Shown here: positions 1-64,000 of the stretch, piece by piece
Numbering within the stretch: position 1 is the first letter of the stretch
How the letters are laid out: every line of letters starts with the position of its first letter
Source of the DNA: Fibrobacter sp. UWB13
GTDB lineage: Bacteria; Fibrobacterota; Fibrobacteria; Fibrobacterales; Fibrobacteraceae
Length of the DNA stretch: 64,000 nucleotides
Direction: 5' to 3'
Assembly: GCF_900177805.1 (NCBI RefSeq)
Contig: NZ_FXAX01000001.1
Coordinates: 1,674,001 to 1,738,000, forward strand
Notes under the pieces: model-generated
Told to the model about the DNA's origin: nothing
Seen by the model: only the letters and a program-made list of their open reading frames with translations
Databases searched by the model: none
Program-made: the position numbers and the translations under genes

Positions 1-619
1 AGTCCCCATTCACGTAATCCGAAACATCGGTGTTGTTCGTAGCCCAGGCATCCGCCTCATCAATTTCAGAGTTGTCCGGACCAAGCGTAAGTTCACGAGT
101 ATAGCTGCCCATCACAAAATGAGCCGAGGCGCCCAACGAAATCGCGCGGTAGAACGGGAGTCGAATTGCATAAGTCGGCACCAGTTCATAAATACTGCTC
201 TGGTATTCAATTTTCGCTTTTTGGTTTTCTTCCTGATTTTCAAAATCTTCACGCATCGAAGCGGCATAATGCTGCCACAGCGAAACACCGAACGCACCAA
301 AATCACCCATCGGGAACGAAAGGTTCATGGACGGCATCGAAAGATTCGTCTTCGTAAAATGGGAATTCGAACGATCTGCAGTCGAGACATCAAGCAAGAA
401 GTTCAAGTTCAACACAACCTTGGTATCAAAAGCCTGGCGAGCCGGGTTCACCACAGAAACGCCTTCGGCATCACCGGTCTTTGCATTACCCGCAAAGCCA
501 CGACCTGCCATGGCGGCAGAGCCACCCGCAATCTGTTCCTGACCCATAGCTTCAAGGCCAATCATCGACGCAAAGGAAAAACTCGAAACACAAAGTAAAG
601 CACTAATAAACTTTTTCAT
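1..619 (-). CDS. Porin-like outer membrane protein, N-terminal part (runs off window)
   Basis: Only the first 206 codons are visible; the gene continues beyond base 1. Residues 1-17 (MKKFISALLCVSSFSFA) form a signal peptide ending in an Ala-type cleavage site. A Gly/Ala-rich stretch follows (GGSAAMAGRGFAGNA), then a VVNPA motif and alternating hydrophobic strands such as VVLNLNFLL and ISLGASAHFV. This is the usual start of FadL/OmpP1- or UPF0164-type beta-barrels, in which new genes often carry small hydrophobic substrates or help secretion. The ATG (619-617) overlaps the stop of the upstream lipoprotein gene by one base (TAATG), so the two are probably translationally coupled and work together at the outer membrane. 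The exact family is uncertain because the barrel is cut. Confidence 0.75.
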   Translation of the reverse strand, partial: MKKFISALLCVSSFSFASMIGLEAMGQEQIAGGSAAMAGRGFAGNAKTGDAEGVSVVNPARQAFDTKVVLNLNFLLDVSTADRSNSHFTKTNLSMPSMNLSFPMGDFGAFGVSLWQHYAASMREDFENQEENQKAKIEYQSSIYELVPTYAIRLPFYRAISLGASAHFVMGSYTRELTLGPDNSEIDEADAWATNNTDVSDYVNGD

Positions 620-2025
620 TATTCTTCCTCCCCGCGCTTCGAGGCAAGCCACAGCTTAAGCGTTGTCGATGTATTTTTGATCGACGAAAAATCATAGCGA
701 GCGTAATCCGGATAAGGGAAGAATACGCGAACGGAGTCTCCCTTACTATTCACGTAGTAGGAGTTGGAACCGTAGAAATACTCATCCTTGTCCAAAACAA
801 GTGAGCGATCCAAAACCATCTTCATCTTGAAAGAACGTCCGTCGCTAGCCCTATTGATAAAGTCGCGCATCCCCGTAGTGACCTGCAGAGTAAGCGAGTC
901 CCCGTCATGGAACACAAGATTCGGATGTCCTTTTTCTGCGATTAAAGAATCGTTGTACTTGGAATAGTTATCCCTACTGCAAACAAGACTATCTTTATCG
1001 CCAGTATAAGTGTAAGCTTCAACAGCTATAGGCATGTCAAGCTCATTACTACCTTTAGAATCATCCCTGTAGAACGTCACCTGAGCCATGACAACGGACT
1101 GGCGGACATCTTCTGCATCATAAGGGAATTCATCACCGTAAAAATCAGACAGCGCCTTCATGATCGGCTTAGACGGGAATTCCACCAAGAGAGAGTCTTT
1201 GACGCCACCATGCAAGACAAGGCAATCTGAACATTCTTCACGATTCGAAATGAGCGTTGCAGCACGCAAAGAACGGTAACCCCTATAGGAATCCTTTTCC
1301 ATTTCCACCATGTACAAAATCGGAGAAACCAAGAGGCCTACAGACGGACCGTAGAAACGATAGGCATGCGGAGCTTCAGGAGCAGATACACGCAACTGCA
1401 AACGGCGATTGCCTGAGTTCTTGCGAACGTCGTCAATAAATGCGCTCGGCAAATCCAAAACCAGGACAGAATCTTTCTTGGTAATGGAAACAGAAACCGT
1501 CGTGTCTGCAGTTTTCTTCGTCTTCCAAGACTTAAGACCATCAATCCATTCCGAATCAACAACCGTTTCCAAGGCATTAAGTTCGGCATCCGTCAGCTTT
1601 TCAGAAAGGGTCCAGCTGATGTTGACATTGACTTCATCTTCAATAGGCAATACCGTCGATGGCAAAACCTTAGACCAATAAACAGCATCAAAAAGGTAAA
1701 GCGACAAATAAGATTTTGCAGAATCAGCCGCCTTCAAATCTGCCAAGAAAGCGCTGTCCACAGCAAAGTCAAAAACAGCATCGTGCACCATGCCCGCAGA
1801 AGCACCGAAAGTTCCGAAAACACCGGCAGAACGAGGGAGCGAATCCTTGTACAATACAGCGGACGTCGGTTTCAAGTCATTTACGGTCACCATCTGGACT
1901 TTATAACTGCTAGGCATTCCCTGGTCAGAAAGCCAGCTGGACAAGCCATCGTCATCCGTATCAAACAGGCAGGATGACAAGAACATCGCTAAAAGCGGGA
2001 ATAGAATAAATGTTTTCTTTTTCAC
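619..2025 (-). CDS. Lipoprotein of unknown function
   Basis: A 468-residue protein with a lipoprotein signal: residues 1-19 are MKKKTFILFPLLAMFLSSC with a lipobox (LSSC), followed by an Asp-rich start (LFDTDDDG). No catalytic motif is recognised. The body is a mix of beta-type segments and charged loops, consistent with a surface or periplasmic beta-rich lipoprotein. The stop overlaps the start of the porin-like gene, so the pair looks like a dedicated lipoprotein plus barrel unit. The start lies about 110 bases from the divergent thrC leader, with an ATATAGC promoter-like motif near 2068. The function cannot be named from sequence alone. Confidence 0.8.
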   Translation of the reverse strand: MKKKTFILFPLLAMFLSSCLFDTDDDGLSSWLSDQGMPSSYKVQMVTVNDLKPTSAVLYKDSLPRSAGVFGTFGASAGMVHDAVFDFAVDSAFLADLKAADSAKSYLSLYLFDAVYWSKVLPSTVLPIEDEVNVNISWTLSEKLTDAELNALETVVDSEWIDGLKSWKTKKTADTTVSVSITKKDSVLVLDLPSAFIDDVRKNSGNRRLQLRVSAPEAPHAYRFYGPSVGLLVSPILYMVEMEKDSYRGYRSLRAATLISNREECSDCLVLHGGVKDSLLVEFPSKPIMKALSDFYGDEFPYDAEDVRQSVVMAQVTFYRDDSKGSNELDMPIAVEAYTYTGDKDSLVCSRDNYSKYNDSLIAEKGHPNLVFHDGDSLTLQVTTGMRDFINRASDGRSFKMKMVLDRSLVLDKDEYFYGSNSYYVNSKGDSVRVFFPYPDYARYDFSSIKNTSTTLKLWLASKRGEEE

Positions 2026-2100
2026 TCAGAACTCCGAGTATTGCTTATAAATAAAATTCGCCCATAATATAGCAAAAACGCAATTGAGAAATTAGACGCT

Positions 2101-2160
2101 ACAACCAACTACTAACAACTAAAGACTAATAACCAATGACCAACGACCAACCACTAAATT
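2101..2160. repeat. Degenerate TTAGTCATTGGT-type repeat tract (copy 1, inverted)
   Basis: On the minus strand this reads as tandem degenerate TTGGT/TTAGT words such as TTGGTCGTTGGTCATTGG. Related tracts lie at 3579-3612, 24056-24092 and 55621-55655, all between genes. It sits just upstream of the thrC promoter. The role is unknown. Confidence 0.6.
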
Positions 2161-2195
2161 GCTATATTTGCCTCGTAAAATTCAAGAGGATTATT

Positions 2196-3536
2196 ATGTC
2201 TCAGTTTAACGCTCATTTTAGAAACATCAACGGCGACGATACCTACCCGCTGACCGACGTCATTTACCGCAGCAAGGTGGACGGTAGCCTGCTCGAAGTC
2301 GAACACGACCGCGCAGCACTCGCCAGCCGCAGCCCGGAAGAATGGAAGAAGCTCTTTGCCGAACGCCGCATGAGCTTTAAGCCCGAAGACATGAGTGGTA
2401 TTTGGAGCAAGCGCGAAATGGTACTCCCGGATATTCCGGTCGAAGACATCGTCACCATGCGCGAAGGCTGGAGCCCGCTCTTTGACGCAGCCCCGCTCGC
2501 CAAGGAACTCGGCATCGGAAGCCTCAAGGTGAAGCTTTGCGGCAACTCCCACACGGGTTCCTTCAAGGACCTCGGCATGACGGTTCTCGTGAGCCAGGTG
2601 AATCACATCATCAAGAAGGGCATCCACCCGATTGACGCCGTCGCTTGCGCTTCTACCGGTGATACTTCTGCAGCCCTCAGCGCCTACTGCGCCAAGGCAG
2701 GCATTCCTTCCATCGTGTTCCTCCCGGCTGGCAAGACCAGCACCGCACAGCTCATCCAGCCGATTTCTAACGGCAGCATCGTGCTCGCTCTCGACACCGA
2801 CTTTGACGGTTGCATGAAGATCGTTCAGGAAGTCACGAAGGACAACCGCATTTACCTCGCCAACTCCATGAACAGCCTCCGCGTCGAAGGCCAGAAGACG
2901 ATTTCTCCGGAAATCTGCCAGGAACTCGGTTGGACCGTTCCGGATACAGTTATCATCCCGGGCGGTAACCTCGGTAACGTGAGCGCACTCGCCAAGGGTT
3001 TCGAAGACTGCAAGGCCATGGGCCTCATTGACCGCATCCCGCGCATCATCGTCGCTCAGGCAGAAAACGCCAATCCGTTCTACCAGGCATACGAACGCGG
3101 CTTCGACAAGCTCGTTCCGGTTCAGGCAAAGAAGACTCTCGCATCTGCTATCCAGATCGGTAACCCGGTCAGCTACCCGAAGGCAGTCCGCGCTATCCAG
3201 AAGACAAACGGCATGGTCGTAAGCGTCTCTGAAGAAGAACTCGCCAACGCAGCCCACCGCGGCGACCGCATCGGTCTCTACTGCTGCCCGCACACGGGTG
3301 TCGCTCTCGGCGCTCTCGAAAAGCTCGTTGCAGCAGGCAAGATTGCTAAGGATGAAAACGTCGTCGTCATCAGCACGGCACACGGCCTCAAGTTCACGGA
3401 ATTCAAGGTCGGCTACCACGAACAGAAGCTCGAAAACATCGCAAGCAAGTACGCAAACCCGGTGTTTAAGGCTCCTGCCGAAATCGGTGCCGTCATGGAC
3501 ATCCTTACTAAAGAGATGGCTGCCCGCCGCCGCTAA
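2196..3536 (+). CDS. thrC: Threonine synthase
   Basis: Converts O-phosphohomoserine to threonine with pyridoxal phosphate, the last step of threonine synthesis in the cytoplasm. The 446-residue product has the PLP-lysine motif HTGSFKDLGM, a glycine-rich phosphate loop (PGGNLGNVSA) and the STGDTSAALSAY segment of fold-type II enzymes. The in-frame ATG at 2136 is upstream of the likely promoter (TATATTTG at 2163-2170). The ATG at 2196 has AAGAGGA six bases before it and begins the conserved sequence, so it is preferred. The gene is monocistronic with a strong terminator at 3620-3646. GC-rich codon choice marks it as well expressed. A full-length antisense ORF covers it but is only a codon-bias mirror. 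Confidence 0.96.
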   Translation: MSQFNAHFRNINGDDTYPLTDVIYRSKVDGSLLEVEHDRAALASRSPEEWKKLFAERRMSFKPEDMSGIWSKREMVLPDIPVEDIVTMREGWSPLFDAAPLAKELGIGSLKVKLCGNSHTGSFKDLGMTVLVSQVNHIIKKGIHPIDAVACASTGDTSAALSAYCAKAGIPSIVFLPAGKTSTAQLIQPISNGSIVLALDTDFDGCMKIVQEVTKDNRIYLANSMNSLRVEGQKTISPEICQELGWTVPDTVIIPGGNLGNVSALAKGFEDCKAMGLIDRIPRIIVAQAENANPFYQAYERGFDKLVPVQAKKTLASAIQIGNPVSYPKAVRAIQKTNGMVVSVSEEELANAAHRGDRIGLYCCPHTGVALGALEKLVAAGKIAKDENVVVISTAHGLKFTEFKVGYHEQKLENIASKYANPVFKAPAEIGAVMDILTKEMAARRR

Positions 3537-3578
3537 TGCGCAAGCATTAGTCAATGGCCCTAAGCCGCCGCTAATTAC

Positions 3579-3612
3579 TGGTTAGTCACTAGTCAATAGT
3601 CATTAGTTATTA
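3579..3612. repeat. Degenerate TTAGTCAT repeat tract (copy 2)
   Basis: Consecutive words TTAGTCAC, TAGTCAA, TAGTCAT and TAGTTAT between the thrC stop and its terminator. Same class as 2101-2160. Confidence 0.6.
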
Positions 3613-3619
3613 GAGAGGT

Positions 3620-3646
3620 CCGCATCACATGATGCGGGCTTTTTTA
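3620..3646 (+). terminator. Rho-independent terminator of thrC
   Basis: CCGCATCA and TGATGCGG (3620-3627, 3630-3637) pair perfectly around a CA loop, followed by GC and a run of six T. Confidence 0.9.
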
Positions 3647-3714
3647 TTTCATAAATAGCGTGACTGATATACAATCAATAATTTAAAAGCAGAACGTTGT
3701 GAGAATAGAGCGTC

Positions 3715-3785
3715 GGCCACAACCTTAAAAGGCGAGTGCAGTGACCATACTTGTATGGTCATGGCTGAGCCGTAAGGTTGGCGCT
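3715..3785. repeat. Nested palindrome
   Basis: The outer arms CAACCTTA (3720-3727) and TAAGGTTG (3773-3780) enclose a perfect inner hairpin TGACCATAC / GTATGGTCA (3742-3750, 3753-3761). The stem-within-stem layout resembles the arrays at 26630-27990 and 29099-29232. No protein coding is evident. Confidence 0.65.
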
Positions 3786-3805
3786 TGCGCCAGGATGAAA
3801 GTGCA

Positions 3806-3946
3806 TAAAAAAAGAGAAAGGGCTCTAGAAGAGCCCTTTCCTAAGAAGGAGAAAATATTGAGCGGTTTCCAGAACCTTGAACCTATCAGGAGGGGAGCAA
3901 TGATAAAGTCGTTTCAGGATTTACCTTTCCAACCATTCTCAACACT
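3806..3946 (-). ncRNA. Candidate small RNA with a C-rich apical loop
   Basis: No gene is evident between the thrC terminator and 4089, but the minus strand has a complete transcription unit. A TATATTTA box (3955-3948) precedes a roughly 140-base transcript ending in a perfect 11-bp hairpin (GAAAGGGCTCT / AGAGCCCTTTC, 3816-3840) and a T run. Inside, TTGAG...GGTT near the 5' end can pair with AACC.CTCAA. An internal stem (CCTGAA...TATCA / TGATA...TTCAAGG) displays the loop TTGCTCCCCTCC, which contains an anti-Shine-Dalgarno-like CCTCC. It might instead be the 3' UTR of the 4089-5396 gene. It does not match SRP RNA, and I cannot show that it is 6S RNA. The transcript strand is inferred from the T run. 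Confidence 0.5.
3809..3840 (-). terminator. Rho-independent terminator of the candidate small RNA
   Basis: Perfect 11-bp inverted repeat with an AGA loop. On the minus strand it is followed by CTC and seven T. Confidence 0.85.
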
Positions 3947-4088
3947 CTAAATATACCAAATTGATAGGGGGCCGATTCTTTCGTTTTTCTTATTTCTTCA
4001 CTTAATAAAATTTACCGTTCTTACCTTTTACTACCAATCATAAATTTCACTTTACAATCACCAGCAAAACAATAAGAACAAAGTAATT

Positions 4089-5396
4089 TTACTCTTCTCT
4101 GAAGATGATTTTGCACTTCGGAACGAAACGGAAACCACCGCGACGATGACGTTCGATTTCGAAGTACTTCTTGACACCTTCACTCGGATGTTCCGGATCG
4201 TCAGAGCCATTGATATGGGCAATGACGCGGTTCAACCTGCTCTCGAAGTTCGGACGGAGCGGGTCCATGCAGATAGCCGGATCGCGTTTGAATTCGCGGT
4301 TTTCATATTCTTCACGACCAGTCACAGTGTATTCGCGGAGCAAGTTGCGGAGGATTCGAGCCGGAACGTTACGCATGAGGTGCTTGCTGTTCACGGAGAT
4401 GGAGTCATCGCTCTTGTAGTACACGATTGTGACGGAATCGTTCATGGCATCGAGGAGCTGTTCGTGAGCCTTCTGGATCGGAGCCCAGGCAGCAAATTCC
4501 TGTTTCACAACAGAGCTCATGAGCTTGAGGAACGGTTCGGAAGCATTCACGTTTGCCTTGAAGTTGAACTCGAGAACGTAAGCCGGAGCGCCGTAGTAGC
4601 AATCCTTTTCGATGAGGAGAGCGCCGGTCTTCGGGTCGCGGATGTCGGTCAAAGAGCGGACGCAACCAATGCTCTTTTCAACATCGTTCTTCCATTCGAG
4701 GTTGTGTTCCTTGATGCAATCTTCAAATGTTGCATGGCGGCCAACAAGTTCACCCTTGATATAGACACCACCGTCTTCCTTCATTTCGGCGGGGACACGA
4801 TTTTCAAGAGCTTCTATAAACGAGGTCTGCGTGGCGAGGTAGCTAATGTGTTCGTATGCAGGCGTGTTCAAGAGGAGAGGTCCGATGTTGATCATGCTGC
4901 GGATCCAACGCATCGGGTTCGCAGCGAGGACACCCGGAGTCTCGAACTGGAACGTGAAGTCCACCCTGCGATTGCCATCAATAACGTCGTTACGGAGGAT
5001 GTTTGCCTTCGTAAGGAACGGGTAACGTTTCGGGATGATTTCCAAGCAGAGTTCGCGAGCATCTTCAGCAGAGTAGAACGAAGAGACGAACGGCAAGTAG
5101 GAGCGGAGAACGCTACGAGCGGGAACTGCTTCAAATGCAGCGCAACGCTTCACGATGCGTTCGATGAATTCATCAGGATTTTCACCGCGTTCGTACAACC
5201 ACGCGACGATGTTGTCCATTATGAAACGGTAAGCGCTTTCATCTACGTATGAATCTTCGAAGTACAAATCATTTAGAAGTTTCACGTTGAATCGCGAATC
5301 TCGTTTGACCAAGGTCAAAATGTCCTTGACCGGGTAAGACATCAGTAATTCAATGTGTGCTAGCTGAAGGAATAGATTTGAAACCATTTCACTCAC
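4089..5396 (-). CDS. Conserved-looking cytoplasmic protein with a winged-helix-like C-terminus
   Basis: A 435-residue soluble protein with no signal peptide or membrane segment. I do not recognise the family over residues 1-330, which are mostly helical. The last 100 residues (SKHLMRNVPARILRNLLREY, then GREEYENREFKRD and LNRVIAHI) look like a helical DNA-binding module: a helix pair, a GR.E..NREF turn and a basic helix, ending in GGFRFVPKCKI as a beta wing. A transcriptional regulator is a reasonable guess but unproven. It is divergent from mutL, with a shared AT-rich promoter region at 5397-5488. The ATG is preceded by GAGGTGAG. Confidence 0.7.
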   Translation of the reverse strand: MSEMVSNLFLQLAHIELLMSYPVKDILTLVKRDSRFNVKLLNDLYFEDSYVDESAYRFIMDNIVAWLYERGENPDEFIERIVKRCAAFEAVPARSVLRSYLPFVSSFYSAEDARELCLEIIPKRYPFLTKANILRNDVIDGNRRVDFTFQFETPGVLAANPMRWIRSMINIGPLLLNTPAYEHISYLATQTSFIEALENRVPAEMKEDGGVYIKGELVGRHATFEDCIKEHNLEWKNDVEKSIGCVRSLTDIRDPKTGALLIEKDCYYGAPAYVLEFNFKANVNASEPFLKLMSSVVKQEFAAWAPIQKAHEQLLDAMNDSVTIVYYKSDDSISVNSKHLMRNVPARILRNLLREYTVTGREEYENREFKRDPAICMDPLRPNFESRLNRVIAHINGSDDPEHPSEGVKKYFEIERHRRGGFRFVPKCKIIFREE

Positions 5397-5488
5397 CTCA
5401 CTTGTTCATAAAAATTCATTAGCTATATTTATAATATAGCAATCAAATATTAAAAAGTATATACAAAGAGCTACATATAAAAGCGAAA
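5397..5488. promoter_or_regulatory. Divergent promoter region with a TATA-type inverted repeat
   Basis: GCTATAT and ATATAGC (5422-5428, 5434-5440) form an inverted repeat around TTATA, giving a -10-like TATATT on both strands between the 4089-5396 gene and mutL. Similar TATATT/ATATAGC words precede several genes in the window. Confidence 0.5.
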
Positions 5489-7384
5489 ATGGCTGAAATT
5501 CACCTTTTATCCGATGAAATCATCAATAAAATTGCTGCTGGCGAGGTCATTGAGCGCCCTGCATCGGCTGTCAAGGAACTTATAGAGAACGCAATTGACG
5601 CCGGAGCAACCCGAATTCAAGTCCAGATTGAACAAGGTGGAAAGAAAAAAATCCAGGTCACAGACAACGGTAAAGGCATGGGTGCCGCCGATTTGGACCT
5701 GTGCTACCTCCGTCATACTACATCTAAACTAACAAATGCAGACGACTTATTCCACCTCCATACAAACGGTTTCCGTGGTGAAGCAGTAGCCTCCATTGCA
5801 GCCGTTTCCAAGCTGACCATCACGAGCGCCACGCAAGAAGGCGAAAGTGGCCGGATCGTCGTGAAGGGTGGCGAAGTTATCGAAAAAGAGGACATCCAAG
5901 CAAGCCGTGGCACCACATTCCTCGTCGAAGACCTGTTCTACAACACGCCCGTGCGCCGCACATTCCTCGGCAGCGAAACGTCCGAATGTTCTCGCATTTT
6001 AGACATTGTATTGAAGACAGCCATTTCGCACCCGGAAATTCGCTTTGACTATAAAGTTGGCGATAGAACAGTCTTTACAGGCGTTCCTGGAGAACTCCGC
6101 AGCCGCATCGCCGAAGCCATCGGCTCCAAGGTCGCGAAGGGTTTGCTCCCAGTCGATTACACCGAAGCGGGCGTCCATGTAACAGGCTATATCTCGCCCA
6201 CGACCGAAACGAACGGCAAGCGCAACCACCAGTTCCTTTTCATGAGGAACCGCCCCATCGAAAACAAGATGGTAAGCAAGGCCGTTTCGCAAGCATACGA
6301 GCCGTATGGAGCGCAGTGCAAGCCCGTAACGGTACTGTTCTTGGACATGCCGGACATGGAATTCGACATCAACGTGCACCCGGCAAAGCGCGAAGTCCGT
6401 TTCGCCAATGGGAACTTGGTGTTCCTCGTCGTCACACATGCCATCCGTGATACGTTTACTAAGGATTTGGAAGCGCACTCCCCCATCATCGACTTGAGCG
6501 ATGAGTTTATGGGAGGTCCGACACAGGTTTCTCAGACGACGCCTGCGCAACCCGCGATGCCAGAAACGCCCGCACAGCCGCAAAACGACTTGCCGTGGGA
6601 AAACCCGTTCCAGCAGGCAAAGCCATACGCAGCCTCTGTAAATAAGCCGTACGCAAAACCCGCAAGTACCGCAAACTCGCTTTCGGACAAAAAGTCTAAA
6701 TACGACGTAAGCGACGACGTTCAGGACCTCTTTTCGCTCCCTGAATATGGCAAGATTATTTCGCTGGAACCCGACCACAGCAAGCCCGCACCGCCTCCCG
6801 AGACGCCGTGGGCGCCGCCCTCGTTCTTCCAGATTGCAAACACGTATATCGCAGGTGAAGATTCCAACGGTCTCTTGATTATCGACCAGCACGCCGCCCA
6901 CACGCGAGTGCTCTTTGAACAGGCCATGGAATCGCTCCAGAACAACATCATGCAGGACAGCCAGGAACTCCTGTTCCCGGAACTCATCGACCTTTCCAAG
7001 CAAGAAAAAGAAATCTTCCGAAACGTCGATGAGCAACTGCGCAAGCTCGGATTCTTTGTCGAACCGTTTGGAGGCGACACCTACCAGATCCGCTCGATTC
7101 CAAGCGCACTCCCGCTTTCGCGTGCCGCCAAAGCGGTTCACGACTTTTTGAACGATGTCGACGAAAACGACACCAAGAATGACATGGTCAAGTTCCAGGA
7201 AGCGATTGCGAAATCCTGGGCAAAGACAAATGCTTACCAGGCAGGCGACAAGCTCAAGCCCGAAGAAATCACGGCGCTCGTCAGTCAGTTGATGATCACG
7301 CAGGATCCGCTCAAGTCCCCATTCGGGAGTCCGACGCTAATGCGTTTAACGCTTGAGGAACTGAGCAAGAAATTCAGACACTAG
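5489..7384 (+). CDS. mutL: DNA mismatch repair protein MutL
   Basis: Links MutS mismatch recognition to downstream repair enzymes. The GHL ATPase signatures are present: ELIENAIDAGAT (residues 30-41), DNGKGM and GFRGEAVASIAA. A Pro/Ala/Gln-rich linker (about 340-440) leads to the C-terminal dimerisation domain. That domain keeps the frame of the MutL endonuclease but not its residues. The metal motif DQHA-x2-E-x4-E reads DQHAAHTRVLFE (466-477, Thr for the first Glu), and the CPHGRP box reads SPFGSP (610-615). It is therefore probably not a nuclease. Length (631) is normal. The 3' end overlaps convergent lpxB by 39 bases. Confidence 0.96.
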   Translation: MAEIHLLSDEIINKIAAGEVIERPASAVKELIENAIDAGATRIQVQIEQGGKKKIQVTDNGKGMGAADLDLCYLRHTTSKLTNADDLFHLHTNGFRGEAVASIAAVSKLTITSATQEGESGRIVVKGGEVIEKEDIQASRGTTFLVEDLFYNTPVRRTFLGSETSECSRILDIVLKTAISHPEIRFDYKVGDRTVFTGVPGELRSRIAEAIGSKVAKGLLPVDYTEAGVHVTGYISPTTETNGKRNHQFLFMRNRPIENKMVSKAVSQAYEPYGAQCKPVTVLFLDMPDMEFDINVHPAKREVRFANGNLVFLVVTHAIRDTFTKDLEAHSPIIDLSDEFMGGPTQVSQTTPAQPAMPETPAQPQNDLPWENPFQQAKPYAASVNKPYAKPASTANSLSDKKSKYDVSDDVQDLFSLPEYGKIISLEPDHSKPAPPPETPWAPPSFFQIANTYIAGEDSNGLLIIDQHAAHTRVLFEQAMESLQNNIMQDSQELLFPELIDLSKQEKEIFRNVDEQLRKLGFFVEPFGGDTYQIRSIPSALPLSRAAKAVHDFLNDVDENDTKNDMVKFQEAIAKSWAKTNAYQAGDKLKPEEITALVSQLMITQDPLKSPFGSPTLMRLTLEELSKKFRH

Positions 7385-8512
7385 TTCGCTAGAAGTCTTA
7401 CCGACATCCAGAGCCTTGCGGAGACGCAAGGCTATTTCGTCTGCGGATCCAATATCTTGTTGGAAAAGCGCTTCAACAATCGCATCGGCCATGCGGTCGT
7501 TCAGCTTATGGCGAATGATGAATTCCGGAGTCACGCCACAGCCAAAAATTGCATTCGGAAGCGACAGGAATTCGGACTTGACCATAAACTTGCCCATGGC
7601 GTACGTGAGGAAATCCGGCATCGTACAAGCGGCAAACGGAATCCCGACACAAGCCATTTCAAGCGTACTCGTTCCAAACGAGGTAAGCGCCGCGGAATAT
7701 GCCGAGTAGAAATTCAAACGTTCGCTAATAAGCTTAGGCGCCACAACAACTTTTAGCCAGCTCGGCAATCGCCCGTCATAAAGTTTTTCGAGCGCCACCA
7801 GAAGCGGCACTTCCAAATGCTCACGCGATGCAACTACAATCACGTCCGGGAGCGGTCCCGAATTGCGTTCTGCCCACGTGTTGCGATACCTTTCGGCGAC
7901 CTTTACAAAAGACGGCAAATTGCGCAAGGCGCTATCACGGCGGCTTCCCGGCAAAAGCAACATATCAGACCGCGGTTCAACCTGGTCGTAAACCCAGCCC
8001 GCAATCGGGTGTTTGATACGAACCGTTTCAACGCCCATCTGCTGATAAGCCTTCGCTTCAATATCAAAGAATACCGCCAAACGGATATTATTAGCTTGCT
8101 TAAAGAGGCTCGCCCGCTTGGATTTCCATGCCCAGACTTGCGGAGGCGCCACATAAAGCATGGGCTTTCCCCACTTTTTGGCAAGGCGCGCAAGCTTCAT
8201 GTTAAATCCGGGATAGTCAATCGCCACAATGCCAAGGCATTTCTTGGATTCTGCGGCATCGCTCAAGACTTCAAAAACGTTCTTTAACGAGAAATACTTC
8301 GGCACCACATCGCCCACACCCGAAACCGGGAGTTCATTGTAGTCCCACAAGGGCTGGAGGCCTTTCTCCTGCATCAACGGACCGCCCAAGCCAATGACCT
8401 TGAAGCCCTGCTGCACGGCAGTCGATACCATCTCGGCGCCAATCATGTCGCCGGAATCCTCCCCTGCACAGAAGAGGATATAAGGAGAATTTTCTTCGTT
8501 AACGTTTTGCAC
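7346..8512 (-). CDS. lpxB: Lipid-A-disaccharide synthase
   Basis: Joins UDP-diacylglucosamine to lipid X to make the lipid A disaccharide at the inner face of the cytoplasmic membrane. The 388-residue product begins with the family signature (CAGEDSGD) and has GLGGPLMQEKG, the DYPGFN motif and the LLLPGSRR phosphate-binding loop of GT19 enzymes, with GTSTLEMACVGIP near the C-terminus. The start is GTG at 8512, inside the end of dnaE (14-base overlap, same strand), so the two are co-transcribed and probably coupled. The stop lies inside the 3' end of convergent mutL. Confidence 0.95.
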   Translation of the reverse strand: MQNVNEENSPYILFCAGEDSGDMIGAEMVSTAVQQGFKVIGLGGPLMQEKGLQPLWDYNELPVSGVGDVVPKYFSLKNVFEVLSDAAESKKCLGIVAIDYPGFNMKLARLAKKWGKPMLYVAPPQVWAWKSKRASLFKQANNIRLAVFFDIEAKAYQQMGVETVRIKHPIAGWVYDQVEPRSDMLLLPGSRRDSALRNLPSFVKVAERYRNTWAERNSGPLPDVIVVASREHLEVPLLVALEKLYDGRLPSWLKVVVAPKLISERLNFYSAYSAALTSFGTSTLEMACVGIPFAACTMPDFLTYAMGKFMVKSEFLSLPNAIFGCGVTPEFIIRHKLNDRMADAIVEALFQQDIGSADEIALRLRKALDVGKTSSELVSEFLAQFLKR

Positions 8513-11500
8513 GATTCGATACCCAAACCTTCAGAGCGCCCAAATCTGTTTTAAGCCACTGCAACAATTCCTGAGTATATACAACTTTATATTTTTTCAG
8601 GACAACGACATGCTCAAATCCGGAATCAGCCTCCAAATGGAACACCATTTGGCAACCATGGCTGTATTCATCGGCCAAATTGGCCTTCATTTCGACTTCA
8701 AGCTTGTCCAAGAACTCGTCTGTAAGCATGCCGACAGTGAAGTTCGCATGTATGTAATCCACCATGTCGCAACGCACGCGGTCAAGCTGGATGACTTCTT
8801 CAACGATAATCTGGTAGCCATCGCGGTCGCGCTGCTGTTCTAGGACGCCCTTCACAAGCACGCGGTCATCAATAGAAACCGTATCGCGCAAGCGTTCCCA
8901 GACGTCCTTCTTGAAGAACATTTCAACTTCGCCCTGAAAATCCTGGATTGCGCCAGAGCCAATCGTATCGCCACGCTTTGTTTCAATGGAGCGCATGCGG
9001 ATAACGACACCGCCCACGACGACCGTATCGCCCACATAGCGGGTGATTTCGTCTTCCGAAAGCGAGCAGCTCGTAAAGCCCGTGAGTTCCGGACGGAATT
9101 CATCAAGTGGATGCCCGGAAAGGAACAAGCCAAGCACGCTGCGTTCCTTGTTGAGCATTTCCATCGCCGTCCATTCTTCGGCTTCTTCCAGAACTTCGGC
9201 TGTATTCGGAATGGCGGCAGGGCCACCCAGGTCAAACAACGAGACCTGGCCCTTGGCTTTGTCTTCCTGGCTGCGCATGGCGACTTCCAAAGCACGGTCC
9301 ACCGTTGCACACTGCACAGCACGGCTACCCGGCAAATCGTCCAAGGCGCCCGCCATGATCAAGCATTCCAAGACTTTCTTATTGAGCGGCGGGCGTTTTT
9401 CAGGCTGTGCCGCCTGGTATTCCGTCACGCGCTTGCAGAAATCAAAGATGTCCTTGTAGATGCCACGGCGTTCACGTTCCGCGACCACGTCTTCGACAAC
9501 CGCGATACCCACGTTGCGGATACCTGCAAGACCATAAAGAATCTGACCCTTTTTATTTGCAGAGAAAACACCCAACGACGAGTTGATATTCGGAGACAAA
9601 ACTTCAATGCCGAGGCGCTTACATTCCAAAATGATGGTCACCGTATCTTCGGTCTTACCCATCTTGGAGGTCATGGAGGCCGCCATGTATTCCGGGCCAT
9701 AATGCGTCTTGAGGTACGCCGTCTGGTAAGCCACGTAAGCGTAAGCAGCGGCATGGCTCTTGTTAAATGCGTATCCGCAGAACGGGAGCACGGCCTTCCA
9801 AATCTTGTCGATGACCGCATGATCGTAACCTCTCGCTTCGCACTTTTCAAAGAACTCCGGCTCGAGTTTTGCCATCTTATCGGGCATCTTCTTCGCCATG
9901 ATACGGCGAATGTTGTCAGCGCCGCCCAGCGTGTAGCCACCCAAAATCTGGGCAAGCTTCATCACCTGTTCCTGGTACACAATAACGCCGTACGTTTCGC
10001 CTAGCACCTGTTCCAAGTCCGGATGGTAGCAGTCAATCTCTTCCTTGCCGTTTTTACGGGCAATGAAGTGCGGAATTTGGTCAATCGGCCCCGGTCGGTA
10101 CAGGGCGTTCATAGCGATAAGGTCAAAGATTCGGGTCGGCTTCAGTTCGCGCAGGTACTTCTGCATACCCGGAGATTCGAACTGGAACACTGTCGTCGTA
10201 AGGCCCTTGCCCAAAAGTTCGAACGTTGCCTTATCATCAATCGGAATCTTGTTCATCACAAGCTTGATGTTGCGGTTCTGTTCGACCATTCGCACCGTAT
10301 CCTGAATGATGGACAAGTTGATAAGCCCAAGGAAGTCCATCTTCAAAAGTCCGATGTCTTCGGCGTAGTGCTTATCGTACATCACCACCGGCGTATCTTC
10401 CGGAGCGGCTCGGTACAGAGGAGCAAGGTTGTAAATCGGAGTCGGCGTAATCACCACGCCGCAAGCATGCACGCCCGTTTGGCGCGGCAAATCTTCAAGT
10501 CGCTTTGCGACATCCCAAAGGTTCTGGTAGCTCGCGCGGCTGCCAATCATCGCCTGCAACGGTTCCGGGCTGTAACCATCTTCGAGGTTGTTGCCCTTCT
10601 TGTCTTTACCCGTCCAGGCCTGCTTTAAGCTAAAGTTCAACGTGCGCTGCGGGAAGAGCTTCGTAATGGCCTTCGCTTCGGCAGGCGGAATCCCGAGCAC
10701 GCGGGCCACGTCCGTAATCACCGCCTTCGACTTGAGCATACCGTAGGTAATAATTTGGCCTACGCACTCCTTGCCGTACTTGTCCGTCACGTACTGGATC
10801 ACGCGGCCACGGTCACGGTCTGCAAAGTCCGTATCGATATCCGGCATGGACACACGTTCCGGGTTCAGGAATCGTTCAAAAAGGAGGTCGAACGTCAAGG
10901 GGTCAATGTCGGTAATACCGATGATGTAAGTGACCAGGGAACCTGCAGCAGATCCACGCCCCGGTCCCACAGGAATACCGTGTTCACGAGACCAGTTGAT
11001 GAAGTCCCACACAATGAGCAAGTAGCCTGCGACGTTCATGTTGCGGATACAATTAAGCTCCTTGTACATGCGCTTGCCCACGTCTGTTTCGTGAGCCGGG
11101 AACTTAAAATCTTCGTCCGGGAATCGCCACTTTAAGCGTTCATTGCAAAGGTGGATGATATAGATATCGGCATCGCCACCCTCTTTACACCAACGGTGGA
11201 TGTTCTTTTTCCAAGCCTTGTTATCGTCTTCGTCAAAGAATTCCGGCTGCGAAAGGCGATCGATTTCTGCATTGTCCGCATCGGTCAGCGCCTCTTCGGC
11301 TATGCCTTTTTCGGCGCAGTAATTTGCCTTGACCTTCTTTTTGCGGTCCTTGATGATGCCCTTAAGTTCACGTTCACGCACGACAGGATATTCAGCATCG
11401 TATTCCGCCTTCATGATGGCCTTGATGTTCTGGTATTCCTCAGACGCGAGGAATTCATCAGGAATCTTGAAACGCGGCCAGAATTCATCACCGATACCGG

Positions 11501-12356
11501 TTTTCACGGTAAAGTTACAGCGTTCGGCAATCTTGACCGTATTCTCGATGGCGCCCGGGATATGCCCAAACAGCTCCACCATTTCCTTTTCGGTACGGAA
11601 ATAGAACTTTTCCGTCGGGAAGCGCTTGTCTTCAAAACCGTTCAGCGTGACCTTGAGCGAGATGCAACGCAAAATCTTATGCGACGTAGCATCTTCGGGC
11701 TTGATGTAATGGACATCGCCCACGGCAACGACTTCACGACCGTACTTTTTTGCAAGTTCCACGTTAAAATCGTTCACGCGCTTTTGCTGCGGAATTCCGT
11801 TATCGCAAACCGAGATGTACAGGTGGTCGTGGTCAAAAATCTCGTTCAGGCGGTCCATGTACTCGAGCGCAAGAGAATCCCTGCCCGAAGCCACATTCTG
11901 GCCGTAACGGCTAAAATAATCGCCCGCAATGGCGATAATGCCTTCCTTAAATTCGTTAATCGTCTCGAGCGGCACGGATGGGATTTCTGCCCAGCGCTCC
12001 CCGTCTTCGTAGCGGTAACTCACAATGCGGAGCAGGTTGTAATAGCCCTTTTCGTTCTCAACGAGAAGCGTCAATCGTTCAAATGTTGTCGGATCTTTTT
12101 GGCTTGCACTCGGCGTATCCACGTAAATGTGGCAGCCATAAACCGTCTTGACCGGCGGGAGGCCCTGTTCCTTGCGCTTTTTATTCAGTTCCTTGCCACG
12201 CGTCTGGATTTCAAGAATACCAAACATGGCACCATGGTCCGTCAAAGCAACAGCAGGTGCGTTTTCTGCCGCAGCAGCCGCCAAAATATCATCAAGTCGG
12301 GCCGAAGCCTGCAAAATCGAAAATTCAGAATGAGTCTGTAAATGAACGAACGCCAT
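8499..12356 (-). CDS. dnaE: DNA polymerase III alpha subunit
   Basis: Replicative polymerase of 1285 residues. The N-terminal PHP domain starts at HLQTHSEFSILQ, with LTDHGAMFG. The palm holds the catalytic Asp motif PDIDTDFADRDR after GPGRGSAAGSL. The fingers region has KSHAAAYAYVAYQTAYLK. The beta-clamp/OB region near the C-terminus has VVGGVVIRMRSI followed by a nucleic-acid-binding OB fold. The order and length are those of DnaE1-type enzymes. The ATG at 12356 lacks a strong ribosome-binding site; no better in-frame start precedes the conserved HLQTHSEF. It is first in a dnaE-lpxB operon. Confidence 0.97.
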   Translation of the reverse strand: MAFVHLQTHSEFSILQASARLDDILAAAAAENAPAVALTDHGAMFGILEIQTRGKELNKKRKEQGLPPVKTVYGCHIYVDTPSASQKDPTTFERLTLLVENEKGYYNLLRIVSYRYEDGERWAEIPSVPLETINEFKEGIIAIAGDYFSRYGQNVASGRDSLALEYMDRLNEIFDHDHLYISVCDNGIPQQKRVNDFNVELAKKYGREVVAVGDVHYIKPEDATSHKILRCISLKVTLNGFEDKRFPTEKFYFRTEKEMVELFGHIPGAIENTVKIAERCNFTVKTGIGDEFWPRFKIPDEFLASEEYQNIKAIMKAEYDAEYPVVRERELKGIIKDRKKKVKANYCAEKGIAEEALTDADNAEIDRLSQPEFFDEDDNKAWKKNIHRWCKEGGDADIYIIHLCNERLKWRFPDEDFKFPAHETDVGKRMYKELNCIRNMNVAGYLLIVWDFINWSREHGIPVGPGRGSAAGSLVTYIIGITDIDPLTFDLLFERFLNPERVSMPDIDTDFADRDRGRVIQYVTDKYGKECVGQIITYGMLKSKAVITDVARVLGIPPAEAKAITKLFPQRTLNFSLKQAWTGKDKKGNNLEDGYSPEPLQAMIGSRASYQNLWDVAKRLEDLPRQTGVHACGVVITPTPIYNLAPLYRAAPEDTPVVMYDKHYAEDIGLLKMDFLGLINLSIIQDTVRMVEQNRNIKLVMNKIPIDDKATFELLGKGLTTTVFQFESPGMQKYLRELKPTRIFDLIAMNALYRPGPIDQIPHFIARKNGKEEIDCYHPDLEQVLGETYGVIVYQEQVMKLAQILGGYTLGGADNIRRIMAKKMPDKMAKLEPEFFEKCEARGYDHAVIDKIWKAVLPFCGYAFNKSHAAAYAYVAYQTAYLKTHYGPEYMAASMTSKMGKTEDTVTIILECKRLGIEVLSPNINSSLGVFSANKKGQILYGLAGIRNVGIAVVEDVVAERERRGIYKDIFDFCKRVTEYQAAQPEKRPPLNKKVLECLIMAGALDDLPGSRAVQCATVDRALEVAMRSQEDKAKGQVSLFDLGGPAAIPNTAEVLEEAEEWTAMEMLNKERSVLGLFLSGHPLDEFRPELTGFTSCSLSEDEITRYVGDTVVVGGVVIRMRSIETKRGDTIGSGAIQDFQGEVEMFFKKDVWERLRDTVSIDDRVLVKGVLEQQRDRDGYQIIVEEVIQLDRVRCDMVDYIHANFTVGMLTDEFLDKLEVEMKANLADEYSHGCQMVFHLEADSGFEHVVVLKKYKVVYTQELLQWLKTDLGALKVWVSNRAKR

Positions 12357-12381
12357 GCTTGCAATTTAGCATTTTGAAAAC

Positions 12382-12405
12382 AAAAAATCCCGGACGAGTC
12401 CGGGA
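12382..12405 (-). terminator. Terminator of the double-LamG lipoprotein gene
   Basis: TCCCGGAC / GTCCGGGA (12388-12395, 12398-12405) followed on the minus strand by six T. It separates the lipoprotein gene from dnaE. Confidence 0.85.
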
Positions 12406-12428
12406 CCTTTTAGAGATTTGATGATAGC

Positions 12429-14045
12429 TTACTTAGCCTGTGTCGTATCAGCCGGAGCGACATCAACCTTGACTTCGTAGCGCGCCACAGAAGATATTCT
12501 GAGCTGGTCGAAATCACCAGAAGTCGTCAAAGGATCACTCTGAGCAAGACGTTCCATGCAGCAACCGGACTTACGGCCAATCACAATGAGGTTTTCGTTT
12601 TCACGACCACGTGCAGCAGGTTCATAACCTTTCTCATGAGCCTCGCTTGCAATCATTTCGCCATTGACCCAAAGGCTCATGAAGCCATCGCCCCACTGAC
12701 CGGCAATCAGGTTCCAATCCTTCTTGAGAGTCATCTTGCCATAAGTAAAGTAATGCGTATCGGAATGATTTTTCTGGAAGAAAAGGGTATCAAATCTTAC
12801 GAAGAAGTGAATTCTGGCACCGTCATTACCAAGAAGAGTGTGTGAAAACTTTTCATCGAAATCTTCACCCGGACGGAACCAGAATTCCACTGTGCCGGCA
12901 GGCATTTCGTCAATCAGGTTAATCCCCGTCTGGATGCTTTCGCCATCCTTGAGGGAAATAGCCTTACCGCAGACGCCTTCTACCAGCGTACCTTCGTCAT
13001 ATTCCGCTTCCAGTTCGTCGAAATAAAGGGTCTTCTCGTCCATAATAAGAGAAGAAGTCTTGCAAGTGATATCGTCCTTCTTTACGGTATCCGTTGCAAC
13101 GGTATCTTCCTTGACTTCTTCATCCTTAGTGACATCTTCCTTGACGACTGTATCCTTTTCATCAACCGGAATATCCTTAGCCGTCACAGAATCCGGCAAG
13201 GTATAACGATTGATGTTCGAGATACGGAACTGGTCGAAAGAACCCGACGTGGTCATAGCCTCGTACTGCCCTGGCCCCTCCATGCAGCAACTAGACTTAT
13301 AACCAATCACGACGAGATTTTCGAACGGAATATCACGCTGAGCAGGCACATAGCCCTTGTCATGCTCCCAATAACCGACAAGTTCGCCATTGAGCCACAA
13401 GCTCATGTAGCCATTTCCCCATTGGCCAGCGATCAAGTTCCAGTCATCTTCCTTCAGCACGGCTTTGCCCTGCACGTAGTAATGTTGGTTATGATGATTC
13501 TTCTGGAAGAAGAGTTCGCCCTTCTTGTAGAAGAAATGGATTCGAGCACCATCATTGCCAAGAAGCGTTCTTGCTTGCTTGTCAAAGAAGTCATCGTTCG
13601 GGCGGAACCAGAATTCGACTGTTCCAACACTCATAGAATCAATCAAATTCACGCCAAGCGGAGCCACCTGACCGTCGCTCAGCTTGATAGCCTTTCCGCA
13701 GACACCTTCGACCTGTTCACCTTCGTCAAAGAGGGATTCCAGTTCGTCGAGATAGCGGGTGTTCTCATCCATTTTAAGAGCCGGAGCTGCGCAACGGATA
13801 TTGGAACGAGTCGAAGTTCCAATAACAGGAGCACCTTCCTCCTTTGAAAGGGAATCGAAGTAGCTTGCAATACTGCCGCTTGCATCAATTCGAGCCCACA
13901 TGCCCTTAGCGTCATTTTTCAAATAGACGCCATCGTTTACTGTAGAGGCAAACGGATCTGAAGAGTTGGTATCGGAGCATCCTGCAACGAACGCTCCCAT
14001 TGCCACCAGGGATCCAGCCAGCCATTTTGTCATCTTACCACTCAT
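12429..14045 (-). CDS. Lipoprotein with two LamG-like domains
   Basis: A 538-residue lipoprotein with lipobox GAFVAGC (Cys23). Two copies of a concanavalin-like LamG_3 domain occupy about residues 85-282 and 328-527. Both share the run GTVEFWFRP, then TLLGNDGARIHFF, WNLIAGQWG, MSLW.NGE and the CCME turn, so they arose by internal duplication. A 35-residue acidic linker with DTV/KED repeats joins them. Such domains usually bind glycans, and the protein probably sits on the outer membrane facing polysaccharide, but no catalytic residues are visible. The ATG has GGAGA upstream and its own terminator follows. The copies differ most in the central loops. Confidence 0.88.
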   Translation of the reverse strand: MSGKMTKWLAGSLVAMGAFVAGCSDTNSSDPFASTVNDGVYLKNDAKGMWARIDASGSIASYFDSLSKEEGAPVIGTSTRSNIRCAAPALKMDENTRYLDELESLFDEGEQVEGVCGKAIKLSDGQVAPLGVNLIDSMSVGTVEFWFRPNDDFFDKQARTLLGNDGARIHFFYKKGELFFQKNHHNQHYYVQGKAVLKEDDWNLIAGQWGNGYMSLWLNGELVGYWEHDKGYVPAQRDIPFENLVVIGYKSSCCMEGPGQYEAMTTSGSFDQFRISNINRYTLPDSVTAKDIPVDEKDTVVKEDVTKDEEVKEDTVATDTVKKDDITCKTSSLIMDEKTLYFDELEAEYDEGTLVEGVCGKAISLKDGESIQTGINLIDEMPAGTVEFWFRPGEDFDEKFSHTLLGNDGARIHFFVRFDTLFFQKNHSDTHYFTYGKMTLKKDWNLIAGQWGDGFMSLWVNGEMIASEAHEKGYEPAARGRENENLIVIGRKSGCCMERLAQSDPLTTSGDFDQLRISSVARYEVKVDVAPADTTQAK

Positions 14046-14260
14046 TATTTTCTCCTACAAGGCGGTTTAACGATTTGACTATTTGTAAATTATCTATTAA
14101 TTCCTTTCTTGGCAATTTTTCATCCAACCTATTTTTGTATATTTCAGTTTACAAAGGCGTTTTTTAATCATCATGATACACTTACCTAGTAAAACGCGCT
14201 AAAAATAATGTATTTTGACATCGTACAAATTATTTGTATCATGAAAAGGACCCTCAAAAG

Positions 14261-15370
14261 ATGAGCAATACCGACAAAAAAGACCTTGAAAAAGCACCAA
14301 AAATTGCCATCGACGCACGCATGGTGAACAAGTCCGGTATTGGCACCTGTATCCAGCACTGGCTTAAGGATGTCGGCTATTCCATCGCCCTCGGCGACCC
14401 CAAGGAACTGGAACCTTATAGCAACATTCCCAAGCACATCCGCTTTATCAGTAGCATTTACGGCTACAAAGAACAGCTCAAATTCCCATACCAGGCACTT
14501 TATCGTGAAAACCCCGATATTTTGCACGTTCCGCACTGCAATGTACCTCTATTCTACCGAGGCAAGATGCTCGTGACCATTCACGACCTCACCCACCTCG
14601 TCTATCCCGAATTTTTGCCGTTCAAGCTCGTCCACTATTATTTCAAGTTCATTTTCTGGTTTGTCAGCAAGCGCGCGGACAAGATTATTACCGTTTCCGA
14701 AAGCACCAAGCGCGACCTTTTGCGATTCTACAAGATGGACGAATCCAAAATTACGGTCATCCCGCTCGGCGTAGGCAAGGAATTTGTCAAGAAATCACCT
14801 GCCGAAATCGATTATCTATACGACAAATTCAACATCCCGCGCGACAAGAAGATTTTGCTCTATGTCGGTAACTTGCTCCCTCACAAGAACTTGAACATGC
14901 TTTTAGAGGGCTTTGCCCAAATGCAGGGGCGTGAAAACTGCCGTCTCGTGCTTGTCGGAAAAGCCTTTGACGGTCGCTCCAAAGAGACTTGCGAAAAAGA
15001 TCTCGGCATTGAAGAATTCACAATCCATGCGGGAATGGTTTCACAAGAAGACCTCGTGAACTTCTACAACATCGCCGACCTCTTTGTATTGCCTTCGCTG
15101 TACGAGGGCTTTGGGCTCCCCGTGCTCGAATCGCTTGCTTGCGGCACACCTGTGGTCTGCTCCAACACATCGTCACTCCCAGAAGTGGGCGGCAAAGTCG
15201 CCAAGTATTTCGACCCGCAAGACGCCTCCAGTATCGCTCGCGCACTCGAGAATTCCATTGATGACAAGGGCAAGCACGATGATGAAATTGCGGAATGGGT
15301 CAGCCATTTCACTTGGGAAGCTTGCGCGCAAAAAATAAAGGCGCAACTAGGCGCCTTATATAAAGAATAA
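14261..15370 (+). CDS. GT4-type glycosyltransferase
   Basis: A retaining GT-B glycosyltransferase that likely adds a sugar from a nucleotide donor to a cell-surface glycan at the inner membrane. The 369 residues include IAIDARMVNKSGIG at the N-terminus, the ITVSESTKRDLL and LYVGNLLPHKNL segments, and the donor-site motif LPSLYEGFGLPVLESLACGTPVV with the E-x7-E pair. A TTG-initiated extension to 14234 is possible, but ATG 14261 has AAAAGGA upstream. It faces a minus-strand methyltransferase and a plus-strand flippase, forming a small envelope-glycan cluster. Confidence 0.9.
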   Translation: MSNTDKKDLEKAPKIAIDARMVNKSGIGTCIQHWLKDVGYSIALGDPKELEPYSNIPKHIRFISSIYGYKEQLKFPYQALYRENPDILHVPHCNVPLFYRGKMLVTIHDLTHLVYPEFLPFKLVHYYFKFIFWFVSKRADKIITVSESTKRDLLRFYKMDESKITVIPLGVGKEFVKKSPAEIDYLYDKFNIPRDKKILLYVGNLLPHKNLNMLLEGFAQMQGRENCRLVLVGKAFDGRSKETCEKDLGIEEFTIHAGMVSQEDLVNFYNIADLFVLPSLYEGFGLPVLESLACGTPVVCSNTSSLPEVGGKVAKYFDPQDASSIARALENSIDDKGKHDDEIAEWVSHFTWEACAQKIKAQLGALYKE

Positions 15371-15382
15371 AGATTAAAGATT

Positions 15383-16006
15383 TTACTTTTTGAGTTTCGT
15401 CAGGAATCCGTACTGGAACGGGATAAAATACGAATGGCTCAACAAGTTCGGCATGAACTTGAGCTGTTTGCGGATACCCACGACGCGTTCCACTTCAAGA
15501 CCGTTTTCCTTCGCAAAGCGCACAAAGCTCTTCTTTGTCCAGAACGTCTTGTGGTTGATATCGAGAACGCCAAGCGCATGTTCACCTTCATCCGGTTTAA
15601 AATAGCGGAAATCTCTCGTGATGATAATCTTGAGGAGGTTCTCGATGCAAATAAAGTTCGGCAAAGAAACGAGAATATGACCATCGGGATTCAAATGTTT
15701 CTTGCAGAAATTGATTAAATCCACCGGATCGTTCACATGTTCCAAGACATCGCACATGACCACCAAGTCAAACTTGCGGTCTTCGGTATATTCCTCATAA
15801 AATCCATGATGGTATTCGTTGAAGCCCCCCGGGACCTTGTCAATCGTCTGTGCATCGGTACGCTCTTCGGGTTCGATAGCGACCTTGTAAGAATCCTTGG
15901 GGTAAATAACGTAATTCATTCCGGCGCCCGCCCCAATTTCAAGAACGCTCCTAGCATCCTTCGGGACAAGCGTAGCAACATCATAACGAATCTTATTGCG
16001 ATACAT
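15383..16006 (-). CDS. Class I SAM-dependent methyltransferase
   Basis: A 207-residue Methyltransf_11/23-type enzyme. Motif I is VLEIGAGAG, followed by the acidic IEPEERTD, then VVMCDVLEHVNDP (motif II region) and HILVSLPN (motif III). The substrate is unknown; the neighbours suggest a sugar or lipid-linked intermediate. A longer frame reaches 16090, but ATG 16006 begins the conserved N-terminus and is preceded by a purine-rich AAAAAAGG. It is convergent with the GT4 gene (12-base gap) and divergent from the flippase gene. Confidence 0.85.
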   Translation of the reverse strand: MYRNKIRYDVATLVPKDARSVLEIGAGAGMNYVIYPKDSYKVAIEPEERTDAQTIDKVPGGFNEYHHGFYEEYTEDRKFDLVVMCDVLEHVNDPVDLINFCKKHLNPDGHILVSLPNFICIENLLKIIITRDFRYFKPDEGEHALGVLDINHKTFWTKKSFVRFAKENGLEVERVVGIRKQLKFMPNLLSHSYFIPFQYGFLTKLKK

Positions 16007-16065
16007 AAAAACCTTTTTTCTTAAATATAAATTTTTCAAAATCAAAAATGCTATTTTTGCAGTCA

Positions 16066-17007
16066 ATGGCAACCGATAAGACAGACACAAAGCTCTTTGT
16101 CAAGCGAATTATCCAGCTTCTCGTAAGCATTGGTGGTTTTGCCTACATATTCTACAAAATCCCGCTCAGCGAAGTCATCGACAACTGGAATATCGGTATG
16201 ACACCGTGGATTTTGGCAATGCTTGTCGCGGCAACGCTCGTCATGGCAATCCAGGCAAACCGCTGGAAAGGGCTTTCGGTACAAGGTCCAGAAATTCCGT
16301 TCAAGACGTACTACGCCTACACCGCCATGGGGTACTTTTTCAATAACCTGCTCCCGACCGGTTTTGGCGGCGATGCCGTGAAGTCCCTAGCATTTGGAAA
16401 GAAATTTAACCAGACCAGTCAATCCGTTTCGGCTGTATTGCTCGCCCGCATCCAAGGGCTACTTGCTATGTTCCTCTGCTTTTTCATAGCGCTCCCCTTT
16501 GCACTGAACCAAGCCGAAATTCCCATCGCCTACACCATCACGATGACTGTTGCATTGCTCGCCTGCATGGTCATTGTCGTGCTCTGCCTGTTTTCGGACA
16601 AAATCCCGATTCCCCATTTTTTTTCGGACAGGCTTGCCTTTATCCCGAAATTGCAAAACAGCCTCTCTATATATAGGAAGCATAAAAAGCAAATTTTGCT
16701 CTCGTCACTCGATTCGCTGTGGTTACAGTTATTGACGTTGTTTATAGCCTATGCCTATTTCCGGGCGGTCGGAGTCGATATCGACATCAGCATTCTAGTC
16801 GTATTCACTAGCATCACTACCGTTATTTCGATGGTTCCGATTTCACTCAACGGCATCGGTGTCCGCGAAGGGACTCAAGTGGCTCTGTTCACGGGGATTC
16901 TTGGAATTCCGGCATCGGTCGTGCTGTCCGCCGGGCTGCTAGGCTACATTCCGCTACTGTTCCAGACCGCCCAAGGTGCGGTCGTGCTCCTCGCTCGGAA
17001 AAAATAA
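16066..17007 (+). CDS. LPG-synthase-type (UPF0104) membrane protein, putative flippase
   Basis: An integral membrane protein of about 313 residues with eight or more hydrophobic segments. It has the family signatures NNLLPTGFGGDAVK, then SISLNGIGVREG-like PISLNGIGVREG and a final LLGYIPLL. The family (AglD / MprF N-terminal domain) moves or modifies lipid-linked glycans. It probably serves the neighbouring glycosyltransferase and methyltransferase. The start at 16066 (MATDKTD) is chosen because the longer form adds only six non-conserved residues; neither has a clear ribosome-binding site. It resembles the product of 21039-22055. Confidence 0.85.
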   Translation: MATDKTDTKLFVKRIIQLLVSIGGFAYIFYKIPLSEVIDNWNIGMTPWILAMLVAATLVMAIQANRWKGLSVQGPEIPFKTYYAYTAMGYFFNNLLPTGFGGDAVKSLAFGKKFNQTSQSVSAVLLARIQGLLAMFLCFFIALPFALNQAEIPIAYTITMTVALLACMVIVVLCLFSDKIPIPHFFSDRLAFIPKLQNSLSIYRKHKKQILLSSLDSLWLQLLTLFIAYAYFRAVGVDIDISILVVFTSITTVISMVPISLNGIGVREGTQVALFTGILGIPASVVLSAGLLGYIPLLFQTAQGAVVLLARKK

Positions 17008-17025
17008 AGCATCTCCTTTTTATAC

Positions 17026-17048
17026 AAAAAAGCCCCGCCGAGGCGGGG
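17026..17048 (-). terminator. Terminator between convergent genes
   Basis: CCCCGCC / GGCGGGG (17033-17039, 17042-17048) with six A before it, that is, six T after it on the minus strand. It serves the 17074-17712 gene and may also stop plus-strand transcripts. Confidence 0.85.
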
Positions 17049-17073
17049 ACTTTAGACTTCGCATTTCGAAGAA

Positions 17074-17712
17074 TTATTCTTCGGCGAGGGCTTCCTTGTA
17101 TTCATCGACGGTAGCGATATACTCGTCAATCATGTCTTGCTTGGAATCCAAGTGAGCGAGAATCTTTTCGAGGTGTTCCTTGGAGAACACGGTCTTGAGC
17201 TGGCGGGATGCATGACCCTTGTAGCCCCATTCCTTGAGAATTTCATCGGTCACCACGAAGGAATCGTCGAGGGAGACAAAACGCATCGGACCGTAGACAG
17301 CCCAGTTGTGTTCCATCTGCATGCATTCCGGTTCTTCCATTTCCGGGTTTGCCATATAGCGCTGCACGTGACGGGTACGCACATCCTTGATCTTGTCGAT
17401 ACGCATATAACCCATGATGAGGTACTTGTTGCGCATTTCAGAATCGCTCAAGCCTTCGTAACGGGTACCGAAAAGAATGTAACGGCTCTTGCTCTTCACG
17501 ATCGTGTTGATAGCCTTCACATTGTAGCAGCTCATCAGACCATAGGTGCTGGTTTCATAGTTCGGTTCGTAAAGAAAACCCTTTTCATTTTCATTCAGCT
17601 GGTCACGGACAGGCATTTCGGACTGATGGCTAGTTTCGACATAAAGCAGGCTACCCGCCATGTTGCCACGGTAGTCTTGCCAACCTTCGAGATTGATCTG
17701 TGTTTTCGGCAT
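17074..17712 (-). CDS. Hypothetical cytoplasmic protein
   Basis: A 212-residue soluble protein I do not recognise. Visible features are an aromatic-rich middle (YLIMGYMRIDKIKD, HNWAVYGPMRFV), a strand-rich core and an acidic helical C-terminus ending in EE. The patterns FGTRYEGLSD and MGYMRI would suit a small nucleic-acid-binding or EVE/PUA-like fold, but I cannot support this. It stands alone on the minus strand with its own terminator. The start ATG 17712 is preceded by GAGTGGA. GC-rich codon choice suggests a real, expressed gene. Confidence 0.75.
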   Translation of the reverse strand: MPKTQINLEGWQDYRGNMAGSLLYVETSHQSEMPVRDQLNENEKGFLYEPNYETSTYGLMSCYNVKAINTIVKSKSRYILFGTRYEGLSDSEMRNKYLIMGYMRIDKIKDVRTRHVQRYMANPEMEEPECMQMEHNWAVYGPMRFVSLDDSFVVTDEILKEWGYKGHASRQLKTVFSKEHLEKILAHLDSKQDMIDEYIATVDEYKEALAEE

Positions 17713-17814
17713 TTTATAAATCCACTCAAATAGTTTAAAGTTCGAAAATTAAAACGAGTACAAGCGGACCGAGTACGGTTCGTCAGTAACAATTATCAAA
17801 ATACAATTTACTTA

Positions 17815-18624
17815 TTAAAAAGTCAACGACTCCGCCGAAATATTCTCCATTCCAAAGCGAAAAGCGCCTTTTTTGAAGAATTCTGCGGTATCAGTCGTCA
17901 AATAATGCACGGAACCGCCCTTCGAAAGCCGATTTTCCATGTCCACATGGCGCTTGAGGTAGTCCAAAGTCTTGTCGGCGACGATATCGCCCTGGACCAC
18001 CAAGCGGACGTGCGGTGGAAGAGCGACCCGAATTTCATCCTCGAGGAGCGGGTAATGCGTGCAGGCCAGTAAAACTGTATCGATTTCAGGGTCAGCCGCA
18101 AGCAGCTGGTCCACGTCCTTTTTCACGAAGAATCGGGCGCCCTCGGTCCCGCGTTCGCCGTATTCCACGAGAGGCACCCACATCGGGCAGGCGTGCTGCG
18201 TCACCTTCAAGTTCGGGAAAAAGTGGCTGATTTCAAGGACATAGCTGTTCGAAGAGACCGTCCCCGCGGTGGCGAAAATGCCAATATGCCCCGTCTTCGA
18301 GAAGTTTCCAATCTCTTCGGCGGTCGGACGGACAATGCCCAAGACGCGACGGTCCGGGAATTCAACCGGGAGCACCTGCTGCTGGATGCTGCGAAGCGCT
18401 TTTGCCGATGCCGTGTTGCAAGCGAGAATCACCAGCGGGCATCCGCGGTGGAAAAGTTCACGCACGGACTGGAGCGTGTAGCGGTAAATCGTCTCGAAAC
18501 TGCGGGAGCCATACGGTGCACGAGCGTTATCCCCCAAATACAGGTAATCGTACTGCGGGAGCGTGTGGCGAAGCTTCTGCAGAATGGTAAGTCCGCCAAA
18601 ACCAGAATCAAAGACGCCGATCAT
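17815..18624 (-). CDS. murI: Glutamate racemase
   Basis: Interconverts L- and D-glutamate to supply D-Glu for peptidoglycan. The 269 residues show the N-terminal FDSGFGG loop, DNARAPYGSR, the first catalytic cysteine in LACNTASAKALR and the second in LLACTHYPLL. The open frame extends upstream to 18684, but ATG 18624 starts the conserved sequence and has GGAAG upstream. It overlaps the end of the helicase/PlsC ORF by 17 bases on the same strand, so it is probably translated from the same mRNA. Length is typical. Confidence 0.96.
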   Translation of the reverse strand: MIGVFDSGFGGLTILQKLRHTLPQYDYLYLGDNARAPYGSRSFETIYRYTLQSVRELFHRGCPLVILACNTASAKALRSIQQQVLPVEFPDRRVLGIVRPTAEEIGNFSKTGHIGIFATAGTVSSNSYVLEISHFFPNLKVTQHACPMWVPLVEYGERGTEGARFFVKKDVDQLLAADPEIDTVLLACTHYPLLEDEIRVALPPHVRLVVQGDIVADKTLDYLKRHVDMENRLSKGGSVHYLTTDTAEFFKKGAFRFGMENISAESLTF

Positions 18625-20908
18625 AAGCTTCTTCCATCTTGCCGCGGACGTACGGGAGCAGTTCATGGCGCGGGTCCATCGCATCGCCGCCGTGAGTTTT
18701 CTTGAATTCGACCGTATCTATCGGTTCGAGAATCTTGATGTTGACCGGGTGATGCTTGGAATCCTTGCGGTGTTCCCAAAGCAAGTCGGAACCACGAGTG
18801 ACCATCGGCAATATAATTGCGTTTGCCTCGACGGCAAGTCTAAAGCAACCGCTCTTGAAAGCGACCATGCCATCGCGCTTGCTGCGGGTACCTTCCGGGA
18901 AAATGAAGAGTCTCGGCATCTTGCCCGACTGGATAGCCTTTTGGATAATCGCGGCGCCGCCGCCCTTTTCGCGGTCGATAAAGACGCAACCGAGCTTGTG
19001 CATCCAGAAGTTCAGAATCGGGATGCGCTGCAACTGAGTCTTCGCGATAAAGCCCACGGTTCGCTGCAAGGCAAGGAACGCGAGCGGGATATCCAGGTAC
19101 GAACGGTGGTTGCCCATCACGAACACCGGGCGAGTCCAGTCCACTTTCGCAAGTTGCGCCTGGTCTTCAATCGTCAAATCCACACGCAAGACCTTCATGC
19201 AGAAGCGGGAGAAGACCTGCACCTTTTCTTCAAGCCAAGGATCCAAGTCTTTACGACGGAAAATGTACATGAATGCAATCTTGAAAATATATTCGAGCAT
19301 AAACGCAAAAATTCTTGCCGCTCCATATATCCTAAATAACATAACTGGCATATTACACTCTGTTTTTGAATTTTCCCTGGGCAAAAAACGAGACCGTTTG
19401 AGTTTCGTCAGGCGCCCTTTCCAATATCTACGTTTGCAATATAGCAAAACCAAAAAAGATTCAGCCCGCGTGACCCCGACGTAAAACAATCGGCGTTCCT
19501 CATCGAGCTGTTTTTGACGTTCCTTACGCGTGCCCAAGCACGAACCCGGCGTAAGCCCCTCGGACATTCCCGCATAATAGACCACCGCATACTGGAGCCC
19601 CTTGGACGCATGGACCGTTTCCACATGGATTCCATTTTCAAGGACTTCGCCCTCCCCCTCTACGTTACCCGCCTCCGACACGACCGTCCCTGCGATCGGG
19701 AGATGCGCATCGCGAAGCGCTTCTTCGTAATATAGGCGTTGCCTATTATAGCGCACGAGGATTGCAAAGTTTTTCCATTGGAGGTCATAACTTTCGCGGA
19801 GCAACTTGATGCTCGTGATGATTTTTTGCATTTCTTCGACAGGGTCTTCACTCACCCAGATTTCGGGTTCACGGTTTTCCTTAAAAATCGGCGAGCCACC
19901 CGAACCATTCATATTACCCGCACGCAAGACCTTCCGCAAGTGGATAGGCTTGTTTTCAAAAATCCTATTCGAAAAATGTAAAATATTCGCGACCGAACGA
20001 TAATTCCATTCCAAGCGAATCAGAGAGCTCTCCTTGAAGTCATCGCGGAAACGGTTGATATTCCCGATATCGGCCCCACGGAATCCGTAAATGGCCTGGT
20101 CGTCATCGCCCACGACAAACAGCGACTTGCGTTCACCTAGTAGCGCCTTGACAAGCCGATACTGCGACGGGTTGATGTCCTGATATTCATCGACAAGTAT
20201 TTCGGTCCATTGATTTTGGAAATAGGCACGCGCCGACTCATGATTTTCGAGCAGATTAATTACCTGGTAGATGAGGTCTTCGAAGACAACTTGCCCCGAT
20301 TCCAAAATGCGATTGCGCAATGGCTCAAGTTTTTTGAGGAGCTTCGCGGGATGCGCATCCGAGAAAAGTTCTTCGCGCGAGAAGCGGAATTTTCGACCGC
20401 CGACTTTCGCGAGTTCCTGCATAAAAGTCTTGTCCGCCGATTCCGTCGGGACCGGCATTTTCTTGAATCCGACAAGTTCGTACGCAAGGCAAGATCTGCA
20501 AGCGCCCACTGCACTTATCCTCCCGACCTCAGCCGTCATCCCGTCCCCTGTTGTCATCCCGGATTTATTCCGGGATCGCCATTCCTCATCATGTCCAACA
20601 GGAATCTTAGATTTAAGAATAAACAGTGCAAGCGAGTGGAACGTGCAGAGCCGCACTCCGGCATTCGGGAAGAGCTTTTGCACACGTTCCCGCATTTCAG
20701 CAGCCGCCTTCGCCGTGAACGTGAGCGCCAAGATTTTCTCCGGCTCAATGCCCGACATAATCCGGTACTGGATTCGCTTGGTCAAGACCGAAGTCTTTCC
20801 CGAGCCTGCCCCTGCTAGAATTAAAAGTTGTCCGTTCTTTTCATGATCGTGGAGTACCGCTGCACGTTGGTCGGAGTTCAATCCGACCAAAAGACTTTCT
20901 ACATCCAT
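18608..20908 (-). CDS. UvrD/Rep-like helicase joined in frame to a PlsC-type acyltransferase
   Basis: One 766-codon frame. Residues 1-519 form a compact superfamily 1 helicase: Walker A AGAGSGKTS, LTFTAKAAAEMRER, DEExx-like LVDEYQDIN, VVGDDDQAIYGFRGAD, the NYRS motif, VHASKGLQY and LFYVGVTRA. Residues 520-766 are a full PlsC/LPLAT domain with NHRSYLD (the HX4D motif carried as NHRSYLD) and FPEGTRSKR, which acylates lysophosphatidate. No stop or frameshift separates them. A separate plsC start is possible at ATG 19351 (MPVMLFRIYG), but its ribosome-binding site is poor. Residues about 105-125 are coded by a REP-like palindrome (20531-20577). It is followed by murI. Confidence 0.8.
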   Translation of the reverse strand: MDVESLLVGLNSDQRAAVLHDHEKNGQLLILAGAGSGKTSVLTKRIQYRIMSGIEPEKILALTFTAKAAAEMRERVQKLFPNAGVRLCTFHSLALFILKSKIPVGHDEEWRSRNKSGMTTGDGMTAEVGRISAVGACRSCLAYELVGFKKMPVPTESADKTFMQELAKVGGRKFRFSREELFSDAHPAKLLKKLEPLRNRILESGQVVFEDLIYQVINLLENHESARAYFQNQWTEILVDEYQDINPSQYRLVKALLGERKSLFVVGDDDQAIYGFRGADIGNINRFRDDFKESSLIRLEWNYRSVANILHFSNRIFENKPIHLRKVLRAGNMNGSGGSPIFKENREPEIWVSEDPVEEMQKIITSIKLLRESYDLQWKNFAILVRYNRQRLYYEEALRDAHLPIAGTVVSEAGNVEGEGEVLENGIHVETVHASKGLQYAVVYYAGMSEGLTPGSCLGTRKERQKQLDEERRLFYVGVTRAESFLVLLYCKRRYWKGRLTKLKRSRFLPRENSKTECNMPVMLFRIYGAARIFAFMLEYIFKIAFMYIFRRKDLDPWLEEKVQVFSRFCMKVLRVDLTIEDQAQLAKVDWTRPVFVMGNHRSYLDIPLAFLALQRTVGFIAKTQLQRIPILNFWMHKLGCVFIDREKGGGAAIIQKAIQSGKMPRLFIFPEGTRSKRDGMVAFKSGCFRLAVEANAIILPMVTRGSDLLWEHRKDSKHHPVNIKILEPIDTVEFKKTHGGDAMDPRHELLPYVRGKMEEAYDRRL
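20531..20577. repeat. REP-like palindrome inside a coding region
   Basis: ATCCCGG / CCGGGAT (20556-20562, 20570-20576) with a preceding GTCATCCCG copy. This is the GTCATCC...GGGAT type of short dispersed bacterial repeat. It encodes part of the helicase insert between motifs Ib and II without breaking the frame. Confidence 0.65.
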
Positions 20909-20928
20909 ATTTTCATATAAGCAGCTAG

Positions 20929-20953
20929 ATCCTTCGACTACGCTCAGGATGAC
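20929..20953. repeat. REP-like element
   Basis: CCTTCGACTACGCTCAGG followed by ATGAC, a dispersed-repeat type seen again at 21029-21056 and, in its CGCTACGCTCA core, at 29151-29162. It lies just upstream of the helicase start. Confidence 0.6.
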
Positions 20954-21028
20954 ACTACTGTTTTAGCGTTCCTTTTTAACGCTGGTTCATATAATAATGG
21001 ATATAAGTAACGGATATAGCAAACTATT

Positions 21029-21056
21029 GATCCCGTCGCTACGCTCCAGGATGACC
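21029..21056. repeat. REP-like element supplying the end of the flippase gene
   Basis: TCGCTACGCTCCAGGATGAC variant. On the minus strand it encodes the last four residues (HPGA) and the TAG stop of the 21039-22055 gene. Confidence 0.6.
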
Positions 21057-22055
21057 TTTCGCGGAGTCTACCGGCGTAGGCTTCTGCCCCACCAAAAAAG
21101 CGACCGCGCCAAACAAGCTCAAAATCAAACTTACAAAATAAGCGAGCAACTGAATCACAACCGATTCAAGTCCAGGCACGCCTGCACGCGCAAAAAGCGA
21201 CTGTGCCAAAAATTCACGTGGACCAAAACCGCCAATCGAAATCGGGAGCGCACTCACAATGGCGACAAGCGGAATGTAATAGAAGTACCAAGACATCGAG
21301 AGGTTCACGCCCACCGCAATCCCGCAGAAAAAGTGCACAAAGATGCGGAGCGACTGCGTGACCATCGAAAGGCAAATGATGTTAATCCAGAGTTTTTTTG
21401 AACGGAACTTTTGGAAACGGTCAAACATGCGGAGGAGTCGCGTCTCAAATTTCTCGGGCAGCACCTTCCCTGCCATGCGGCAGAAGAACTTGCCAATGCG
21501 ACGGCTCAAAAGCCCTGCAAACATCACACAGAAGCCAAGGAAAATCCAGACGGACGGCCACATGAACGCACGCTGTTCCGGATCGTGAATAAAGAACAAG
21601 GCTCCCACGCCAAGAGCAAACAACGTGATAAAGAAAAGTCCAAACAAGCGGTCAAACACCGTTGCCGTAAAGCCCGCGCCAACCGTATCTTGCCCGCCCT
21701 GCACGCGGATGTCGTAAACCTTCTTGACATCACCGCCGACGTTCCCCGGCATAAAGTTGTTGAAGAACAGACCCACGTGATAAAGCTTGAGGAGCCTAGC
21801 GTACTTGAGGCGAACGCCCTGCTTTTCGAGCAAAAGCTTCCACTGGAAGCAAGCGGTAAAGTTCGAAACCGCGAGACAAAGGAGTGCAAGCACAAGCGGG
21901 AAAACGCTGTTTTTCTTGAACAAGTTATAGAGGTCGCCAACATCCCATTCCGGGTCGCTTACAATGTTACGATAGACAAAGTAAGCAGGAACGAGCGTTA
22001 CCACCAGCTTTAAGCAAAAAACAATTACCGATTTGAGCTTCGGATTCAACATCAT
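21039..22055 (-). CDS. LPG-synthase-type membrane protein, putative flippase
   Basis: A 338-residue integral membrane protein with about eight hydrophobic segments and the family motifs NNFMPGNVGGDVKKVYD, SISIGGFGPREF-like PISIGGFGPREFLA and a hydrophobic last helix. It is of the AglD/MprF-N (UPF0104) type, which acts on lipid-linked glycans. The start ATG 22055 overlaps the upstream GT4 stop as ATGA; the frame's longer form (22070) is less likely. The last four codons and stop come from a REP-like sequence, so the natural C-terminus may have been changed by that element. It ends the operon 24003-21039. Confidence 0.87.
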   Translation of the reverse strand: MMLNPKLKSVIVFCLKLVVTLVPAYFVYRNIVSDPEWDVGDLYNLFKKNSVFPLVLALLCLAVSNFTACFQWKLLLEKQGVRLKYARLLKLYHVGLFFNNFMPGNVGGDVKKVYDIRVQGGQDTVGAGFTATVFDRLFGLFFITLFALGVGALFFIHDPEQRAFMWPSVWIFLGFCVMFAGLLSRRIGKFFCRMAGKVLPEKFETRLLRMFDRFQKFRSKKLWINIICLSMVTQSLRIFVHFFCGIAVGVNLSMSWYFYYIPLVAIVSALPISIGGFGPREFLAQSLFARAGVPGLESVVIQLLAYFVSLILSLFGAVAFLVGQKPTPVDSAKGHPGA

Positions 22056-23218
22056 TTTCGTACGCTCCAATCAACCGTACGTTCCAACAATTCCAATGTT
22101 TCGCGGGCAGAATTTTCCCAGCTGAACGATTCGGCATAACGCTTGGCATTCTTGCCAAGACTTGCGCGCAGTTCAGCATCGCTATAAATTTTTTCCATGG
22201 CAGAAGCGCACGCGGCCGCATCTCCCGACGGGAACAGAATTCCCGTCTCGCCGTCACGGACGCTATCGCAGAGTCCCGGCACATCCGACGCAATCGTCGT
22301 CTTGCAGAGCTGCGCCGCTTCCATCACCGTAAGGCCCCAGCCTTCCTTGTAGCTCGTCTGCAACAGCGCAAGCGAAGACGAAAGCAGTTCGTACTTGCGA
22401 GCAGCAGGCACAAAACCCGTCAGTTCCACCTTGCCATCCAGGCCGTGCGATTTAATCCAGGCCGGAAGCTTTTTCAAAAGCGGACCACCGCCCACGACAT
22501 ACAGCTTGACTTCAGGGTGTGACTTCGAGAATTTCTCAAACGCTTCAAGCGCCGTCCAGATTCCCTTGTAACGATGCACGCGAGAAAGCCAGATGAAATA
22601 CGGATTCACCGCACTCGTTGCGGGATTCGCCGCCATCTCACTAGATTCTGCAGTACCTGTCGCGAGGTCCGCGCATCCCGGGAAATTCGGCTTTTCAGAA
22701 CCGTTATAAATCACGGAAATTCGGCTTTCGTCCACGCCGATTTCGGCGAGTTCTTTTTTTGTACTCGGACTCACCACGACAAACGGCTGCGTACGGTAAA
22801 AGAACGGGATAATCCGCTCAAAGAACCAAACCATAAACGCAATCGGGAAAATCGCTTCGGCAAAAATCGACTTGCGCCACAAGTGATGCATCTGCACCAG
22901 GAGCGGCTTGCGGACGAACCAGTGGGCAAAGACCGGTAACTTGTTCAAATCTTCAACAACAACATCAAAGTTGAATTCGCAGTCGAGTTTCTTCAGATTC
23001 AGCGCTACCGTGAGCTGGAACATCAAATCGCCACCCTTGCGGATGACCTGAATTCCATCGACAACTTCGCGTTCCTTTGCGCCCGGAAACGACGTCGTAA
23101 ACAGGACCACCGTGTGGCCCATTTCTACAATCTTTCCGAAAATGCGATGCAAATGCTTTTCGGCGCCGCCGGCAGCCGGATGCATGCGATCCCGGTAATT
23201 TACGACGAGAATTTTCAA
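22052..23218 (-). CDS. GT4-type glycosyltransferase
   Basis: A 388-residue GT-B enzyme. The N-terminal acceptor-binding motif is HPAAGGAEKHLHR, and the donor site near the C-terminus reads SYKEGWGLTVMEAAQLCKTTIA. A WLSRVHRYKG segment marks the donor domain. It probably adds a sugar to a lipid-linked or surface glycan on the cytoplasmic face. It sits eight bases after the methyltransferase gene and overlaps the flippase gene by four, so the three form one transcription unit with a shared task. The 24-base TCTGCAGTACC...region near 22650 codes for a Ser/Ala-rich loop (TAESSEMAANPATSA) unlike the rest. Confidence 0.9.
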   Translation of the reverse strand: MKILVVNYRDRMHPAAGGAEKHLHRIFGKIVEMGHTVVLFTTSFPGAKEREVVDGIQVIRKGGDLMFQLTVALNLKKLDCEFNFDVVVEDLNKLPVFAHWFVRKPLLVQMHHLWRKSIFAEAIFPIAFMVWFFERIIPFFYRTQPFVVVSPSTKKELAEIGVDESRISVIYNGSEKPNFPGCADLATGTAESSEMAANPATSAVNPYFIWLSRVHRYKGIWTALEAFEKFSKSHPEVKLYVVGGGPLLKKLPAWIKSHGLDGKVELTGFVPAARKYELLSSSLALLQTSYKEGWGLTVMEAAQLCKTTIASDVPGLCDSVRDGETGILFPSGDAAACASAMEKIYSDAELRASLGKNAKRYAESFSWENSARETLELLERTVDWSVRK

Positions 23219-23226
23219 GCAATCAC

Positions 23227-24003
23227 CTAAGGCTTACGACCGATCACGCCAATGCAAAGCTGCGTGTAGTGCATCACCGGCACGGACTGGAGGCTATCCA
23301 AAATCTTGTCCTTAATCTTCTGGTAGGCCGTTCCATCGAGCGGATACTTCGGGAGTTCAATACCGAACTTGAAGCAGAGTTCGCGCAGAATGCGGTAGTA
23401 AAGATTCGGGCGCATCCAGTCGCCATAAGCATAAACACATTCGAAGCCTGCGTCACGCATAAGCGTCTTGAGCTGACCCATCGTGAACTGTTTTTCCCAA
23501 CCGGCAAACCACTTGTCGAGCGCAATCAAGATATGCTTGATAATCGTATACGGGTGGACCGTCTGCGGGACATCGCAAAGGCAGCAACCGCCGTGCTTGA
23601 CGATGCGGAAGTTCTCTTGCAAGAGCGGGAGCGAATCCTTGAAATGTTCGGCCAAGCCCTGATGGAACACCAAGTCAAAAGTGTTGTCTGGGAACGGGGA
23701 CTTGAAAGCGTCGCCACGAACCAAGTGCAAATTCTTGAGACCTTCACTCTCGCGGAGCGAATTGACAATTTTCAAGCTATTGTCGGCAAAATCGAGAACA
23801 TAGACATCGGCGCCCAAACGAGCGAGTTCAGCACTGTCGCGACCGGTACCTGCACCGACCTCAAGCACCTTCAGGCCCTCAAGCTTAAAATTCTTCTTAA
23901 TAGCTTCTATAATAGACGGCGAAGACGGATAGACTTTGTCCATGTCGTTCTTGCGCTGCCAAAAACGGTTCCATACGGATTGATCAGGCTCTTTTATTGA
24001 CAT
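23227..24003 (-). CDS. Class I SAM-dependent methyltransferase
   Basis: A 258-residue methyltransferase with motif I VLEVGAGTGRDS, the acidic YVLDFADNS, and the post-motif segment DLVFHQGLAEHF. The C-terminal half holds a hydrophobic patch rich in Trp/Tyr (MRPNLYYRILREL) that may face a lipid substrate. The substrate is not known. It is the first gene of an operon with the GT4 gene (8-base gap) and the flippase gene. Upstream, 24004-24060 is A-rich with no obvious terminator. Its 3' neighbours mirror the 14261-17007 cluster. Confidence 0.88.
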   Translation of the reverse strand: MSIKEPDQSVWNRFWQRKNDMDKVYPSSPSIIEAIKKNFKLEGLKVLEVGAGTGRDSAELARLGADVYVLDFADNSLKIVNSLRESEGLKNLHLVRGDAFKSPFPDNTFDLVFHQGLAEHFKDSLPLLQENFRIVKHGGCCLCDVPQTVHPYTIIKHILIALDKWFAGWEKQFTMGQLKTLMRDAGFECVYAYGDWMRPNLYYRILRELCFKFGIELPKYPLDGTAYQKIKDKILDSLQSVPVMHYTQLCIGVIGRKP

Positions 24004-24302
24004 AACGGGGATAATATATGAAAAAATGAGAGTAGGAAGTAGGAAATAGGAAGTTAGAAGTGGGTTATTAGTCAGTAGTCATTGGTCAACGGTGTATTCC
24101 AAAATGAAACACAGGGCTTTACATTTTCTATTCGGCTAGAGTAGATTGCCTCGTTCAACTTGTCACTTTTTGAAAAATTTGTTATATTTTTACGACATTT
24201 TTACAAAATTACGACAGAAATATTGGACATCCACGGCTCCGAAAACCGCGAAACCGACATTTAAAGGACTTTTTGTAAAAAATTTGGAAAATTTTACACA
24301 AT
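24004..24302. other. Intergenic region between the methyltransferase operon and the sigma factor gene
   Basis: About 300 bases with no ORF that I support. The first part holds a degenerate TTAGTCAT tract (24056-24092, TTATTAGTCAGTAGTCATTG). The second part is very AT-rich with tandem TTTTTACGACA words (24189-24220) and several TATATT-like boxes, so an ordinary sigma-70-type promoter could also lie here. Confidence 0.5.
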
Positions 24303-24318
24303 TGGCACGCAACTTGCT
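24303..24318 (+). promoter_or_regulatory. Perfect sigma-54 consensus promoter
   Basis: TGGCACG-CAAC-TTGCT matches the RpoN consensus TGGCACG-N4-TTGCW at every position, with GG and GC at the correct spacing. The predicted start would be near 24329, leaving a 26-base leader before the sigma factor ATG at 24355. Confidence 0.65.
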
Positions 24319-24354
24319 TTAAAAAAGCGATATTATAAGGGCAAGGTTTTTAAA

Positions 24355-25167
24355 ATGCATATTGATTCTACCGATACCACTCTCAAAAGATACCTAGAAG
24401 ACATCCGTCGTACCGCACCCCTATCACGCGAAGAAGAACAGATTCTTTTCCAGAAAGCTAAAGAAGGCGACAAAATCGCCCGTAAAAAACTGATTTCTGC
24501 AAACATGCGTTTTGTGCTCAAAGTCGCCATCCAGTACCGTGGCTGCCCGATTCCGCTTCCGGACTTGGTCAGCGAAGGCGCTATGGGTCTCGTCCGCGCA
24601 ATCGAATCCTTCGAACACACCCGTGGTCTTAAATTCATCAGTTACGGCGTTTGGTGGATCAAGGCATATATTACCCGAGCCATTAACGAACAGGGCAACC
24701 TCATCCGCTTGCCGGCAAACCAGCACCTCCGCGTGCGTAAGGCTTTGCACGAACAATCCCGCGGTAAGGAAATCAACGAAGAAATCCGTGAATTGATCCA
24801 AATCGGTCAGCGCGGTGTTTCGTTCGATAGCCCGCTCAAGGCTGACTCCAAGGCTACTTACGCCGAAGTCCTCCCGGACAGTGGAGCATCGAACCCGGAA
24901 GCCGATTCCGAAATCCAGAGCGTCGAAGCTTTGGCTCGTGACCTCATGGAACAGCTCCCGGAACGCGAAGCCCGAGTCATCACCGGCATTTTCGGCATCA
25001 ACCAGGAAGCTCCGCAGACTCTCCGCGAAGTGGGCGAATCCATGAACATCTCCCACGAACGTGTGCGTCAGTTGCGTGACCAGGCTCTCCGCCGTATCCG
25101 CAAGTACAATAGCAAGGACTTCTTGCAAGAAAAGAAGGACGCATTCTTGGCTGCGATTAATAAGTAG
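24355..25167 (+). CDS. rpoD: RNA polymerase primary-type sigma factor (RpoD/SigA family)
   Basis: A 270-residue sigma-70 family protein with regions 1.2 to 4.2 and no region 1.1. Region 2 includes RFVLKVAIQYRG, GAMGLVRAIESFEHTRG and the DNA-melting FISYGVWWIKAYITRAI. Region 3 starts at RLPANQHLRVRKAL. Region 4 contains LPEREARVITGIFGI and the helix-turn-helix EVGESMNISHERVRQLRDQALRRIR. It directs the polymerase to promoters; its short form is like the primary sigma factors of Bacteroidota and relatives, but an alternative group 2 sigma cannot be ruled out. It is monocistronic with a terminator at 25205, and a sigma-54 consensus lies directly upstream. Confidence 0.93.
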   Translation: MHIDSTDTTLKRYLEDIRRTAPLSREEEQILFQKAKEGDKIARKKLISANMRFVLKVAIQYRGCPIPLPDLVSEGAMGLVRAIESFEHTRGLKFISYGVWWIKAYITRAINEQGNLIRLPANQHLRVRKALHEQSRGKEINEEIRELIQIGQRGVSFDSPLKADSKATYAEVLPDSGASNPEADSEIQSVEALARDLMEQLPEREARVITGIFGINQEAPQTLREVGESMNISHERVRQLRDQALRRIRKYNSKDFLQEKKDAFLAAINK

Positions 25168-25204
25168 TAAGCCGAGAGTCGCGCTCAAAACACAAAACTT
25201 TTCC

Positions 25205-25233
25205 AAGCCCGCCGCAAGCGGGCTTCTCTTTTT
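25205..25233 (+). terminator. Terminator of the sigma factor gene
   Basis: AAGCCCGC / GCGGGCTT (25205-25212, 25218-25225) followed by CTC and five T. Confidence 0.9.
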
Positions 25234-25245
25234 ATGGGGAAAACG

Positions 25246-26406
25246 CTACCGGCAGGCGTTCAGCACGTCAGTCACGACGCTATCCATGAAGATCCAGCCG
25301 CGGTCGACAAGTTTCAAAATTTTGCCATCGAACGTTGCAAATCCTTTCTTGACCCACGGTTCATAGCCATCTGGCGAAACAGAAATTCCGTCAGCAGCAA
25401 GCGCGTTCAGATCGAGACCAGAGCGTTGGCGTAGCGAGAGCCATACGCGCTCCGTCAGGATGTCATTTTCATCTAGATCGTCGTAAGTCAGGGATGCATC
25501 AGGCGAATCCGCATTCACGTAATCGCGCCAACGCGGATACATCTCTGGAGCGCAAAAACGGCGACCATCAAAATAGCTGTGCGCCCCCGGCCCAAAGCCA
25601 ATATACTCGCCGCGATTCCAGTAGTTCATATTATGCAAGCTTTCATCGCCCGGCTGAGCAAAATTCGAGACTTCGTAACGCGCGAAGCCTTTTTTCTCAA
25701 GAATCTCGACGCCACCAAGATACATCGGCTCGTACAAGCTCTCGTCAATTTTTTCTTCACCACGCGATACGCGACCGCCCAAAAGCGTCCGCTCGCCCAC
25801 ATTCAATCCGTAAAAGCTCAAGTGCCCAAGCGGAAAGCCCGACAAACGGTCCACATCTTTCAAGAAAGAATCTACCGATTGCCCCGGCAAATCAAACATC
25901 AAATCCGCCGACACTTTAGCCTGCGGAAGCGAGGTCAACAACCGCAGCGCTTCAAACCCACGTTCCACCGTATGCCTGCGACCAATGCGGTCCAAGAGCG
26001 TTTGCGAAAACGTCTGGAGTCCAAGACTAAAGCGACGCACACCGCACGAGAGCGCCGTCTGCACAGATTCTTCGGTACACGATTCTGGATTGAATTCCAT
26101 CGAGACTTCATCGAGAGCATCTACGCGAACGCCACATTCACCAAGTACAGCGAAAATTCGCTCCAGACACGCGCTCGGCAAAATCGACGGCGTCCCGCCG
26201 CCAAGATAAAGCGTTCGTGCTTGCGAAAGAACGTTTTGAGGAGATCCCGAATGTAATACAGGATGTGCCGCCACAAAAGCACGGATTTCACGCTCCAACA
26301 AGCCAACATACTCCTCGAACAGTCGAGCATTCGCAGGCATCACGCGGAAGTCGCAATAATCGCAAATCTTCGTGCAAAACGGAACGTGAATATAAATACC
26401 GAACAT
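25246..26406 (-). CDS. hemW: Radical SAM protein HemW (heme chaperone)
   Basis: A 386-residue radical SAM enzyme. The cluster motif is PFCTKICDYCDF (CxxxCxxC) at the N-terminus after IYIHVPF, followed by YLGGGTPS, FSLGLQTFS and the C-terminal HemN-type domain (ILTERVWLSLRQRSGLDL). HemW delivers heme to apoproteins; older annotation calls it oxygen-independent coproporphyrinogen oxidase. The CxxxCxxC with Phe after it fits HemW rather than HemN. The start at 26406 (MFGIYIHV) is chosen over a TTG at 26436; there is no clear ribosome-binding site. It is convergent with the sigma factor gene, 12 bases past that gene's terminator. Confidence 0.92.
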   Translation of the reverse strand: MFGIYIHVPFCTKICDYCDFRVMPANARLFEEYVGLLEREIRAFVAAHPVLHSGSPQNVLSQARTLYLGGGTPSILPSACLERIFAVLGECGVRVDALDEVSMEFNPESCTEESVQTALSCGVRRFSLGLQTFSQTLLDRIGRRHTVERGFEALRLLTSLPQAKVSADLMFDLPGQSVDSFLKDVDRLSGFPLGHLSFYGLNVGERTLLGGRVSRGEEKIDESLYEPMYLGGVEILEKKGFARYEVSNFAQPGDESLHNMNYWNRGEYIGFGPGAHSYFDGRRFCAPEMYPRWRDYVNADSPDASLTYDDLDENDILTERVWLSLRQRSGLDLNALAADGISVSPDGYEPWVKKGFATFDGKILKLVDRGWIFMDSVVTDVLNACR

Positions 26407-26504
26407 AGAACTACAATAAACGAAATTTTTCCGCAAAAATATAACTTTTTTCGTCCTACCCCCTTTACAATCGGAATTTTTATTTTTATAATTGGGTCAC
26501 CCTC

Positions 26505-26570
<66 letters not shown>

Positions 26571-26577
<7 letters not shown>

Positions 26578-26774
26578 CTAAAAAAGATAAACCACCTACA
26601 AAGGTGGTTTTCTTTTTTTATATCGTAATTTGGACGAGGACCCGAGAAGAGGGGTCGACTAAACAACGAGATGCACAAAGTGCATACGAGTTGTTTAGGA
26701 ATTATCGCGTAGCGATAAGCCCGTAAGGGTGAGGAGTCAGCCCGTGCCTTAGCACGGGAGACTGACGACGAATC
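26571..26774. repeat. Direct repeat A, copy 1: tRNA end, terminator and palindrome array
   Basis: About 205 bases that recur at 27546-27750. It contains CCCGCTCT (a tRNA 3' end), the AAACCACCT terminator, then the hairpins TAAACAACGAG-ATGCACAAAGTGCAT-ACGAGTTGTTTA, TTATCGCGTAGCGATAA and CCCGTGCCTTAGCACGGG. Differences between the copies include ATGCACAAAGTGCAT versus ATGCACGAAGTGCGA. Confidence 0.85.
26589..26618 (+). terminator. Terminator after tRNA-Gly copy 1
   Basis: AAACCACCT / AGGTGGTTT (26589-26597, 26602-26610) then TC and a run of T. Confidence 0.9.
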
Positions 26775-26799
26775 ATTCCCGTTCCCGTTCTAAAACAAA

Positions 26800-26826
26800 A
26801 GAACCACTTTCAGAGTGGTTCTTTTT
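26800..26826 (+). terminator. Terminator-type hairpin after a tRNA 3'-end remnant
   Basis: AGAACCACT / AGTGGTTCT followed by T5, directly after TTCCCGTTCCCGTTCT, although no intact tRNA precedes it. Confidence 0.8.
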
Positions 26827-26987
26827 GTTTTTGTGTTGATATGGGTCGGATGTTCGCCCCCTTGGGGTCGAGGGTGCGACGAATCAACAAGATGCACGCT
26901 CCCTCTCTTTAACAAAAAAAATTTCACTTTTTTCGGCTCTCACCCCTTTATAATTACAAATTTTATTTCTATATATGGGCTGTCCTC

Positions 26988-27060
<73 letters not shown>

Positions 27061-27070
27061 CTAAAATAAA

Positions 27071-27097
27071 AGAACCACTTTCAGAGTGGTTCTTTTT
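27071..27097 (+). terminator. Terminator after tRNA-Gly copy 2
   Basis: AGAACCACT / AGTGGTTCT (27071-27079, 27085-27093), then T5. Confidence 0.9.
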
Positions 27098-27258
27098 GTT
27101 TTTGTGTTGATATGGGTCGGATGTTCGACCCCTTGGGGTCGAGGGTGCGATGAATCAACAAGATGCACGCCCCCTCTCTTTAACAAAAAAAATTTCACTT
27201 TTTTCGGCTCTCACCCCTTTATAATTACAAATTTTATTTCTATATATGGGCTGTCCTC

Positions 27259-27331
<73 letters not shown>

Positions 27332-27341
27332 CTAAAATAAA

Positions 27342-27368
27342 AGAACCACTTTCAGAGTGGTTCTTTTA
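27342..27368 (+). terminator. Terminator after tRNA-Gly copy 3
   Basis: AGAACCACT / AGTGGTTCT (27342-27350, 27356-27364) with a T run. Confidence 0.9.
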
Positions 27369-27420
27369 TTTTTGTGTTGATATGGGTCGGATGTTCGACC
27401 CCTTGGGGTCGAGGGTGCGA

Positions 27421-27539
27421 CAAAATTCGGCTCATGCACGAAGTGCGAAAAGACGAATTTTGCGCTTGACGCGAACGCAGGGAGCGCAAGCCCGAAGGGG
27501 CAAAGTCCAGCCGCGAAGCGGGGACTGGACTTTGACATT
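27421..27539. repeat. Palindrome array C, copy 1
   Basis: A hairpin with arms CAAAATTCG / CGAATTTTG around ATGCACGAAGTGCG, then GCGCTTGACGCGAAC...GAGCGCAAGC, then a long stem GCAAAGTCCAGCCGC / GGGACTGGACTTTG with a GAAG-type loop. It recurs at 27749-27868. It is flanked by GGGTCGAGGGTGCGA on the left and CATTCCCGTTCCCGCTCT on the right. Confidence 0.85.
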
Positions 27540-27545
27540 CCCGTT

Positions 27546-27750
27546 CCCGCTCTAAAAAAAGATAAACCACCTACAAAGGTGGTTTTCTTTTTTTATATCG
27601 TAATTTGGACGAGGACCCGAGAAGAGGGTGCGACTAAACAACGAGATGCACGAAGTGCGAACGAGTTGTTTAGGAATTATCGCGTAGCGATAAGCCCGTA
27701 AGGGTGAGGAGTCAGCCCGTGCCTTAGCACGGGAGACTGACGACGAATCA
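27546..27750. repeat. Direct repeat A, copy 2
   Basis: Second copy of the tRNA-end, terminator and palindrome block described at 26571-26774. Its terminator hairpin is AAACCACCT / AGGTGGTTT (27564-27572, 27577-27585). Here it runs directly into array C copy 2. Confidence 0.85.
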
Positions 27751-27990
27751 CAAAATTCGGCTCATGCACGAAGTGCGAAGAGACGAATTTTGCGCTTGAC
27801 GCGAACGTAGTGAGCGCAAGCCCGAAGGGTCAAAGTCCAGCCGCGCAGCGGGAACTGGACTTTGACCCTAAATTCTTTCGTGGGCGTAGCCCGTGGAAAA
27901 AATTTAGGATTTATCGCACAGCGATAAACCCGTAGGGCGGCAAGCCATCCGCGTAGCGGAATATGGCGAAGCCGTCATTCCCGTCACCCG
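27749..27990. repeat. Palindrome array C, copy 2, with further hairpins
   Basis: After the copy of array C (27749-27868) come CCTAAATTCTTTCGTGGGCG with its mirror ending AAATTTAGG, TTTATCGCACAGCGATAAA and CCGCGTAGCGG. The array ends at CATTCCCGTCACCCGCTCT, a tRNA-3'-end-like sequence. Confidence 0.8.
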
Positions 27991-27998
27991 CTCTAAAA

Positions 27999-28025
27999 AG
28001 AAGACGCTGCAAAGCGTCTTCTTTT
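27999..28025 (+). terminator. Terminator-type hairpin after the last tRNA 3'-end remnant
   Basis: AGAAGACGCT / AGCGTCTTCT (27999-28008, 28013-28022) followed by T. Confidence 0.85.
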
Positions 28026-28142
28026 GTTATCAGGAGCCAGGCGTTACGGGCTGGCGTCTGAAGCCCGTTAGAAGGGGTGATGGAAGACCCGACGAGCCGG
28101 GGCTGCAATCAGGGGGAAACCTCCCCCCCCCCATCCAATTTA
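28026..28142. other. GC-rich intergenic segment with a poly-C tract
   Basis: Holds the hairpin ACGGGCT / AGCCCGT (around 28046-28071) and GGGGGAAACCTCCCCC ending in a run of about eleven C near 28124-28134, next to the 3' end of the barrel gene. No coding potential is seen. Confidence 0.5.
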
Positions 28143-28931
28143 TCAAATCGTCATTTTAAGTTTTAAATCAGCCATAAACGGAGTATCTTCTCCGATTACA
28201 ACGCTTTTGCCCACCGCTGTCTTTGCGGATGCCTGCAAAACGACATTCGGGGTAATCGCATACTTTAAACCGACATAGGGGTAAACAGCAAATTCACCCG
28301 TAAGATTGTCGTCGTAGCTTTCTCCAGCCTCGTTTTTCCCAGTAGCATGCCCCATTAGCACCAGAGCATCAGCGCCGACAAATGGAGTCAAAGGAATGTT
28401 CAACTTAAAATCCGCCTCAGCACCAAAATTCAATCTCAACGGAACAGAAAAATCATCATCGGTATCCACGTTTACAGAAAGGCCCAATTCCGAGCCGAAA
28501 TCAACAATTCCAAAATTTTTAGAAAATTGAGCACCAAAACTCAAAACCCACACATCGTAATATTCGTAGCTTTGGTTTACAGGAACCAAGGCTTCCAAGA
28601 ACACGTTCAAAAAAGGCGTAATCTGATATCGCGCCATAAGTTCTGGATTTCCAAGTCCGTTATTCTTATCCAAATTCACATAGCGTGTGCAAAAAATTTC
28701 ACTCAAATTCACATAGTACGGGAGCAACACTGCCAATTCCAAATTCGGTGCGACCGTAAAACGGGAACCTAAATAAGGCTTGAGCAGCATAAGTTCACTA
28801 GAGCCCTCATAGTCAAAGCCTATTCCAACCACTGTTTCGCCCTTGTGATCTTCAAGGACTGGGAATTTGTCCCAAGTTGCAAAAGATGCGGTTGCACAAA
28901 ATGCAGCCGCGAGAACTAACTTTTTGAACAT
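28143..28931 (-). CDS. Outer membrane beta-barrel protein
   Basis: A 262-residue exported protein with signal peptide MFKKLVLAAAFCATASFA and a cleavage site after ASFA. The mature part alternates aromatic/hydrophobic strands with polar turns (TVVGIGFDYEG, LELAVLLPYYVN, YPYVGLKYAIT) and ends in a hydrophobic strand (ADLKLKMTI), as in small porin-like barrels of the OmpX or MetA-phenol type. The substrate is unknown. The ATG is preceded by GGAGGT. It stands alone on the minus strand. A poly-C tract lies just past its stop. Confidence 0.8.
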   Translation of the reverse strand: MFKKLVLAAAFCATASFATWDKFPVLEDHKGETVVGIGFDYEGSSELMLLKPYLGSRFTVAPNLELAVLLPYYVNLSEIFCTRYVNLDKNNGLGNPELMARYQITPFLNVFLEALVPVNQSYEYYDVWVLSFGAQFSKNFGIVDFGSELGLSVNVDTDDDFSVPLRLNFGAEADFKLNIPLTPFVGADALVLMGHATGKNEAGESYDDNLTGEFAVYPYVGLKYAITPNVVLQASAKTAVGKSVVIGEDTPFMADLKLKMTI

Positions 28932-29233
28932 ACAATACCTCCGTAGAAATTGTTCGCAATGAAAATCGATTGATCATCATTTGATGGCGAAATTACAAAA
29001 GCAGACAACCTGCGGAAAAGTTTTTTTGTTCAAAATTACAAATAATCTAACAAAACACAAAAACCAGTCACATTTGTGACTGGCTCTGTACAAAATAATG
29101 ACAATTGACTAATTACAGCTTCATATCGCTCAGGCGAGTGCTTTGTACTTTCGCTACGCTCAAGTACCAAATGCTAGGCTCGGAAATGTCAATGCAAGCA
29201 TTGACGCTTCGCTCGCCTGACGCATTTGTCAAC
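28932..29233. repeat. Intergenic region with a nested palindrome and the putP terminator
   Basis: About 300 bases without a gene. The outer arms TCAGGCGAG / CTCGCCTGA (29130-29138, 29212-29220) enclose GTACTT...AAGTAC with the core CGCTACGCTCA, and GTCAATGC AA GCATTGAC (29188-29205). The layout is like the array near the tRNA genes. The rest is AT-rich leader of the barrel gene. Confidence 0.7.
29058..29083 (-). terminator. Terminator of putP
   Basis: CCAGTCAC / GTGACTGG (29064-29071, 29076-29083) followed by T4G on the minus strand. It is separated from the putP stop by the nested palindrome. Confidence 0.8.
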
Positions 29234-30775
29234 TTATAGTTTAATGTCAGAAAGTCTCGTGCTTTCCACGCGGTCAAATTCCAGCTGGATTTCGGCAGAG
29301 GGTTCCTTGGTCAAGAGGCTCACGACGACGATCGTCACGAAGGAGAGGATAAAGCCCGGTACGAGTTCGTAAATCTGGAAGATTTCAGCGGAGAATCCGG
29401 AGAGGTAGAACTTCCAGATAAACGTCGTAAGTCCGCCCACGAGCATACCGCTGACAGCGCCAGCGAGAGTCGTACGCTTCCAGAAGAGAGCAAGCAACAT
29501 AATCGGGCCAAACGTCGCACCGAAACCGCCCCAAGCAAAGCTCACGAGGCTCATCACCACGTCAAGGAAGCTCTTGCCGTGCTTCACGCCGTCGGCACTC
29601 GGAGCGCCCTGCATAGCGACAAGCACTGCAATAAGCGTAATCACAACGACCACGCCACGGCTTACCCACATCACTTCCTTGTTGCTTGCGTTCTTGCGGA
29701 ACAAGTGCTTGTAAAGGTCGTTACTGAATGCGGATGCGGACACCAAAAGCTGGGAGTCGGCAGTACTCATAATCGCAGCGAGAATGGCGGCCATGAGGAT
29801 GGCGGCAATCGCCGGGTGGCAAAGAGCCTGGCAGAGAATCATGAAAATGCGTTCCGGATCATCAACGGTAATGCCGTGAGCCGTCACATAATAGCGACCG
29901 AGAAGAGCAATCATCACGACTGCAGCAAGGCAGATAATCACCCAAGTCATAGCGATACGGCGAGAATCCTTGATTTCTTCAGCGTTCTTGATGGACATAA
30001 AGCGCACGAGAATGTGCGGCATGCCAAAATAGCCAAGGCCCCACGAGAGGCTAGAAATCAACGCGATCAGACCTATGGACTTGCCCGTCGTTGCGTTCGT
30101 GAAAAGGCTCATCAAGTACGGATTCTGGGCATTCACCGCATCCATCGTCGAGGCAAAACCGCCCGAGCCGCTCATGATCATCAGCGGAATCACGAGGACC
30201 GCGATAAGCATCATCGAAGCCTGGATAAAGTCCGTCCAGCAAACGGCAAAGAAGCCGCCCATGAATGTGTAGCTCACGACCACGATAGCACCGAGAATGA
30301 GACCCGTGGTGTAATCCATACCAAAAATCGTACCGAAAAGTTTTGCGCTAGCGACAAAGCCAGATACCGTATAGAACAAGAAAAATGCGAGAATGAAAAT
30401 CGAGGCAATCACGCGGATGATGCCCTTATTGTCGCGGAAACGGTTGGAGAAAAAGTCCGGGAGAGTAATCGAGTCGCCGCAGAAATGGCTGTACTTGCGG
30501 AGCCTGCGACCGACAATTTTCCAGTTGAAGTACGTACCAACCACAAGGCCGATACCGATCCAAGCTTCGGAAAAACCGCTCACGAACACAGCACCCGGAA
30601 GACCCATTAGCATCCAGCCACTCATGTCTGAAGCCTGGGCGGACATGGCGACCACCCACTTGTTCATACCGCGGTTACCGAGGTAATAGGCGTTCAGGCT
30701 GTTCGCCTTGCGAGAGAAATACGCTCCGATGCCAAGCATCATCAGCAAATAAAGGATAAAGACGACAATCGTCAT
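29234..30775 (-). CDS. putP: Sodium/proline symporter
   Basis: A 513-residue transporter of the sodium:solute symporter (SSS) family. It imports proline with Na+ across the inner membrane. About 13 hydrophobic helices are visible. The signatures are SDMSGWMLMGLPGAV in helix 2, GLGYFGMPHILVRFMSIK and MSTADSQLLVSASA, and FAWGGFGATFGPIMLLALFWKR near the end, all characteristic of PutP. The ATG has GGAGGTC upstream at 30777-30786. It is monocistronic and ends at a terminator beyond the palindrome. The proline assignment rests on motif resemblance; other solutes are possible. Confidence 0.92.
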   Translation of the reverse strand: MTIVVFILYLLMMLGIGAYFSRKANSLNAYYLGNRGMNKWVVAMSAQASDMSGWMLMGLPGAVFVSGFSEAWIGIGLVVGTYFNWKIVGRRLRKYSHFCGDSITLPDFFSNRFRDNKGIIRVIASIFILAFFLFYTVSGFVASAKLFGTIFGMDYTTGLILGAIVVVSYTFMGGFFAVCWTDFIQASMMLIAVLVIPLMIMSGSGGFASTMDAVNAQNPYLMSLFTNATTGKSIGLIALISSLSWGLGYFGMPHILVRFMSIKNAEEIKDSRRIAMTWVIICLAAVVMIALLGRYYVTAHGITVDDPERIFMILCQALCHPAIAAILMAAILAAIMSTADSQLLVSASAFSNDLYKHLFRKNASNKEVMWVSRGVVVVITLIAVLVAMQGAPSADGVKHGKSFLDVVMSLVSFAWGGFGATFGPIMLLALFWKRTTLAGAVSGMLVGGLTTFIWKFYLSGFSAEIFQIYELVPGFILSFVTIVVVSLLTKEPSAEIQLEFDRVESTRLSDIKL

Positions 30776-30817
30776 AAGACCTCCGTTAGAATTTTTATAA
30801 AAATTAAAAATTTTCTT

Positions 30818-31537
30818 CTATACGCGGAGTTGGCGGTTATAGACGATGCGTTTGCCTTTTACACCATCGGTTGCGCAAATGTGGTCCACGGGAGGCTTGA
30901 GCATGTTTGTCACGAGATGCGCGGCAACAGTCTCCGCACGCACCGGACGGAAATGCGCCGGCACCCATTCCGGATGCGCCCCAAAAAGTTTTTGCAACAG
31001 CCCTTCGCCAAAACGTTTATCCTTGTGTTTGCCCAAAAGCAACGACGGACGCACGAGCGTGAGCGATTCAAAACCCATCATCGTGAGACCTTCTTCGAGT
31101 TGCCCCTTCAGGCGATTATAGAAGAACGGCGAATGCGAATTTGCCCCCATAGCACTCACACACAGGAAATGCTTGACGCCCTGGCGCTTTGCCAAAGCCG
31201 CAAGCGTGAGCGGCAAACGCAAATCGACCTTTTCTTGGGCAGGTTTACTCCCCGCCTGCTTTAGCGTCGTTCCCAAGCAGCAAATCACGGCATCGCAACC
31301 GGCAAAGTTTTTGCAAACGTTAGATACCCATTGTTCTTCGGGCTTTGCACTCAAAAGAGCATCAAAATCCACCGCCTCATAATTACACTTCGATACGCCA
31401 TTAAAAACGCCCAGCGCATTCAAGTCTGGGACCGAACGCACCGGGCAATAAACACTATCAACCTCGTCCAACCGGGCTAACAGCTGAGCGACATTTTTTC
31501 CAACAAGACCTGTAGAACCGAGGAGCGCTATTCTCAT
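30818..31537 (-). CDS. NAD(P)-binding oxidoreductase (atypical SDR, NmrA/HTATIP2-like)
   Basis: A 239-residue Rossmann protein. The dinucleotide motif is LLGSTGLVGKNV (GxxGxxG), then CDAVICCLGTTLKQAG and LCVSAMGAN, with YNRLKGQLEE carrying the Tyr/Lys-type pair, and LTLVRPSLLLG. The family handles redox sensing or ubiquinone-related steps in diverse bacteria; the substrate is unknown. ATG 31537 overlaps the upstream lipoprotein stop as ATGA, so the pair is coupled. Longer starts in the frame (31576) lie inside the neighbour. Confidence 0.85.
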   Translation of the reverse strand: MRIALLGSTGLVGKNVAQLLARLDEVDSVYCPVRSVPDLNALGVFNGVSKCNYEAVDFDALLSAKPEEQWVSNVCKNFAGCDAVICCLGTTLKQAGSKPAQEKVDLRLPLTLAALAKRQGVKHFLCVSAMGANSHSPFFYNRLKGQLEEGLTMMGFESLTLVRPSLLLGKHKDKRFGEGLLQKLFGAHPEWVPAHFRPVRAETVAAHLVTNMLKPPVDHICATDGVKGKRIVYNRQLRV

Positions 31538-32601
31538 TGAGCAGATTCGTCCACTTCGTCTCTCGGCACCATCCAACCGACTTCATCGCCACGAACCGGG
31601 AGAGCCGTTACAGCACCAGCTTCGTCAACAATCACAGCGATACCCGACAGGTAATTGACCCAGCGGAACGGATTTTCATACACCTTCAAGTTGATGGTTC
31701 TGTTAGAGACAAATGCAATAAGCGGTTCAACAAGCATGTCATGGCTTACAAGCACGCTCACGCGCTTCCAGCTCGGCATGTTCGCCACAATAACTTCGTT
31801 CACGAACTGGTTTCCGCGTTCGAATAAATCGTAGAAATAAGACGGAATGGCTGCAGCAACGACAGCGTTAGAGAAAGGAACACCATAAGAATACTGTGCA
31901 ATATACTTCGGGTTTCCACCATATTTAGAGACAACCGCATCCAACGTATCGGACGGAACCGTCAAGAAATAACCACCGTTAATGCCATCCCACGTCACAA
32001 CTTCGACATCCGTTTCGCCACGACCAGCTGCAATGTTCTTGCAAGTTTCACGCGTGCGGATAAAGTCCGTTGAAGCATAGTAGAAAGCATCATCACCCAC
32101 AAGCTTTGTACCAAGCGTCTGCGCCATCTGGATGCCAATCGGAGTCAACTGCGATTCCGTGCCCGTGCTCTTTTGGCGCTTAGAATGGCGAATCACAAAA
32201 GCAATCTTGCTCGTCTTGGGGGCAGCCTTGTAGATATCGCCCATGTCATAGAAACCATCAGCATCGGCAGCAACAGCGAGTGCACCCGGAGTCGTTGCAA
32301 AGGTAAACGGACCATTTACAACAGGAGCAGCGCCGGAACTAGACTGGACAGCAACATCAGACGAACTTGCGGGAACACCAGAATCCACAACCGAGGAACT
32401 CGATGCCGGACTAGAAGCAATATTTTCGCTAGAAGAAGATTCGACAGACTCACTTTGCGGCAGATCTGCACTAGACGAAGAAACAGCCCCCGTATTCGGC
32501 GCTACAGGAAGCGCGCTAGACGAATCGTCGCCACAACCGGCAAACATGCAAAGCCCGACAAAAAGGGCACTCACAAGATACTTTGCGGAAATATTTTTCA
32601 T
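31534..32601 (-). CDS. Lipoprotein of the histidine phosphatase superfamily
   Basis: A 355-residue lipoprotein with lipobox LCMFAGC, then a Ser-rich linker of about 65 residues (SSSSA, SSSEN, SSSSV). The folded part has the RHG-type motif FVIRHSKRQK, then the phosphohistidine partner VLVSHDMLVE, and FIRTRETCKNI, as in the phosphoglycerate mutase-like superfamily. It may remove phosphate from an extracellular substrate. The Ser-rich tether is a Fibrobacter-type feature that also appears in the GH16 protein at 50350. The start MKNISAKYL at 32601 is preferred over the longer frame. Confidence 0.85.
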   Translation of the reverse strand: MKNISAKYLVSALFVGLCMFAGCGDDSSSALPVAPNTGAVSSSSADLPQSESVESSSSENIASSPASSSSVVDSGVPASSSDVAVQSSSGAAPVVNGPFTFATTPGALAVAADADGFYDMGDIYKAAPKTSKIAFVIRHSKRQKSTGTESQLTPIGIQMAQTLGTKLVGDDAFYYASTDFIRTRETCKNIAAGRGETDVEVVTWDGINGGYFLTVPSDTLDAVVSKYGGNPKYIAQYSYGVPFSNAVVAAAIPSYFYDLFERGNQFVNEVIVANMPSWKRVSVLVSHDMLVEPLIAFVSNRTINLKVYENPFRWVNYLSGIAVIVDEAGAVTALPVRGDEVGWMVPRDEVDESAQ

Positions 32602-32744
32602 TTTCAAAAAATCCTTATATACTAACATTGAAATTTAGATTTTTCCGAAAAATTTCCTCGTAAAAAATTCCTAAACACGGCAAAACTATGTATATTTAGC
32701 GCATCACTTTTATCAGAGGCTGGATGTTATCTAGTAAATATTGG

Positions 32745-32840
32745 TTCATTGTTTAGCGCCTTGGAAGACGAATGTTTTCAAGGCGGTCTTCCAAGGTGAT
32801 TGTGCCTATTCACACAAAAATTTTGTAGATAAACAATGAA
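32745..32840 (+). promoter_or_regulatory. Structured leader with start-codon-sequestering helix
   Basis: TTCATTGTTTA (32745-32755) is an exact 11-base complement of TAAACAATGAA (32830-32840), which contains the ATG of the next gene. Inside, CCTTGGAAGAC / GTCTTCCAAGG (32759-32769, 32786-32796) competes with CGCCTTG / CAAGGCG (32757-32763, 32779-32785). The gene has no clear Shine-Dalgarno sequence. Confidence 0.6.
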
Positions 32841-33459
32841 AAAATACAATATCCGCACGGAACAACCGCGCGACTTTAAAATCGTCGAAAATCTCACCCG
32901 AGAAGCATTCTGGAACGTTTACCGTCCCGGCTGTGTGGAGCATTTTGTCCTCCACCATTACAGGAACGATCCAAGCTTTATCCCGGAACTCTCGCTCGTC
33001 ATGGAAGTTGAAGGACAAATTATCGGACACGTGATGTACGCGTGGTCGAAAATCGATGATGACGATGGACGCAAAATCCGCATGATGACCTTCGGGCCCA
33101 TCAGCATCCACCCCGACTACAAACGGCAGGGCTACGGCAAGGCACTCCTCGACTATTCCATGGAACTCGCCCGCAAGATGGGCGCAGGTTGCCTGCTCAT
33201 CGTCGGAAACATCGGATTCTATGGCAAGAGCGGATTCGTCCCAGCTTACACCCAAGGCATCCGCTACGCCGACGACCCGAACAGCGACGCGCCATACTTC
33301 TTGTGCAAGGAACTCGACGAGGGATTCTTGAACGGAGTGACGGGCTCGTACAAAGACCCAGAGGGCTACTTCGTGACCGAGCGAATGCCCGAAGAATTCG
33401 AGAAGTACGAAGCCAGCTTCCCACCTAAGGAAAAGCTAGTACTCCCCGGACAATTGTAA
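32836..33459 (+). CDS. GNAT-family N-acetyltransferase
   Basis: A 207-residue acetyltransferase of the GNAT fold. Acetyl-CoA is bound by the HPDYKRQGYGKALLDYSM loop (R/QxxGxG/A). The N-terminal strand-helix IRTEQPRDFKIVENLTREAF and the segment GHVMYAWSKID are typical of YjdJ/PhnO-like members. The substrate is unknown. It is preceded by a switch-like leader at 32745-32840 that can bury the start codon, and it ends near the terminator at 33563. It is the only plus-strand gene between the phosphatase lipoprotein and the Rpn-type gene. Confidence 0.9.
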   Translation: MKKYNIRTEQPRDFKIVENLTREAFWNVYRPGCVEHFVLHHYRNDPSFIPELSLVMEVEGQIIGHVMYAWSKIDDDDGRKIRMMTFGPISIHPDYKRQGYGKALLDYSMELARKMGAGCLLIVGNIGFYGKSGFVPAYTQGIRYADDPNSDAPYFLCKELDEGFLNGVTGSYKDPEGYFVTERMPEEFEKYEASFPPKEKLVLPGQL

Positions 33460-33562
33460 TCAAACGCTTTTCCCGCAATAACGAGATGCGCGGCGACGAG
33501 ATGTGCGGCAACACAATTGGAATGCGTCGCGATGTTCCCGGGAATGCACGGAAAATAGCAAA

Positions 33563-33594
33563 GGCAGCTCGCGAGAGGCGGGCTGCCGATTTTT
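33563..33594 (+). terminator. Terminator of the GNAT gene
   Basis: GGCAGCTCGC / GCGGGCTGCC (33563-33572, 33578-33587) followed by GA and T5. Confidence 0.85.
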
Positions 33595-33612
33595 ATTTGA
33601 TAAAACCGAGAA

Positions 33613-34587
33613 TTAAAGAGAGTTAATCTCTTCTTCGCTAAGGCCAGAAGATTTCACGATAATTGCCATCGCGACATTCTGCTCCTTAAGACTTTTTGCC
33701 ATTTCTCGAGTTTTCTTCAGTTCGCCCTCACTCACCCCTTCAGCATAACCCTCAGTTTTGCCTTGAACAAAACCTTCGGCATGACCTTCTTTCTTGCCTT
33801 CGGCAAATCCGATTTCATGTTCTGCCATCAAATCTGTCACGTTTTTAACCTCGCAGTTGAAAAGCTCTTCTGCAAAATTAATCAATTTTACCGAGTCAAG
33901 CAACCTCCGGAAGGTTTCATTCTGCATAATCTTTTCGGGAACGGGTTCCTCGTTGATAACAACCTTGATAGCGCGGAGCCACTGGGCTGCTTCGGAGTTG
34001 TCGTTCGTGGAAATTCCCTTTTCTTCGAGCCTGAAAAATTTCTCGATTTCCACGAAAATTTTTTGGATTTTCGGGAAAAACTTTCTCCCGTTGCACATTT
34101 CGTCAACATGGTGGATGTACTTTTGCGGTTCTTCAGGGAATAGCGTAAAATCCAAAAGTCCAAGGAAGTAAATGCGCGGCAGTTCATACTTTTCACTCGT
34201 ATGCACCTGATTCTCAATGACACGGGACGTATAGTATTCTACACGGTCACGATAGAAGTCATCGCCTTGTTGCTGCACTTCGACAAGCACACGCTCACCC
34301 GCATTGGTCGTTCCGATAATATCCACGATGCAGTCCTTTTTGGTGAACACACCAGGAAATTCCTGCATTTCAAGCGAGATATCCTTAATGGCATCGCCAT
34401 CATGCAAGTCAAGCATCGCGTTGACGAGCGAAATAAGGAGCGCATGGTCCTTTTCTTCGGCAAACACAATCTTGAAAATGCCGTCGCTGAGGATGTAGGC
34501 GTAGTTGTAGATTTCCTGGTACTTGAGAAGGTTCTTCTTGTCAATTTCCATTGCCCTGAGCAAGGAATAATGTTGAGCACGATTCAT
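33613..34587 (-). CDS. PD-(D/E)XK nuclease family protein (Rpn/transposase-associated type)
   Basis: A 325-residue protein of the PDDEXK_2/Rpn group. The core reads DGIFKIVFAEEKDHALLISLVN, then KDCIVDIIGTTNAGERVLVEVQQQ, which supplies the D...ExQ catalytic layout. The C-terminus carries about six repeats of the form (A/Q/S)EGxxEG (EGKKEGHAEGFVQGKTEG), typical of this family and usually coiled. The family includes recombination-promoting nucleases and mobile-element-associated proteins; no transposon ends are visible here. The start MNRAQ at 34587 is preceded by GGAG; the frame's first codon (34599) is less likely. It neighbours the defence locus. Confidence 0.85.
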   Translation of the reverse strand: MNRAQHYSLLRAMEIDKKNLLKYQEIYNYAYILSDGIFKIVFAEEKDHALLISLVNAMLDLHDGDAIKDISLEMQEFPGVFTKKDCIVDIIGTTNAGERVLVEVQQQGDDFYRDRVEYYTSRVIENQVHTSEKYELPRIYFLGLLDFTLFPEEPQKYIHHVDEMCNGRKFFPKIQKIFVEIEKFFRLEEKGISTNDNSEAAQWLRAIKVVINEEPVPEKIMQNETFRRLLDSVKLINFAEELFNCEVKNVTDLMAEHEIGFAEGKKEGHAEGFVQGKTEGYAEGVSEGELKKTREMAKSLKEQNVAMAIIVKSSGLSEEEINSL

Positions 34588-35158
34588 TTGAATCTCCAAA
34601 TTTTAAGTTATAATGGCGAAACCACGGTCGCCGTCCGGCAATCGCTTGCAAATTTTTTTAATGACACGCGTTTAACGTCCACCATTTTTACGGCAGACGG
34701 AGCTCTACGTTGATCGCCAGGGGGCCAGTTTCCCCATAGGGTGTATGCTGCCTCGAATTTTTCGCCTGTCGAGCAAAATAAAGGGAGGTCGGCGTCAAGC
34801 AGATAGTGGAACTTCCTGCCCTGAATTTATCGGCGTCGGCAGGGTTAATGCAATCTACAGGGAATAATATACCACTATCCAAACAGCGATGCAAGGGGTC
34901 GAAATTTTGCGAAAAATCAGCGACAATCCGCCTACAACCCCGTATTTAAACCAAGCTTGAAGTGCATTTTTTTACAAATCAAGATTTTTTGTAATACAAG
35001 TATTCCACCCAACTTGAAGTCAAAAAATTTGACTTCAAGTTGTTTTTTGGGGTTCAAGGCCGAAAATTTCGACCTTGAAAATCAGTAGTTTTCAAGGTCA
35101 TTTGGGTATTCAACAAAAAACGAGTCGCATTATGTGACCCGTTTCGTATTCTTTAACT
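34588..35158. other. Intergenic region with a triple CTTGAA hairpin set
   Basis: 570 bases without a gene that I support; 34600-34950 shows only scattered short inverted repeats (CCTGCC / GGCAGG). At 35011-35041 AACTTGAAGTC / GACTTCAAGTT is perfect and followed by T6 on the plus strand. At 35071-35099 GACCTTGAAAA / TTTTCAAGGTC is perfect. The first hairpin's arm is echoed at 34953 (AAGCTTGAAGTGC). Confidence 0.55.
35114..35142 (-). terminator. Terminator of the type III restriction operon
   Basis: ACGGGTCACAT / ATGCGACTCGT (minus strand, two mismatches) followed by T6, 17 bases past the res stop. Confidence 0.8.
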
Positions 35159-38100
35159 TTATGCTTTATATGGAGCTCTTGGCTCTGCCGCCATAGACCA
35201 TTCAGGTTGTTGTGGAATCTTGTATTCATCCTCCAACAGCCTTCTTTGCAAATCTACAGGGGATTTTTCGAACCATTTTTCATCTTTGTCATCAACAAAA
35301 CGATAATCGACTCCTACAGCCGCAAAGTGTTTATAACCGCAGATAATCTTTCTTGCTTCGTTAGAGTGAGGCAACGCATTGATATCTTCCGTACCTTTGG
35401 TTTCACGAACAATTTCAAGTTGTTGATTCGCTCCATCCGTTCGCAAGATAGCCCAGTCCGGATTATAATTTCCGATAATTTTGGGCAACTTGACTTTGTA
35501 TTGTGAAGGGAACTTGAAATAGAGCTGAACATTGCCTGGAGCACCAATTTCATTTAAGCGCTTGACAAAATTTTTCTCTACATTGGAATCAACTTGAATT
35601 TTATTGTAAATCGATTGATCAATATTAGCGACTTCCAATTCTGAGGCCGGAAATGTTTTGCTATCTGGGAACAATTCGTTTCTATCATCTTCCCCAGAAG
35701 ATGATGTTGGCGTGTATTCGATATACTTTGCAATGTGGTCCTTGACGACCTCACTCAAAATCTGAACAAATTGGGCAATGAACGCCTCCGGATTCCTAAG
35801 GAACTCCATTTGATGAGTTTGTTTAATTCCCTTAAAAATATTGAGAATGGTTGCTCGAGTTAAAGGAACCTCACTTGACACACGCGCAAGCAAATTCGGT
35901 TTTGGGACATCAGGATATTCAGCATCCTTACTATTTACTGTAAGTGCTTGCCCCGACTGAAATTCAAATTCTCGAGGAACATCTTTTTCCAAAGGTTCCT
36001 TGAAAATATTCACCGACACCGTTTCATCTTCGGTATTTACGGATTGTACCTTAATTTTTGCCAAAACAGCATCGGTCTTATCAACCGCTTTTCCCGCTGC
36101 AATCTCTTTCTCACTGCGGTTATTTTCAAATTTACGACCGTTAGAATCACTTATTTCAACAAGCAATGTTGCTGAACCCGTTTTCGAAATATTTTTAAGA
36201 GTAAAACGATACTTAGTCGTGACATATTGACCTTTGGTAGTCACGATTTGCGCTGGTTTAAAGGCAGCACGATTCACTTTTTCAACAGCCTCTTTTATGA
36301 GTTCTTCAGTATTGATTCGAATATTATAAGTCGTCTTTTGGTTCATTTTTGTCCAAAGGGAATCAAATTCGGGGCTATCAAATTTAGCAGTACGCTTAAC
36401 AGGCACATTTCTGCGATAATTTCCGGGTTTCGTCATATTATCGGCATTGATGCCATCTTTACGATACTCTTCATATAGTGACTTAGCATATTTCTCAAAA
36501 CTTTCGCTAGCGACTATAACAAGCTTATTCAATTCGTGATCTGTGATTCGCGTACCAGCAAATTCAGGGTGTTTTTCAGTCCCCTCCTGTACAGGTAAAC
36601 GTAGTCCACGGCCAATAGCTTGGCGTCGAGTGCCTTCGCTCTTTATCTCACGCAAGGAACAAATCTGGAATACATTAGGATTATCCCAACCTTCACGCAA
36701 AGCCGAGTGTGCAAATATGAAATGGTGCGGTTCACGCGTATCCAGCAGTTTTTCCTTATCTTGCATAATCAACTGATAAGCAGCCTTTTCCGCTTCCTTT
36801 TCATCCGTGGCAATTTTTCCACTTTCACCAATATCTATTTCGGTTTCTTCGCCAGTTTTCTTATCCCTCTTTTTGGCGAAATATGCAGTACGAACATCTT
36901 CCGCGTTCATGTCTTTAAAATGACTAGAGGCGAGTTTCATCTTATTGAACTCTTCATCAAAGATGCGTTTGATGATTGGATCTTCGCCATTATAACTTGA
37001 AACACGATCAACAAAGAATAAGCTCAGAACTTTAGCTTTATAACCTGCAGCATTTAACAAGCCTTCGCGTTCAATATGAGCTTCAATGGTATTATGAATC
37101 ATTTCCCTAAAAATGGATTCACGGCTAAGAGATGCACAACTAGATTCATCTAGACCATAGCGGAAACCATTAGAAAATTCAACATACTCGTTATCTTTTA
37201 TTGCACTAATATCGGTAACAGTTAAATCGAGATATGAATTATTTTTTGTCTTTGACTTAAGAGAATCGTTTGGCTTAAATGTTAATGTTTGGGATTTCAG
37301 AGAGCCCTCAATCTTACAATTGACCAGCATATCTACAGATAAGGGTTTCTTGTTTATTCGTTCAATCTTGAAATAGTCTTCTTTTTCAGAAGCTGCGGTA
37401 TCTTCTTCACTACCAAAAATCTCAATTTTCTTGACAAGATTCATCTGCATGGCATCGAATGGTGTCAAGTTATAGAGAAGATTGGGCGGATTTGTCCCCG
37501 GAGTTGCCGAATATCCAACACTAAAAAGCGGATGCAGAGTTCGTAAAGCTCGACGAGCTGTATCTGTCTGATAATTTTGAACTTCATCAAGAATGAGAAC
37601 GGGACGTGTTTCTTGAATGAATTCAATGGGGAGTTTGCCACCCATGATTTTGTCAGTTTCTTTGAACAGGACATTCGAAGCCTTGTTAAAAGAATCTATC
37701 GTCATGAGCATGATTTGCACAGAATTTGATTGAGCAAAATCTTTACAAGCCTTGACATTCCCATCGTATTCAATAATATTATTCGGTATCGTCCCCTGTG
37801 GGAATAGTTTGTGAAAATGCGTTCTAGTAGCATTAAACGTAGCTACCGCACCTTCGTAAATGGCTACAGACGGAACAACAACGATGAACTTGCGGAAACC
37901 GTATTTTTCACGCAGAGAATAGATAGTCCGCAGATAGACATATGTCTTACCGGTCCCCGTTTCCATATTAACGGTGAATTCTGGATAGGAATAGAAATCA
38001 AATTCACCCGTGAGCGTGTCGCCAGAATTTTGCGCACTTAGCCCACTTTGAACATCTATACCATTGCGTCGTTGGATTTGAGCAAGATTGTCAGCAAGCC

Positions 38101-38272
38101 AATATTCTTCAAAAACTTCATCCGTATTAGCCACAACATCGGCCGAAGTAATACTTTCAAAGCTCAAATCATCATCTGTGCGAGAAAGGCCATCAAACAA
38201 ATCAACAACTGCATTAACGGCTTTGATTTGGTATTCCTGATTTTCGTCAAACTTGATTTTTACCTTACTCAT
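35159..38272 (-). CDS. res: Type III restriction enzyme, Res (helicase-endonuclease) subunit
   Basis: Translocates and cleaves unmethylated DNA together with Mod. The 1037 residues include Walker A TGTGKT (105-110), the DExH-type LILDEVQNY, SAT-like FSVGYSATPG, and the motif VI region RRQAIGRGLRLP. The C-terminal nuclease has the PD...E-x-K arrangement NPDWAI...LEIVRETKG. Length and order suit a type III Res. ATG 38272 overlaps the mod stop as ATGA. It is last in the operon with the helicase, nuclease and mod genes. Confidence 0.95.
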   Translation of the reverse strand: MSKVKIKFDENQEYQIKAVNAVVDLFDGLSRTDDDLSFESITSADVVANTDEVFEEYWLADNLAQIQRRNGIDVQSGLSAQNSGDTLTGEFDFYSYPEFTVNMETGTGKTYVYLRTIYSLREKYGFRKFIVVVPSVAIYEGAVATFNATRTHFHKLFPQGTIPNNIIEYDGNVKACKDFAQSNSVQIMLMTIDSFNKASNVLFKETDKIMGGKLPIEFIQETRPVLILDEVQNYQTDTARRALRTLHPLFSVGYSATPGTNPPNLLYNLTPFDAMQMNLVKKIEIFGSEEDTAASEKEDYFKIERINKKPLSVDMLVNCKIEGSLKSQTLTFKPNDSLKSKTKNNSYLDLTVTDISAIKDNEYVEFSNGFRYGLDESSCASLSRESIFREMIHNTIEAHIEREGLLNAAGYKAKVLSLFFVDRVSSYNGEDPIIKRIFDEEFNKMKLASSHFKDMNAEDVRTAYFAKKRDKKTGEETEIDIGESGKIATDEKEAEKAAYQLIMQDKEKLLDTREPHHFIFAHSALREGWDNPNVFQICSLREIKSEGTRRQAIGRGLRLPVQEGTEKHPEFAGTRITDHELNKLVIVASESFEKYAKSLYEEYRKDGINADNMTKPGNYRRNVPVKRTAKFDSPEFDSLWTKMNQKTTYNIRINTEELIKEAVEKVNRAAFKPAQIVTTKGQYVTTKYRFTLKNISKTGSATLLVEISDSNGRKFENNRSEKEIAAGKAVDKTDAVLAKIKVQSVNTEDETVSVNIFKEPLEKDVPREFEFQSGQALTVNSKDAEYPDVPKPNLLARVSSEVPLTRATILNIFKGIKQTHQMEFLRNPEAFIAQFVQILSEVVKDHIAKYIEYTPTSSSGEDDRNELFPDSKTFPASELEVANIDQSIYNKIQVDSNVEKNFVKRLNEIGAPGNVQLYFKFPSQYKVKLPKIIGNYNPDWAILRTDGANQQLEIVRETKGTEDINALPHSNEARKIICGYKHFAAVGVDYRFVDDKDEKWFEKSPVDLQRRLLEDEYKIPQQPEWSMAAEPRAPYKA

Positions 38273-40176
38273 ATTGTTTCAACCCTACCTTTGTCCGAAA
38301 GTTGGGCATAGAGTTCATCATCAATAGCAGAATTCAAGCAGATAAATTTATCATTTTCTTCAAAAGTGATGTTCTTGACGGTTTCAGTTTTGATTTTTTC
38401 ATCAAGACATACATGCAAAACGATGGGGCGGCCCTCATCCACAATGCGATAGATTGTGTTGCCTGCCAAACTTGTAACTTTTTCGATTTTAGAATCGAGG
38501 GCAAAACCCTGACGCAGAATGATTTCAACGAGAAGTCCTTGAACATCGTTCGGGTTATTCATATCAAAACCATCGCGAAGTGGTGTTACTTGCTTTTCCA
38601 TGGAGCCAATTGCTAAGTCAAGAGCCAACTGGTCAGAACCTATTGTAGGCTTGTATGCAGCGATATTGGATTTTGCAAGGCGATAGACCTTAAAACCGAC
38701 ATCAAGTTTATCTTTTAATTCAGGATGCTCTTTGAGAATCTTTTTGCCTGCACGACGGATGCGTTCCTTGCCAATTTCGCAGATAGTATGTTTGGACTTC
38801 TTTATTGATTTTAAAAATTTAACGGCATTTTCCGCTTGCTTTTTCGAATCACCTACTCCACTTTTCGCTTCTACATCTAAATCAAACGGCATCTGAATCA
38901 TTACGAATTTTGCATTACCATACTGAAGAAGGGCATCTGCAGCAGAAGCACTACCAGAAAAGAAGTCTAAAACAATATCATTTTTCTTTACATTTGAAAT
39001 TTTATACAGATTCAAGAGCAATTTTGTCGGTTTAGGATTACTGAAAATATTTTTTTCTCCAAACAAATTTGTCAATTCATCATTTCCACCCTGATTGTGA
39101 CCAAATTGTTCATGAGTCCACCAATTAGTAGCGCACTGCCCTTCTTCTTCTCTTTCAGATTGATAATATTTTTTTCGAGGCATTCCATCTCCACCTTTTG
39201 GAAAATAGATTCTACCTTCTGCTAAAAAATGCTCATATGTAGATTTTTCACCCATCCATTCTCCAGACAACACTTTACCATTTGGTGCTACAATGTCATA
39301 TTTAGAACCAGATTGATCCGAGCCAACTTTCCAAGGTTTACTCGCCCAAGGACCTTTTGGGTCATTGTCTGGATTTGTAAAATCTGCAGTCAAATCAAGT
39401 TTACCAACACCAGCCTCTTTATACGCAGCGGAATCTTTCGCATAAACTAAAATGTGTTCCGCAACCAAGCCAATCATTTTTGTTTTGTCATTTGGTTGAT
39501 TATGGCGTCTTCTCCAATGTATATGGCCCTCAAAATTTTCTTCCCCAAAAACTTCATCACACAATAGTTTCAGATTTGCCTGTTCGTTATCATCTATACT
39601 AATGCAAATAATTCCATCCTGCCTTAAAATTTCACGAGCAAGTTGCAAACGCGGAAGCATCATGTCCAACCACTTGCGATGATAAGCACCACTGCTTTTG
39701 GGATTAGCAACAAGCGAAACACCTTTTTCATCCACTTGTCCCGTAAATTTCAAGTAGTCTTCTACAGGTTCAGCAAAATTATCGGGATAAATAAAATCCT
39801 TACCCGTATTATACGGAGGGTCGATGTAAATCATCTTAACACGACCACCATAGCTCTTTTTCAAGCAACGCAGAACTTCAAGGTTATCACCTTCGATATA
39901 GATATTGTTGGTTTTATCTTCATTTACGCCATCACCAGGAACGGGTTCAAGCGTACCCTCCGCTGCTTTACGAGCCAATTTCTTAGCATTCCTTTTGCCC
40001 GGCCAATAAAGGTTGTAACCAACATCGCTTTCATCATAAGATTCAGCATCAAATAAATCCTTTAATGCTTCTGTATTCAGTTTTCCATCTCGCACAAGTT
40101 CTGGATAGAGTTGCTTGAGAGCTTCAAAGCGTTCGTCTTTGGGAGCCGTAGCATCCATAAAAGAATTGCGTTCCAT
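38269..40176 (-). CDS. mod: Type III restriction enzyme, Mod (DNA N6-adenine methyltransferase) subunit
   Basis: Recognises the site and methylates one strand. The 635 residues show the catalytic motif IDPPYNTGKD (119-122) before the SAM motif DFFSGSASAADALL, the order of beta-class enzymes. The target-recognition region lies between them (WRRRHNQPNDKTK to GQCATNWWTHEQF). The start MERNSF has GAGAGGA upstream. It sits 13 bases after the nuclease gene and overlaps res by four. The recognition site cannot be read from sequence. No phase-variable repeat tract is seen in the gene. Confidence 0.95.
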   Translation of the reverse strand: MERNSFMDATAPKDERFEALKQLYPELVRDGKLNTEALKDLFDAESYDESDVGYNLYWPGKRNAKKLARKAAEGTLEPVPGDGVNEDKTNNIYIEGDNLEVLRCLKKSYGGRVKMIYIDPPYNTGKDFIYPDNFAEPVEDYLKFTGQVDEKGVSLVANPKSSGAYHRKWLDMMLPRLQLAREILRQDGIICISIDDNEQANLKLLCDEVFGEENFEGHIHWRRRHNQPNDKTKMIGLVAEHILVYAKDSAAYKEAGVGKLDLTADFTNPDNDPKGPWASKPWKVGSDQSGSKYDIVAPNGKVLSGEWMGEKSTYEHFLAEGRIYFPKGGDGMPRKKYYQSEREEEGQCATNWWTHEQFGHNQGGNDELTNLFGEKNIFSNPKPTKLLLNLYKISNVKKNDIVLDFFSGSASAADALLQYGNAKFVMIQMPFDLDVEAKSGVGDSKKQAENAVKFLKSIKKSKHTICEIGKERIRRAGKKILKEHPELKDKLDVGFKVYRLAKSNIAAYKPTIGSDQLALDLAIGSMEKQVTPLRDGFDMNNPNDVQGLLVEIILRQGFALDSKIEKVTSLAGNTIYRIVDEGRPIVLHVCLDEKIKTETVKNITFEENDKFICLNSAIDDELYAQLSDKGRVETI

Positions 40177-40189
40177 TTGGTAATCCTCT

Positions 40190-40996
40190 CTAATTTTCGT
40201 TTAAATTTCCTTCAATAAATTCGTCGTTTTCTTCGGCAGAATTCGTCATGTACTTGAGCATGTTGTTTTTTGTCGCACTGCGAGTTTTTTTCATGTATCC
40301 CACAAACGAAGAACAGGAATAGCGAACATCGCAGTTATGGCAAACATGCGTTGCAAAGTTGAACTTCATTCCCGGCATTTTTGTTTCAAGTCGAGAAACT
40401 TCAGGTGGCTTAAATTCCGAATTTTCAATATGTTCTACGGTGTTGCCGAAATTTTCAATCATATCAGCAACTTCGTCTTCGTCATATCCAAAAGGAATAA
40501 CCGGTTGCCATTTATCAAATTCTTTTTGAAGCCTATCTTCGTTTCCTTCTTCAAGTGCTCTTTTTAAGGTAGTTGGAAGTGGTGTTGCAATAACAGCAGT
40601 GTTGTCAAGTTTATTTTTCTGTAGCCCCTTCCAAATATGAGCGTATATATTCAGCTGTTCCTTGTATTTTTGAGGCTCAGCCTTGATGCGTTCAGGTTCA
40701 TGAGTTTTCAAATCATAAAGCCATGTTTGTTCACCTTCGCGCACAATATCCACAATTCCTTCAATTGTATAAGGAATTTTATCCTTGGGCGTTTTCTGTT
40801 CAGGAAGAGACAACTTTACTTCAGCTCGTGTAATCTGCTCTATGATTTTCTTATTCTTGCGGTAATAGCAGAGAACTTGCTTGAACGCAAGTTCCTTCAT
40901 ATAATCATTAATGGTATGTCCTGCATTTTCGCGTAAAAAACGGAAATTGTCTTCAAACATTTCACGAAGTTTTTTCTCAAATTCAGACTGATTCAT
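40190..40996 (-). CDS. RecB/AddB-type PD-(D/E)XK nuclease, C-terminal half of a split helicase-nuclease
   Basis: A 268-residue protein with the nuclease core GIVDIVREGEQTWLYDLKTHE (Asp83, Asp95, Lys97), the QLNIYAHIW helix of the RecB family (Gln114), and the iron-sulfur motif CHNCDVRYSC (C219-x2-C222-x5-C228) of AddB and Cas4. The fourth Cys needed by that cluster is not here but in the upstream ORF (CPRNY, Cys835). ATG 40996 directly follows the helicase TAA in the same frame and has GGAGG eight bases upstream, so it is coupled. It probably acts with the helicase to degrade DNA ends. Confidence 0.88.
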   Translation of the reverse strand: MNQSEFEKKLREMFEDNFRFLRENAGHTINDYMKELAFKQVLCYYRKNKKIIEQITRAEVKLSLPEQKTPKDKIPYTIEGIVDIVREGEQTWLYDLKTHEPERIKAEPQKYKEQLNIYAHIWKGLQKNKLDNTAVIATPLPTTLKRALEEGNEDRLQKEFDKWQPVIPFGYDEDEVADMIENFGNTVEHIENSEFKPPEVSRLETKMPGMKFNFATHVCHNCDVRYSCSSFVGYMKKTRSATKNNMLKYMTNSAEENDEFIEGNLNEN

Positions 40997-43627
40997 TTAG
41001 CGTCCCTCCATCACAAAATTCTGAAGATCTTCTACAGTTTGGTGAACTAAAGAACCAAAGAACATTGTTTGGCTACGGCTTGGCACAAAGCCATATTTGT
41101 GGAACACCATATAATTGCGAGGACAATTATTATAGGGCAAGTAATCTGCTGTATAGGTATAGACATGTGGAAGTCTGTCCGATGCATCTTCTGATTCCGG
41201 GAATGTATTGACCTCAAACTTCTGACATGATTCAAACTTACAGTCCTCAACCAATGTTTTAAATGGACTATAGGTCGCTTGTCCTTGGCCTCTAAATTGC
41301 GGAAGAATCAGTAAATTTTTCGCACGCGACAACGCAACATAGAACATGCGCATAGTATCGTAGGCATCCATCGAATCTAGAGGTTCGCACACCGTCGGCA
41401 ATATGCCTAGATGCTCTTGCATATTGCGAACAACGACATCTAAAGTTCTCGGAGGCCTCGTATTGTGCGAAAGCGAACCTAAAATAACTACAGGGAATTC
41501 CAAGCCCTTAGATTGGTGGACAGTCAAGAACGGCACACACCCCTTTGGGAACGGATCGTCAGCATCTTCGTATTCCGTTTCGTTCAGGCGGAATAGCGAA
41601 TACATATACGAGCCAAAGAAAACCTTGCGGATGATATCGCCATCAAATGTTGAACCCGAAAGAATTGGGTTCGTCGTTTCTTGATATTGGGCAATGTATT
41701 TTGTTATCATTCCAAGATTATAGAGACCCGAATCTTCACCACCATTTTCTGCAAGCTCATATTTCTGTGAAAAATACTCAAAGCTGTTGAGTTTATAGAA
41801 CAAGTCAAGCAGAGTCCAGTCCATAGCGGTTGCACGAGAAAGAGCGTATGAAACATGTAACGGTTTGCCGTCTTTTCCTCGACGCGTTGTAAATGCAAGC
41901 AAATTTTTGCTCATCAGCACCCTTCGAACGGAATCTTCAATCTTAGGAATTTGAGCAAACTTTTTGAGCAATGTTACTGTCAATTCTGAATCTGTAGCAA
42001 TTCCATTTTTTTCGCAGAATTCTTTAAGACTCCTATAGTTTTCTTTACTTGATTTAATTGCATTTTGGGTATCTTCAATAAAGCTCTTTAAAGACTTGTC
42101 GTGACCTATGATTTTTTCTGCAGCTTCAAGAGCTGCTTTGTTCCAATTTGAGTAATCCTTCATCCCGCCATAAGCACAATCAGCTGATGTGTACTTGAAT
42201 ATTTTTGCAAAAAGGCCGAACGTAATTAGAGATTCTTCCGTGTACAAGAAGTTTTTAGCACGTGGAGCATAATACTTGATACCAGCCTCGTCTAAAGCAT
42301 CTGCAAAGGCCTGAACTTTGGGAGCCATTTGACCACTAGCGTTGCCACGAATGGTAGGGAACAAAAAAGCACACTGATTGTAATCTTTGATTTTGCCTGT
42401 TTCCTTCAATTTTTTGATAAGGGCAACAACATTTCCGGCGACGATTTTTTTGTCGCCAGACTCAAAAACAACAGATGTCTGAAAGTCTGTGCTGTGAGCT
42501 GTGATATTTTTGTTTTGAATTCTGAAAAATTCGTTGTGCTTGGTGGGATTTTTCCATGAAACAAGATCAATAAACTTGGTGTAAGTATCAACAATCTGTT
42601 TACGAGAACGATAGTTGATATTCAAGTCTATTCGCGTTGGCCTTACGCCTATTGCCTTAGCGCAAATATTTTCAAAATCAACTAAGTTTTCTACGGTCGC
42701 TCCACGGAATCGGTACAAAGCTTGGTCATCATCACCAACAACACAAATGTTCTTCGTTCCTTCCGCAAGTTTTAGGTAAATTTTCTGCTGAATCGTATTT
42801 GTATCTTGATATTCATCAACGATTACATGCTTGAACACCGAGCCCGCCTCATTCTTATGACAGATGTACTCGTAAGCCCGCTGTTGTAATGTTGAAAAAT
42901 CTACTCGGTCTACACCATCTTCTTTAAGGCTTTGCCGATAAAGAGAAGTCATCTTGAAAAGTTTAGACAGAGTCTTGTCCCCAAGGTCCAAAGCAAATTC
43001 TTGGTCACTAAAATTCTCTTCACTCATGCGATTGAAGAAAGAAATGCAGTTGGTGATAGCATCGGTACGAGAAGCCGAATTATTCTTACGCGAATCAAAC
43101 CACCCATTTATTTCCTTGTATGAATCAGTGTTTTTTTCAGCTTCAAAGCCAGATTCTAGGAGTAATTTATTAAAATGGTCACGCACAAAAAGAAACTGTC
43201 CAAAATCGTCCATAATGAGCGGGCGACGACTGCGTAAACCATGTTCTTTGAAACGTCGGTCTGTTAAAAGTTTTTGACACAGAGAATGCAATGTTCCCAC
43301 ATACATTTCTGCAATGTCGTAAGGTTTATGCGTATATAAACTCGCTATGGAAAGCAGTCCCTGCAAGCCCTGCTTTAACTGCAAGGCTGCCTTTTCGGTG
43401 AATGTAGCGAGGAAAATTTCATCTGGCGACACATTTTCAAAAACAATCAGGTTTACACAACGCCAAAGCAAAACACGTGTTTTACCAGAACCAGGTCCCG
43501 CAGTCAATAAAAGTGGGCCCCTGGTATTTTCGATAGCCATTTTTTGATTGTCATTCGGTTTAAACCCTTTTTTTAAGAAAAGGGAATCCAAAGAAACACC
43601 ACTACACTCTGATGAGTGAGCCGTCAT
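40997..43627 (-). CDS. UvrD/AddA-type helicase ending inside a nuclease domain
   Basis: An 876-residue superfamily 1 helicase. It has Walker A AGPGSGKTR (43-51), LATFTEKAALQLK, IVDEYQDTN, VVGDDDQALYRFRGAT, the INYRSR motif, LTVHQSKGLEFPVVILGSLS and FYVALSRAKN. The last 42 residues (CPRNYMVFHKYG...MFFGSLVHQTVEDL) are the beginning of a RecB-type PDDEXK_1 domain, including its first Fe-S Cys (835) and His (862). The domain then stops at TAA and resumes in the next ORF. The start at 43627 (MTAHSSECSG) has a GAGG upstream and fits better than the longer frame to 43717. First gene of the operon. Confidence 0.9.
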   Translation of the reverse strand: MTAHSSECSGVSLDSLFLKKGFKPNDNQKMAIENTRGPLLLTAGPGSGKTRVLLWRCVNLIVFENVSPDEIFLATFTEKAALQLKQGLQGLLSIASLYTHKPYDIAEMYVGTLHSLCQKLLTDRRFKEHGLRSRRPLIMDDFGQFLFVRDHFNKLLLESGFEAEKNTDSYKEINGWFDSRKNNSASRTDAITNCISFFNRMSEENFSDQEFALDLGDKTLSKLFKMTSLYRQSLKEDGVDRVDFSTLQQRAYEYICHKNEAGSVFKHVIVDEYQDTNTIQQKIYLKLAEGTKNICVVGDDDQALYRFRGATVENLVDFENICAKAIGVRPTRIDLNINYRSRKQIVDTYTKFIDLVSWKNPTKHNEFFRIQNKNITAHSTDFQTSVVFESGDKKIVAGNVVALIKKLKETGKIKDYNQCAFLFPTIRGNASGQMAPKVQAFADALDEAGIKYYAPRAKNFLYTEESLITFGLFAKIFKYTSADCAYGGMKDYSNWNKAALEAAEKIIGHDKSLKSFIEDTQNAIKSSKENYRSLKEFCEKNGIATDSELTVTLLKKFAQIPKIEDSVRRVLMSKNLLAFTTRRGKDGKPLHVSYALSRATAMDWTLLDLFYKLNSFEYFSQKYELAENGGEDSGLYNLGMITKYIAQYQETTNPILSGSTFDGDIIRKVFFGSYMYSLFRLNETEYEDADDPFPKGCVPFLTVHQSKGLEFPVVILGSLSHNTRPPRTLDVVVRNMQEHLGILPTVCEPLDSMDAYDTMRMFYVALSRAKNLLILPQFRGQGQATYSPFKTLVEDCKFESCQKFEVNTFPESEDASDRLPHVYTYTADYLPYNNCPRNYMVFHKYGFVPSRSQTMFFGSLVHQTVEDLQNFVMEGR

Positions 43628-43915
43628 ATACAAAACCTCATTTAATACGATATCCCCTAAAATCTCTCGAGGTCTATTACAGAACGCATCGAAACAGAGA
43701 CTAAAGCAAATACCCAATAAAAACGAACGCTTTTGAATTCCTTGACAAGCTCAGAAAACAGAAGCTATGTTACCTTGTAAAATAGCTCTTTTTTTACAAA
43801 CAGGAATAAAAAAATGCTTTTTTGCATCATTTATAGTCGCTTAATCATCCGATACACAGTCAAAAAGCAATTTGCATATTTTGCAAATTCCTAAAAATCT
43901 ATTTTTCGCCTAGCT

Positions 43916-44110
43916 ATGACTTTCAAAATAAGAAACATCCCCATTCTCACAGGTCTTGTTGCAGAATCATTTATTCAAAATGCAGAAGAACGCGAGAAAC
44001 ACCCTCGCCATCAAAAGCTCAAGGTATCATTTGCCCAAATTGACGAAATGGAAGCACGCAAGCACTCTTATTTAAAAGAGCATAACGGGAAAAATCCGTT
44101 TAGTGTTTGA
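43916..44110 (+). CDS. Small hypothetical protein
   Basis: A 64-residue basic, mostly helical peptide (AEEREKHPRHQKLKVSFAQI, MEARKHSYLKEH) followed directly by a 9-bp inverted repeat GAACCTGTG / CACAGGTTC (44109-44117, 44127-44135). No clear Shine-Dalgarno sequence, but the codon choice and the trailing hairpin make it plausible. It could be a regulator or an antitoxin-like protein; there is no toxin-like partner. Confidence is limited. Confidence 0.45.
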   Translation: MTFKIRNIPILTGLVAESFIQNAEEREKHPRHQKLKVSFAQIDEMEARKHSYLKEHNGKNPFSV

Positions 44111-44292
44111 ACCTGTGAAAAAATTGCACAGGTTCAAAGCTCCACAGCACATACTCCCATAGATAGCCCACATCATTTACATATCCTGAAAAGGCTTACA
44201 ACTGTGGTTTACAGAATTAACGTATTGCAAATCTCGTAAAAATTTCTAAACTTTCCATGGATTGAATAAACAATACCAGGCAGGTTAGATTT

Positions 44293-46767
44293 ATGGCTAA
44301 AACTACCAAGAATGCAAGTGACATTACCGTGCTCGGTACCGATGCGGAAGCCTTCCGCAAGGCATTTACCGACCACATCCACCACACGCTCGCCCGCAGC
44401 AAATACACGGTGACGGACCACGAAAAGTTCCTCGCTGTGGCTTACGCCGTGCGTGACCGTCTTGTTGACCGTTGGATCAAGACGCAGAACACCTATTACG
44501 AAAAAGACGTCAAGCGCGTCTATTACCTCTCTCTCGAATTTTTGATTGGCCGTACGCTCGGCAACTCCGTGTTGAACCTCGACGTCGAAAGCGCCGTGAC
44601 GGAAGCTCTTGACGAAATCGGCATGACGCTCGAAGAACTCCGCGAACAGGAAGTGGACGCAGGTCTCGGCAACGGCGGTCTTGGCCGTTTGGCAGCTTGC
44701 TTCCTCGACTCCATGGCAACGCTCGAACTCCCGGCAACCGGTATGGGCATCCGTTACGAATACGGCATGTTCAGCCAGAAGATTGTGAATGGCGAACAGG
44801 AAGAACAGCCGGATAACTGGCTGCGCCTCCCGAACCCGTGGGAAATCGCCCGCCCGGCTAACGCTATCAAGGTGCCGTTCTACGGCTACGTGGTCAGCTG
44901 GATGGACGAAAACGGTCGCCTCCGCAACCGTTGGGAAACGAAGGACTACGTGATGGCCCTCCCGTACGATACGCCGATCCCGGGTTACAAGAACAACACT
45001 GTGAACAACCTCCGCCTCTGGAGCGCCAAGTCCGCTGACGACTTCGGTCTTAGCTACTTCAACAACGGCGACTACATCGCCGCTGTGCAGGACATGGAAC
45101 TTTCCGAAACGATTTCCAAGGTCTTGTACCCGAACGACGCTTCCATGAACGGTAAGGAACTCCGCCTCAAGCAACAGTACTTCCTCTGCTCGGCCTCCCT
45201 GCAGGACATCATCAAGCGCTTCAAGAAGCTTCACAACAACGACTGGAAGCTCTTCCCGGAAAAGGTCGCCATCCAGTTGAACGATACGCACCCGGCAATT
45301 TCTATCGCCGAAATGATGCGCATCCTCCTCGACATTGAAAACCTCGAATGGGACGAAGCTTGGGACATCGTGACGCACACGTTCGCTTATACGAACCACA
45401 CGCTCATGCCGGAAGCTCTTGAAAAGTGGCCGGTCAGCTTGTTCGAAAAGCTCTTGCCGCGTCACCTCCAGATCATTTACGAAATCAACGCTCGTTTCCT
45501 CCGCATGGTCTCCATGAAGTGGCCTGGCGACAACGCTCGTCTCGCTCGCATGAGCCTTATCGAAGAAGGCGGCTGCAAGATGGTCCGCATGGCATACCTC
45601 TCCATCGTGGGTTCGTTTGCTGTGAACGGCGTGGCAGCTCTCCACTCCGACCTTTTGAAGACGACGCTCTTCAAGGACTTCTACGAACTGTGGCCTGAAA
45701 AGTTCAACAACAAGACGAACGGCGTGACGCCGCGTCGTTGGGTCCGCAAGGCTAACCCGGCTATGTCCGAACTCATCACTTCTAAGATTGGCGAATCCTG
45801 GGTCAAGGATTTGGACGATTTGAAGAAGCTCGAAAAGTTCGCCAAGGACGCCGATTTCCAGAAGAAATTCATGGAAGTCAAGAAGCAGAACAAGGAACGC
45901 CTCGCCAAGTACCTCAAGGCAACGCAGAATGTCGATGTCGACACGAACACGTTCTTCGACGTGCAGGTCAAGCGTATTCACGAATACAAGCGCCAGCTCT
46001 TGAACATCCTCCATGCCATCCACCTTTACATCCAGGTGAAGGACGGCAAGGAAATCATGCCGCGCACCATCATGATCGGTGGTAAGTCCGCTCCGGGTTA
46101 TTGGATGGCTAAGCAGATTATCCGTCTTGCTAACGCTGTGGCTTCTATCATCGACGCTGATCCAGATTGCAAGGGCAAGCTCAAGATGGTGTTCCTCGAG
46201 AACTACCGCGTGTCCTTCGCCGAAAAGATTATTCCGGCTGCAGACCTTTCCGAACAGATTTCTACCGCCGGTACCGAAGCTTCGGGTACGGGTAACATGA
46301 AGTTTGCTTTGAACGGCGCTCTCACGATTGGTACGCTCGACGGCGCTAACGTGGAAATGAAGGAAGAAGTCGGTGACGACAACATCTTCATCTTCGGTCT
46401 CACCGTTGAAGAAGTGACGGACCTCCTCGCTAAGGGTTACCGTCCGCGCGACTTCTACGAGCATGATGATGATCTCCGCCGCGTGATTGACCTCATCGCT
46501 TCTGGCTTCTTCAGCCCGGATCATCCGGAAACCTTCAAGCACATTGCAGAAAAGCTCTTGTCGCATGACCCGTACATGCTCTGTGCAGACTTCCGCAGCT
46601 ATGTGGATATGCAGAAGAAGGTTGCCGATGCTTACCAGGACAAGAAGCACTGGGCAGAAATGGCAATCCTCAACGTCGCTCGCATGGGCAAGTTCAGCTC
46701 CGACCGTACCATCAAGCAGTACGCCGAAGAAATCTGGAATGCCAAGCCGTGCAGCATTAAGCTGTAA
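44293..46767 (+). CDS. glgP: Glycogen/alpha-glucan phosphorylase
   Basis: Releases glucose-1-phosphate from glycogen or maltodextrin using a PLP phosphate as acid catalyst. The 824 residues hold GLGNGGLGRLAACFLDS, the active-site loop GMGIRYEYGMF, NDTHPAISIAEMMR, and the PLP motif EASGTGNMKFALNGALTIGT with Lys. This is the long (GT35) type. Codon usage is strongly GC-rich and biased, pointing to high expression, consistent with the glycogen storage of Fibrobacter. Monocistronic with a terminator at 46794. The long antisense frame on the other strand is a mirror of this bias. Confidence 0.97.
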   Translation: MAKTTKNASDITVLGTDAEAFRKAFTDHIHHTLARSKYTVTDHEKFLAVAYAVRDRLVDRWIKTQNTYYEKDVKRVYYLSLEFLIGRTLGNSVLNLDVESAVTEALDEIGMTLEELREQEVDAGLGNGGLGRLAACFLDSMATLELPATGMGIRYEYGMFSQKIVNGEQEEQPDNWLRLPNPWEIARPANAIKVPFYGYVVSWMDENGRLRNRWETKDYVMALPYDTPIPGYKNNTVNNLRLWSAKSADDFGLSYFNNGDYIAAVQDMELSETISKVLYPNDASMNGKELRLKQQYFLCSASLQDIIKRFKKLHNNDWKLFPEKVAIQLNDTHPAISIAEMMRILLDIENLEWDEAWDIVTHTFAYTNHTLMPEALEKWPVSLFEKLLPRHLQIIYEINARFLRMVSMKWPGDNARLARMSLIEEGGCKMVRMAYLSIVGSFAVNGVAALHSDLLKTTLFKDFYELWPEKFNNKTNGVTPRRWVRKANPAMSELITSKIGESWVKDLDDLKKLEKFAKDADFQKKFMEVKKQNKERLAKYLKATQNVDVDTNTFFDVQVKRIHEYKRQLLNILHAIHLYIQVKDGKEIMPRTIMIGGKSAPGYWMAKQIIRLANAVASIIDADPDCKGKLKMVFLENYRVSFAEKIIPAADLSEQISTAGTEASGTGNMKFALNGALTIGTLDGANVEMKEEVGDDNIFIFGLTVEEVTDLLAKGYRPRDFYEHDDDLRRVIDLIASGFFSPDHPETFKHIAEKLLSHDPYMLCADFRSYVDMQKKVADAYQDKKHWAEMAILNVARMGKFSSDRTIKQYAEEIWNAKPCSIKL

Positions 46768-46793
46768 TAAGCATCCAAATCAGGATATAAGAG

Positions 46794-46823
46794 AGTCCGC
46801 GATGAAAGTCGCGGACTTTTTTT
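46794..46823 (+). terminator. Terminator of glgP
   Basis: AGTCCGCGA / TCGCGGACT (46794-46802, 46809-46817) followed by T7. Confidence 0.92.
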
Positions 46824-46883
46824 GTTCTTAAAAATTTTATTCTAAAAAAGTATATATTTTATGTTAAAAAACCAGGAAAAAAT

Positions 46884-47819
46884 ATGACACCCACCGAGAT
46901 CAAAAAAACAGAAGACGATTTTATATCAAAACTGACAGCGAACGGAGTCAAGTATACATTAAAAGAAACACTTGATATCGGAAACAACATAAAAATCTAT
47001 TCCATCCGTCCGAGTTACGACACTTACTATTACAAAACCAAGACAACGAAGAAAAGCATCTGTCTGCACTTTACGGTTGGGCATATCAAATCTGACGTCA
47101 GTTCACTTTCGGCAAAGGACAACCACGTTTCCGTTTCTTACGTAGTCGATCGTTCCGGCAGAATCTACGAACTTTTCCCCGACACATACTGGAGTTATCA
47201 CCTTGGCGCCAATGCCGTTGGCAAAAACGAGGTCATGTCAAAGCAATCCATCGGCATCGAAATCAGTAACTACGGTCCTTTGAAGTTATCTGGCGAAAAT
47301 CTGATGGACGCTTACAACAAAGTCTATTGCAAGTTGTCCGAAACCGAATACTATTACAAGCACAATTACAGGGGATACGACTACTATGCCACTATGACGG
47401 ACATCCAGACCGAAGCGGTCGCTGCCCTAGTCAAGTACCTCGGACGAAAGCACAACATTCCGATGAACTTCAAGAGCAATGACGAGCCTTTTGCAAGCGC
47501 CACAGAAGCAGTTTCTTTCAACGGAGTCTTCTACCACACCAACGTGAGAAAAGACAAATTCGACTGGCCGTTCGGCCCGGCATTGAAGGCTGTTATTGCA
47601 ACATGCAACAACGAATTGCCGAACAAAGTCGAAAGCAAGCCCGATGCAACCAAGACGGCTTCCGTCAATGCAGACTCCAAGCCCGTACAAAAATCCGAGC
47701 CCAAGCCACCCACCAAACCTGTATATACAACAAGCCAAGCAAGCACACCAGTAAAATCCAAGCCCGTCTTCCAATCGATTATAGACAGCATCTCAGGTCT
47801 ATTCCGTAAAAAGAGATAG
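46884..47819 (+). CDS. N-acetylmuramoyl-L-alanine amidase (Ami_2 fold)
   Basis: A 311-residue protein with a zinc amidase domain of the T7-lysozyme/PGRP type: LHFTVGH supplies the first His, WSYHLGANA the loop, ISNYGPL the central strand, and FYHTNVRKDKFDWP the late His and Asp. It would cut the bond between MurNAc and L-Ala. There is no signal peptide or membrane anchor. The last 65 residues form a Lys/Pro/Thr-rich tail that could bind walls or DNA. It may be a phage-like endolysin, a recycling enzyme or a secreted effector. AGGAAAAAAT precedes the ATG. No holin lies nearby. Confidence 0.8.
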   Translation: MTPTEIKKTEDDFISKLTANGVKYTLKETLDIGNNIKIYSIRPSYDTYYYKTKTTKKSICLHFTVGHIKSDVSSLSAKDNHVSVSYVVDRSGRIYELFPDTYWSYHLGANAVGKNEVMSKQSIGIEISNYGPLKLSGENLMDAYNKVYCKLSETEYYYKHNYRGYDYYATMTDIQTEAVAALVKYLGRKHNIPMNFKSNDEPFASATEAVSFNGVFYHTNVRKDKFDWPFGPALKAVIATCNNELPNKVESKPDATKTASVNADSKPVQKSEPKPPTKPVYTTSQASTPVKSKPVFQSIIDSISGLFRKKR

Positions 47820-47841
47820 CCTACTGCATTTTTACAGTTTG

Positions 47842-47871
47842 AAAAATCTGCGGCAATCGTCGCAGATTTTT
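47842..47871. terminator. Bidirectional terminator between convergent genes
   Basis: AAAAATCTGCG / CGCAGATTTTT (47842-47852, 47861-47871). It has A on one side and T on the other, so it can stop the amidase gene and the oxidoreductase gene. Confidence 0.88.
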
Positions 47872-48800
47872 TATACAGTCTTGATTGTTGCAAGTTTAAC
47901 GGCGTTTGCGGCGCTTTGCGCTGCTCGCCTACCCCATTCAGAACAGGCGCCCACCATCAGCTTCAGAAAGAATTTGTGTTCATTCTCAAGCGAATCCGAG
48001 ATGTGGATAACTTCGCCATTCTCATTATGCGGTGCAAGACTCACCGAGTAATCGCAAGCCGGGCCACCATCGCCCCCGAACTCCACAGAAATTGTCCGCA
48101 CATCGATATCGCTATTGCGGTCTACAATAAAGTCGAGTTCAGCCCCAGCAAGCGCACCTTTTATAATGCTTATTTGCATTTGCGCACGGTCTTCGTTTTT
48201 CGAAATCGTGAACTTTTCCACTTTCAAATCTTCATAGCGGAACATCGAAAGGCAAAGGCTCAAGTCATGCACCAGCAAATCGAGCGCCACGTTCACATCG
48301 CGGCAACGCGCAGAATACTTGTGTTCGCGACGGAATTCCAAACGGAACGACGAATTCGCACATTCACTCATGCGCGCGGTTTTTCCAGCGGCACCAAGTT
48401 CAGCCATAAAATGTTTGCGGAAATTCAAGAAAACCGAATTAAAACATTCCGACTGCGCCACAAATAAAATCACATTATTGCGGATAGCCAAATCCACCAA
48501 TTCTTGCGCTTGCGCACCAAGCGTTGCAAGCGGTTTTTCTACAAATACGGAGATTCCACGTTTCAAACAAAGCTTTGCATACTCGTAATGCGTTGTTGCC
48601 GGAGATGCAATCACGGCAAAATCAACCTTATCTTTAGAAACAAATTCATCGACGAGCGAAGCGCGCACATTTCCTACGCTATCTAAATCTTCTAAATCAA
48701 AAATTTTTAAAAACTGTATGTCGGAATACTCAAAAAACTTGCGATGGCGTTCGCCCATGGTGCCATTGCCAAACAGCACCGCCTTGTAATCTCTTCTCAT
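47871..48800 (-). CDS. Gfo/Idh/MocA-type oxidoreductase
   Basis: A 309-residue NAD(P)-dependent dehydrogenase of the Gfo/Idh family. The N-terminal Rossmann domain has FGNGTMGERHRKFF (GxGxxG variant with N), and VIASPATTHYEYAKLCLKRG followed by FVEKPLAT (the conserved EKP motif with the catalytic-type Lys). The C-terminal domain is beta-rich. It likely acts on a sugar or nucleotide sugar; the substrate is unknown. ATG 48800 lies seven bases past the diguanylate cyclase stop on the same strand. The frame could extend to 48866, but the start at MRRDYKAVLF fits the family better. Confidence 0.87.
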   Translation of the reverse strand: MRRDYKAVLFGNGTMGERHRKFFEYSDIQFLKIFDLEDLDSVGNVRASLVDEFVSKDKVDFAVIASPATTHYEYAKLCLKRGISVFVEKPLATLGAQAQELVDLAIRNNVILFVAQSECFNSVFLNFRKHFMAELGAAGKTARMSECANSSFRLEFRREHKYSARCRDVNVALDLLVHDLSLCLSMFRYEDLKVEKFTISKNEDRAQMQISIIKGALAGAELDFIVDRNSDIDVRTISVEFGGDGGPACDYSVSLAPHNENGEVIHISDSLENEHKFFLKLMVGACSEWGRRAAQSAANAVKLATIKTV

Positions 48801-48807
48801 GGAATTT

Positions 48808-49677
48808 CTACTCTTTCGGTTCAGAGTACTTTGTACTCTTTTCCATGTACATTCGCTTATCCGCAATTTCCATAGCCTGCATAAAGCTGAGCGATGGCGA
48901 CGGAATTTCGCAAGAACCCAAAGAAACGCAAATCGGCTTGCCCTTCAAAAGCAACGCACGCGAAACTTCATTCATGTTATCGATATATTTTTTGCATTCA
49001 TCTTGCGTCGTATTCGGGAGCACAAGGAAGAACTCGTCACCACCCACGCGAAACATCATTGCTTTTTCCGGGAGCACCACGCGGAACAGCGATGCCGTCA
49101 GGCGAATCAGTTCATCGCCGATAGCATGTCCGTACGTATCGTTCGTTTTCTTTAAACCATCGCAGTCCGCAGAAATCACGCACATCGGGCACATCTCTGG
49201 CTTTACAGGACTCGAAACCCACTCTTCGAAATAATTACGGTTGTACAAGCCCGTGAGCATGTCGGTGTGGGCATACTTTTCGAGTTTCTTTTCGAGCAAG
49301 ACTTTTTCGGTCACGTTGTTGATAAGACCGACAATACCAATAATATTGCCATCGTCATCGCGAACCGGATTCTTGATGAGTTCCAAAAATTCAGTCACGC
49401 CATCCTGATTGATTTCAATGACGTACTGCGTTCCCTTGCCTGTACGGAGAATTTCGCGATCCTGTTCCATCGCGAGTTTTGCATTTTCCTTATCCTTGCG
49501 GATTTCCAGGTCGGTCTTGCCGGCAATATCCCACGAAGGATCCTCGGCACCTTGAAGGTGGCGCCAGTAATGCGTCGAAAAAACGTAGCGGCATTCGGTG
49601 TCCTTGAAGAAAATATTCGACGGAATCTCTTTCAAGATTTTCTTGAACAAGTCATAGTCAATCTTCATTACGTCCAT
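48808..49677 (-). CDS. PAS-GGDEF diguanylate cyclase
   Basis: A 289-residue cytoplasmic signalling enzyme that would make cyclic di-GMP. Residues 1-130 are a PAS domain (ILKEIPSNIFFKDTECRYVF, then the ligand region and VGLINNVTEK). The GGDEF domain follows: DMLTGLYNRNYF, DCDGLKKTNDTYGH and the intact active site RVGGDEFFLVLP. No membrane segment, no EAL domain and no clear RxxD inhibitory site right before the motif. ATG 49677 has AAGGAG upstream. It forms a short unit with the oxidoreductase gene. Confidence 0.92.
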   Translation of the reverse strand: MDVMKIDYDLFKKILKEIPSNIFFKDTECRYVFSTHYWRHLQGAEDPSWDIAGKTDLEIRKDKENAKLAMEQDREILRTGKGTQYVIEINQDGVTEFLELIKNPVRDDDGNIIGIVGLINNVTEKVLLEKKLEKYAHTDMLTGLYNRNYFEEWVSSPVKPEMCPMCVISADCDGLKKTNDTYGHAIGDELIRLTASLFRVVLPEKAMMFRVGGDEFFLVLPNTTQDECKKYIDNMNEVSRALLLKGKPICVSLGSCEIPSPSLSFMQAMEIADKRMYMEKSTKYSEPKE

Positions 49678-49821
49678 AGAATACTCCTTCTCCACCAAAG
49701 CACCATACAACTACACTTTTTTAATTTAGCTTTCACTTACAACTATTGCAACCGGTACCCTCAAAGATTTATATTTGAAATTGGAATATTCAAGGGGTTT
49801 AAACCCGCTTTTGAGGAATTT

Positions 49822-50325
49822 ATGGACATCAAAAAGACTAATGCCGCCCGCATTTTGGACAGGCAGAAGATTCAATACGAACTAATCCCATACAAGGTTG
49901 ATGAAAACGACCTTGGCGCACAGCACGTGGCCGACAGCCTGGGCGAAGATATCAACCAGGTTTTCAAGACGATTCTCGTGCATGGAGACAAGATTGGTTA
50001 CCTTATTTGCGTTGTTCCTGGCAATCTCGAAGTGGACTTGAAGGGCGCCGCCAAAGTAAGTGGCAACAAGAAAATCGACACCGTCCCGCTCAAGGATTTG
50101 ACTCCGCTGACGGGTTACATTCGTGGCGGTTGCAGCCCGCTCGGACTCAAGAAGAACTACCCCATTTTCATTCACGAGACTGCGATGCAGTTCCCGTACA
50201 TTTACGTGAGCGCAGGCGAACGCGGTTTGCAGTTGAAAGTGGCGCCAGCAGACTTGGTCAAGGCAACGCGAGCCACAATTGGCGTGATTGCACGTGTCCA
50301 CCCAGAAGATCCAGACGCAAAGTAA
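49822..50325 (+). CDS. ybaK: YbaK/EbsC-type Cys-tRNA(Pro) deacylase
   Basis: A 167-residue trans-editing enzyme that hydrolyses Cys-tRNA(Pro) made in error by ProRS. The fold is recognisable from KTILVHGDKIGYLICVVPG, then DLKGAAKVSGNKKID, GYIRGGCSPLGLKKNYPIF and the ending FIHETAMQFPYIYVSAGERG. The open frame extends back to 49267, but that part is antisense to the GGDEF gene; the ATG at 49822 has TGAGGA upstream. It is followed 24 bases later by the GH16 gene, so they could share a transcript. Confidence 0.93.
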   Translation: MDIKKTNAARILDRQKIQYELIPYKVDENDLGAQHVADSLGEDINQVFKTILVHGDKIGYLICVVPGNLEVDLKGAAKVSGNKKIDTVPLKDLTPLTGYIRGGCSPLGLKKNYPIFIHETAMQFPYIYVSAGERGLQLKVAPADLVKATRATIGVIARVHPEDPDAK

Positions 50326-50349
50326 TTAGAAAAGTAAGGGGTTGGTTTT

Positions 50350-51357
50350 ATGGTTTATAAATTTGTTGTAATGGGATGTGCCGCCTCAATCGCCTATTTA
50401 GCCGCATGTTCCGATGATGCGTCACCCAGTTTCGCGGAACCCGCAGAAAGTTCCGCGGCATCCTCCTCGTCCGTCATTCTGAGTGGCGATAGCCGCGATG
50501 ATTCGGCTGGCTCATCAACCAAATCCAGTGACTATAGGAATTCCTCAAGCAGCGCGGCAGGTCAATCTTCGAGCAGTTCCGAAACGGTTTCCTCAAGCAA
50601 CTCAGAAACAACTTCTTCGAGCAGCGCAGAGCCCGCCGCACAATACCTCTGGCATGATGAATTTGACGGCGAGACAATTGACACAAGCAAATGGACTTTC
50701 GAAATCGGAACGGGCGCAAGCGGCTGGGGCAACAACGAATGGGAATATTACACAAGCCGTAAAGAGAACGCCTACATCAAGGACGGCGTCTTGCACATCC
50801 GCGCCCAGAAAGAAGACTACGAAGGTCAAAAGTACACTTCCGCCCGCATGCTTACCAAGGGCAAATTTGCGTTCAAGTACGGCACGGTAGAAGCGCGCAT
50901 TGCACTCCCGACCGGCAAGGGAATCTGGCCTGCATTTTGGATGCTCGGAGAGAATTTCGACACTGTCGGATGGCCCGCCTGCGGCGAAATTGACATCATC
51001 GAAGCGGTCAATATAGAAAACAAAATCTACGGCACAAACCATTGGGCGAACGGCGCCGAATACGCGACCTACGGCAATAACACCGGCGATTACCGCAATC
51101 AGAAATTTGAACTCGACATTACACAGTTCCACACGTACAAATTCACGTGGGACGAGAAATACATTCGCATGTTCGTCGATGACTTCATGTACCACGAGAT
51201 TCTAATTGAAGGCAACGAAGGCGATACCGAGGAATTCCACAAGCCATTCTTCTTCTTGCTGAACGTCGCCGTGGCAGGCAACTGGCCTGGTTTTGAAGTA
51301 GACGATTCGCAGTTCCCGAACGAAATGCTCGTCGATTACATTAGAGTTAGCAAGTAA
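50350..51357 (+). CDS. GH16-type beta-glucanase, lipoprotein
   Basis: A 335-residue surface lipoprotein with lipobox SIAYLAAC, then a Ser-rich tether of about 75 residues (SSSSV, SSSSSE, SSSNSE). The catalytic domain of family 16 (beta-1,3 or 1,3/1,4-glucanase type) spans about 105-335. It shows WHDEFDG, the nucleophile and acid in GEIDIIEAV (ExDxxE), HWANGAEYATYG, and NVAVAGNWPG near the end. It probably cuts mixed-linkage glucan or laminarin in plant material outside the cell. Part of the linker (around 50472-50510) resembles the dispersed GTCATTCTGAG repeat. The 3' end overlaps the PPTase gene by 11 bases. Confidence 0.93.
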   Translation: MVYKFVVMGCAASIAYLAACSDDASPSFAEPAESSAASSSSVILSGDSRDDSAGSSTKSSDYRNSSSSAAGQSSSSSETVSSSNSETTSSSSAEPAAQYLWHDEFDGETIDTSKWTFEIGTGASGWGNNEWEYYTSRKENAYIKDGVLHIRAQKEDYEGQKYTSARMLTKGKFAFKYGTVEARIALPTGKGIWPAFWMLGENFDTVGWPACGEIDIIEAVNIENKIYGTNHWANGAEYATYGNNTGDYRNQKFELDITQFHTYKFTWDEKYIRMFVDDFMYHEILIEGNEGDTEEFHKPFFFLLNVAVAGNWPGFEVDDSQFPNEMLVDYIRVSK

Positions 51358-52033
51358 ATTTCACTTGCTTTATTTCGGACGGTGCAATAAAGCCATCGTT
51401 CTTGATGCAATAAGCATAGCGGTAGCCGTCGTGCAAGTTGATTTCTCGGAATGAATATTCCGGGCGCTTGCCGTCATGAAATAGCGTCACATTCTCGAGT
51501 TCGTCCATGTGCAGCGCAAACATGTCCGGCATAAGCGACAGGCCTCGGCCCGTCACTTTCATATAACATTCCTTGAGCGTCCACAATCTGTAAAATGCCT
51601 CGGACTGCGCCTCAAGCGTTTCGAAATGCTTGATCCATGCGGATTCTTCGGGCTTGAAAAATCGCTCAGCAAGTCTGCCACGATCGCCCTTGATGATTTC
51701 CACATCGCAGCCAACCTCGAATGGAGAAATCACGCACATCACGCGTTCGCCCGAATGCGACAAGTTAAAATGCACTTCCGGGAAATCCAGCAAATACGGC
51801 TTGCCATTTTCGCCATACGCAATATGATTGTCCGCGCCTTCAAACCCAGCATCGCGACATGCCATCTGGAGCAAAAGTCCAACGCCAAGTGATTGCATTT
51901 TCCCTTTAGGGAACTTAAACGACATTGCCTTTTTTTGGCGATATTCGGGAACCTGCCCCAAAAAACGCTCAAAAACAGGCGTTTCTTTCAACGCAGAAAT
52001 ATCGGCAATATATACTCGGGTCGTCACAAACAC
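51347..52033 (-). CDS. 4'-phosphopantetheinyl transferase (Sfp-like)
   Basis: Adds the phosphopantetheine arm of CoA to carrier proteins. The 228 residues include the Sfp-type motifs HFNLSHSGERVMCVIS, GCDVEIIKGDRG (Mg-binding Asp/Glu) and FYRLWTLKECYMKVTGRGL (W-KE). Sfp-type size points to secondary metabolite or fatty acid carrier targets. The start is uncertain: GTG at 52033 or GTG at 52027 (VTTRVYIAD); neither has a good ribosome-binding site. It is convergent with the GH16 gene. TATATT-like sequence upstream overlaps the rubredoxin promoter. Confidence 0.9.
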   Translation of the reverse strand: MFVTTRVYIADISALKETPVFERFLGQVPEYRQKKAMSFKFPKGKMQSLGVGLLLQMACRDAGFEGADNHIAYGENGKPYLLDFPEVHFNLSHSGERVMCVISPFEVGCDVEIIKGDRGRLAERFFKPEESAWIKHFETLEAQSEAFYRLWTLKECYMKVTGRGLSLMPDMFALHMDELENVTLFHDGKRPEYSFREINLHDGYRYAYCIKNDGFIAPSEIKQVKFTC

Positions 52034-52112
52034 AAAAAAAATATAAAAATCTGACTTTCTACCATTTATTTATATAGTTTAAAAAGAGCACAATTAAGCA
52101 AGGAGAAATTTT
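52034..52112 (+). promoter_or_regulatory. Leader and promoter of the rubredoxin gene
   Basis: TTTATTTATATAGTTTA (52065-52081) is a plausible -10 region, followed by AAGGAGA (52099-52105) seven bases before the ATG at 52113. The region is shared with the divergent PPTase gene. Confidence 0.5.
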
Positions 52113-52274
52113 ATGGCAAAATACAAATGCGAAGCCTGTGGCTATATCTACGACCCCGCTGTAGGCGATCCGGACAACGGCATTGCGCCGGGTACAGCTT
52201 TTGAAGACCTTCCGGATGATTGGACCTGCCCCATTTGCGGGGTCGGCAAGGATATGTTCGTCAAGGAAGAATAA
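52113..52274 (+). CDS. Rubredoxin
   Basis: A 53-residue one-iron electron carrier, too short to show up as a long frame. It reads [19 protein letters not shown]..., with two CxxC pairs (CEACG at 6-9, CPIC at 39-42) that bind Fe, the conserved aromatic/Gly-Asp core (GYIYDP, DDWTCP) and a short acidic end (VKEE). Strong ribosome-binding site AAGGAGA. It likely helps oxidative-stress or anaerobic electron transfer, fitting a strict anaerobe. A terminator follows at 52282. Confidence 0.95.
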
Positions 52275-52281
52275 AATTATC

Positions 52282-52311
52282 GCCAGGAGCAATACGCATC
52301 CTGGCATTTTT
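52282..52311 (+). terminator. Terminator of the rubredoxin gene
   Basis: GCCAGGA / TCCTGGC (52282-52288, 52299-52305) followed by ATTTTT. Confidence 0.85.
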
Positions 52312-52327
52312 CTAAGCAATTTTATCG

Positions 52328-53485
52328 TCAACGTCTACGTCGGTCGTGTCCCGTGGATTCGTAATACGATTTTTTGTCTTCGTACATGCGGGCGTCAATA
52401 ATTTCCATAATTTCATCAACGCTATTTTTCCGCATGTTGAAAATACCGAGCCCAATTGATGCAGACAACTTATACTTCTTTTTATTTTTGCTATTAAATT
52501 TATTCAAGTTTTCCTTAATCTGAATCCGGCATTCATCACATTCATTTTCGCGATCCGTATTCAAGACAACCACAAATTCATCGCCCGCATAACGGATAAC
52601 AGTTCCCCGTGCGCCAATCGTTTCGTTCAAGACATCGGCCATCGAGACCAAGGCATCATCACCTTCTGAATGACCAAAGTTATCATTAATCCCCTTGAAT
52701 CCATTCATATCAATCATCATTATTGCAAGTTTCGGGCGCACCATCAGTTCGCGCGAAATTCGGTCCAAATAGTAACGATTGAACAGGCCTGTAAGTTTAT
52801 CCAGAAAAATATTTTCATTTTGCAAGGCAAGAACCATACTCGTAAAGCCGACCGCAATCCCTACCCAGATGGTTGAAATACCATAGAAATAATATTGCAG
52901 ACAAACACAAACAAATATTGGCCACATAAAGTGGATCACGGGGAAAAAGCGGGAACCGCCACTGCGCGCTTTTGCAATCAAGTAAACAAGAACACCATCC
53001 GCGATGAACACCGCCTCCCAAAAATTCACAAGAGCAAACAACGGACCTCGCGAGTATTGATTGTTTTCACTGATATCAAATACAAGCGGGTCATAGAAAT
53101 TGTAAATCAGCAAAACTAAAATAATTGAGACAACAGTTGTCAGGAACACCCTTTGTGGTTTCGAGAGTCTCCCGTTTAAATGCTGCGAGACAATCATCAC
53201 CCAAAGCGGCCCGATAAATAAATCCGCAAGAAACAGAACAAAATTGGAAATGTAACTTACGATCCTTAAACCATCACCAGTATGGCCATCCACTGTAAAA
53301 GTAAGCGCATCCACAATACAAGCAGTCACGATGAGAACCATAATTGCAAACAAAATCCTATTTTCATTGTTTTTGTTTTGCAACTTCCAGGAACTGCTCA
53401 GCACAATGCCGAGAATCAGGAAGATCCCCAGCATATCCGAAATGTAGACTTGAGAGAGACAAACTTCGTGCATTGGACACCCCAC
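52328..53485 (-). CDS. Membrane-anchored GGDEF diguanylate cyclase
   Basis: A 385-residue protein with about seven N-terminal transmembrane helices (residues 15-240; for example ISDMLGIFLILGIVL, VFLTTVVSIILVLLIYN and IFVCVCLQYYFYG). A C-terminal GGDEF domain follows: DKLTGLFNRYYLD, MIDMNGFKGINDNFGHSEGD and the active site RYAGDEFVVVL (AGDEF, an accepted variant), with the SIGLG segment. It should turn a membrane signal into cyclic di-GMP. The basic tail ends HDRRRR. No ligand-binding domain is recognised in the membrane part. It lies between rubredoxin and thrS, with 53 bases to the rubredoxin stop. Confidence 0.9.
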   Translation of the reverse strand: MGCPMHEVCLSQVYISDMLGIFLILGIVLSSSWKLQNKNNENRILFAIMVLIVTACIVDALTFTVDGHTGDGLRIVSYISNFVLFLADLFIGPLWVMIVSQHLNGRLSKPQRVFLTTVVSIILVLLIYNFYDPLVFDISENNQYSRGPLFALVNFWEAVFIADGVLVYLIAKARSGGSRFFPVIHFMWPIFVCVCLQYYFYGISTIWVGIAVGFTSMVLALQNENIFLDKLTGLFNRYYLDRISRELMVRPKLAIMMIDMNGFKGINDNFGHSEGDDALVSMADVLNETIGARGTVIRYAGDEFVVVLNTDRENECDECRIQIKENLNKFNSKNKKKYKLSASIGLGIFNMRKNSVDEIMEIIDARMYEDKKSYYESTGHDRRRR

Positions 53486-53539
53486 CAGACAGCTATAAAA
53501 AACTTACAATATTTTTGGCGAGATAGTATTGCAATAAAC

Positions 53540-53568
53540 AAAAAACGCAGGTTCACGAGGAACCTGCG
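53540..53568 (-). terminator. Terminator of thrS
   Basis: CGCAGGTTC / GAACCTGCG (53546-53554, 53560-53568) followed on the minus strand by T6. Confidence 0.9.
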
Positions 53569-53594
53569 CTTAAATATTTGCGAGAGTCAAGCGA

Positions 53595-55532
53595 TTAGCG
53601 GACGACTTTTCTGTCGTCTGCGGTCATGTCGATGAATGCCTTGACACTCATCTGGCCCTTGTCGCCGTCCTTACGCTTACGGACAGAAACAAGACCTTCT
53701 GCAGCTTCCTTTTCGCCTACAATGAGGAGGTACGGAACCTTCTGGAGTTCGCACTGGCGGATCTTGTAACCCAACTTTTCGTTGGATTCGTCGATTTCAG
53801 TACGTACGCCGGCAGCCACGAGTTCGTCCTGCACCTTCTTGGCGTAATCCACGAACTTTTCAGAAATCGGGAGCACGCGGGCCTGAACCGGAGCGAGCCA
53901 CAGCGGGAAGTCGCCCATAAATTCTTCGATAAGAATACCGAGGAAGCGTTCGATGGAACCGACGGCTGCACGGTGGAGCATCACCGGAATGTGCTTCTGG
54001 TTGTCCTTGCCGACATATTCAGCACCGAGGCGCTGCGGCAAGTTGAAGTCCACCTGGATGGTACCGCACTGCCAATCACGTCCGAGGCTATCCTTGAGCG
54101 TGAATTCGAGCTTCGGGCCGTAGAAAGCACCTTCGCCCGGGTTCAGCACGTAGTCAAGACCAGCAAGCTTTGTTGCTTCGGCGAGAGCGGCTTCAGCCTT
54201 GTCCCAGATTTCGTCAGAACCCACGCGCTTTGCCGGGCGGGTAGAGAACTTCACCTTCACATCGTCGAATCCGAAGTCGTGGTAGATTTCCTTGACCAAG
54301 TGGCAGAAGTCAGCCACTTCGCTTGCAATCTGGTCTTCGGTGCAGAAAATATGAGCATCGTCCTGCACAAAGCCACGCACACGCATAAGGCCGTGCATCG
54401 TACCGGCAGGTTCGTAACGATGGCACTTACCGAATTCGGCAAGGCGCATCGGAAGGTCACGCCAGCTGCGGAGCTGAGAATTGAAAATCAAAATGTGGCA
54501 CGGGCAGTTCATCGGCTTCACAGCCATTTCGACATCGCCAGCCATCGTCTTGAACATGTTTTCGTTGTACTTGTCAGCGTGTCCGGACTTGAGCCAAAGA
54601 ACCTTGTTCACAATTTCCGGAGTGATCACTTCGAGGTAGCCGCGATGGTCGATCTTGCCACGGATGTAATCCTTGAGGGCGTTCACCATCTTGGTGCCCT
54701 TCGGGTGCCAGAACACCATGCCAGGAGAATGGTCTTCGATGTGGTAGAGGTCCATTTCCTTGCCGATCTTGCGGTGGTCGCGCTTGGCGGCTTCTTCGAG
54801 CAACTTCACGTAAGTTTCGAGACCTTCCTTGTCAGCAAAGCAGGTACCGTAAACACGAGTGAGCTGGTCGCTCTTCTGGTCGCCGTGCCAGTAAGCACCG
54901 GAAATCGAAAGCACCTTGAAAGCCTTAAGCTTGCCCGTAGAAGGCACGTGAGGACCGGCACAGAGGTCTTCCCAGTTCTTGCCCGGTTCGCCCGTTACAT
55001 AAAAACTCAACTTGCCATCCGAACCTTCGCGAGCGAGGGCACGTTCAGCGTTATCGTGCTTGTACTTGTCGCCTTCCGTGCGAGCGAGGCCTTCTTCGGC
55101 GCTAACTTCGCAACGAGTGAACGGACGGTCTTCCTTGATGATTTCCTTCATCCGCTTTTCAATCTTCGGGAAGTCTTCTTCCTTGAGCGGAGTCGGTGTC
55201 ATCAAATCGTAGTAGAAACCCTTGTCGATTGCCGGACCGTAAGCGAGCTTTGTGCCCGGGAACAAGTCGCAGATGGCTTCGGCGAGCACGTGGCTGCAGC
55301 TGTGACGGAGGAGCATCAATGCATCCGGATCGTCGTTGCTCGGGGTGATGATGCGGATGGAACCGCTTTCGGTGAGCGGACGGGTAAGGTCCAAAACCTT
55401 TTCGCCGAGTTTAACGCCAAGAGCCTTGCGTGCGAGGCCTTCAGAAATGCTCTTTGCAATTTCGAGGCCGGTGGTGCCCGATGCTACGGAACGTACGGAG
55501 CCATCGGGGAAGGTAAGTTCGATTTGAGACAT
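53595..55532 (-). CDS. thrS: Threonyl-tRNA synthetase
   Basis: Charges tRNA(Thr). The 645 residues have the TGS domain (IELTFPDGSVRSVASG), the editing domain with HSCSHVLAEAICDLFP (HxxxH) and DKGFYYD, class II motif 1 and 2 (MFKTMAGDVEMAVKPMNCP, AEFGKCHRYEPAG, RGFVQDDAHIF), zinc ligands in PMNCPCH, and motif 3 (HRAAVGSIERFLGILIE). The anticodon-binding domain ends it. Length is standard. The ATG has AAAAAAGG upstream. Monocistronic. No T-box or tRNA-like leader is seen in the 5' region 55533-55621. Confidence 0.97.
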   Translation of the reverse strand: MSQIELTFPDGSVRSVASGTTGLEIAKSISEGLARKALGVKLGEKVLDLTRPLTESGSIRIITPSNDDPDALMLLRHSCSHVLAEAICDLFPGTKLAYGPAIDKGFYYDLMTPTPLKEEDFPKIEKRMKEIIKEDRPFTRCEVSAEEGLARTEGDKYKHDNAERALAREGSDGKLSFYVTGEPGKNWEDLCAGPHVPSTGKLKAFKVLSISGAYWHGDQKSDQLTRVYGTCFADKEGLETYVKLLEEAAKRDHRKIGKEMDLYHIEDHSPGMVFWHPKGTKMVNALKDYIRGKIDHRGYLEVITPEIVNKVLWLKSGHADKYNENMFKTMAGDVEMAVKPMNCPCHILIFNSQLRSWRDLPMRLAEFGKCHRYEPAGTMHGLMRVRGFVQDDAHIFCTEDQIASEVADFCHLVKEIYHDFGFDDVKVKFSTRPAKRVGSDEIWDKAEAALAEATKLAGLDYVLNPGEGAFYGPKLEFTLKDSLGRDWQCGTIQVDFNLPQRLGAEYVGKDNQKHIPVMLHRAAVGSIERFLGILIEEFMGDFPLWLAPVQARVLPISEKFVDYAKKVQDELVAAGVRTEIDESNEKLGYKIRQCELQKVPYLLIVGEKEAAEGLVSVRKRKDGDKGQMSVKAFIDMTADDRKVVR

Positions 55533-55921
55533 AAATAATCCTTTTTTGTGGGCGGTTCTCGCCCGGTTCCCCAGAAATACGACATCTGGCGGTGAGGCGT
55601 AAGATAGAAAAAGACTATAAGTGTGGCTAGTGGTTGGTGATTAGTGGTTAGGAAATGTAATCGGAAATTGACCCGAAAAACGTCATTGCGAGGAATGAAA
55701 TGACGAAGCAATCCATACAAAAAGGGAGGGGAAAGCCTTCCCCTCGCTCGCACTACGTTGCTCGCTACCCCTTCGCCTAGGGGCACCGCCCCCTAAAACC
55801 CCTGAAATTCCAAAAACAAATCACAAATCATCCATAACAAAAAAAATCTTCAAAAACCATTGCGTTCCCGGCCGAAATAACCTATATTACCATTGTAAAA
55901 TCACAAAACAACCGTTGCAAA
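55533..55921. other. Intergenic region between thrS and the type I locus
   Basis: About 390 bases without a gene. It contains a degenerate TAGTGGTTGGTGATTAGTGG tract (55625-55649), the widespread GTCATTGCGAGG...GAAGCAATCC repeat (55681-55716) with GTCATT/AATGAC arms, and GGGGAAAGCCTTCCCC near 55733-55748. Near the first hsdS start, CCATTGTAAAA and CCGTTGCAAAA are repeated. Confidence 0.6.
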
Positions 55922-56518
55922 ATGTTTTTGAAGGACGTTTCGAACATAAGAACAGGGCTGGTTACGGCCCGAAAACAGGCAAAAGGGCCCAAAAACGGCG
56001 ATTTTCGGGAATATCGCCTGCTCAGCCTGCGCTGCATCAAGGAGCCGGGCGTCTTGGACGTGGGCCTTGCCGAACCGTATGCGGCCAACGACGAACTGAA
56101 GCAGGACTTTTTGACCCGGCAGGACGATATCCTGGTTCGCCTTAGCGCCCCATACACAGCCGCTTTGGTCAATGACGAATCCGCCGGCTATGTGGTACCC
56201 TCCCATTTTGCGATTATCCGCGTCGACAAATCGAAGGTGGATCCCGCCTATGTGTTGTGGCTTTTGCGCCAGCAATCCACTTTGAAGCAAATCTACCAGA
56301 ATGTAAGCGGAACCATCGCGTTCGGCACAATCAATTCTAGTTTCTTCAACGATTTGAAAATCGACATCATCCCGCTCGAAAAGCAGCGGTTGATCGGTGC
56401 AGTCCTGAAGCTTTCGGAAAGGGAACAAGCCCTGCTTTCGGAACTTGCGAAGGCGAAAGCGGAACTGAACATGGCAATCATGGCCAATGCGTACAAAAGT
56501 TTAAGTAAAGGAAAATAG
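55922..56518 (+). CDS. hsdS: Half-length type I restriction specificity subunit (single target-recognition domain)
   Basis: A 198-residue protein matching one half of HsdS: a target-recognition domain (VSNIRTGLVTARKQ, SLRCIKEPG, DILVRLSAPYTAALV, SGTIAFGTINSSFFNDLKI) and one long C-terminal helix (RLIGAVLKLSEREQALLSEL). A full HsdS has two such halves, as at 60457. It may pair with a partner half or with itself to give another specificity, or be a remnant that still works by dimerisation. The ATG has no strong ribosome-binding site; the stop lies two bases from the hsdM start. First gene of the type I operon. Confidence 0.85.
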   Translation: MFLKDVSNIRTGLVTARKQAKGPKNGDFREYRLLSLRCIKEPGVLDVGLAEPYAANDELKQDFLTRQDDILVRLSAPYTAALVNDESAGYVVPSHFAIIRVDKSKVDPAYVLWLLRQQSTLKQIYQNVSGTIAFGTINSSFFNDLKIDIIPLEKQRLIGAVLKLSEREQALLSELAKAKAELNMAIMANAYKSLSKGK

Positions 56519-56520
56519 CA

Positions 56521-58071
56521 ATGACGACAAAGCAAAACATCGAAAAAGTCCTCTGGAACGCATGCGACAGTTTCCGCGGTAAAATCGACAGTTCCCGCTA
56601 CAAGGACTACATCCTGTCCATGCTCTTCGTGAAATACCTGAGCGACGTCTATAAGGAAACCCGCGAAAAATACGAGAAGCAGTACAAGGGCGACAAACAA
56701 CGCGTAGAACGAGCCATGAGCCGCGAGCGTTTTGTGATGGATGAATCCTCCACGTTCGATTACCTCTACGAAAAGAGGAACGACAACCAGATTGGTCAAA
56801 AAATCAACGTGGCGTTGGCGGCAATCGAAAACAACAACAGCGCCAAGCTGCACGACGTTTTCCGCGCCATCGACTTCAACTCCACGGTTGACTTTGGTGA
56901 GCCCAAGGAAAAGAACGCGACCCTCAAGAACCTGCTGGAAGATTTCAAGGATCTTGACTTGCGTCCGTCGCAGTTGGACAACGCCGATATTATCGGTGAT
57001 GCCTACGAATACATGATTGCAAACTTTGCATCGGATGCGGGCAAGAAGGGCGGCGAATTTTACACCCCGAACAAGGTGTCAGAACTTGTCGCGCGCTTGG
57101 TGAAGCCCAAGGAAAACGACCGCATTTACGACGGCACCTGCGGAAGCGGAGGCTTGCTGCTCAAGGCATTTGCGCAAATCAAGAACCGCAAGGCTCGTAT
57201 TTACGGCCAGGAACAGAACATGCAGACTTGGGCTCTCTGCCGCATGAACATGTTCTTGCACGGAGTTGACGATGCCGTGATTTGGCAGGGTGACACGCTC
57301 TCAAACCCGGGCAACATCGAAAACGACCAGCTGATGAAATTCCAATGCATCGTGGCCAATCCGCCCTTCTCCTTGGACAAATGGGACAGCGGCTTCTTGG
57401 GCGATGCATCTGAGAACGACAAAAAGGCGAAAATGTCCGCCGATCTCGATCCGTATAAGCGTTTTGACTGGGGTGTTCCGCCGACGTCCAAGGGTGATTA
57501 CGCCTTCGTGATGCATTTCCTCCATAGCCTCGACGACGCAACGGGCCGCATGGGCATCGTGCTTCCGCATGGCGTGCTATTCCGTGGAGCAAGCGAAGGC
57601 AAGATTCGCCAGACAATCATCGAAAAATTCAACTTCCTGGATGCGGTCATTGGCCTCCCGGCGAACCTGTTCTATGGCGCCGGCATTCCCGCCTGCATTC
57701 TCATTTTCCGCAAGAACCGCGGAGCCAACGAACACGTTCTCTTTGTGGACGCGAGTGGCGACGAACACTATGAGAAGGGCAAGAACCAGAACATTTTGCG
57801 CGAACAGGACGTGGCGAAGATTGTCGATACGTACAAGACTTATCTTGCCGACCCTAGTTACGGCGGCGAAGAAAAGTACAGTTACGTGGCGACGCTCGAC
57901 GAAATCAAGAAAAACGACTACAACCTGAATATTCCGCGCTATGTTGATACCTTCGAAGAAGAAGCGTTGGTGGATATTGACGATGTCAAGACGAATATCA
58001 AGAACATCGAAGAAGAACTCTCGAAGGTCCAGAAGCAGATGGCTAAATACATGAAGGAGCTTGGGCTGTAA
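56521..58071 (+). CDS. hsdM: Type I restriction enzyme, HsdM (N6-adenine methyltransferase) subunit
   Basis: Methylates adenine in the site recognised by HsdS and is required for restriction. The 516 residues have the HsdM N-terminal helical domain, the SAM motif YDGTCGSGGLLL (DxxCGSG), the catalytic NPPF in VANPPFSLDKW, and a C-terminal coiled region. Ribosome-binding sequence AAAGGAA precedes the ATG. It is followed by a 78-base gap with a 13-bp hairpin (58083-58110), then the KilA-N gene. The length is normal and no repeats or frameshifts are seen. Confidence 0.96.
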   Translation: MTTKQNIEKVLWNACDSFRGKIDSSRYKDYILSMLFVKYLSDVYKETREKYEKQYKGDKQRVERAMSRERFVMDESSTFDYLYEKRNDNQIGQKINVALAAIENNNSAKLHDVFRAIDFNSTVDFGEPKEKNATLKNLLEDFKDLDLRPSQLDNADIIGDAYEYMIANFASDAGKKGGEFYTPNKVSELVARLVKPKENDRIYDGTCGSGGLLLKAFAQIKNRKARIYGQEQNMQTWALCRMNMFLHGVDDAVIWQGDTLSNPGNIENDQLMKFQCIVANPPFSLDKWDSGFLGDASENDKKAKMSADLDPYKRFDWGVPPTSKGDYAFVMHFLHSLDDATGRMGIVLPHGVLFRGASEGKIRQTIIEKFNFLDAVIGLPANLFYGAGIPACILIFRKNRGANEHVLFVDASGDEHYEKGKNQNILREQDVAKIVDTYKTYLADPSYGGEEKYSYVATLDEIKKNDYNLNIPRYVDTFEEEALVDIDDVKTNIKNIEEELSKVQKQMAKYMKELGL

Positions 58072-58082
58072 ATTCATCAATT

Positions 58083-58110
58083 ATCATTTTCGTGAAGTCA
58101 CGAAAATGAT
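58083..58110. repeat. Perfect hairpin between hsdM and the KilA-N gene
   Basis: ATCATTTTCGTGA / TCACGAAAATGAT (58083-58095, 58098-58110) with a two-base loop. No T run follows, so it is not a typical terminator; it may protect or cut the mRNA between the two parts. Confidence 0.6.
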
Positions 58111-58149
58111 GATGAGATATTTGTAATAAGGCAGAAATAGGAGCATGGT

Positions 58150-59025
58150 ATGGTAAAAAAGATGATTCAAGCGAAAAAAGAGACGATTCATGCCTTAGGG
58201 ATTGATATTGGTATCTATACCGCAGATTTCGAAAATGAGTATATCTCCCTGACGGATATTGCTCGTTTTAGAAGTTCTGACCCAAGAATTACGATTCATA
58301 GTTGGCTTAGAAATAGGGATGTGGTGGATTTTTTGGGGTTGTGGGAAGCCCTTCATAACACGGATTTTAAACGTAGCGAATTCGATACGTTTAAAAAAGA
58401 TGCCGGTAGTAACGCTTTTACGTTCTCTATAAAGAAGTGGACCGATGAGATGGGAGCGGTGGGCATTGTCTCGAAGTCTGGCAGATACGGTGGCGGTATT
58501 TTTGCGCATAGCGATATTGCCATGGAATTTGCTTCGTGGATATCTCCTGAATTCAAACTGTATATTGTCAAGGATTATCGGCGCCTAAAATCGGACGAAA
58601 ACAGCCGCCTGTCCCTAAATTGGAACCTGAATAGGGAAATTTCCAAGCTGAATTACAGGATTCATACTGATGCGATTAAGGGAAAACTCATTTTGCCGCA
58701 GTTGACCTCGATGCAGAAGAGTTTTGTTTATGCCGATGAAGCTGATTTGTTGAACGTGGCTCTTTTTGGAGAAACCGCCAAGGAATGGCGGGATGAAAAT
58801 CCGGATAAAAAAGGGAATATTAGGGACTATGCCGATATCCCGCATCTTTTGGTCTTGGCGAACCTTGAAAGTTACAATGCCATTTTGATAAAGGAAGGGG
58901 TGCCGCAATCAGAACGACTTGTAAAATTACGTGAAACAGCAGAAAGTCAACTAGGAACTATTCTATCACTTGATTTACAAAAGCCGATTTTGATTGAAAA
59001 TGGAACAAAGAGGATAGGGAAGTAA
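58150..59025 (+). CDS. KilA-N domain protein of the restriction-associated type
   Basis: A 291-residue protein. The N-terminal KilA-N domain (about residues 30-150) reads YISLTDIARFRSSDPR, HSWLRNRD, FTFSIKKWTDE and GGIFAHSDIAMEFASWISPEF, a DNA-binding module from phage and mobile elements. The C-terminal half is a helical domain found alongside restriction systems (SFVYADEADLLNVALFGETA, GNIRDYA, LLVLANLESYNA). Such proteins often lie in type I loci and may guard the host or sense phage; the exact role is unknown. AT-richer than hsdM, so probably acquired separately. It is 78 bases after hsdM. Confidence 0.85.
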   Translation: MVKKMIQAKKETIHALGIDIGIYTADFENEYISLTDIARFRSSDPRITIHSWLRNRDVVDFLGLWEALHNTDFKRSEFDTFKKDAGSNAFTFSIKKWTDEMGAVGIVSKSGRYGGGIFAHSDIAMEFASWISPEFKLYIVKDYRRLKSDENSRLSLNWNLNREISKLNYRIHTDAIKGKLILPQLTSMQKSFVYADEADLLNVALFGETAKEWRDENPDKKGNIRDYADIPHLLVLANLESYNAILIKEGVPQSERLVKLRETAESQLGTILSLDLQKPILIENGTKRIGK

Positions 59026-59027
59026 GT

Positions 59028-59957
59028 ATGAGTATCATCAAGTCGTTTTCTGTTGGCGAAGGTGACATGTTTTACATAAAACATGGTAGCAGTAATTTTA
59101 CCATTATAGATTGCTGCATGGATGATGATAATGCAGATTCTATTATTGGTGAGATCGTCCTGGAGAAAAAAGGAAAAGATATAACAAGATTTATATCAAC
59201 ACATCCTGATGAAGATCATATTCAAGGCTTAAAAAGGCTGGACGGTGCAATTGACATACGTAATTTTTACTGTGTAGAAAATAAGGCCACAAAAGATGAG
59301 CCTACGGAAGACTTTAAGTATTATTGCGCTCTTCGGGACAATAATAAAATCAGTTTTTATGTCTATAAGGGTTGTTCTCGTAAATGGATGAATGATTGCG
59401 ATAGCAGTAATCCGAATGATTATGGTTCTTCGGGAATTAATTTCTTATGGCCAGATACAAATAACGCTGATTACAAAGATGCGTTAAAACAGGCTGCGGA
59501 AGGAACGGCGTTCAACAACATTTCTCCTATTTTTACTTATGAAGTTACTAATGGCGTTAAAGTGATATGGATGGGAGATATGGAGAAAGATTTCCAAGAA
59601 AAAATAAAGGATTGTGTAACTTGGCCTCAGGTTGACATACTCTTCGCACCGCATCATGGAAGGGACTCAGGCAAAGTTCCCGAAGAAATTTTAAAGAAAC
59701 TAAATCCTCAAATTATTGTAATAGGAGAGGCTCCATCGGAACATCTTAACTATTATAGGGGATACAATACTATTACACAAAATACGGCAAAAGACATAAT
59801 TTTTGATAATGACGGCGTTTGGACGCATGTGTATTTTGCCGAGCGGAATTATCCGTATGATTTATCATTTTTGACAAACCGAAACGCATTTAACAGAAAA
59901 TTAGGTTTCTATGCAGGTTCATTTTTACCATATAACGCAATGAGGACAATGCGATGA
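59028..59957 (+). CDS. Metallo-beta-lactamase-fold hydrolase (ComEC-like type)
   Basis: A 309-residue soluble MBL-fold protein. The metal-binding motif is STHPDEDHIQGL (HxDxDH), then WMGDME (Asp ligand) and APHHGRDS (His), with a final variable domain. This resembles the cytoplasmic nuclease-like MBL domain of ComEC/Rec2. It could cut nucleic acid, a nucleotide or a lipid phosphate. It has no signal peptide. The start is two bases from the KilA-N stop, and its own stop overlaps the next start (ATGA), so it is coupled to the membrane gene. Strongly AT-rich codon use unlike hsdM. Confidence 0.85.
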   Translation: MSIIKSFSVGEGDMFYIKHGSSNFTIIDCCMDDDNADSIIGEIVLEKKGKDITRFISTHPDEDHIQGLKRLDGAIDIRNFYCVENKATKDEPTEDFKYYCALRDNNKISFYVYKGCSRKWMNDCDSSNPNDYGSSGINFLWPDTNNADYKDALKQAAEGTAFNNISPIFTYEVTNGVKVIWMGDMEKDFQEKIKDCVTWPQVDILFAPHHGRDSGKVPEEILKKLNPQIIVIGEAPSEHLNYYRGYNTITQNTAKDIIFDNDGVWTHVYFAERNYPYDLSFLTNRNAFNRKLGFYAGSFLPYNAMRTMR

Positions 59958-60451
59958 AAGAAAAAATACCTTTCTACAACATAGTGAATATGTTCTTCGT
60001 TGGATGTGTGTTCGTTATATTTACGATCCCGTTCTTTATTGGCGCTATTGATTTAGATGCAACAAAAAAATACAGTGAAATAATGTCGAATTGGACCGGA
60101 ATTATTTCGGTAGCTGCAATTGCAGCAATGTTTGAAATAGGTTTTATTATAAATAGGCTTGGCTCAATAATCATTGAACCTCTATATGTCATTCTAAAAA
60201 TCTGGCCACGTGAAAAATACGATGCAAAGATTTCTGAAATAAGTCAGAGCAATGCCAAGTTTCAGTCGATGATAACAGAAATCAATCTTATGCGTAGTCA
60301 TATTATGATTTGCTTGATAATCTTGATTGCAGCGTTGTTTTTAGGGAAATTTCTTTATGCATTGAGCATGTTTGCCTTGATATGTATTTTTTCTCTTGGC
60401 GGAAGAAAACATAATACAAAAATCAATATTATTAGAAAACAGAATGGGTAG
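59954..60451 (+). CDS. Small four-helix membrane protein, partner of the MBL protein
   Basis: A 165-residue protein with about four transmembrane helices: residues 11-31 (NMFFVGCVFVIFTIPFFIG), 50-68 (GIISVAAIAAMFEIGFII), and a pair at 117-150 (IMICLIILIAALFLGKFL, then ALSMFALICIFSLG). A charged stretch (WPREKYDAKISEISQSNAKF) separates the halves. I do not recognise the family. It overlaps the MBL gene by four bases and is five bases before hsdS. Pairing with an enzymatic partner in a defence locus suggests a membrane effector or anchor, but this is inference. Confidence 0.75.
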   Translation: MKEKIPFYNIVNMFFVGCVFVIFTIPFFIGAIDLDATKKYSEIMSNWTGIISVAAIAAMFEIGFIINRLGSIIIEPLYVILKIWPREKYDAKISEISQSNAKFQSMITEINLMRSHIMICLIILIAALFLGKFLYALSMFALICIFSLGGRKHNTKINIIRKQNG

Positions 60452-60456
60452 AGTGT

Positions 60457-61722
60457 ATGACTCCAGAGATTGAAAAAAGAATTAAGGCTGTGCAGGCGGG
60501 GCGTGTTCCGGCTGGGTATAAAAGGACTAAAGTTGGGATTGTTCCGAAGGAATGGGGCGAGGTTCGCTTCCATGATATGTTTTCTCGTGTTGTGCGGAAA
60601 AATAAAGAAGGCAATACAAATGTATTGACTATTTCGGCTCAATATGGTTTGATTAATCAAAACGAATTTTTCAATAAGACTGTGGCGAGCGATGATAAGT
60701 CGAATTATTATTTGATGGAAAAAGGCGAATTTGCCTATAATAAAAGTTATTCAAATGGTTACCCATTTGGAGCTCTAAAACGACTAGACTTTTACGACAA
60801 GGGTATCGTTTCTCCTTTGTACATTTGCTTTGCCGCAAGTGAGAATAACAAATGTCCTGATTTTTATGTTCACTATTTTGAAGCAGGTCTGATGAATGGC
60901 GAAATTCAGGCGTTTGCTCAAGAAGGCGCTAGAAATCATGGGTTGTTAAATATTTCAGTAGATGATTTCTTTAATTCAAATTTGTTGAACCCGCCTCTTT
61001 CGGAGCAGAAGAAGATTGCGGAGATTTTGGCGACGCAGGATAGGGTGATTGAGCTGAAGGAAAAGCTGATTGCCGAAAAGCAGTGTCAAAAGAAATATTT
61101 GATGAGCACTTTATTAGATAAAAGACAAGAGGCGAAAGACGAAAGAGGAACAAGCTCATCTAATAAATTTAAAATCAATGGAATTGAGATAGACAAAAGC
61201 AAATGGGAAAGGAAGCGAATAAATGAATTCTGTTCATTAAAAAGCGGCAATACCATTACTGCATCAAAATTTCACGAAAACGGGAAGTGTCCTGTATATG
61301 GCGGTAATGGATTAAGAGGTTATACAGATACATACACCCATGAAGGGCAATATACTTTAATTGGACGTCAAGGTGCCTTGTGTGGAAACGTGAAATTCGT
61401 TGAAGGAAAATTTTTTGCGTCTGAACATGCAATTGTTGTTTCCCCTTATCAAAGTTCTAGTATTTTCTTGTATTATTTCTTTGATTTCTTGAATTTAAAC
61501 AAGAAATCAGAATCTACGGCGCAACCAGGCTTATCCGTAGATAAGATTTCAAAAATTTATTGCCACCTCCCCTCTCTCCCCGAACAAAAGGCGATTGCCG
61601 ATGTTCTTTCTGCAGCAGATGAAGAAATTTCCCTTTTGCAAAAAGACTTGGAACAAGAAAAACTCAAGAAAAAGTCCCTGATGCAGTTATTGCTTACCGG
61701 TCTTGTGAGGGTAAAAGTATGA
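60457..61722 (+). CDS. hsdS: Type I restriction specificity subunit HsdS
   Basis: A 421-residue specificity subunit with two target-recognition domains. The first is at residues 30-180 (VGIVPKEWGEVRF, VLTISAQYGLINQNEF, NPPLSEQKKIAEIL), with the conserved helix LATQDRVIELKEKLI. The second is at about 250-380 (WERKRINEFCSLKSGNTI, LIGRQGALCGNVKF), ending PSLPEQKAIADVLSAADEEI and a second long helix. It decides which sequence HsdM and HsdR act on. Its stop overlaps the hsdR start as ATGA. The locus also holds an extra half subunit. Confidence 0.94.
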   Translation: MTPEIEKRIKAVQAGRVPAGYKRTKVGIVPKEWGEVRFHDMFSRVVRKNKEGNTNVLTISAQYGLINQNEFFNKTVASDDKSNYYLMEKGEFAYNKSYSNGYPFGALKRLDFYDKGIVSPLYICFAASENNKCPDFYVHYFEAGLMNGEIQAFAQEGARNHGLLNISVDDFFNSNLLNPPLSEQKKIAEILATQDRVIELKEKLIAEKQCQKKYLMSTLLDKRQEAKDERGTSSSNKFKINGIEIDKSKWERKRINEFCSLKSGNTITASKFHENGKCPVYGGNGLRGYTDTYTHEGQYTLIGRQGALCGNVKFVEGKFFASEHAIVVSPYQSSSIFLYYFFDFLNLNKKSESTAQPGLSVDKISKIYCHLPSLPEQKAIADVLSAADEEISLLQKDLEQEKLKKKSLMQLLLTGLVRVKV

Positions 61723-64000
61723 GCTTTACAAATCAATCTGACTTGATGCTTGAAGACAATGCAAGCAAGTACCCCGCAATCGAAGTGCTGGCGAAGCTGG
61801 GCTATACCTACATTTCGCCCGAAGATGCTGCCCAGGAGCGTGGGACGCAATACAATGTTTTGCTCAAGGAAATCCTCCGCAAACAGCTCCAGAAAATAAA
61901 CCAGTTTGAATATAATGGCATTGCTTACAAGTTCTCCGCCGAAAATATTGAAAGGGCTATCGCAGAACTTGATGTCCCGTTAACCGAGGGGCTGGTAAAA
62001 ACGAGCGAACGCGTTTACGATGCCTTGATGCTCGGTAAGAGTTATCAGGAAAAATTGGTGGATGGGACAACGAAAAGTTTCAATCTGAATTATATCGATT
62101 GGGACAATTTCGAAAACAATGTTTTCCATGTGACGGAGGAATTCTCTTGCGACAGCTGGGACAAGCAGAAAAACGCCCGCCCCGATATTGTCGTGTTCGT
62201 GAATGGAATTCCTTTTGCCGTTATCGAGTGCAAGGCTCCCGATATTTCTGAAGAAAAGGGTGTAGAGCAGAATATCCGCAACCAAAAAGCGGAATATATT
62301 CCGCAGCTGTTCAAGTACGTGCAGATGGTTGTCGCAACAAACAAGAATGCGGTCGAGTATGCGACTGTGGGCACCGGGAAAAAATTCTGGAATATATGGC
62401 GTGAACAGGATACAGAATGGCAAGCGAGCCTTGTTGATCAGATTGTTGCGGGGCGTGTCCCGACGGAACAGGACAAGACGCTGATTTCGCTGTTCGAAAA
62501 AGAACGCTTGCGCAAGTTCGCGAAGTATTTTGTCGTTTACGATGCCAACATCAAAAAGATTTGCCGATACCAGCAGTTCTTTGCGGTAGAGGCGATTATG
62601 AAGACCATTGCCGAAAATGACCCGGCAGGCAACCGTCAGAGTGGCGTCATCTGGCATACGCAAGGCTCGGGCAAGTCGCTTACTATGGTGATGGTTTCCA
62701 AGTATATTCTTGAAGAGCTGAGTTCGGTAAGCCCCAAAGTGATTGTCGTGACCGACCGTAAGGAACTTGACAAGCAGATTGCAAAGACGTTTACGCACAC
62801 ACGCCTGACGCCGGCCCGTGCTACAAGCGGCAAAAACCTTTGCGACCTGATTAACGAGGGCAAGGCTGACGTCATTACATCGATTATCAACAAGTTCAAT
62901 ACGGTAGATAATCAGGGTGTCAAGAACAATTCCAGGGATATTTTCGTCCTTGTTGATGAAAGCCACCGTTCGAACTACGGCTCGCTTGCTACCAAGATGC
63001 GAACGGTATTCCCGAACGCCTGCTACATCGGCTTTACCGGCACGCCGCTTCTGAAAAACGAAAAGAACACCTTGCATAAGTTCGGCAAGCTGATTCACAA
63101 ATACACGATTAAGGATGGTGTAGAAGACAAGGCGATTGTACCGCTGATTTATGAAGGCCGCTTTGTGGACCAGAAAGTCGATGAAGAAAATATCGATTTG
63201 TGGTTCAAGATGGTGACGAAAAAGCTGAACAAATCGCAGATTGCAGAACTGAAAGCAAAATGGAGCAGCATTCAAAAACTTACGTCTAGCGATTCGCGCA
63301 TTCGGCGTGTGGCAATAGATATTTACCAGCATTTTATGGACGGTTACAAGGAATCGGGATTCAAGGCGATGCTGGCGTGTAATTTCAAACGCGATGCCGT
63401 GCGCTACAAGCAAATTTTCGATACCCTTTGCGACATCAGGACGGAGGTAGTCATTTCGGCCCCGGATATGCGCGAAGGTCATGACGATGTTGACGAAAGT
63501 TCCGATGACCTTGTCGTAAGCTTCTGGAACAAGATGATGAAGCAGTATGACGATGCCGATGACTACGAGGATACGCTGAAAAGCCAGTTCTACGATGGCG
63601 AAATTGACATCTTGATTGTCTGCAGCAAGTTGCTTACGGGTTATGACGCCCCGAGGACGCAGGTCCTTTACATAGACAAGGAACTTAAGGATCATGGGCT
63701 GCTACAGGCGATAGCTCGTACGAACCGACTATACGAAGGTAAGGATTTTGGCCTGATTGTAGATTATCGAGGCCTAATTAGCAAGTTGGACGCCGCCATG
63801 GAAGTGTATAGCGGTGCCGGACTTGAAAATTACGATTCGGCGGACATCAAGGGCGTTGTCGTCGATGTCATGGCTTGCGTGGCACGCCTCCGCGAAACAT
63901 ACTCGCAGTTGTGGGATATTTTTGCATCTGTCAAGAACAGGAAGGATACGGAAGAGATTGAAATCTTTTTGGCGGATACAGAAGTCCGAGCCAAGTTCTA
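61719..64000 (+). CDS. hsdR: Type I restriction enzyme, HsdR subunit (runs off window)
   Basis: The first 760 codons are visible and the rest lies beyond the window. The nuclease domain has RPDIVVFVNGIPFAVIECKAP (PD...ExK). The helicase part has Walker A TQGSGKSLTMV, VVTDRKELDKQI, VLVDESHRSNYG, FTGTPLLK, and LIVCSKLLTGYDAPR, then LLQAIARTNRLY. It translocates DNA and cuts when unmethylated sites are found. ATG 61719 is coupled to the hsdS stop. No early stop or frameshift is seen in the visible part. Confidence 0.95.
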   Translation, partial: MSFTNQSDLMLEDNASKYPAIEVLAKLGYTYISPEDAAQERGTQYNVLLKEILRKQLQKINQFEYNGIAYKFSAENIERAIAELDVPLTEGLVKTSERVYDALMLGKSYQEKLVDGTTKSFNLNYIDWDNFENNVFHVTEEFSCDSWDKQKNARPDIVVFVNGIPFAVIECKAPDISEEKGVEQNIRNQKAEYIPQLFKYVQMVVATNKNAVEYATVGTGKKFWNIWREQDTEWQASLVDQIVAGRVPTEQDKTLISLFEKERLRKFAKYFVVYDANIKKICRYQQFFAVEAIMKTIAENDPAGNRQSGVIWHTQGSGKSLTMVMVSKYILEELSSVSPKVIVVTDRKELDKQIAKTFTHTRLTPARATSGKNLCDLINEGKADVITSIINKFNTVDNQGVKNNSRDIFVLVDESHRSNYGSLATKMRTVFPNACYIGFTGTPLLKNEKNTLHKFGKLIHKYTIKDGVEDKAIVPLIYEGRFVDQKVDEENIDLWFKMVTKKLNKSQIAELKAKWSSIQKLTSSDSRIRRVAIDIYQHFMDGYKESGFKAMLACNFKRDAVRYKQIFDTLCDIRTEVVISAPDMREGHDDVDESSDDLVVSFWNKMMKQYDDADDYEDTLKSQFYDGEIDILIVCSKLLTGYDAPRTQVLYIDKELKDHGLLQAIARTNRLYEGKDFGLIVDYRGLISKLDAAMEVYSGAGLENYDSADIKGVVVDVMACVARLRETYSQLWDIFASVKNRKDTEEIEIFLADTEVRAKF

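Follow-up and report, generated by a model that had tools for sequence, protein, structure and literature searches.

The window (the whole stretch of DNA that was analysed, 64,000 nucleotides from Fibrobacter sp. UWB13) carries a minus-strand operon in the gene order helicase, nuclease half, Mod and Res, in which the helicase gene stops inside a nuclease domain that the following gene takes up again. The features that the analysis relies on are:

40997..43627, minus strand: UvrD-type SF1 helicase, 876 aa, its C-terminus being the first part of a nuclease domain (Pfam)
41000..41134, minus strand: N-terminal stretch of the PD-(D/E)XK domain, residues 832-876 of the helicase chain (PDDEXK_1 match of the read-through protein, starting at residue 832)
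41125-41123, minus strand: codon of helicase C835, invariant in 75/75 loci
41044-41042, minus strand: codon of helicase H862 (GxxxH), invariant in 75/75 loci
41005..41009, minus strand: GGAGG, which likely serves the nuclease gene as ribosome-binding site (sequence)
40994..40999, minus strand: TAA-ATG gene junction, in one frame in the window (sequence, compared over 75 loci)
40190..40996, minus strand: nuclease half, 268 aa, with D83, D95, K97, Q114, Y118 and C219/C222/C228 (CxxCx5C) (PDDEXK_1 profile 83-246)
38269..40176, minus strand: type III modification methyltransferase, Mod (Pfam N6_N4_Mtase 2.4e-29; PADLOC MTase_III 2.4e-165)
35159..38272, minus strand: type III restriction subunit, Res (Pfam ResIII and RE_endonuc; PADLOC REase_III 6.4e-167)
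33613-34599, minus strand: PDDEXK_2 transposase-family (Rpn-like) gene, inside the inserted segment that also holds the operon
33599..44177, no strand: segment of ~10.6 kb with the four-gene operon and the PDDEXK_2 gene; the site lacks it in the congeneric genomes G004 and G001

The helicase belongs to the UvrD SF1 class by Pfam (UvrD-helicase 5.3e-52, UvrD_C 7e-20), and Mod and Res are complete genes of a type III restriction-modification system by both Pfam and PADLOC. PADLOC gives the helicase chain no more specific name than UvrD/GajB-like helicase and labels the nuclease chain, weakly, DruK/Cas4. The helicase reading frame ends in ...QNFVMEGR and the TAA at 40999-40997, which is abutted in frame by the ATG at 40996-40994, with the GGAGG at 41009-41005 sitting 8 nt upstream of that ATG. 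This arrangement had been proposed in a preliminary description, according to which the helicase ends within a PDDEXK_1-type domain while keeping Cys835, an in-frame TAA-ATG with its own GGAGG follows, and the second protein holds the remainder of the domain (D83, D95, K97, the QLNIYAH helix and the three cysteines of CxxCx5C); the residues, the coordinates and the junction all proved correct. The GxxxH histidine H862 on the helicase chain is a further motif residue, absent from the earlier list.

Recurrence of the break among relatives

Among 84,980 species genomes scanned there were 80 loci, at 75 of which both halves can be read as separate genes (the window and whole-genome loci counted in). 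All 75 break at one place, the helix-helix loop that follows directly on the G-[ST]-L-V-H helix, and since the same point recurs in every split relative the break is more than chance. The two-gene loci come from at least 14 phyla (Fibrobacterota, Spirochaetota, Bacteroidota, Chloroflexota, Cyanobacteriota, Bacillota, Planctomycetota, Pseudomonadota, Nitrospirota, Acidobacteriota, Ignavibacteriota, Omnitrophota, Kryptoniota and Shapironibacteriota), and the split is also found in one Diapherotrites archaeon MAG. The preliminary description had suggested comparing relatives at the stop codon, and in that comparison the close relatives in Fibrobacterota (G003, G025, G032 and G107) were all split, with the halves in different frames, and none was fused, the fused forms being confined to a distant clade and to the L089/L122 protein (see below).

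These data bear on the idea that a recent nonsense mutation or a sequencing error broke a single helicase-nuclease gene, as the in-frame TAA-ATG of the window and the existence of a distant clade with both parts on one chain might suggest. Because the split is conserved over 75 loci and at least 14 phyla, a recent mutation is excluded and the broken-gene reading already stands refuted, the close relatives being split as well, most pairs lying out of frame and the catalytic residues being invariant in both halves; we give it practically no credence. The break is ancient, not recent.

The geometry of the junction varies. The halves lie in different frames at 68 of the 75 loci and in one frame at the other 7, with stop and start codons abutting in only four of the latter; the frame is open through the TAA in the window and in L006, L033 and L056. 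Measured from stop to start, the spacing comes to -4 nt at 30 loci and -1 nt at 14, so that 44/75 loci have overlaps of 1 or 4 nt, and apart from three widely spaced loci the offsets range from -23 to +25 nt. A GGAGG or AGGAGG precedes the nuclease gene at 16 of the 75 loci, and the core motif is absent at 33. The in-frame TAA-ATG layout is therefore itself incidental, overlapping genes in different frames being the rule in most relatives. In the three widely spaced loci (L048, L077 and L078) the halves are 684-813 nt apart, and in the latter two, from two Clostridium species, an AHSA1-family gene lies between intact helicase and nuclease genes (L077 7255-7848, L078 7267-7734).

It could be argued that stop read-through, or a change of frame at the overlap, nevertheless yields a fused helicase-nuclease, as the frame is open through the TAA at four loci and short overlaps could permit slippage. 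Read-through or frameshifting is not the general mechanism, because 68/75 pairs are out of frame, 44 have overlaps of 1 or 4 nt and at three loci the halves are separated by 0.7-0.8 kb; the range of offsets, and the pairs with an entire AHSA1-family gene in the gap, fit no one recoding scheme, and we regard this explanation as very improbable. The same three gaps indicate that translational coupling is not obligatory. Separately, in-frame stops occur within Res or helicase genes at L020 (4267-4270, Treponema), L023 (13369-13372, Spirochaetales) and L054 (7153-7156, Chloroflexi), and are possibly decay or sequence errors.

Residues and predicted structure of the divided domain

When the chains were scanned apart, Pfam PDDEXK_1 matched the nuclease half only (profile 83-246 of 247, 34.8 bits), whereas the match to the read-through protein spanned both chains (profile 10-246, residues 832-1105) and rose to 52.9 bits, over the 22-bit cut-off for pfam12705 (Cas4-like nuclease). 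On the helicase tail C835, H862, D867, Y823, Y832 and Y839 are invariant in 75/75 rows. In the nuclease half, 79/79 rows of the residue alignment have D95 and K97, and 78/79 have D83, Q114, Y118, C219, C222 and C228, the exception being one gapped row. The four conserved cysteines of the AddB/Cas4 Fe-S type (one N-terminal, CxxCx5C C-terminal) are thus present, on two chains, and no further cysteine column of at least 30% was found among the alignment columns of the nuclease half. Because the ligands are invariant on each chain and the nuclease half has no fourth cysteine column, the complete residue set of an Fe-S PD-(D/E)XK nuclease exists only over both chains, with no spare set on either. 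This supports the earlier proposal that one Fe-S nuclease would need cysteines from two chains, and a nuclease reading frame with its own full cysteine set, named there as the contrary case, did not occur.

Structure prediction points in the same direction. AlphaFold2 was given the helicase tail and the nuclease half with the stop as one residue and a 64-row alignment; the alignment used drew on the L089 fusion and on the four loci that read through naturally in one frame, and a mixed alignment of tails and nuclease halves misaligned the halves and was dropped. The joined model reached a pLDDT of 88.5 and a pTM of 0.82, values to be read with the one-residue join in mind, as it favours contact between the chains, and it places the break in the loop between helices at model residues 42-62 and 69-91. 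In structural comparison it comes closest to the nuclease domain of AddB, 4cei_B (Z 16.4, rmsd 4.2, 271 residues), with model residues 7-304 aligned on chain residues 785-1138, followed by AdnA (Z 15.5) and ACE1 (Z 13.7), so the joined domain is predicted to adopt an AddB-like fold. Without the tail, the nuclease half matched 4cei_B with 207 residues at Z 9.0, the alignment not beginning until chain residue 851, so the AddB part that it lacks (785-850) comes from the helicase tail. The Fe-S ligands of B. subtilis AddB are C801, C1121, C1124 and C1130, with C801 in the part that the nuclease half is missing. Confidence in the Fe-S stretch was lower for the nuclease half alone (blocks 83/78) than for the joined model (86/91). 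Sequence searches of the PDB turned up nothing homologous to the nuclease half, the weak Duffy-receptor matches looking like chance. Covariation between the chains (top-10 mean 0.26 versus 0.17 with shuffled pairing) is not counted as evidence, because shared phylogeny explains the difference.

The same data speak to the alternative that the two proteins work apart, with the tail a relic and the nuclease half a free-standing nuclease or an inactive partner. The nuclease half alone is a confidently predicted fold (pLDDT 88.5) and the genes are separated at three loci; set against this, C835, H862, D867, Y832 and Y839 of the tail are invariant in all 75 rows, unlike a relic, and neither a fourth cysteine nor the AddB 785-850 part is present in the nuclease half, so that separate action seems improbable. 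Taken together, the conservation of the split over phyla, the invariance of the ligands and the modelling of the joined sequence as a single AddB-like domain argue that two proteins very probably come together to make the nuclease, and that it is not a broken gene.

Fused relatives, gene neighbourhood and proposed function

Helicase-nuclease fusions of the UvrD-Cas4-like type were described in 2017, with type III Mod/Res as their commonest context (Hudaiberdiev et al. 2017, PMC5704561); uvrD and cas4-like genes that are not fused figure in that paper too, mostly from Clostridiales and in a non-defence context, and no divided domain is described there. Beyond it, a literature search that took in few subscription papers and preprints found no report of a split UvrD-Cas4 or of a two-chain AddB-type cluster. 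Among the relatives, fused UvrD-nuclease proteins of ~950-980 aa with Mod- and Res-like neighbours occur in Fibrobacter (L009, L119-L121), a Bacillota genome (L117, near which no Mod-like gene was found in the contig DNA examined), a Pseudomonadota genome (L118), a plasmid (L097) and a phage (L096); all eight have the residue layout of the split pair, and they agree with the fusions described in 2017. The plasmid and phage searches returned distant fused relatives only, and a search of viral contigs no relative. On the Enterococcus faecium plasmid pXD5 (L095, 5266-8164) the fused form is divided into two annotated genes at another site, inside the helicase; other Enterococcus plasmid matches list a single helicase gene.

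In the helicase tree 62 split rows are separate from 8 fused rows, and the L089/L122 fusion falls on the split side, on a long branch with weak support; a single clade of all split rows was not rejected by the AU test (p 0.81). This fusion (6956-11668, from a Methylococcaceae MAG) is a natural helicase-nuclease protein of 1571 aa with ~550 extra aa at the C-terminus that have no Pfam match, and Mod and Res are absent from its reach. The simplest history would be one fission, its direction not being proven, with L089/L122 as a re-fusion or a surviving fused ancestor.

Mod and/or Res lie in reach at 58 of 79 loci, with Mod directly adjacent at 39, and about 21 have neither in the available DNA, several of these being short contigs. 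Other neighbours are HerA and NurA (L037), a HerA-like gene (L056) and the type I gene HsdM (L064). The partner is thus not always a type III system, and these neighbours suggest that the pair is a module of several systems. Near the HerA-NurA genes and the split helicase-nuclease of L037 lies a gene (11796-16544) for a 1582-aa protein with FHA, TIR, EAD2, TPR, response-regulator and nucleoside-phosphorylase domains. In Fibrobacter the ~10.6-kb segment is missing from the same site in G004 and G001, with the flanks adjacent in L123 and L124; its PDDEXK_2 gene has 13 matches in the whole genome, one copy being 93% identical, and strong matches to the system occur in 5/168 Fibrobacterota-phylum genomes, this genome counted. 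The segment fits a mobile defence gene set.

A two-chain nuclease might also form but serve host DNA repair or recombination. Its fold kinship to AddAB/RecB and the loci with no restriction-modification genes in reach are compatible with such a job, against which stand the patchy distribution, the insertion at an otherwise empty site and the frequent adjacency of Mod/Res; we judge it unlikely, if the most credible of the alternatives. We consider it highly likely that the products of the two genes form a helicase-nuclease that is an obligate heterodimer, built on an SF1 helicase, and that would degrade DNA as an accessory to restriction. In this heterodimer, the end of the helicase chain would contribute the first helices of the AddB/Cas4-type domain, with one Fe-S cysteine and the GxxxH histidine, and the small second chain the remaining three cysteines together with the beta-sheet core that bears D, D-K, Q and Y. 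The chains may associate during synthesis from coupled genes, stapled by a predicted 4Fe-4S cluster (1 Cys + 3 Cys), and the nuclease would be inactive until both are present; the helicase would then feed it single strands, so that unmodified DNA opened or marked by Mod/Res is degraded, much as RecBCD and AddAB finish off restriction-cut DNA. More broadly, a single ancient fission may well have given rise to widespread obligate two-chain PD-(D/E)XK nucleases in which neither the cluster nor the active site exists before the chains assemble, a safety lock on a defence machine that degrades DNA.

We know of no Fe-S nuclease with active site and cluster ligands divided over two polypeptides. If the proposal is true, the pair would be a natural split nuclease, its activity switchable by assembly, and a new accessory module for type III restriction; in annotation its two chains are likely to appear as an ordinary helicase and a PD-(D/E)XK protein with no link to it.

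Comparison with known systems

The operon resembles classical type III restriction-modification in its complete Mod and Res genes downstream, but those systems have two genes and this one has two more. Cas4, Dna2 and ACE1 are structural matches that likewise combine a PD-(D/E)XK fold and cysteines of the Fe-S type, yet carry all ligands on one chain. AddB and AdnA of AddAB/AdnAB are the best structural matches and have the same layout of four cysteines and GxxxH/D/DxK, whereas the AddB nuclease is on one chain, the window operon is without an AddAB-like second helicase subunit and the window helicase scores 107 bits against the TIGR02785 (AddA) cut-off of 707.65, which places it outside AddAB. 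Like the UvrD-Cas4-like fusions (PMC5704561), the pair combines a UvrD SF1 helicase with a pfam12705 nuclease, commonly beside Mod/Res; unlike them, it is not one polypeptide, the domain being cut in two at the 75 two-gene loci and the helicases forming a separate clade. By these comparisons, the window system appears to be a split sister clade of the UvrD-Cas4-like fusion family and would work as that family does.
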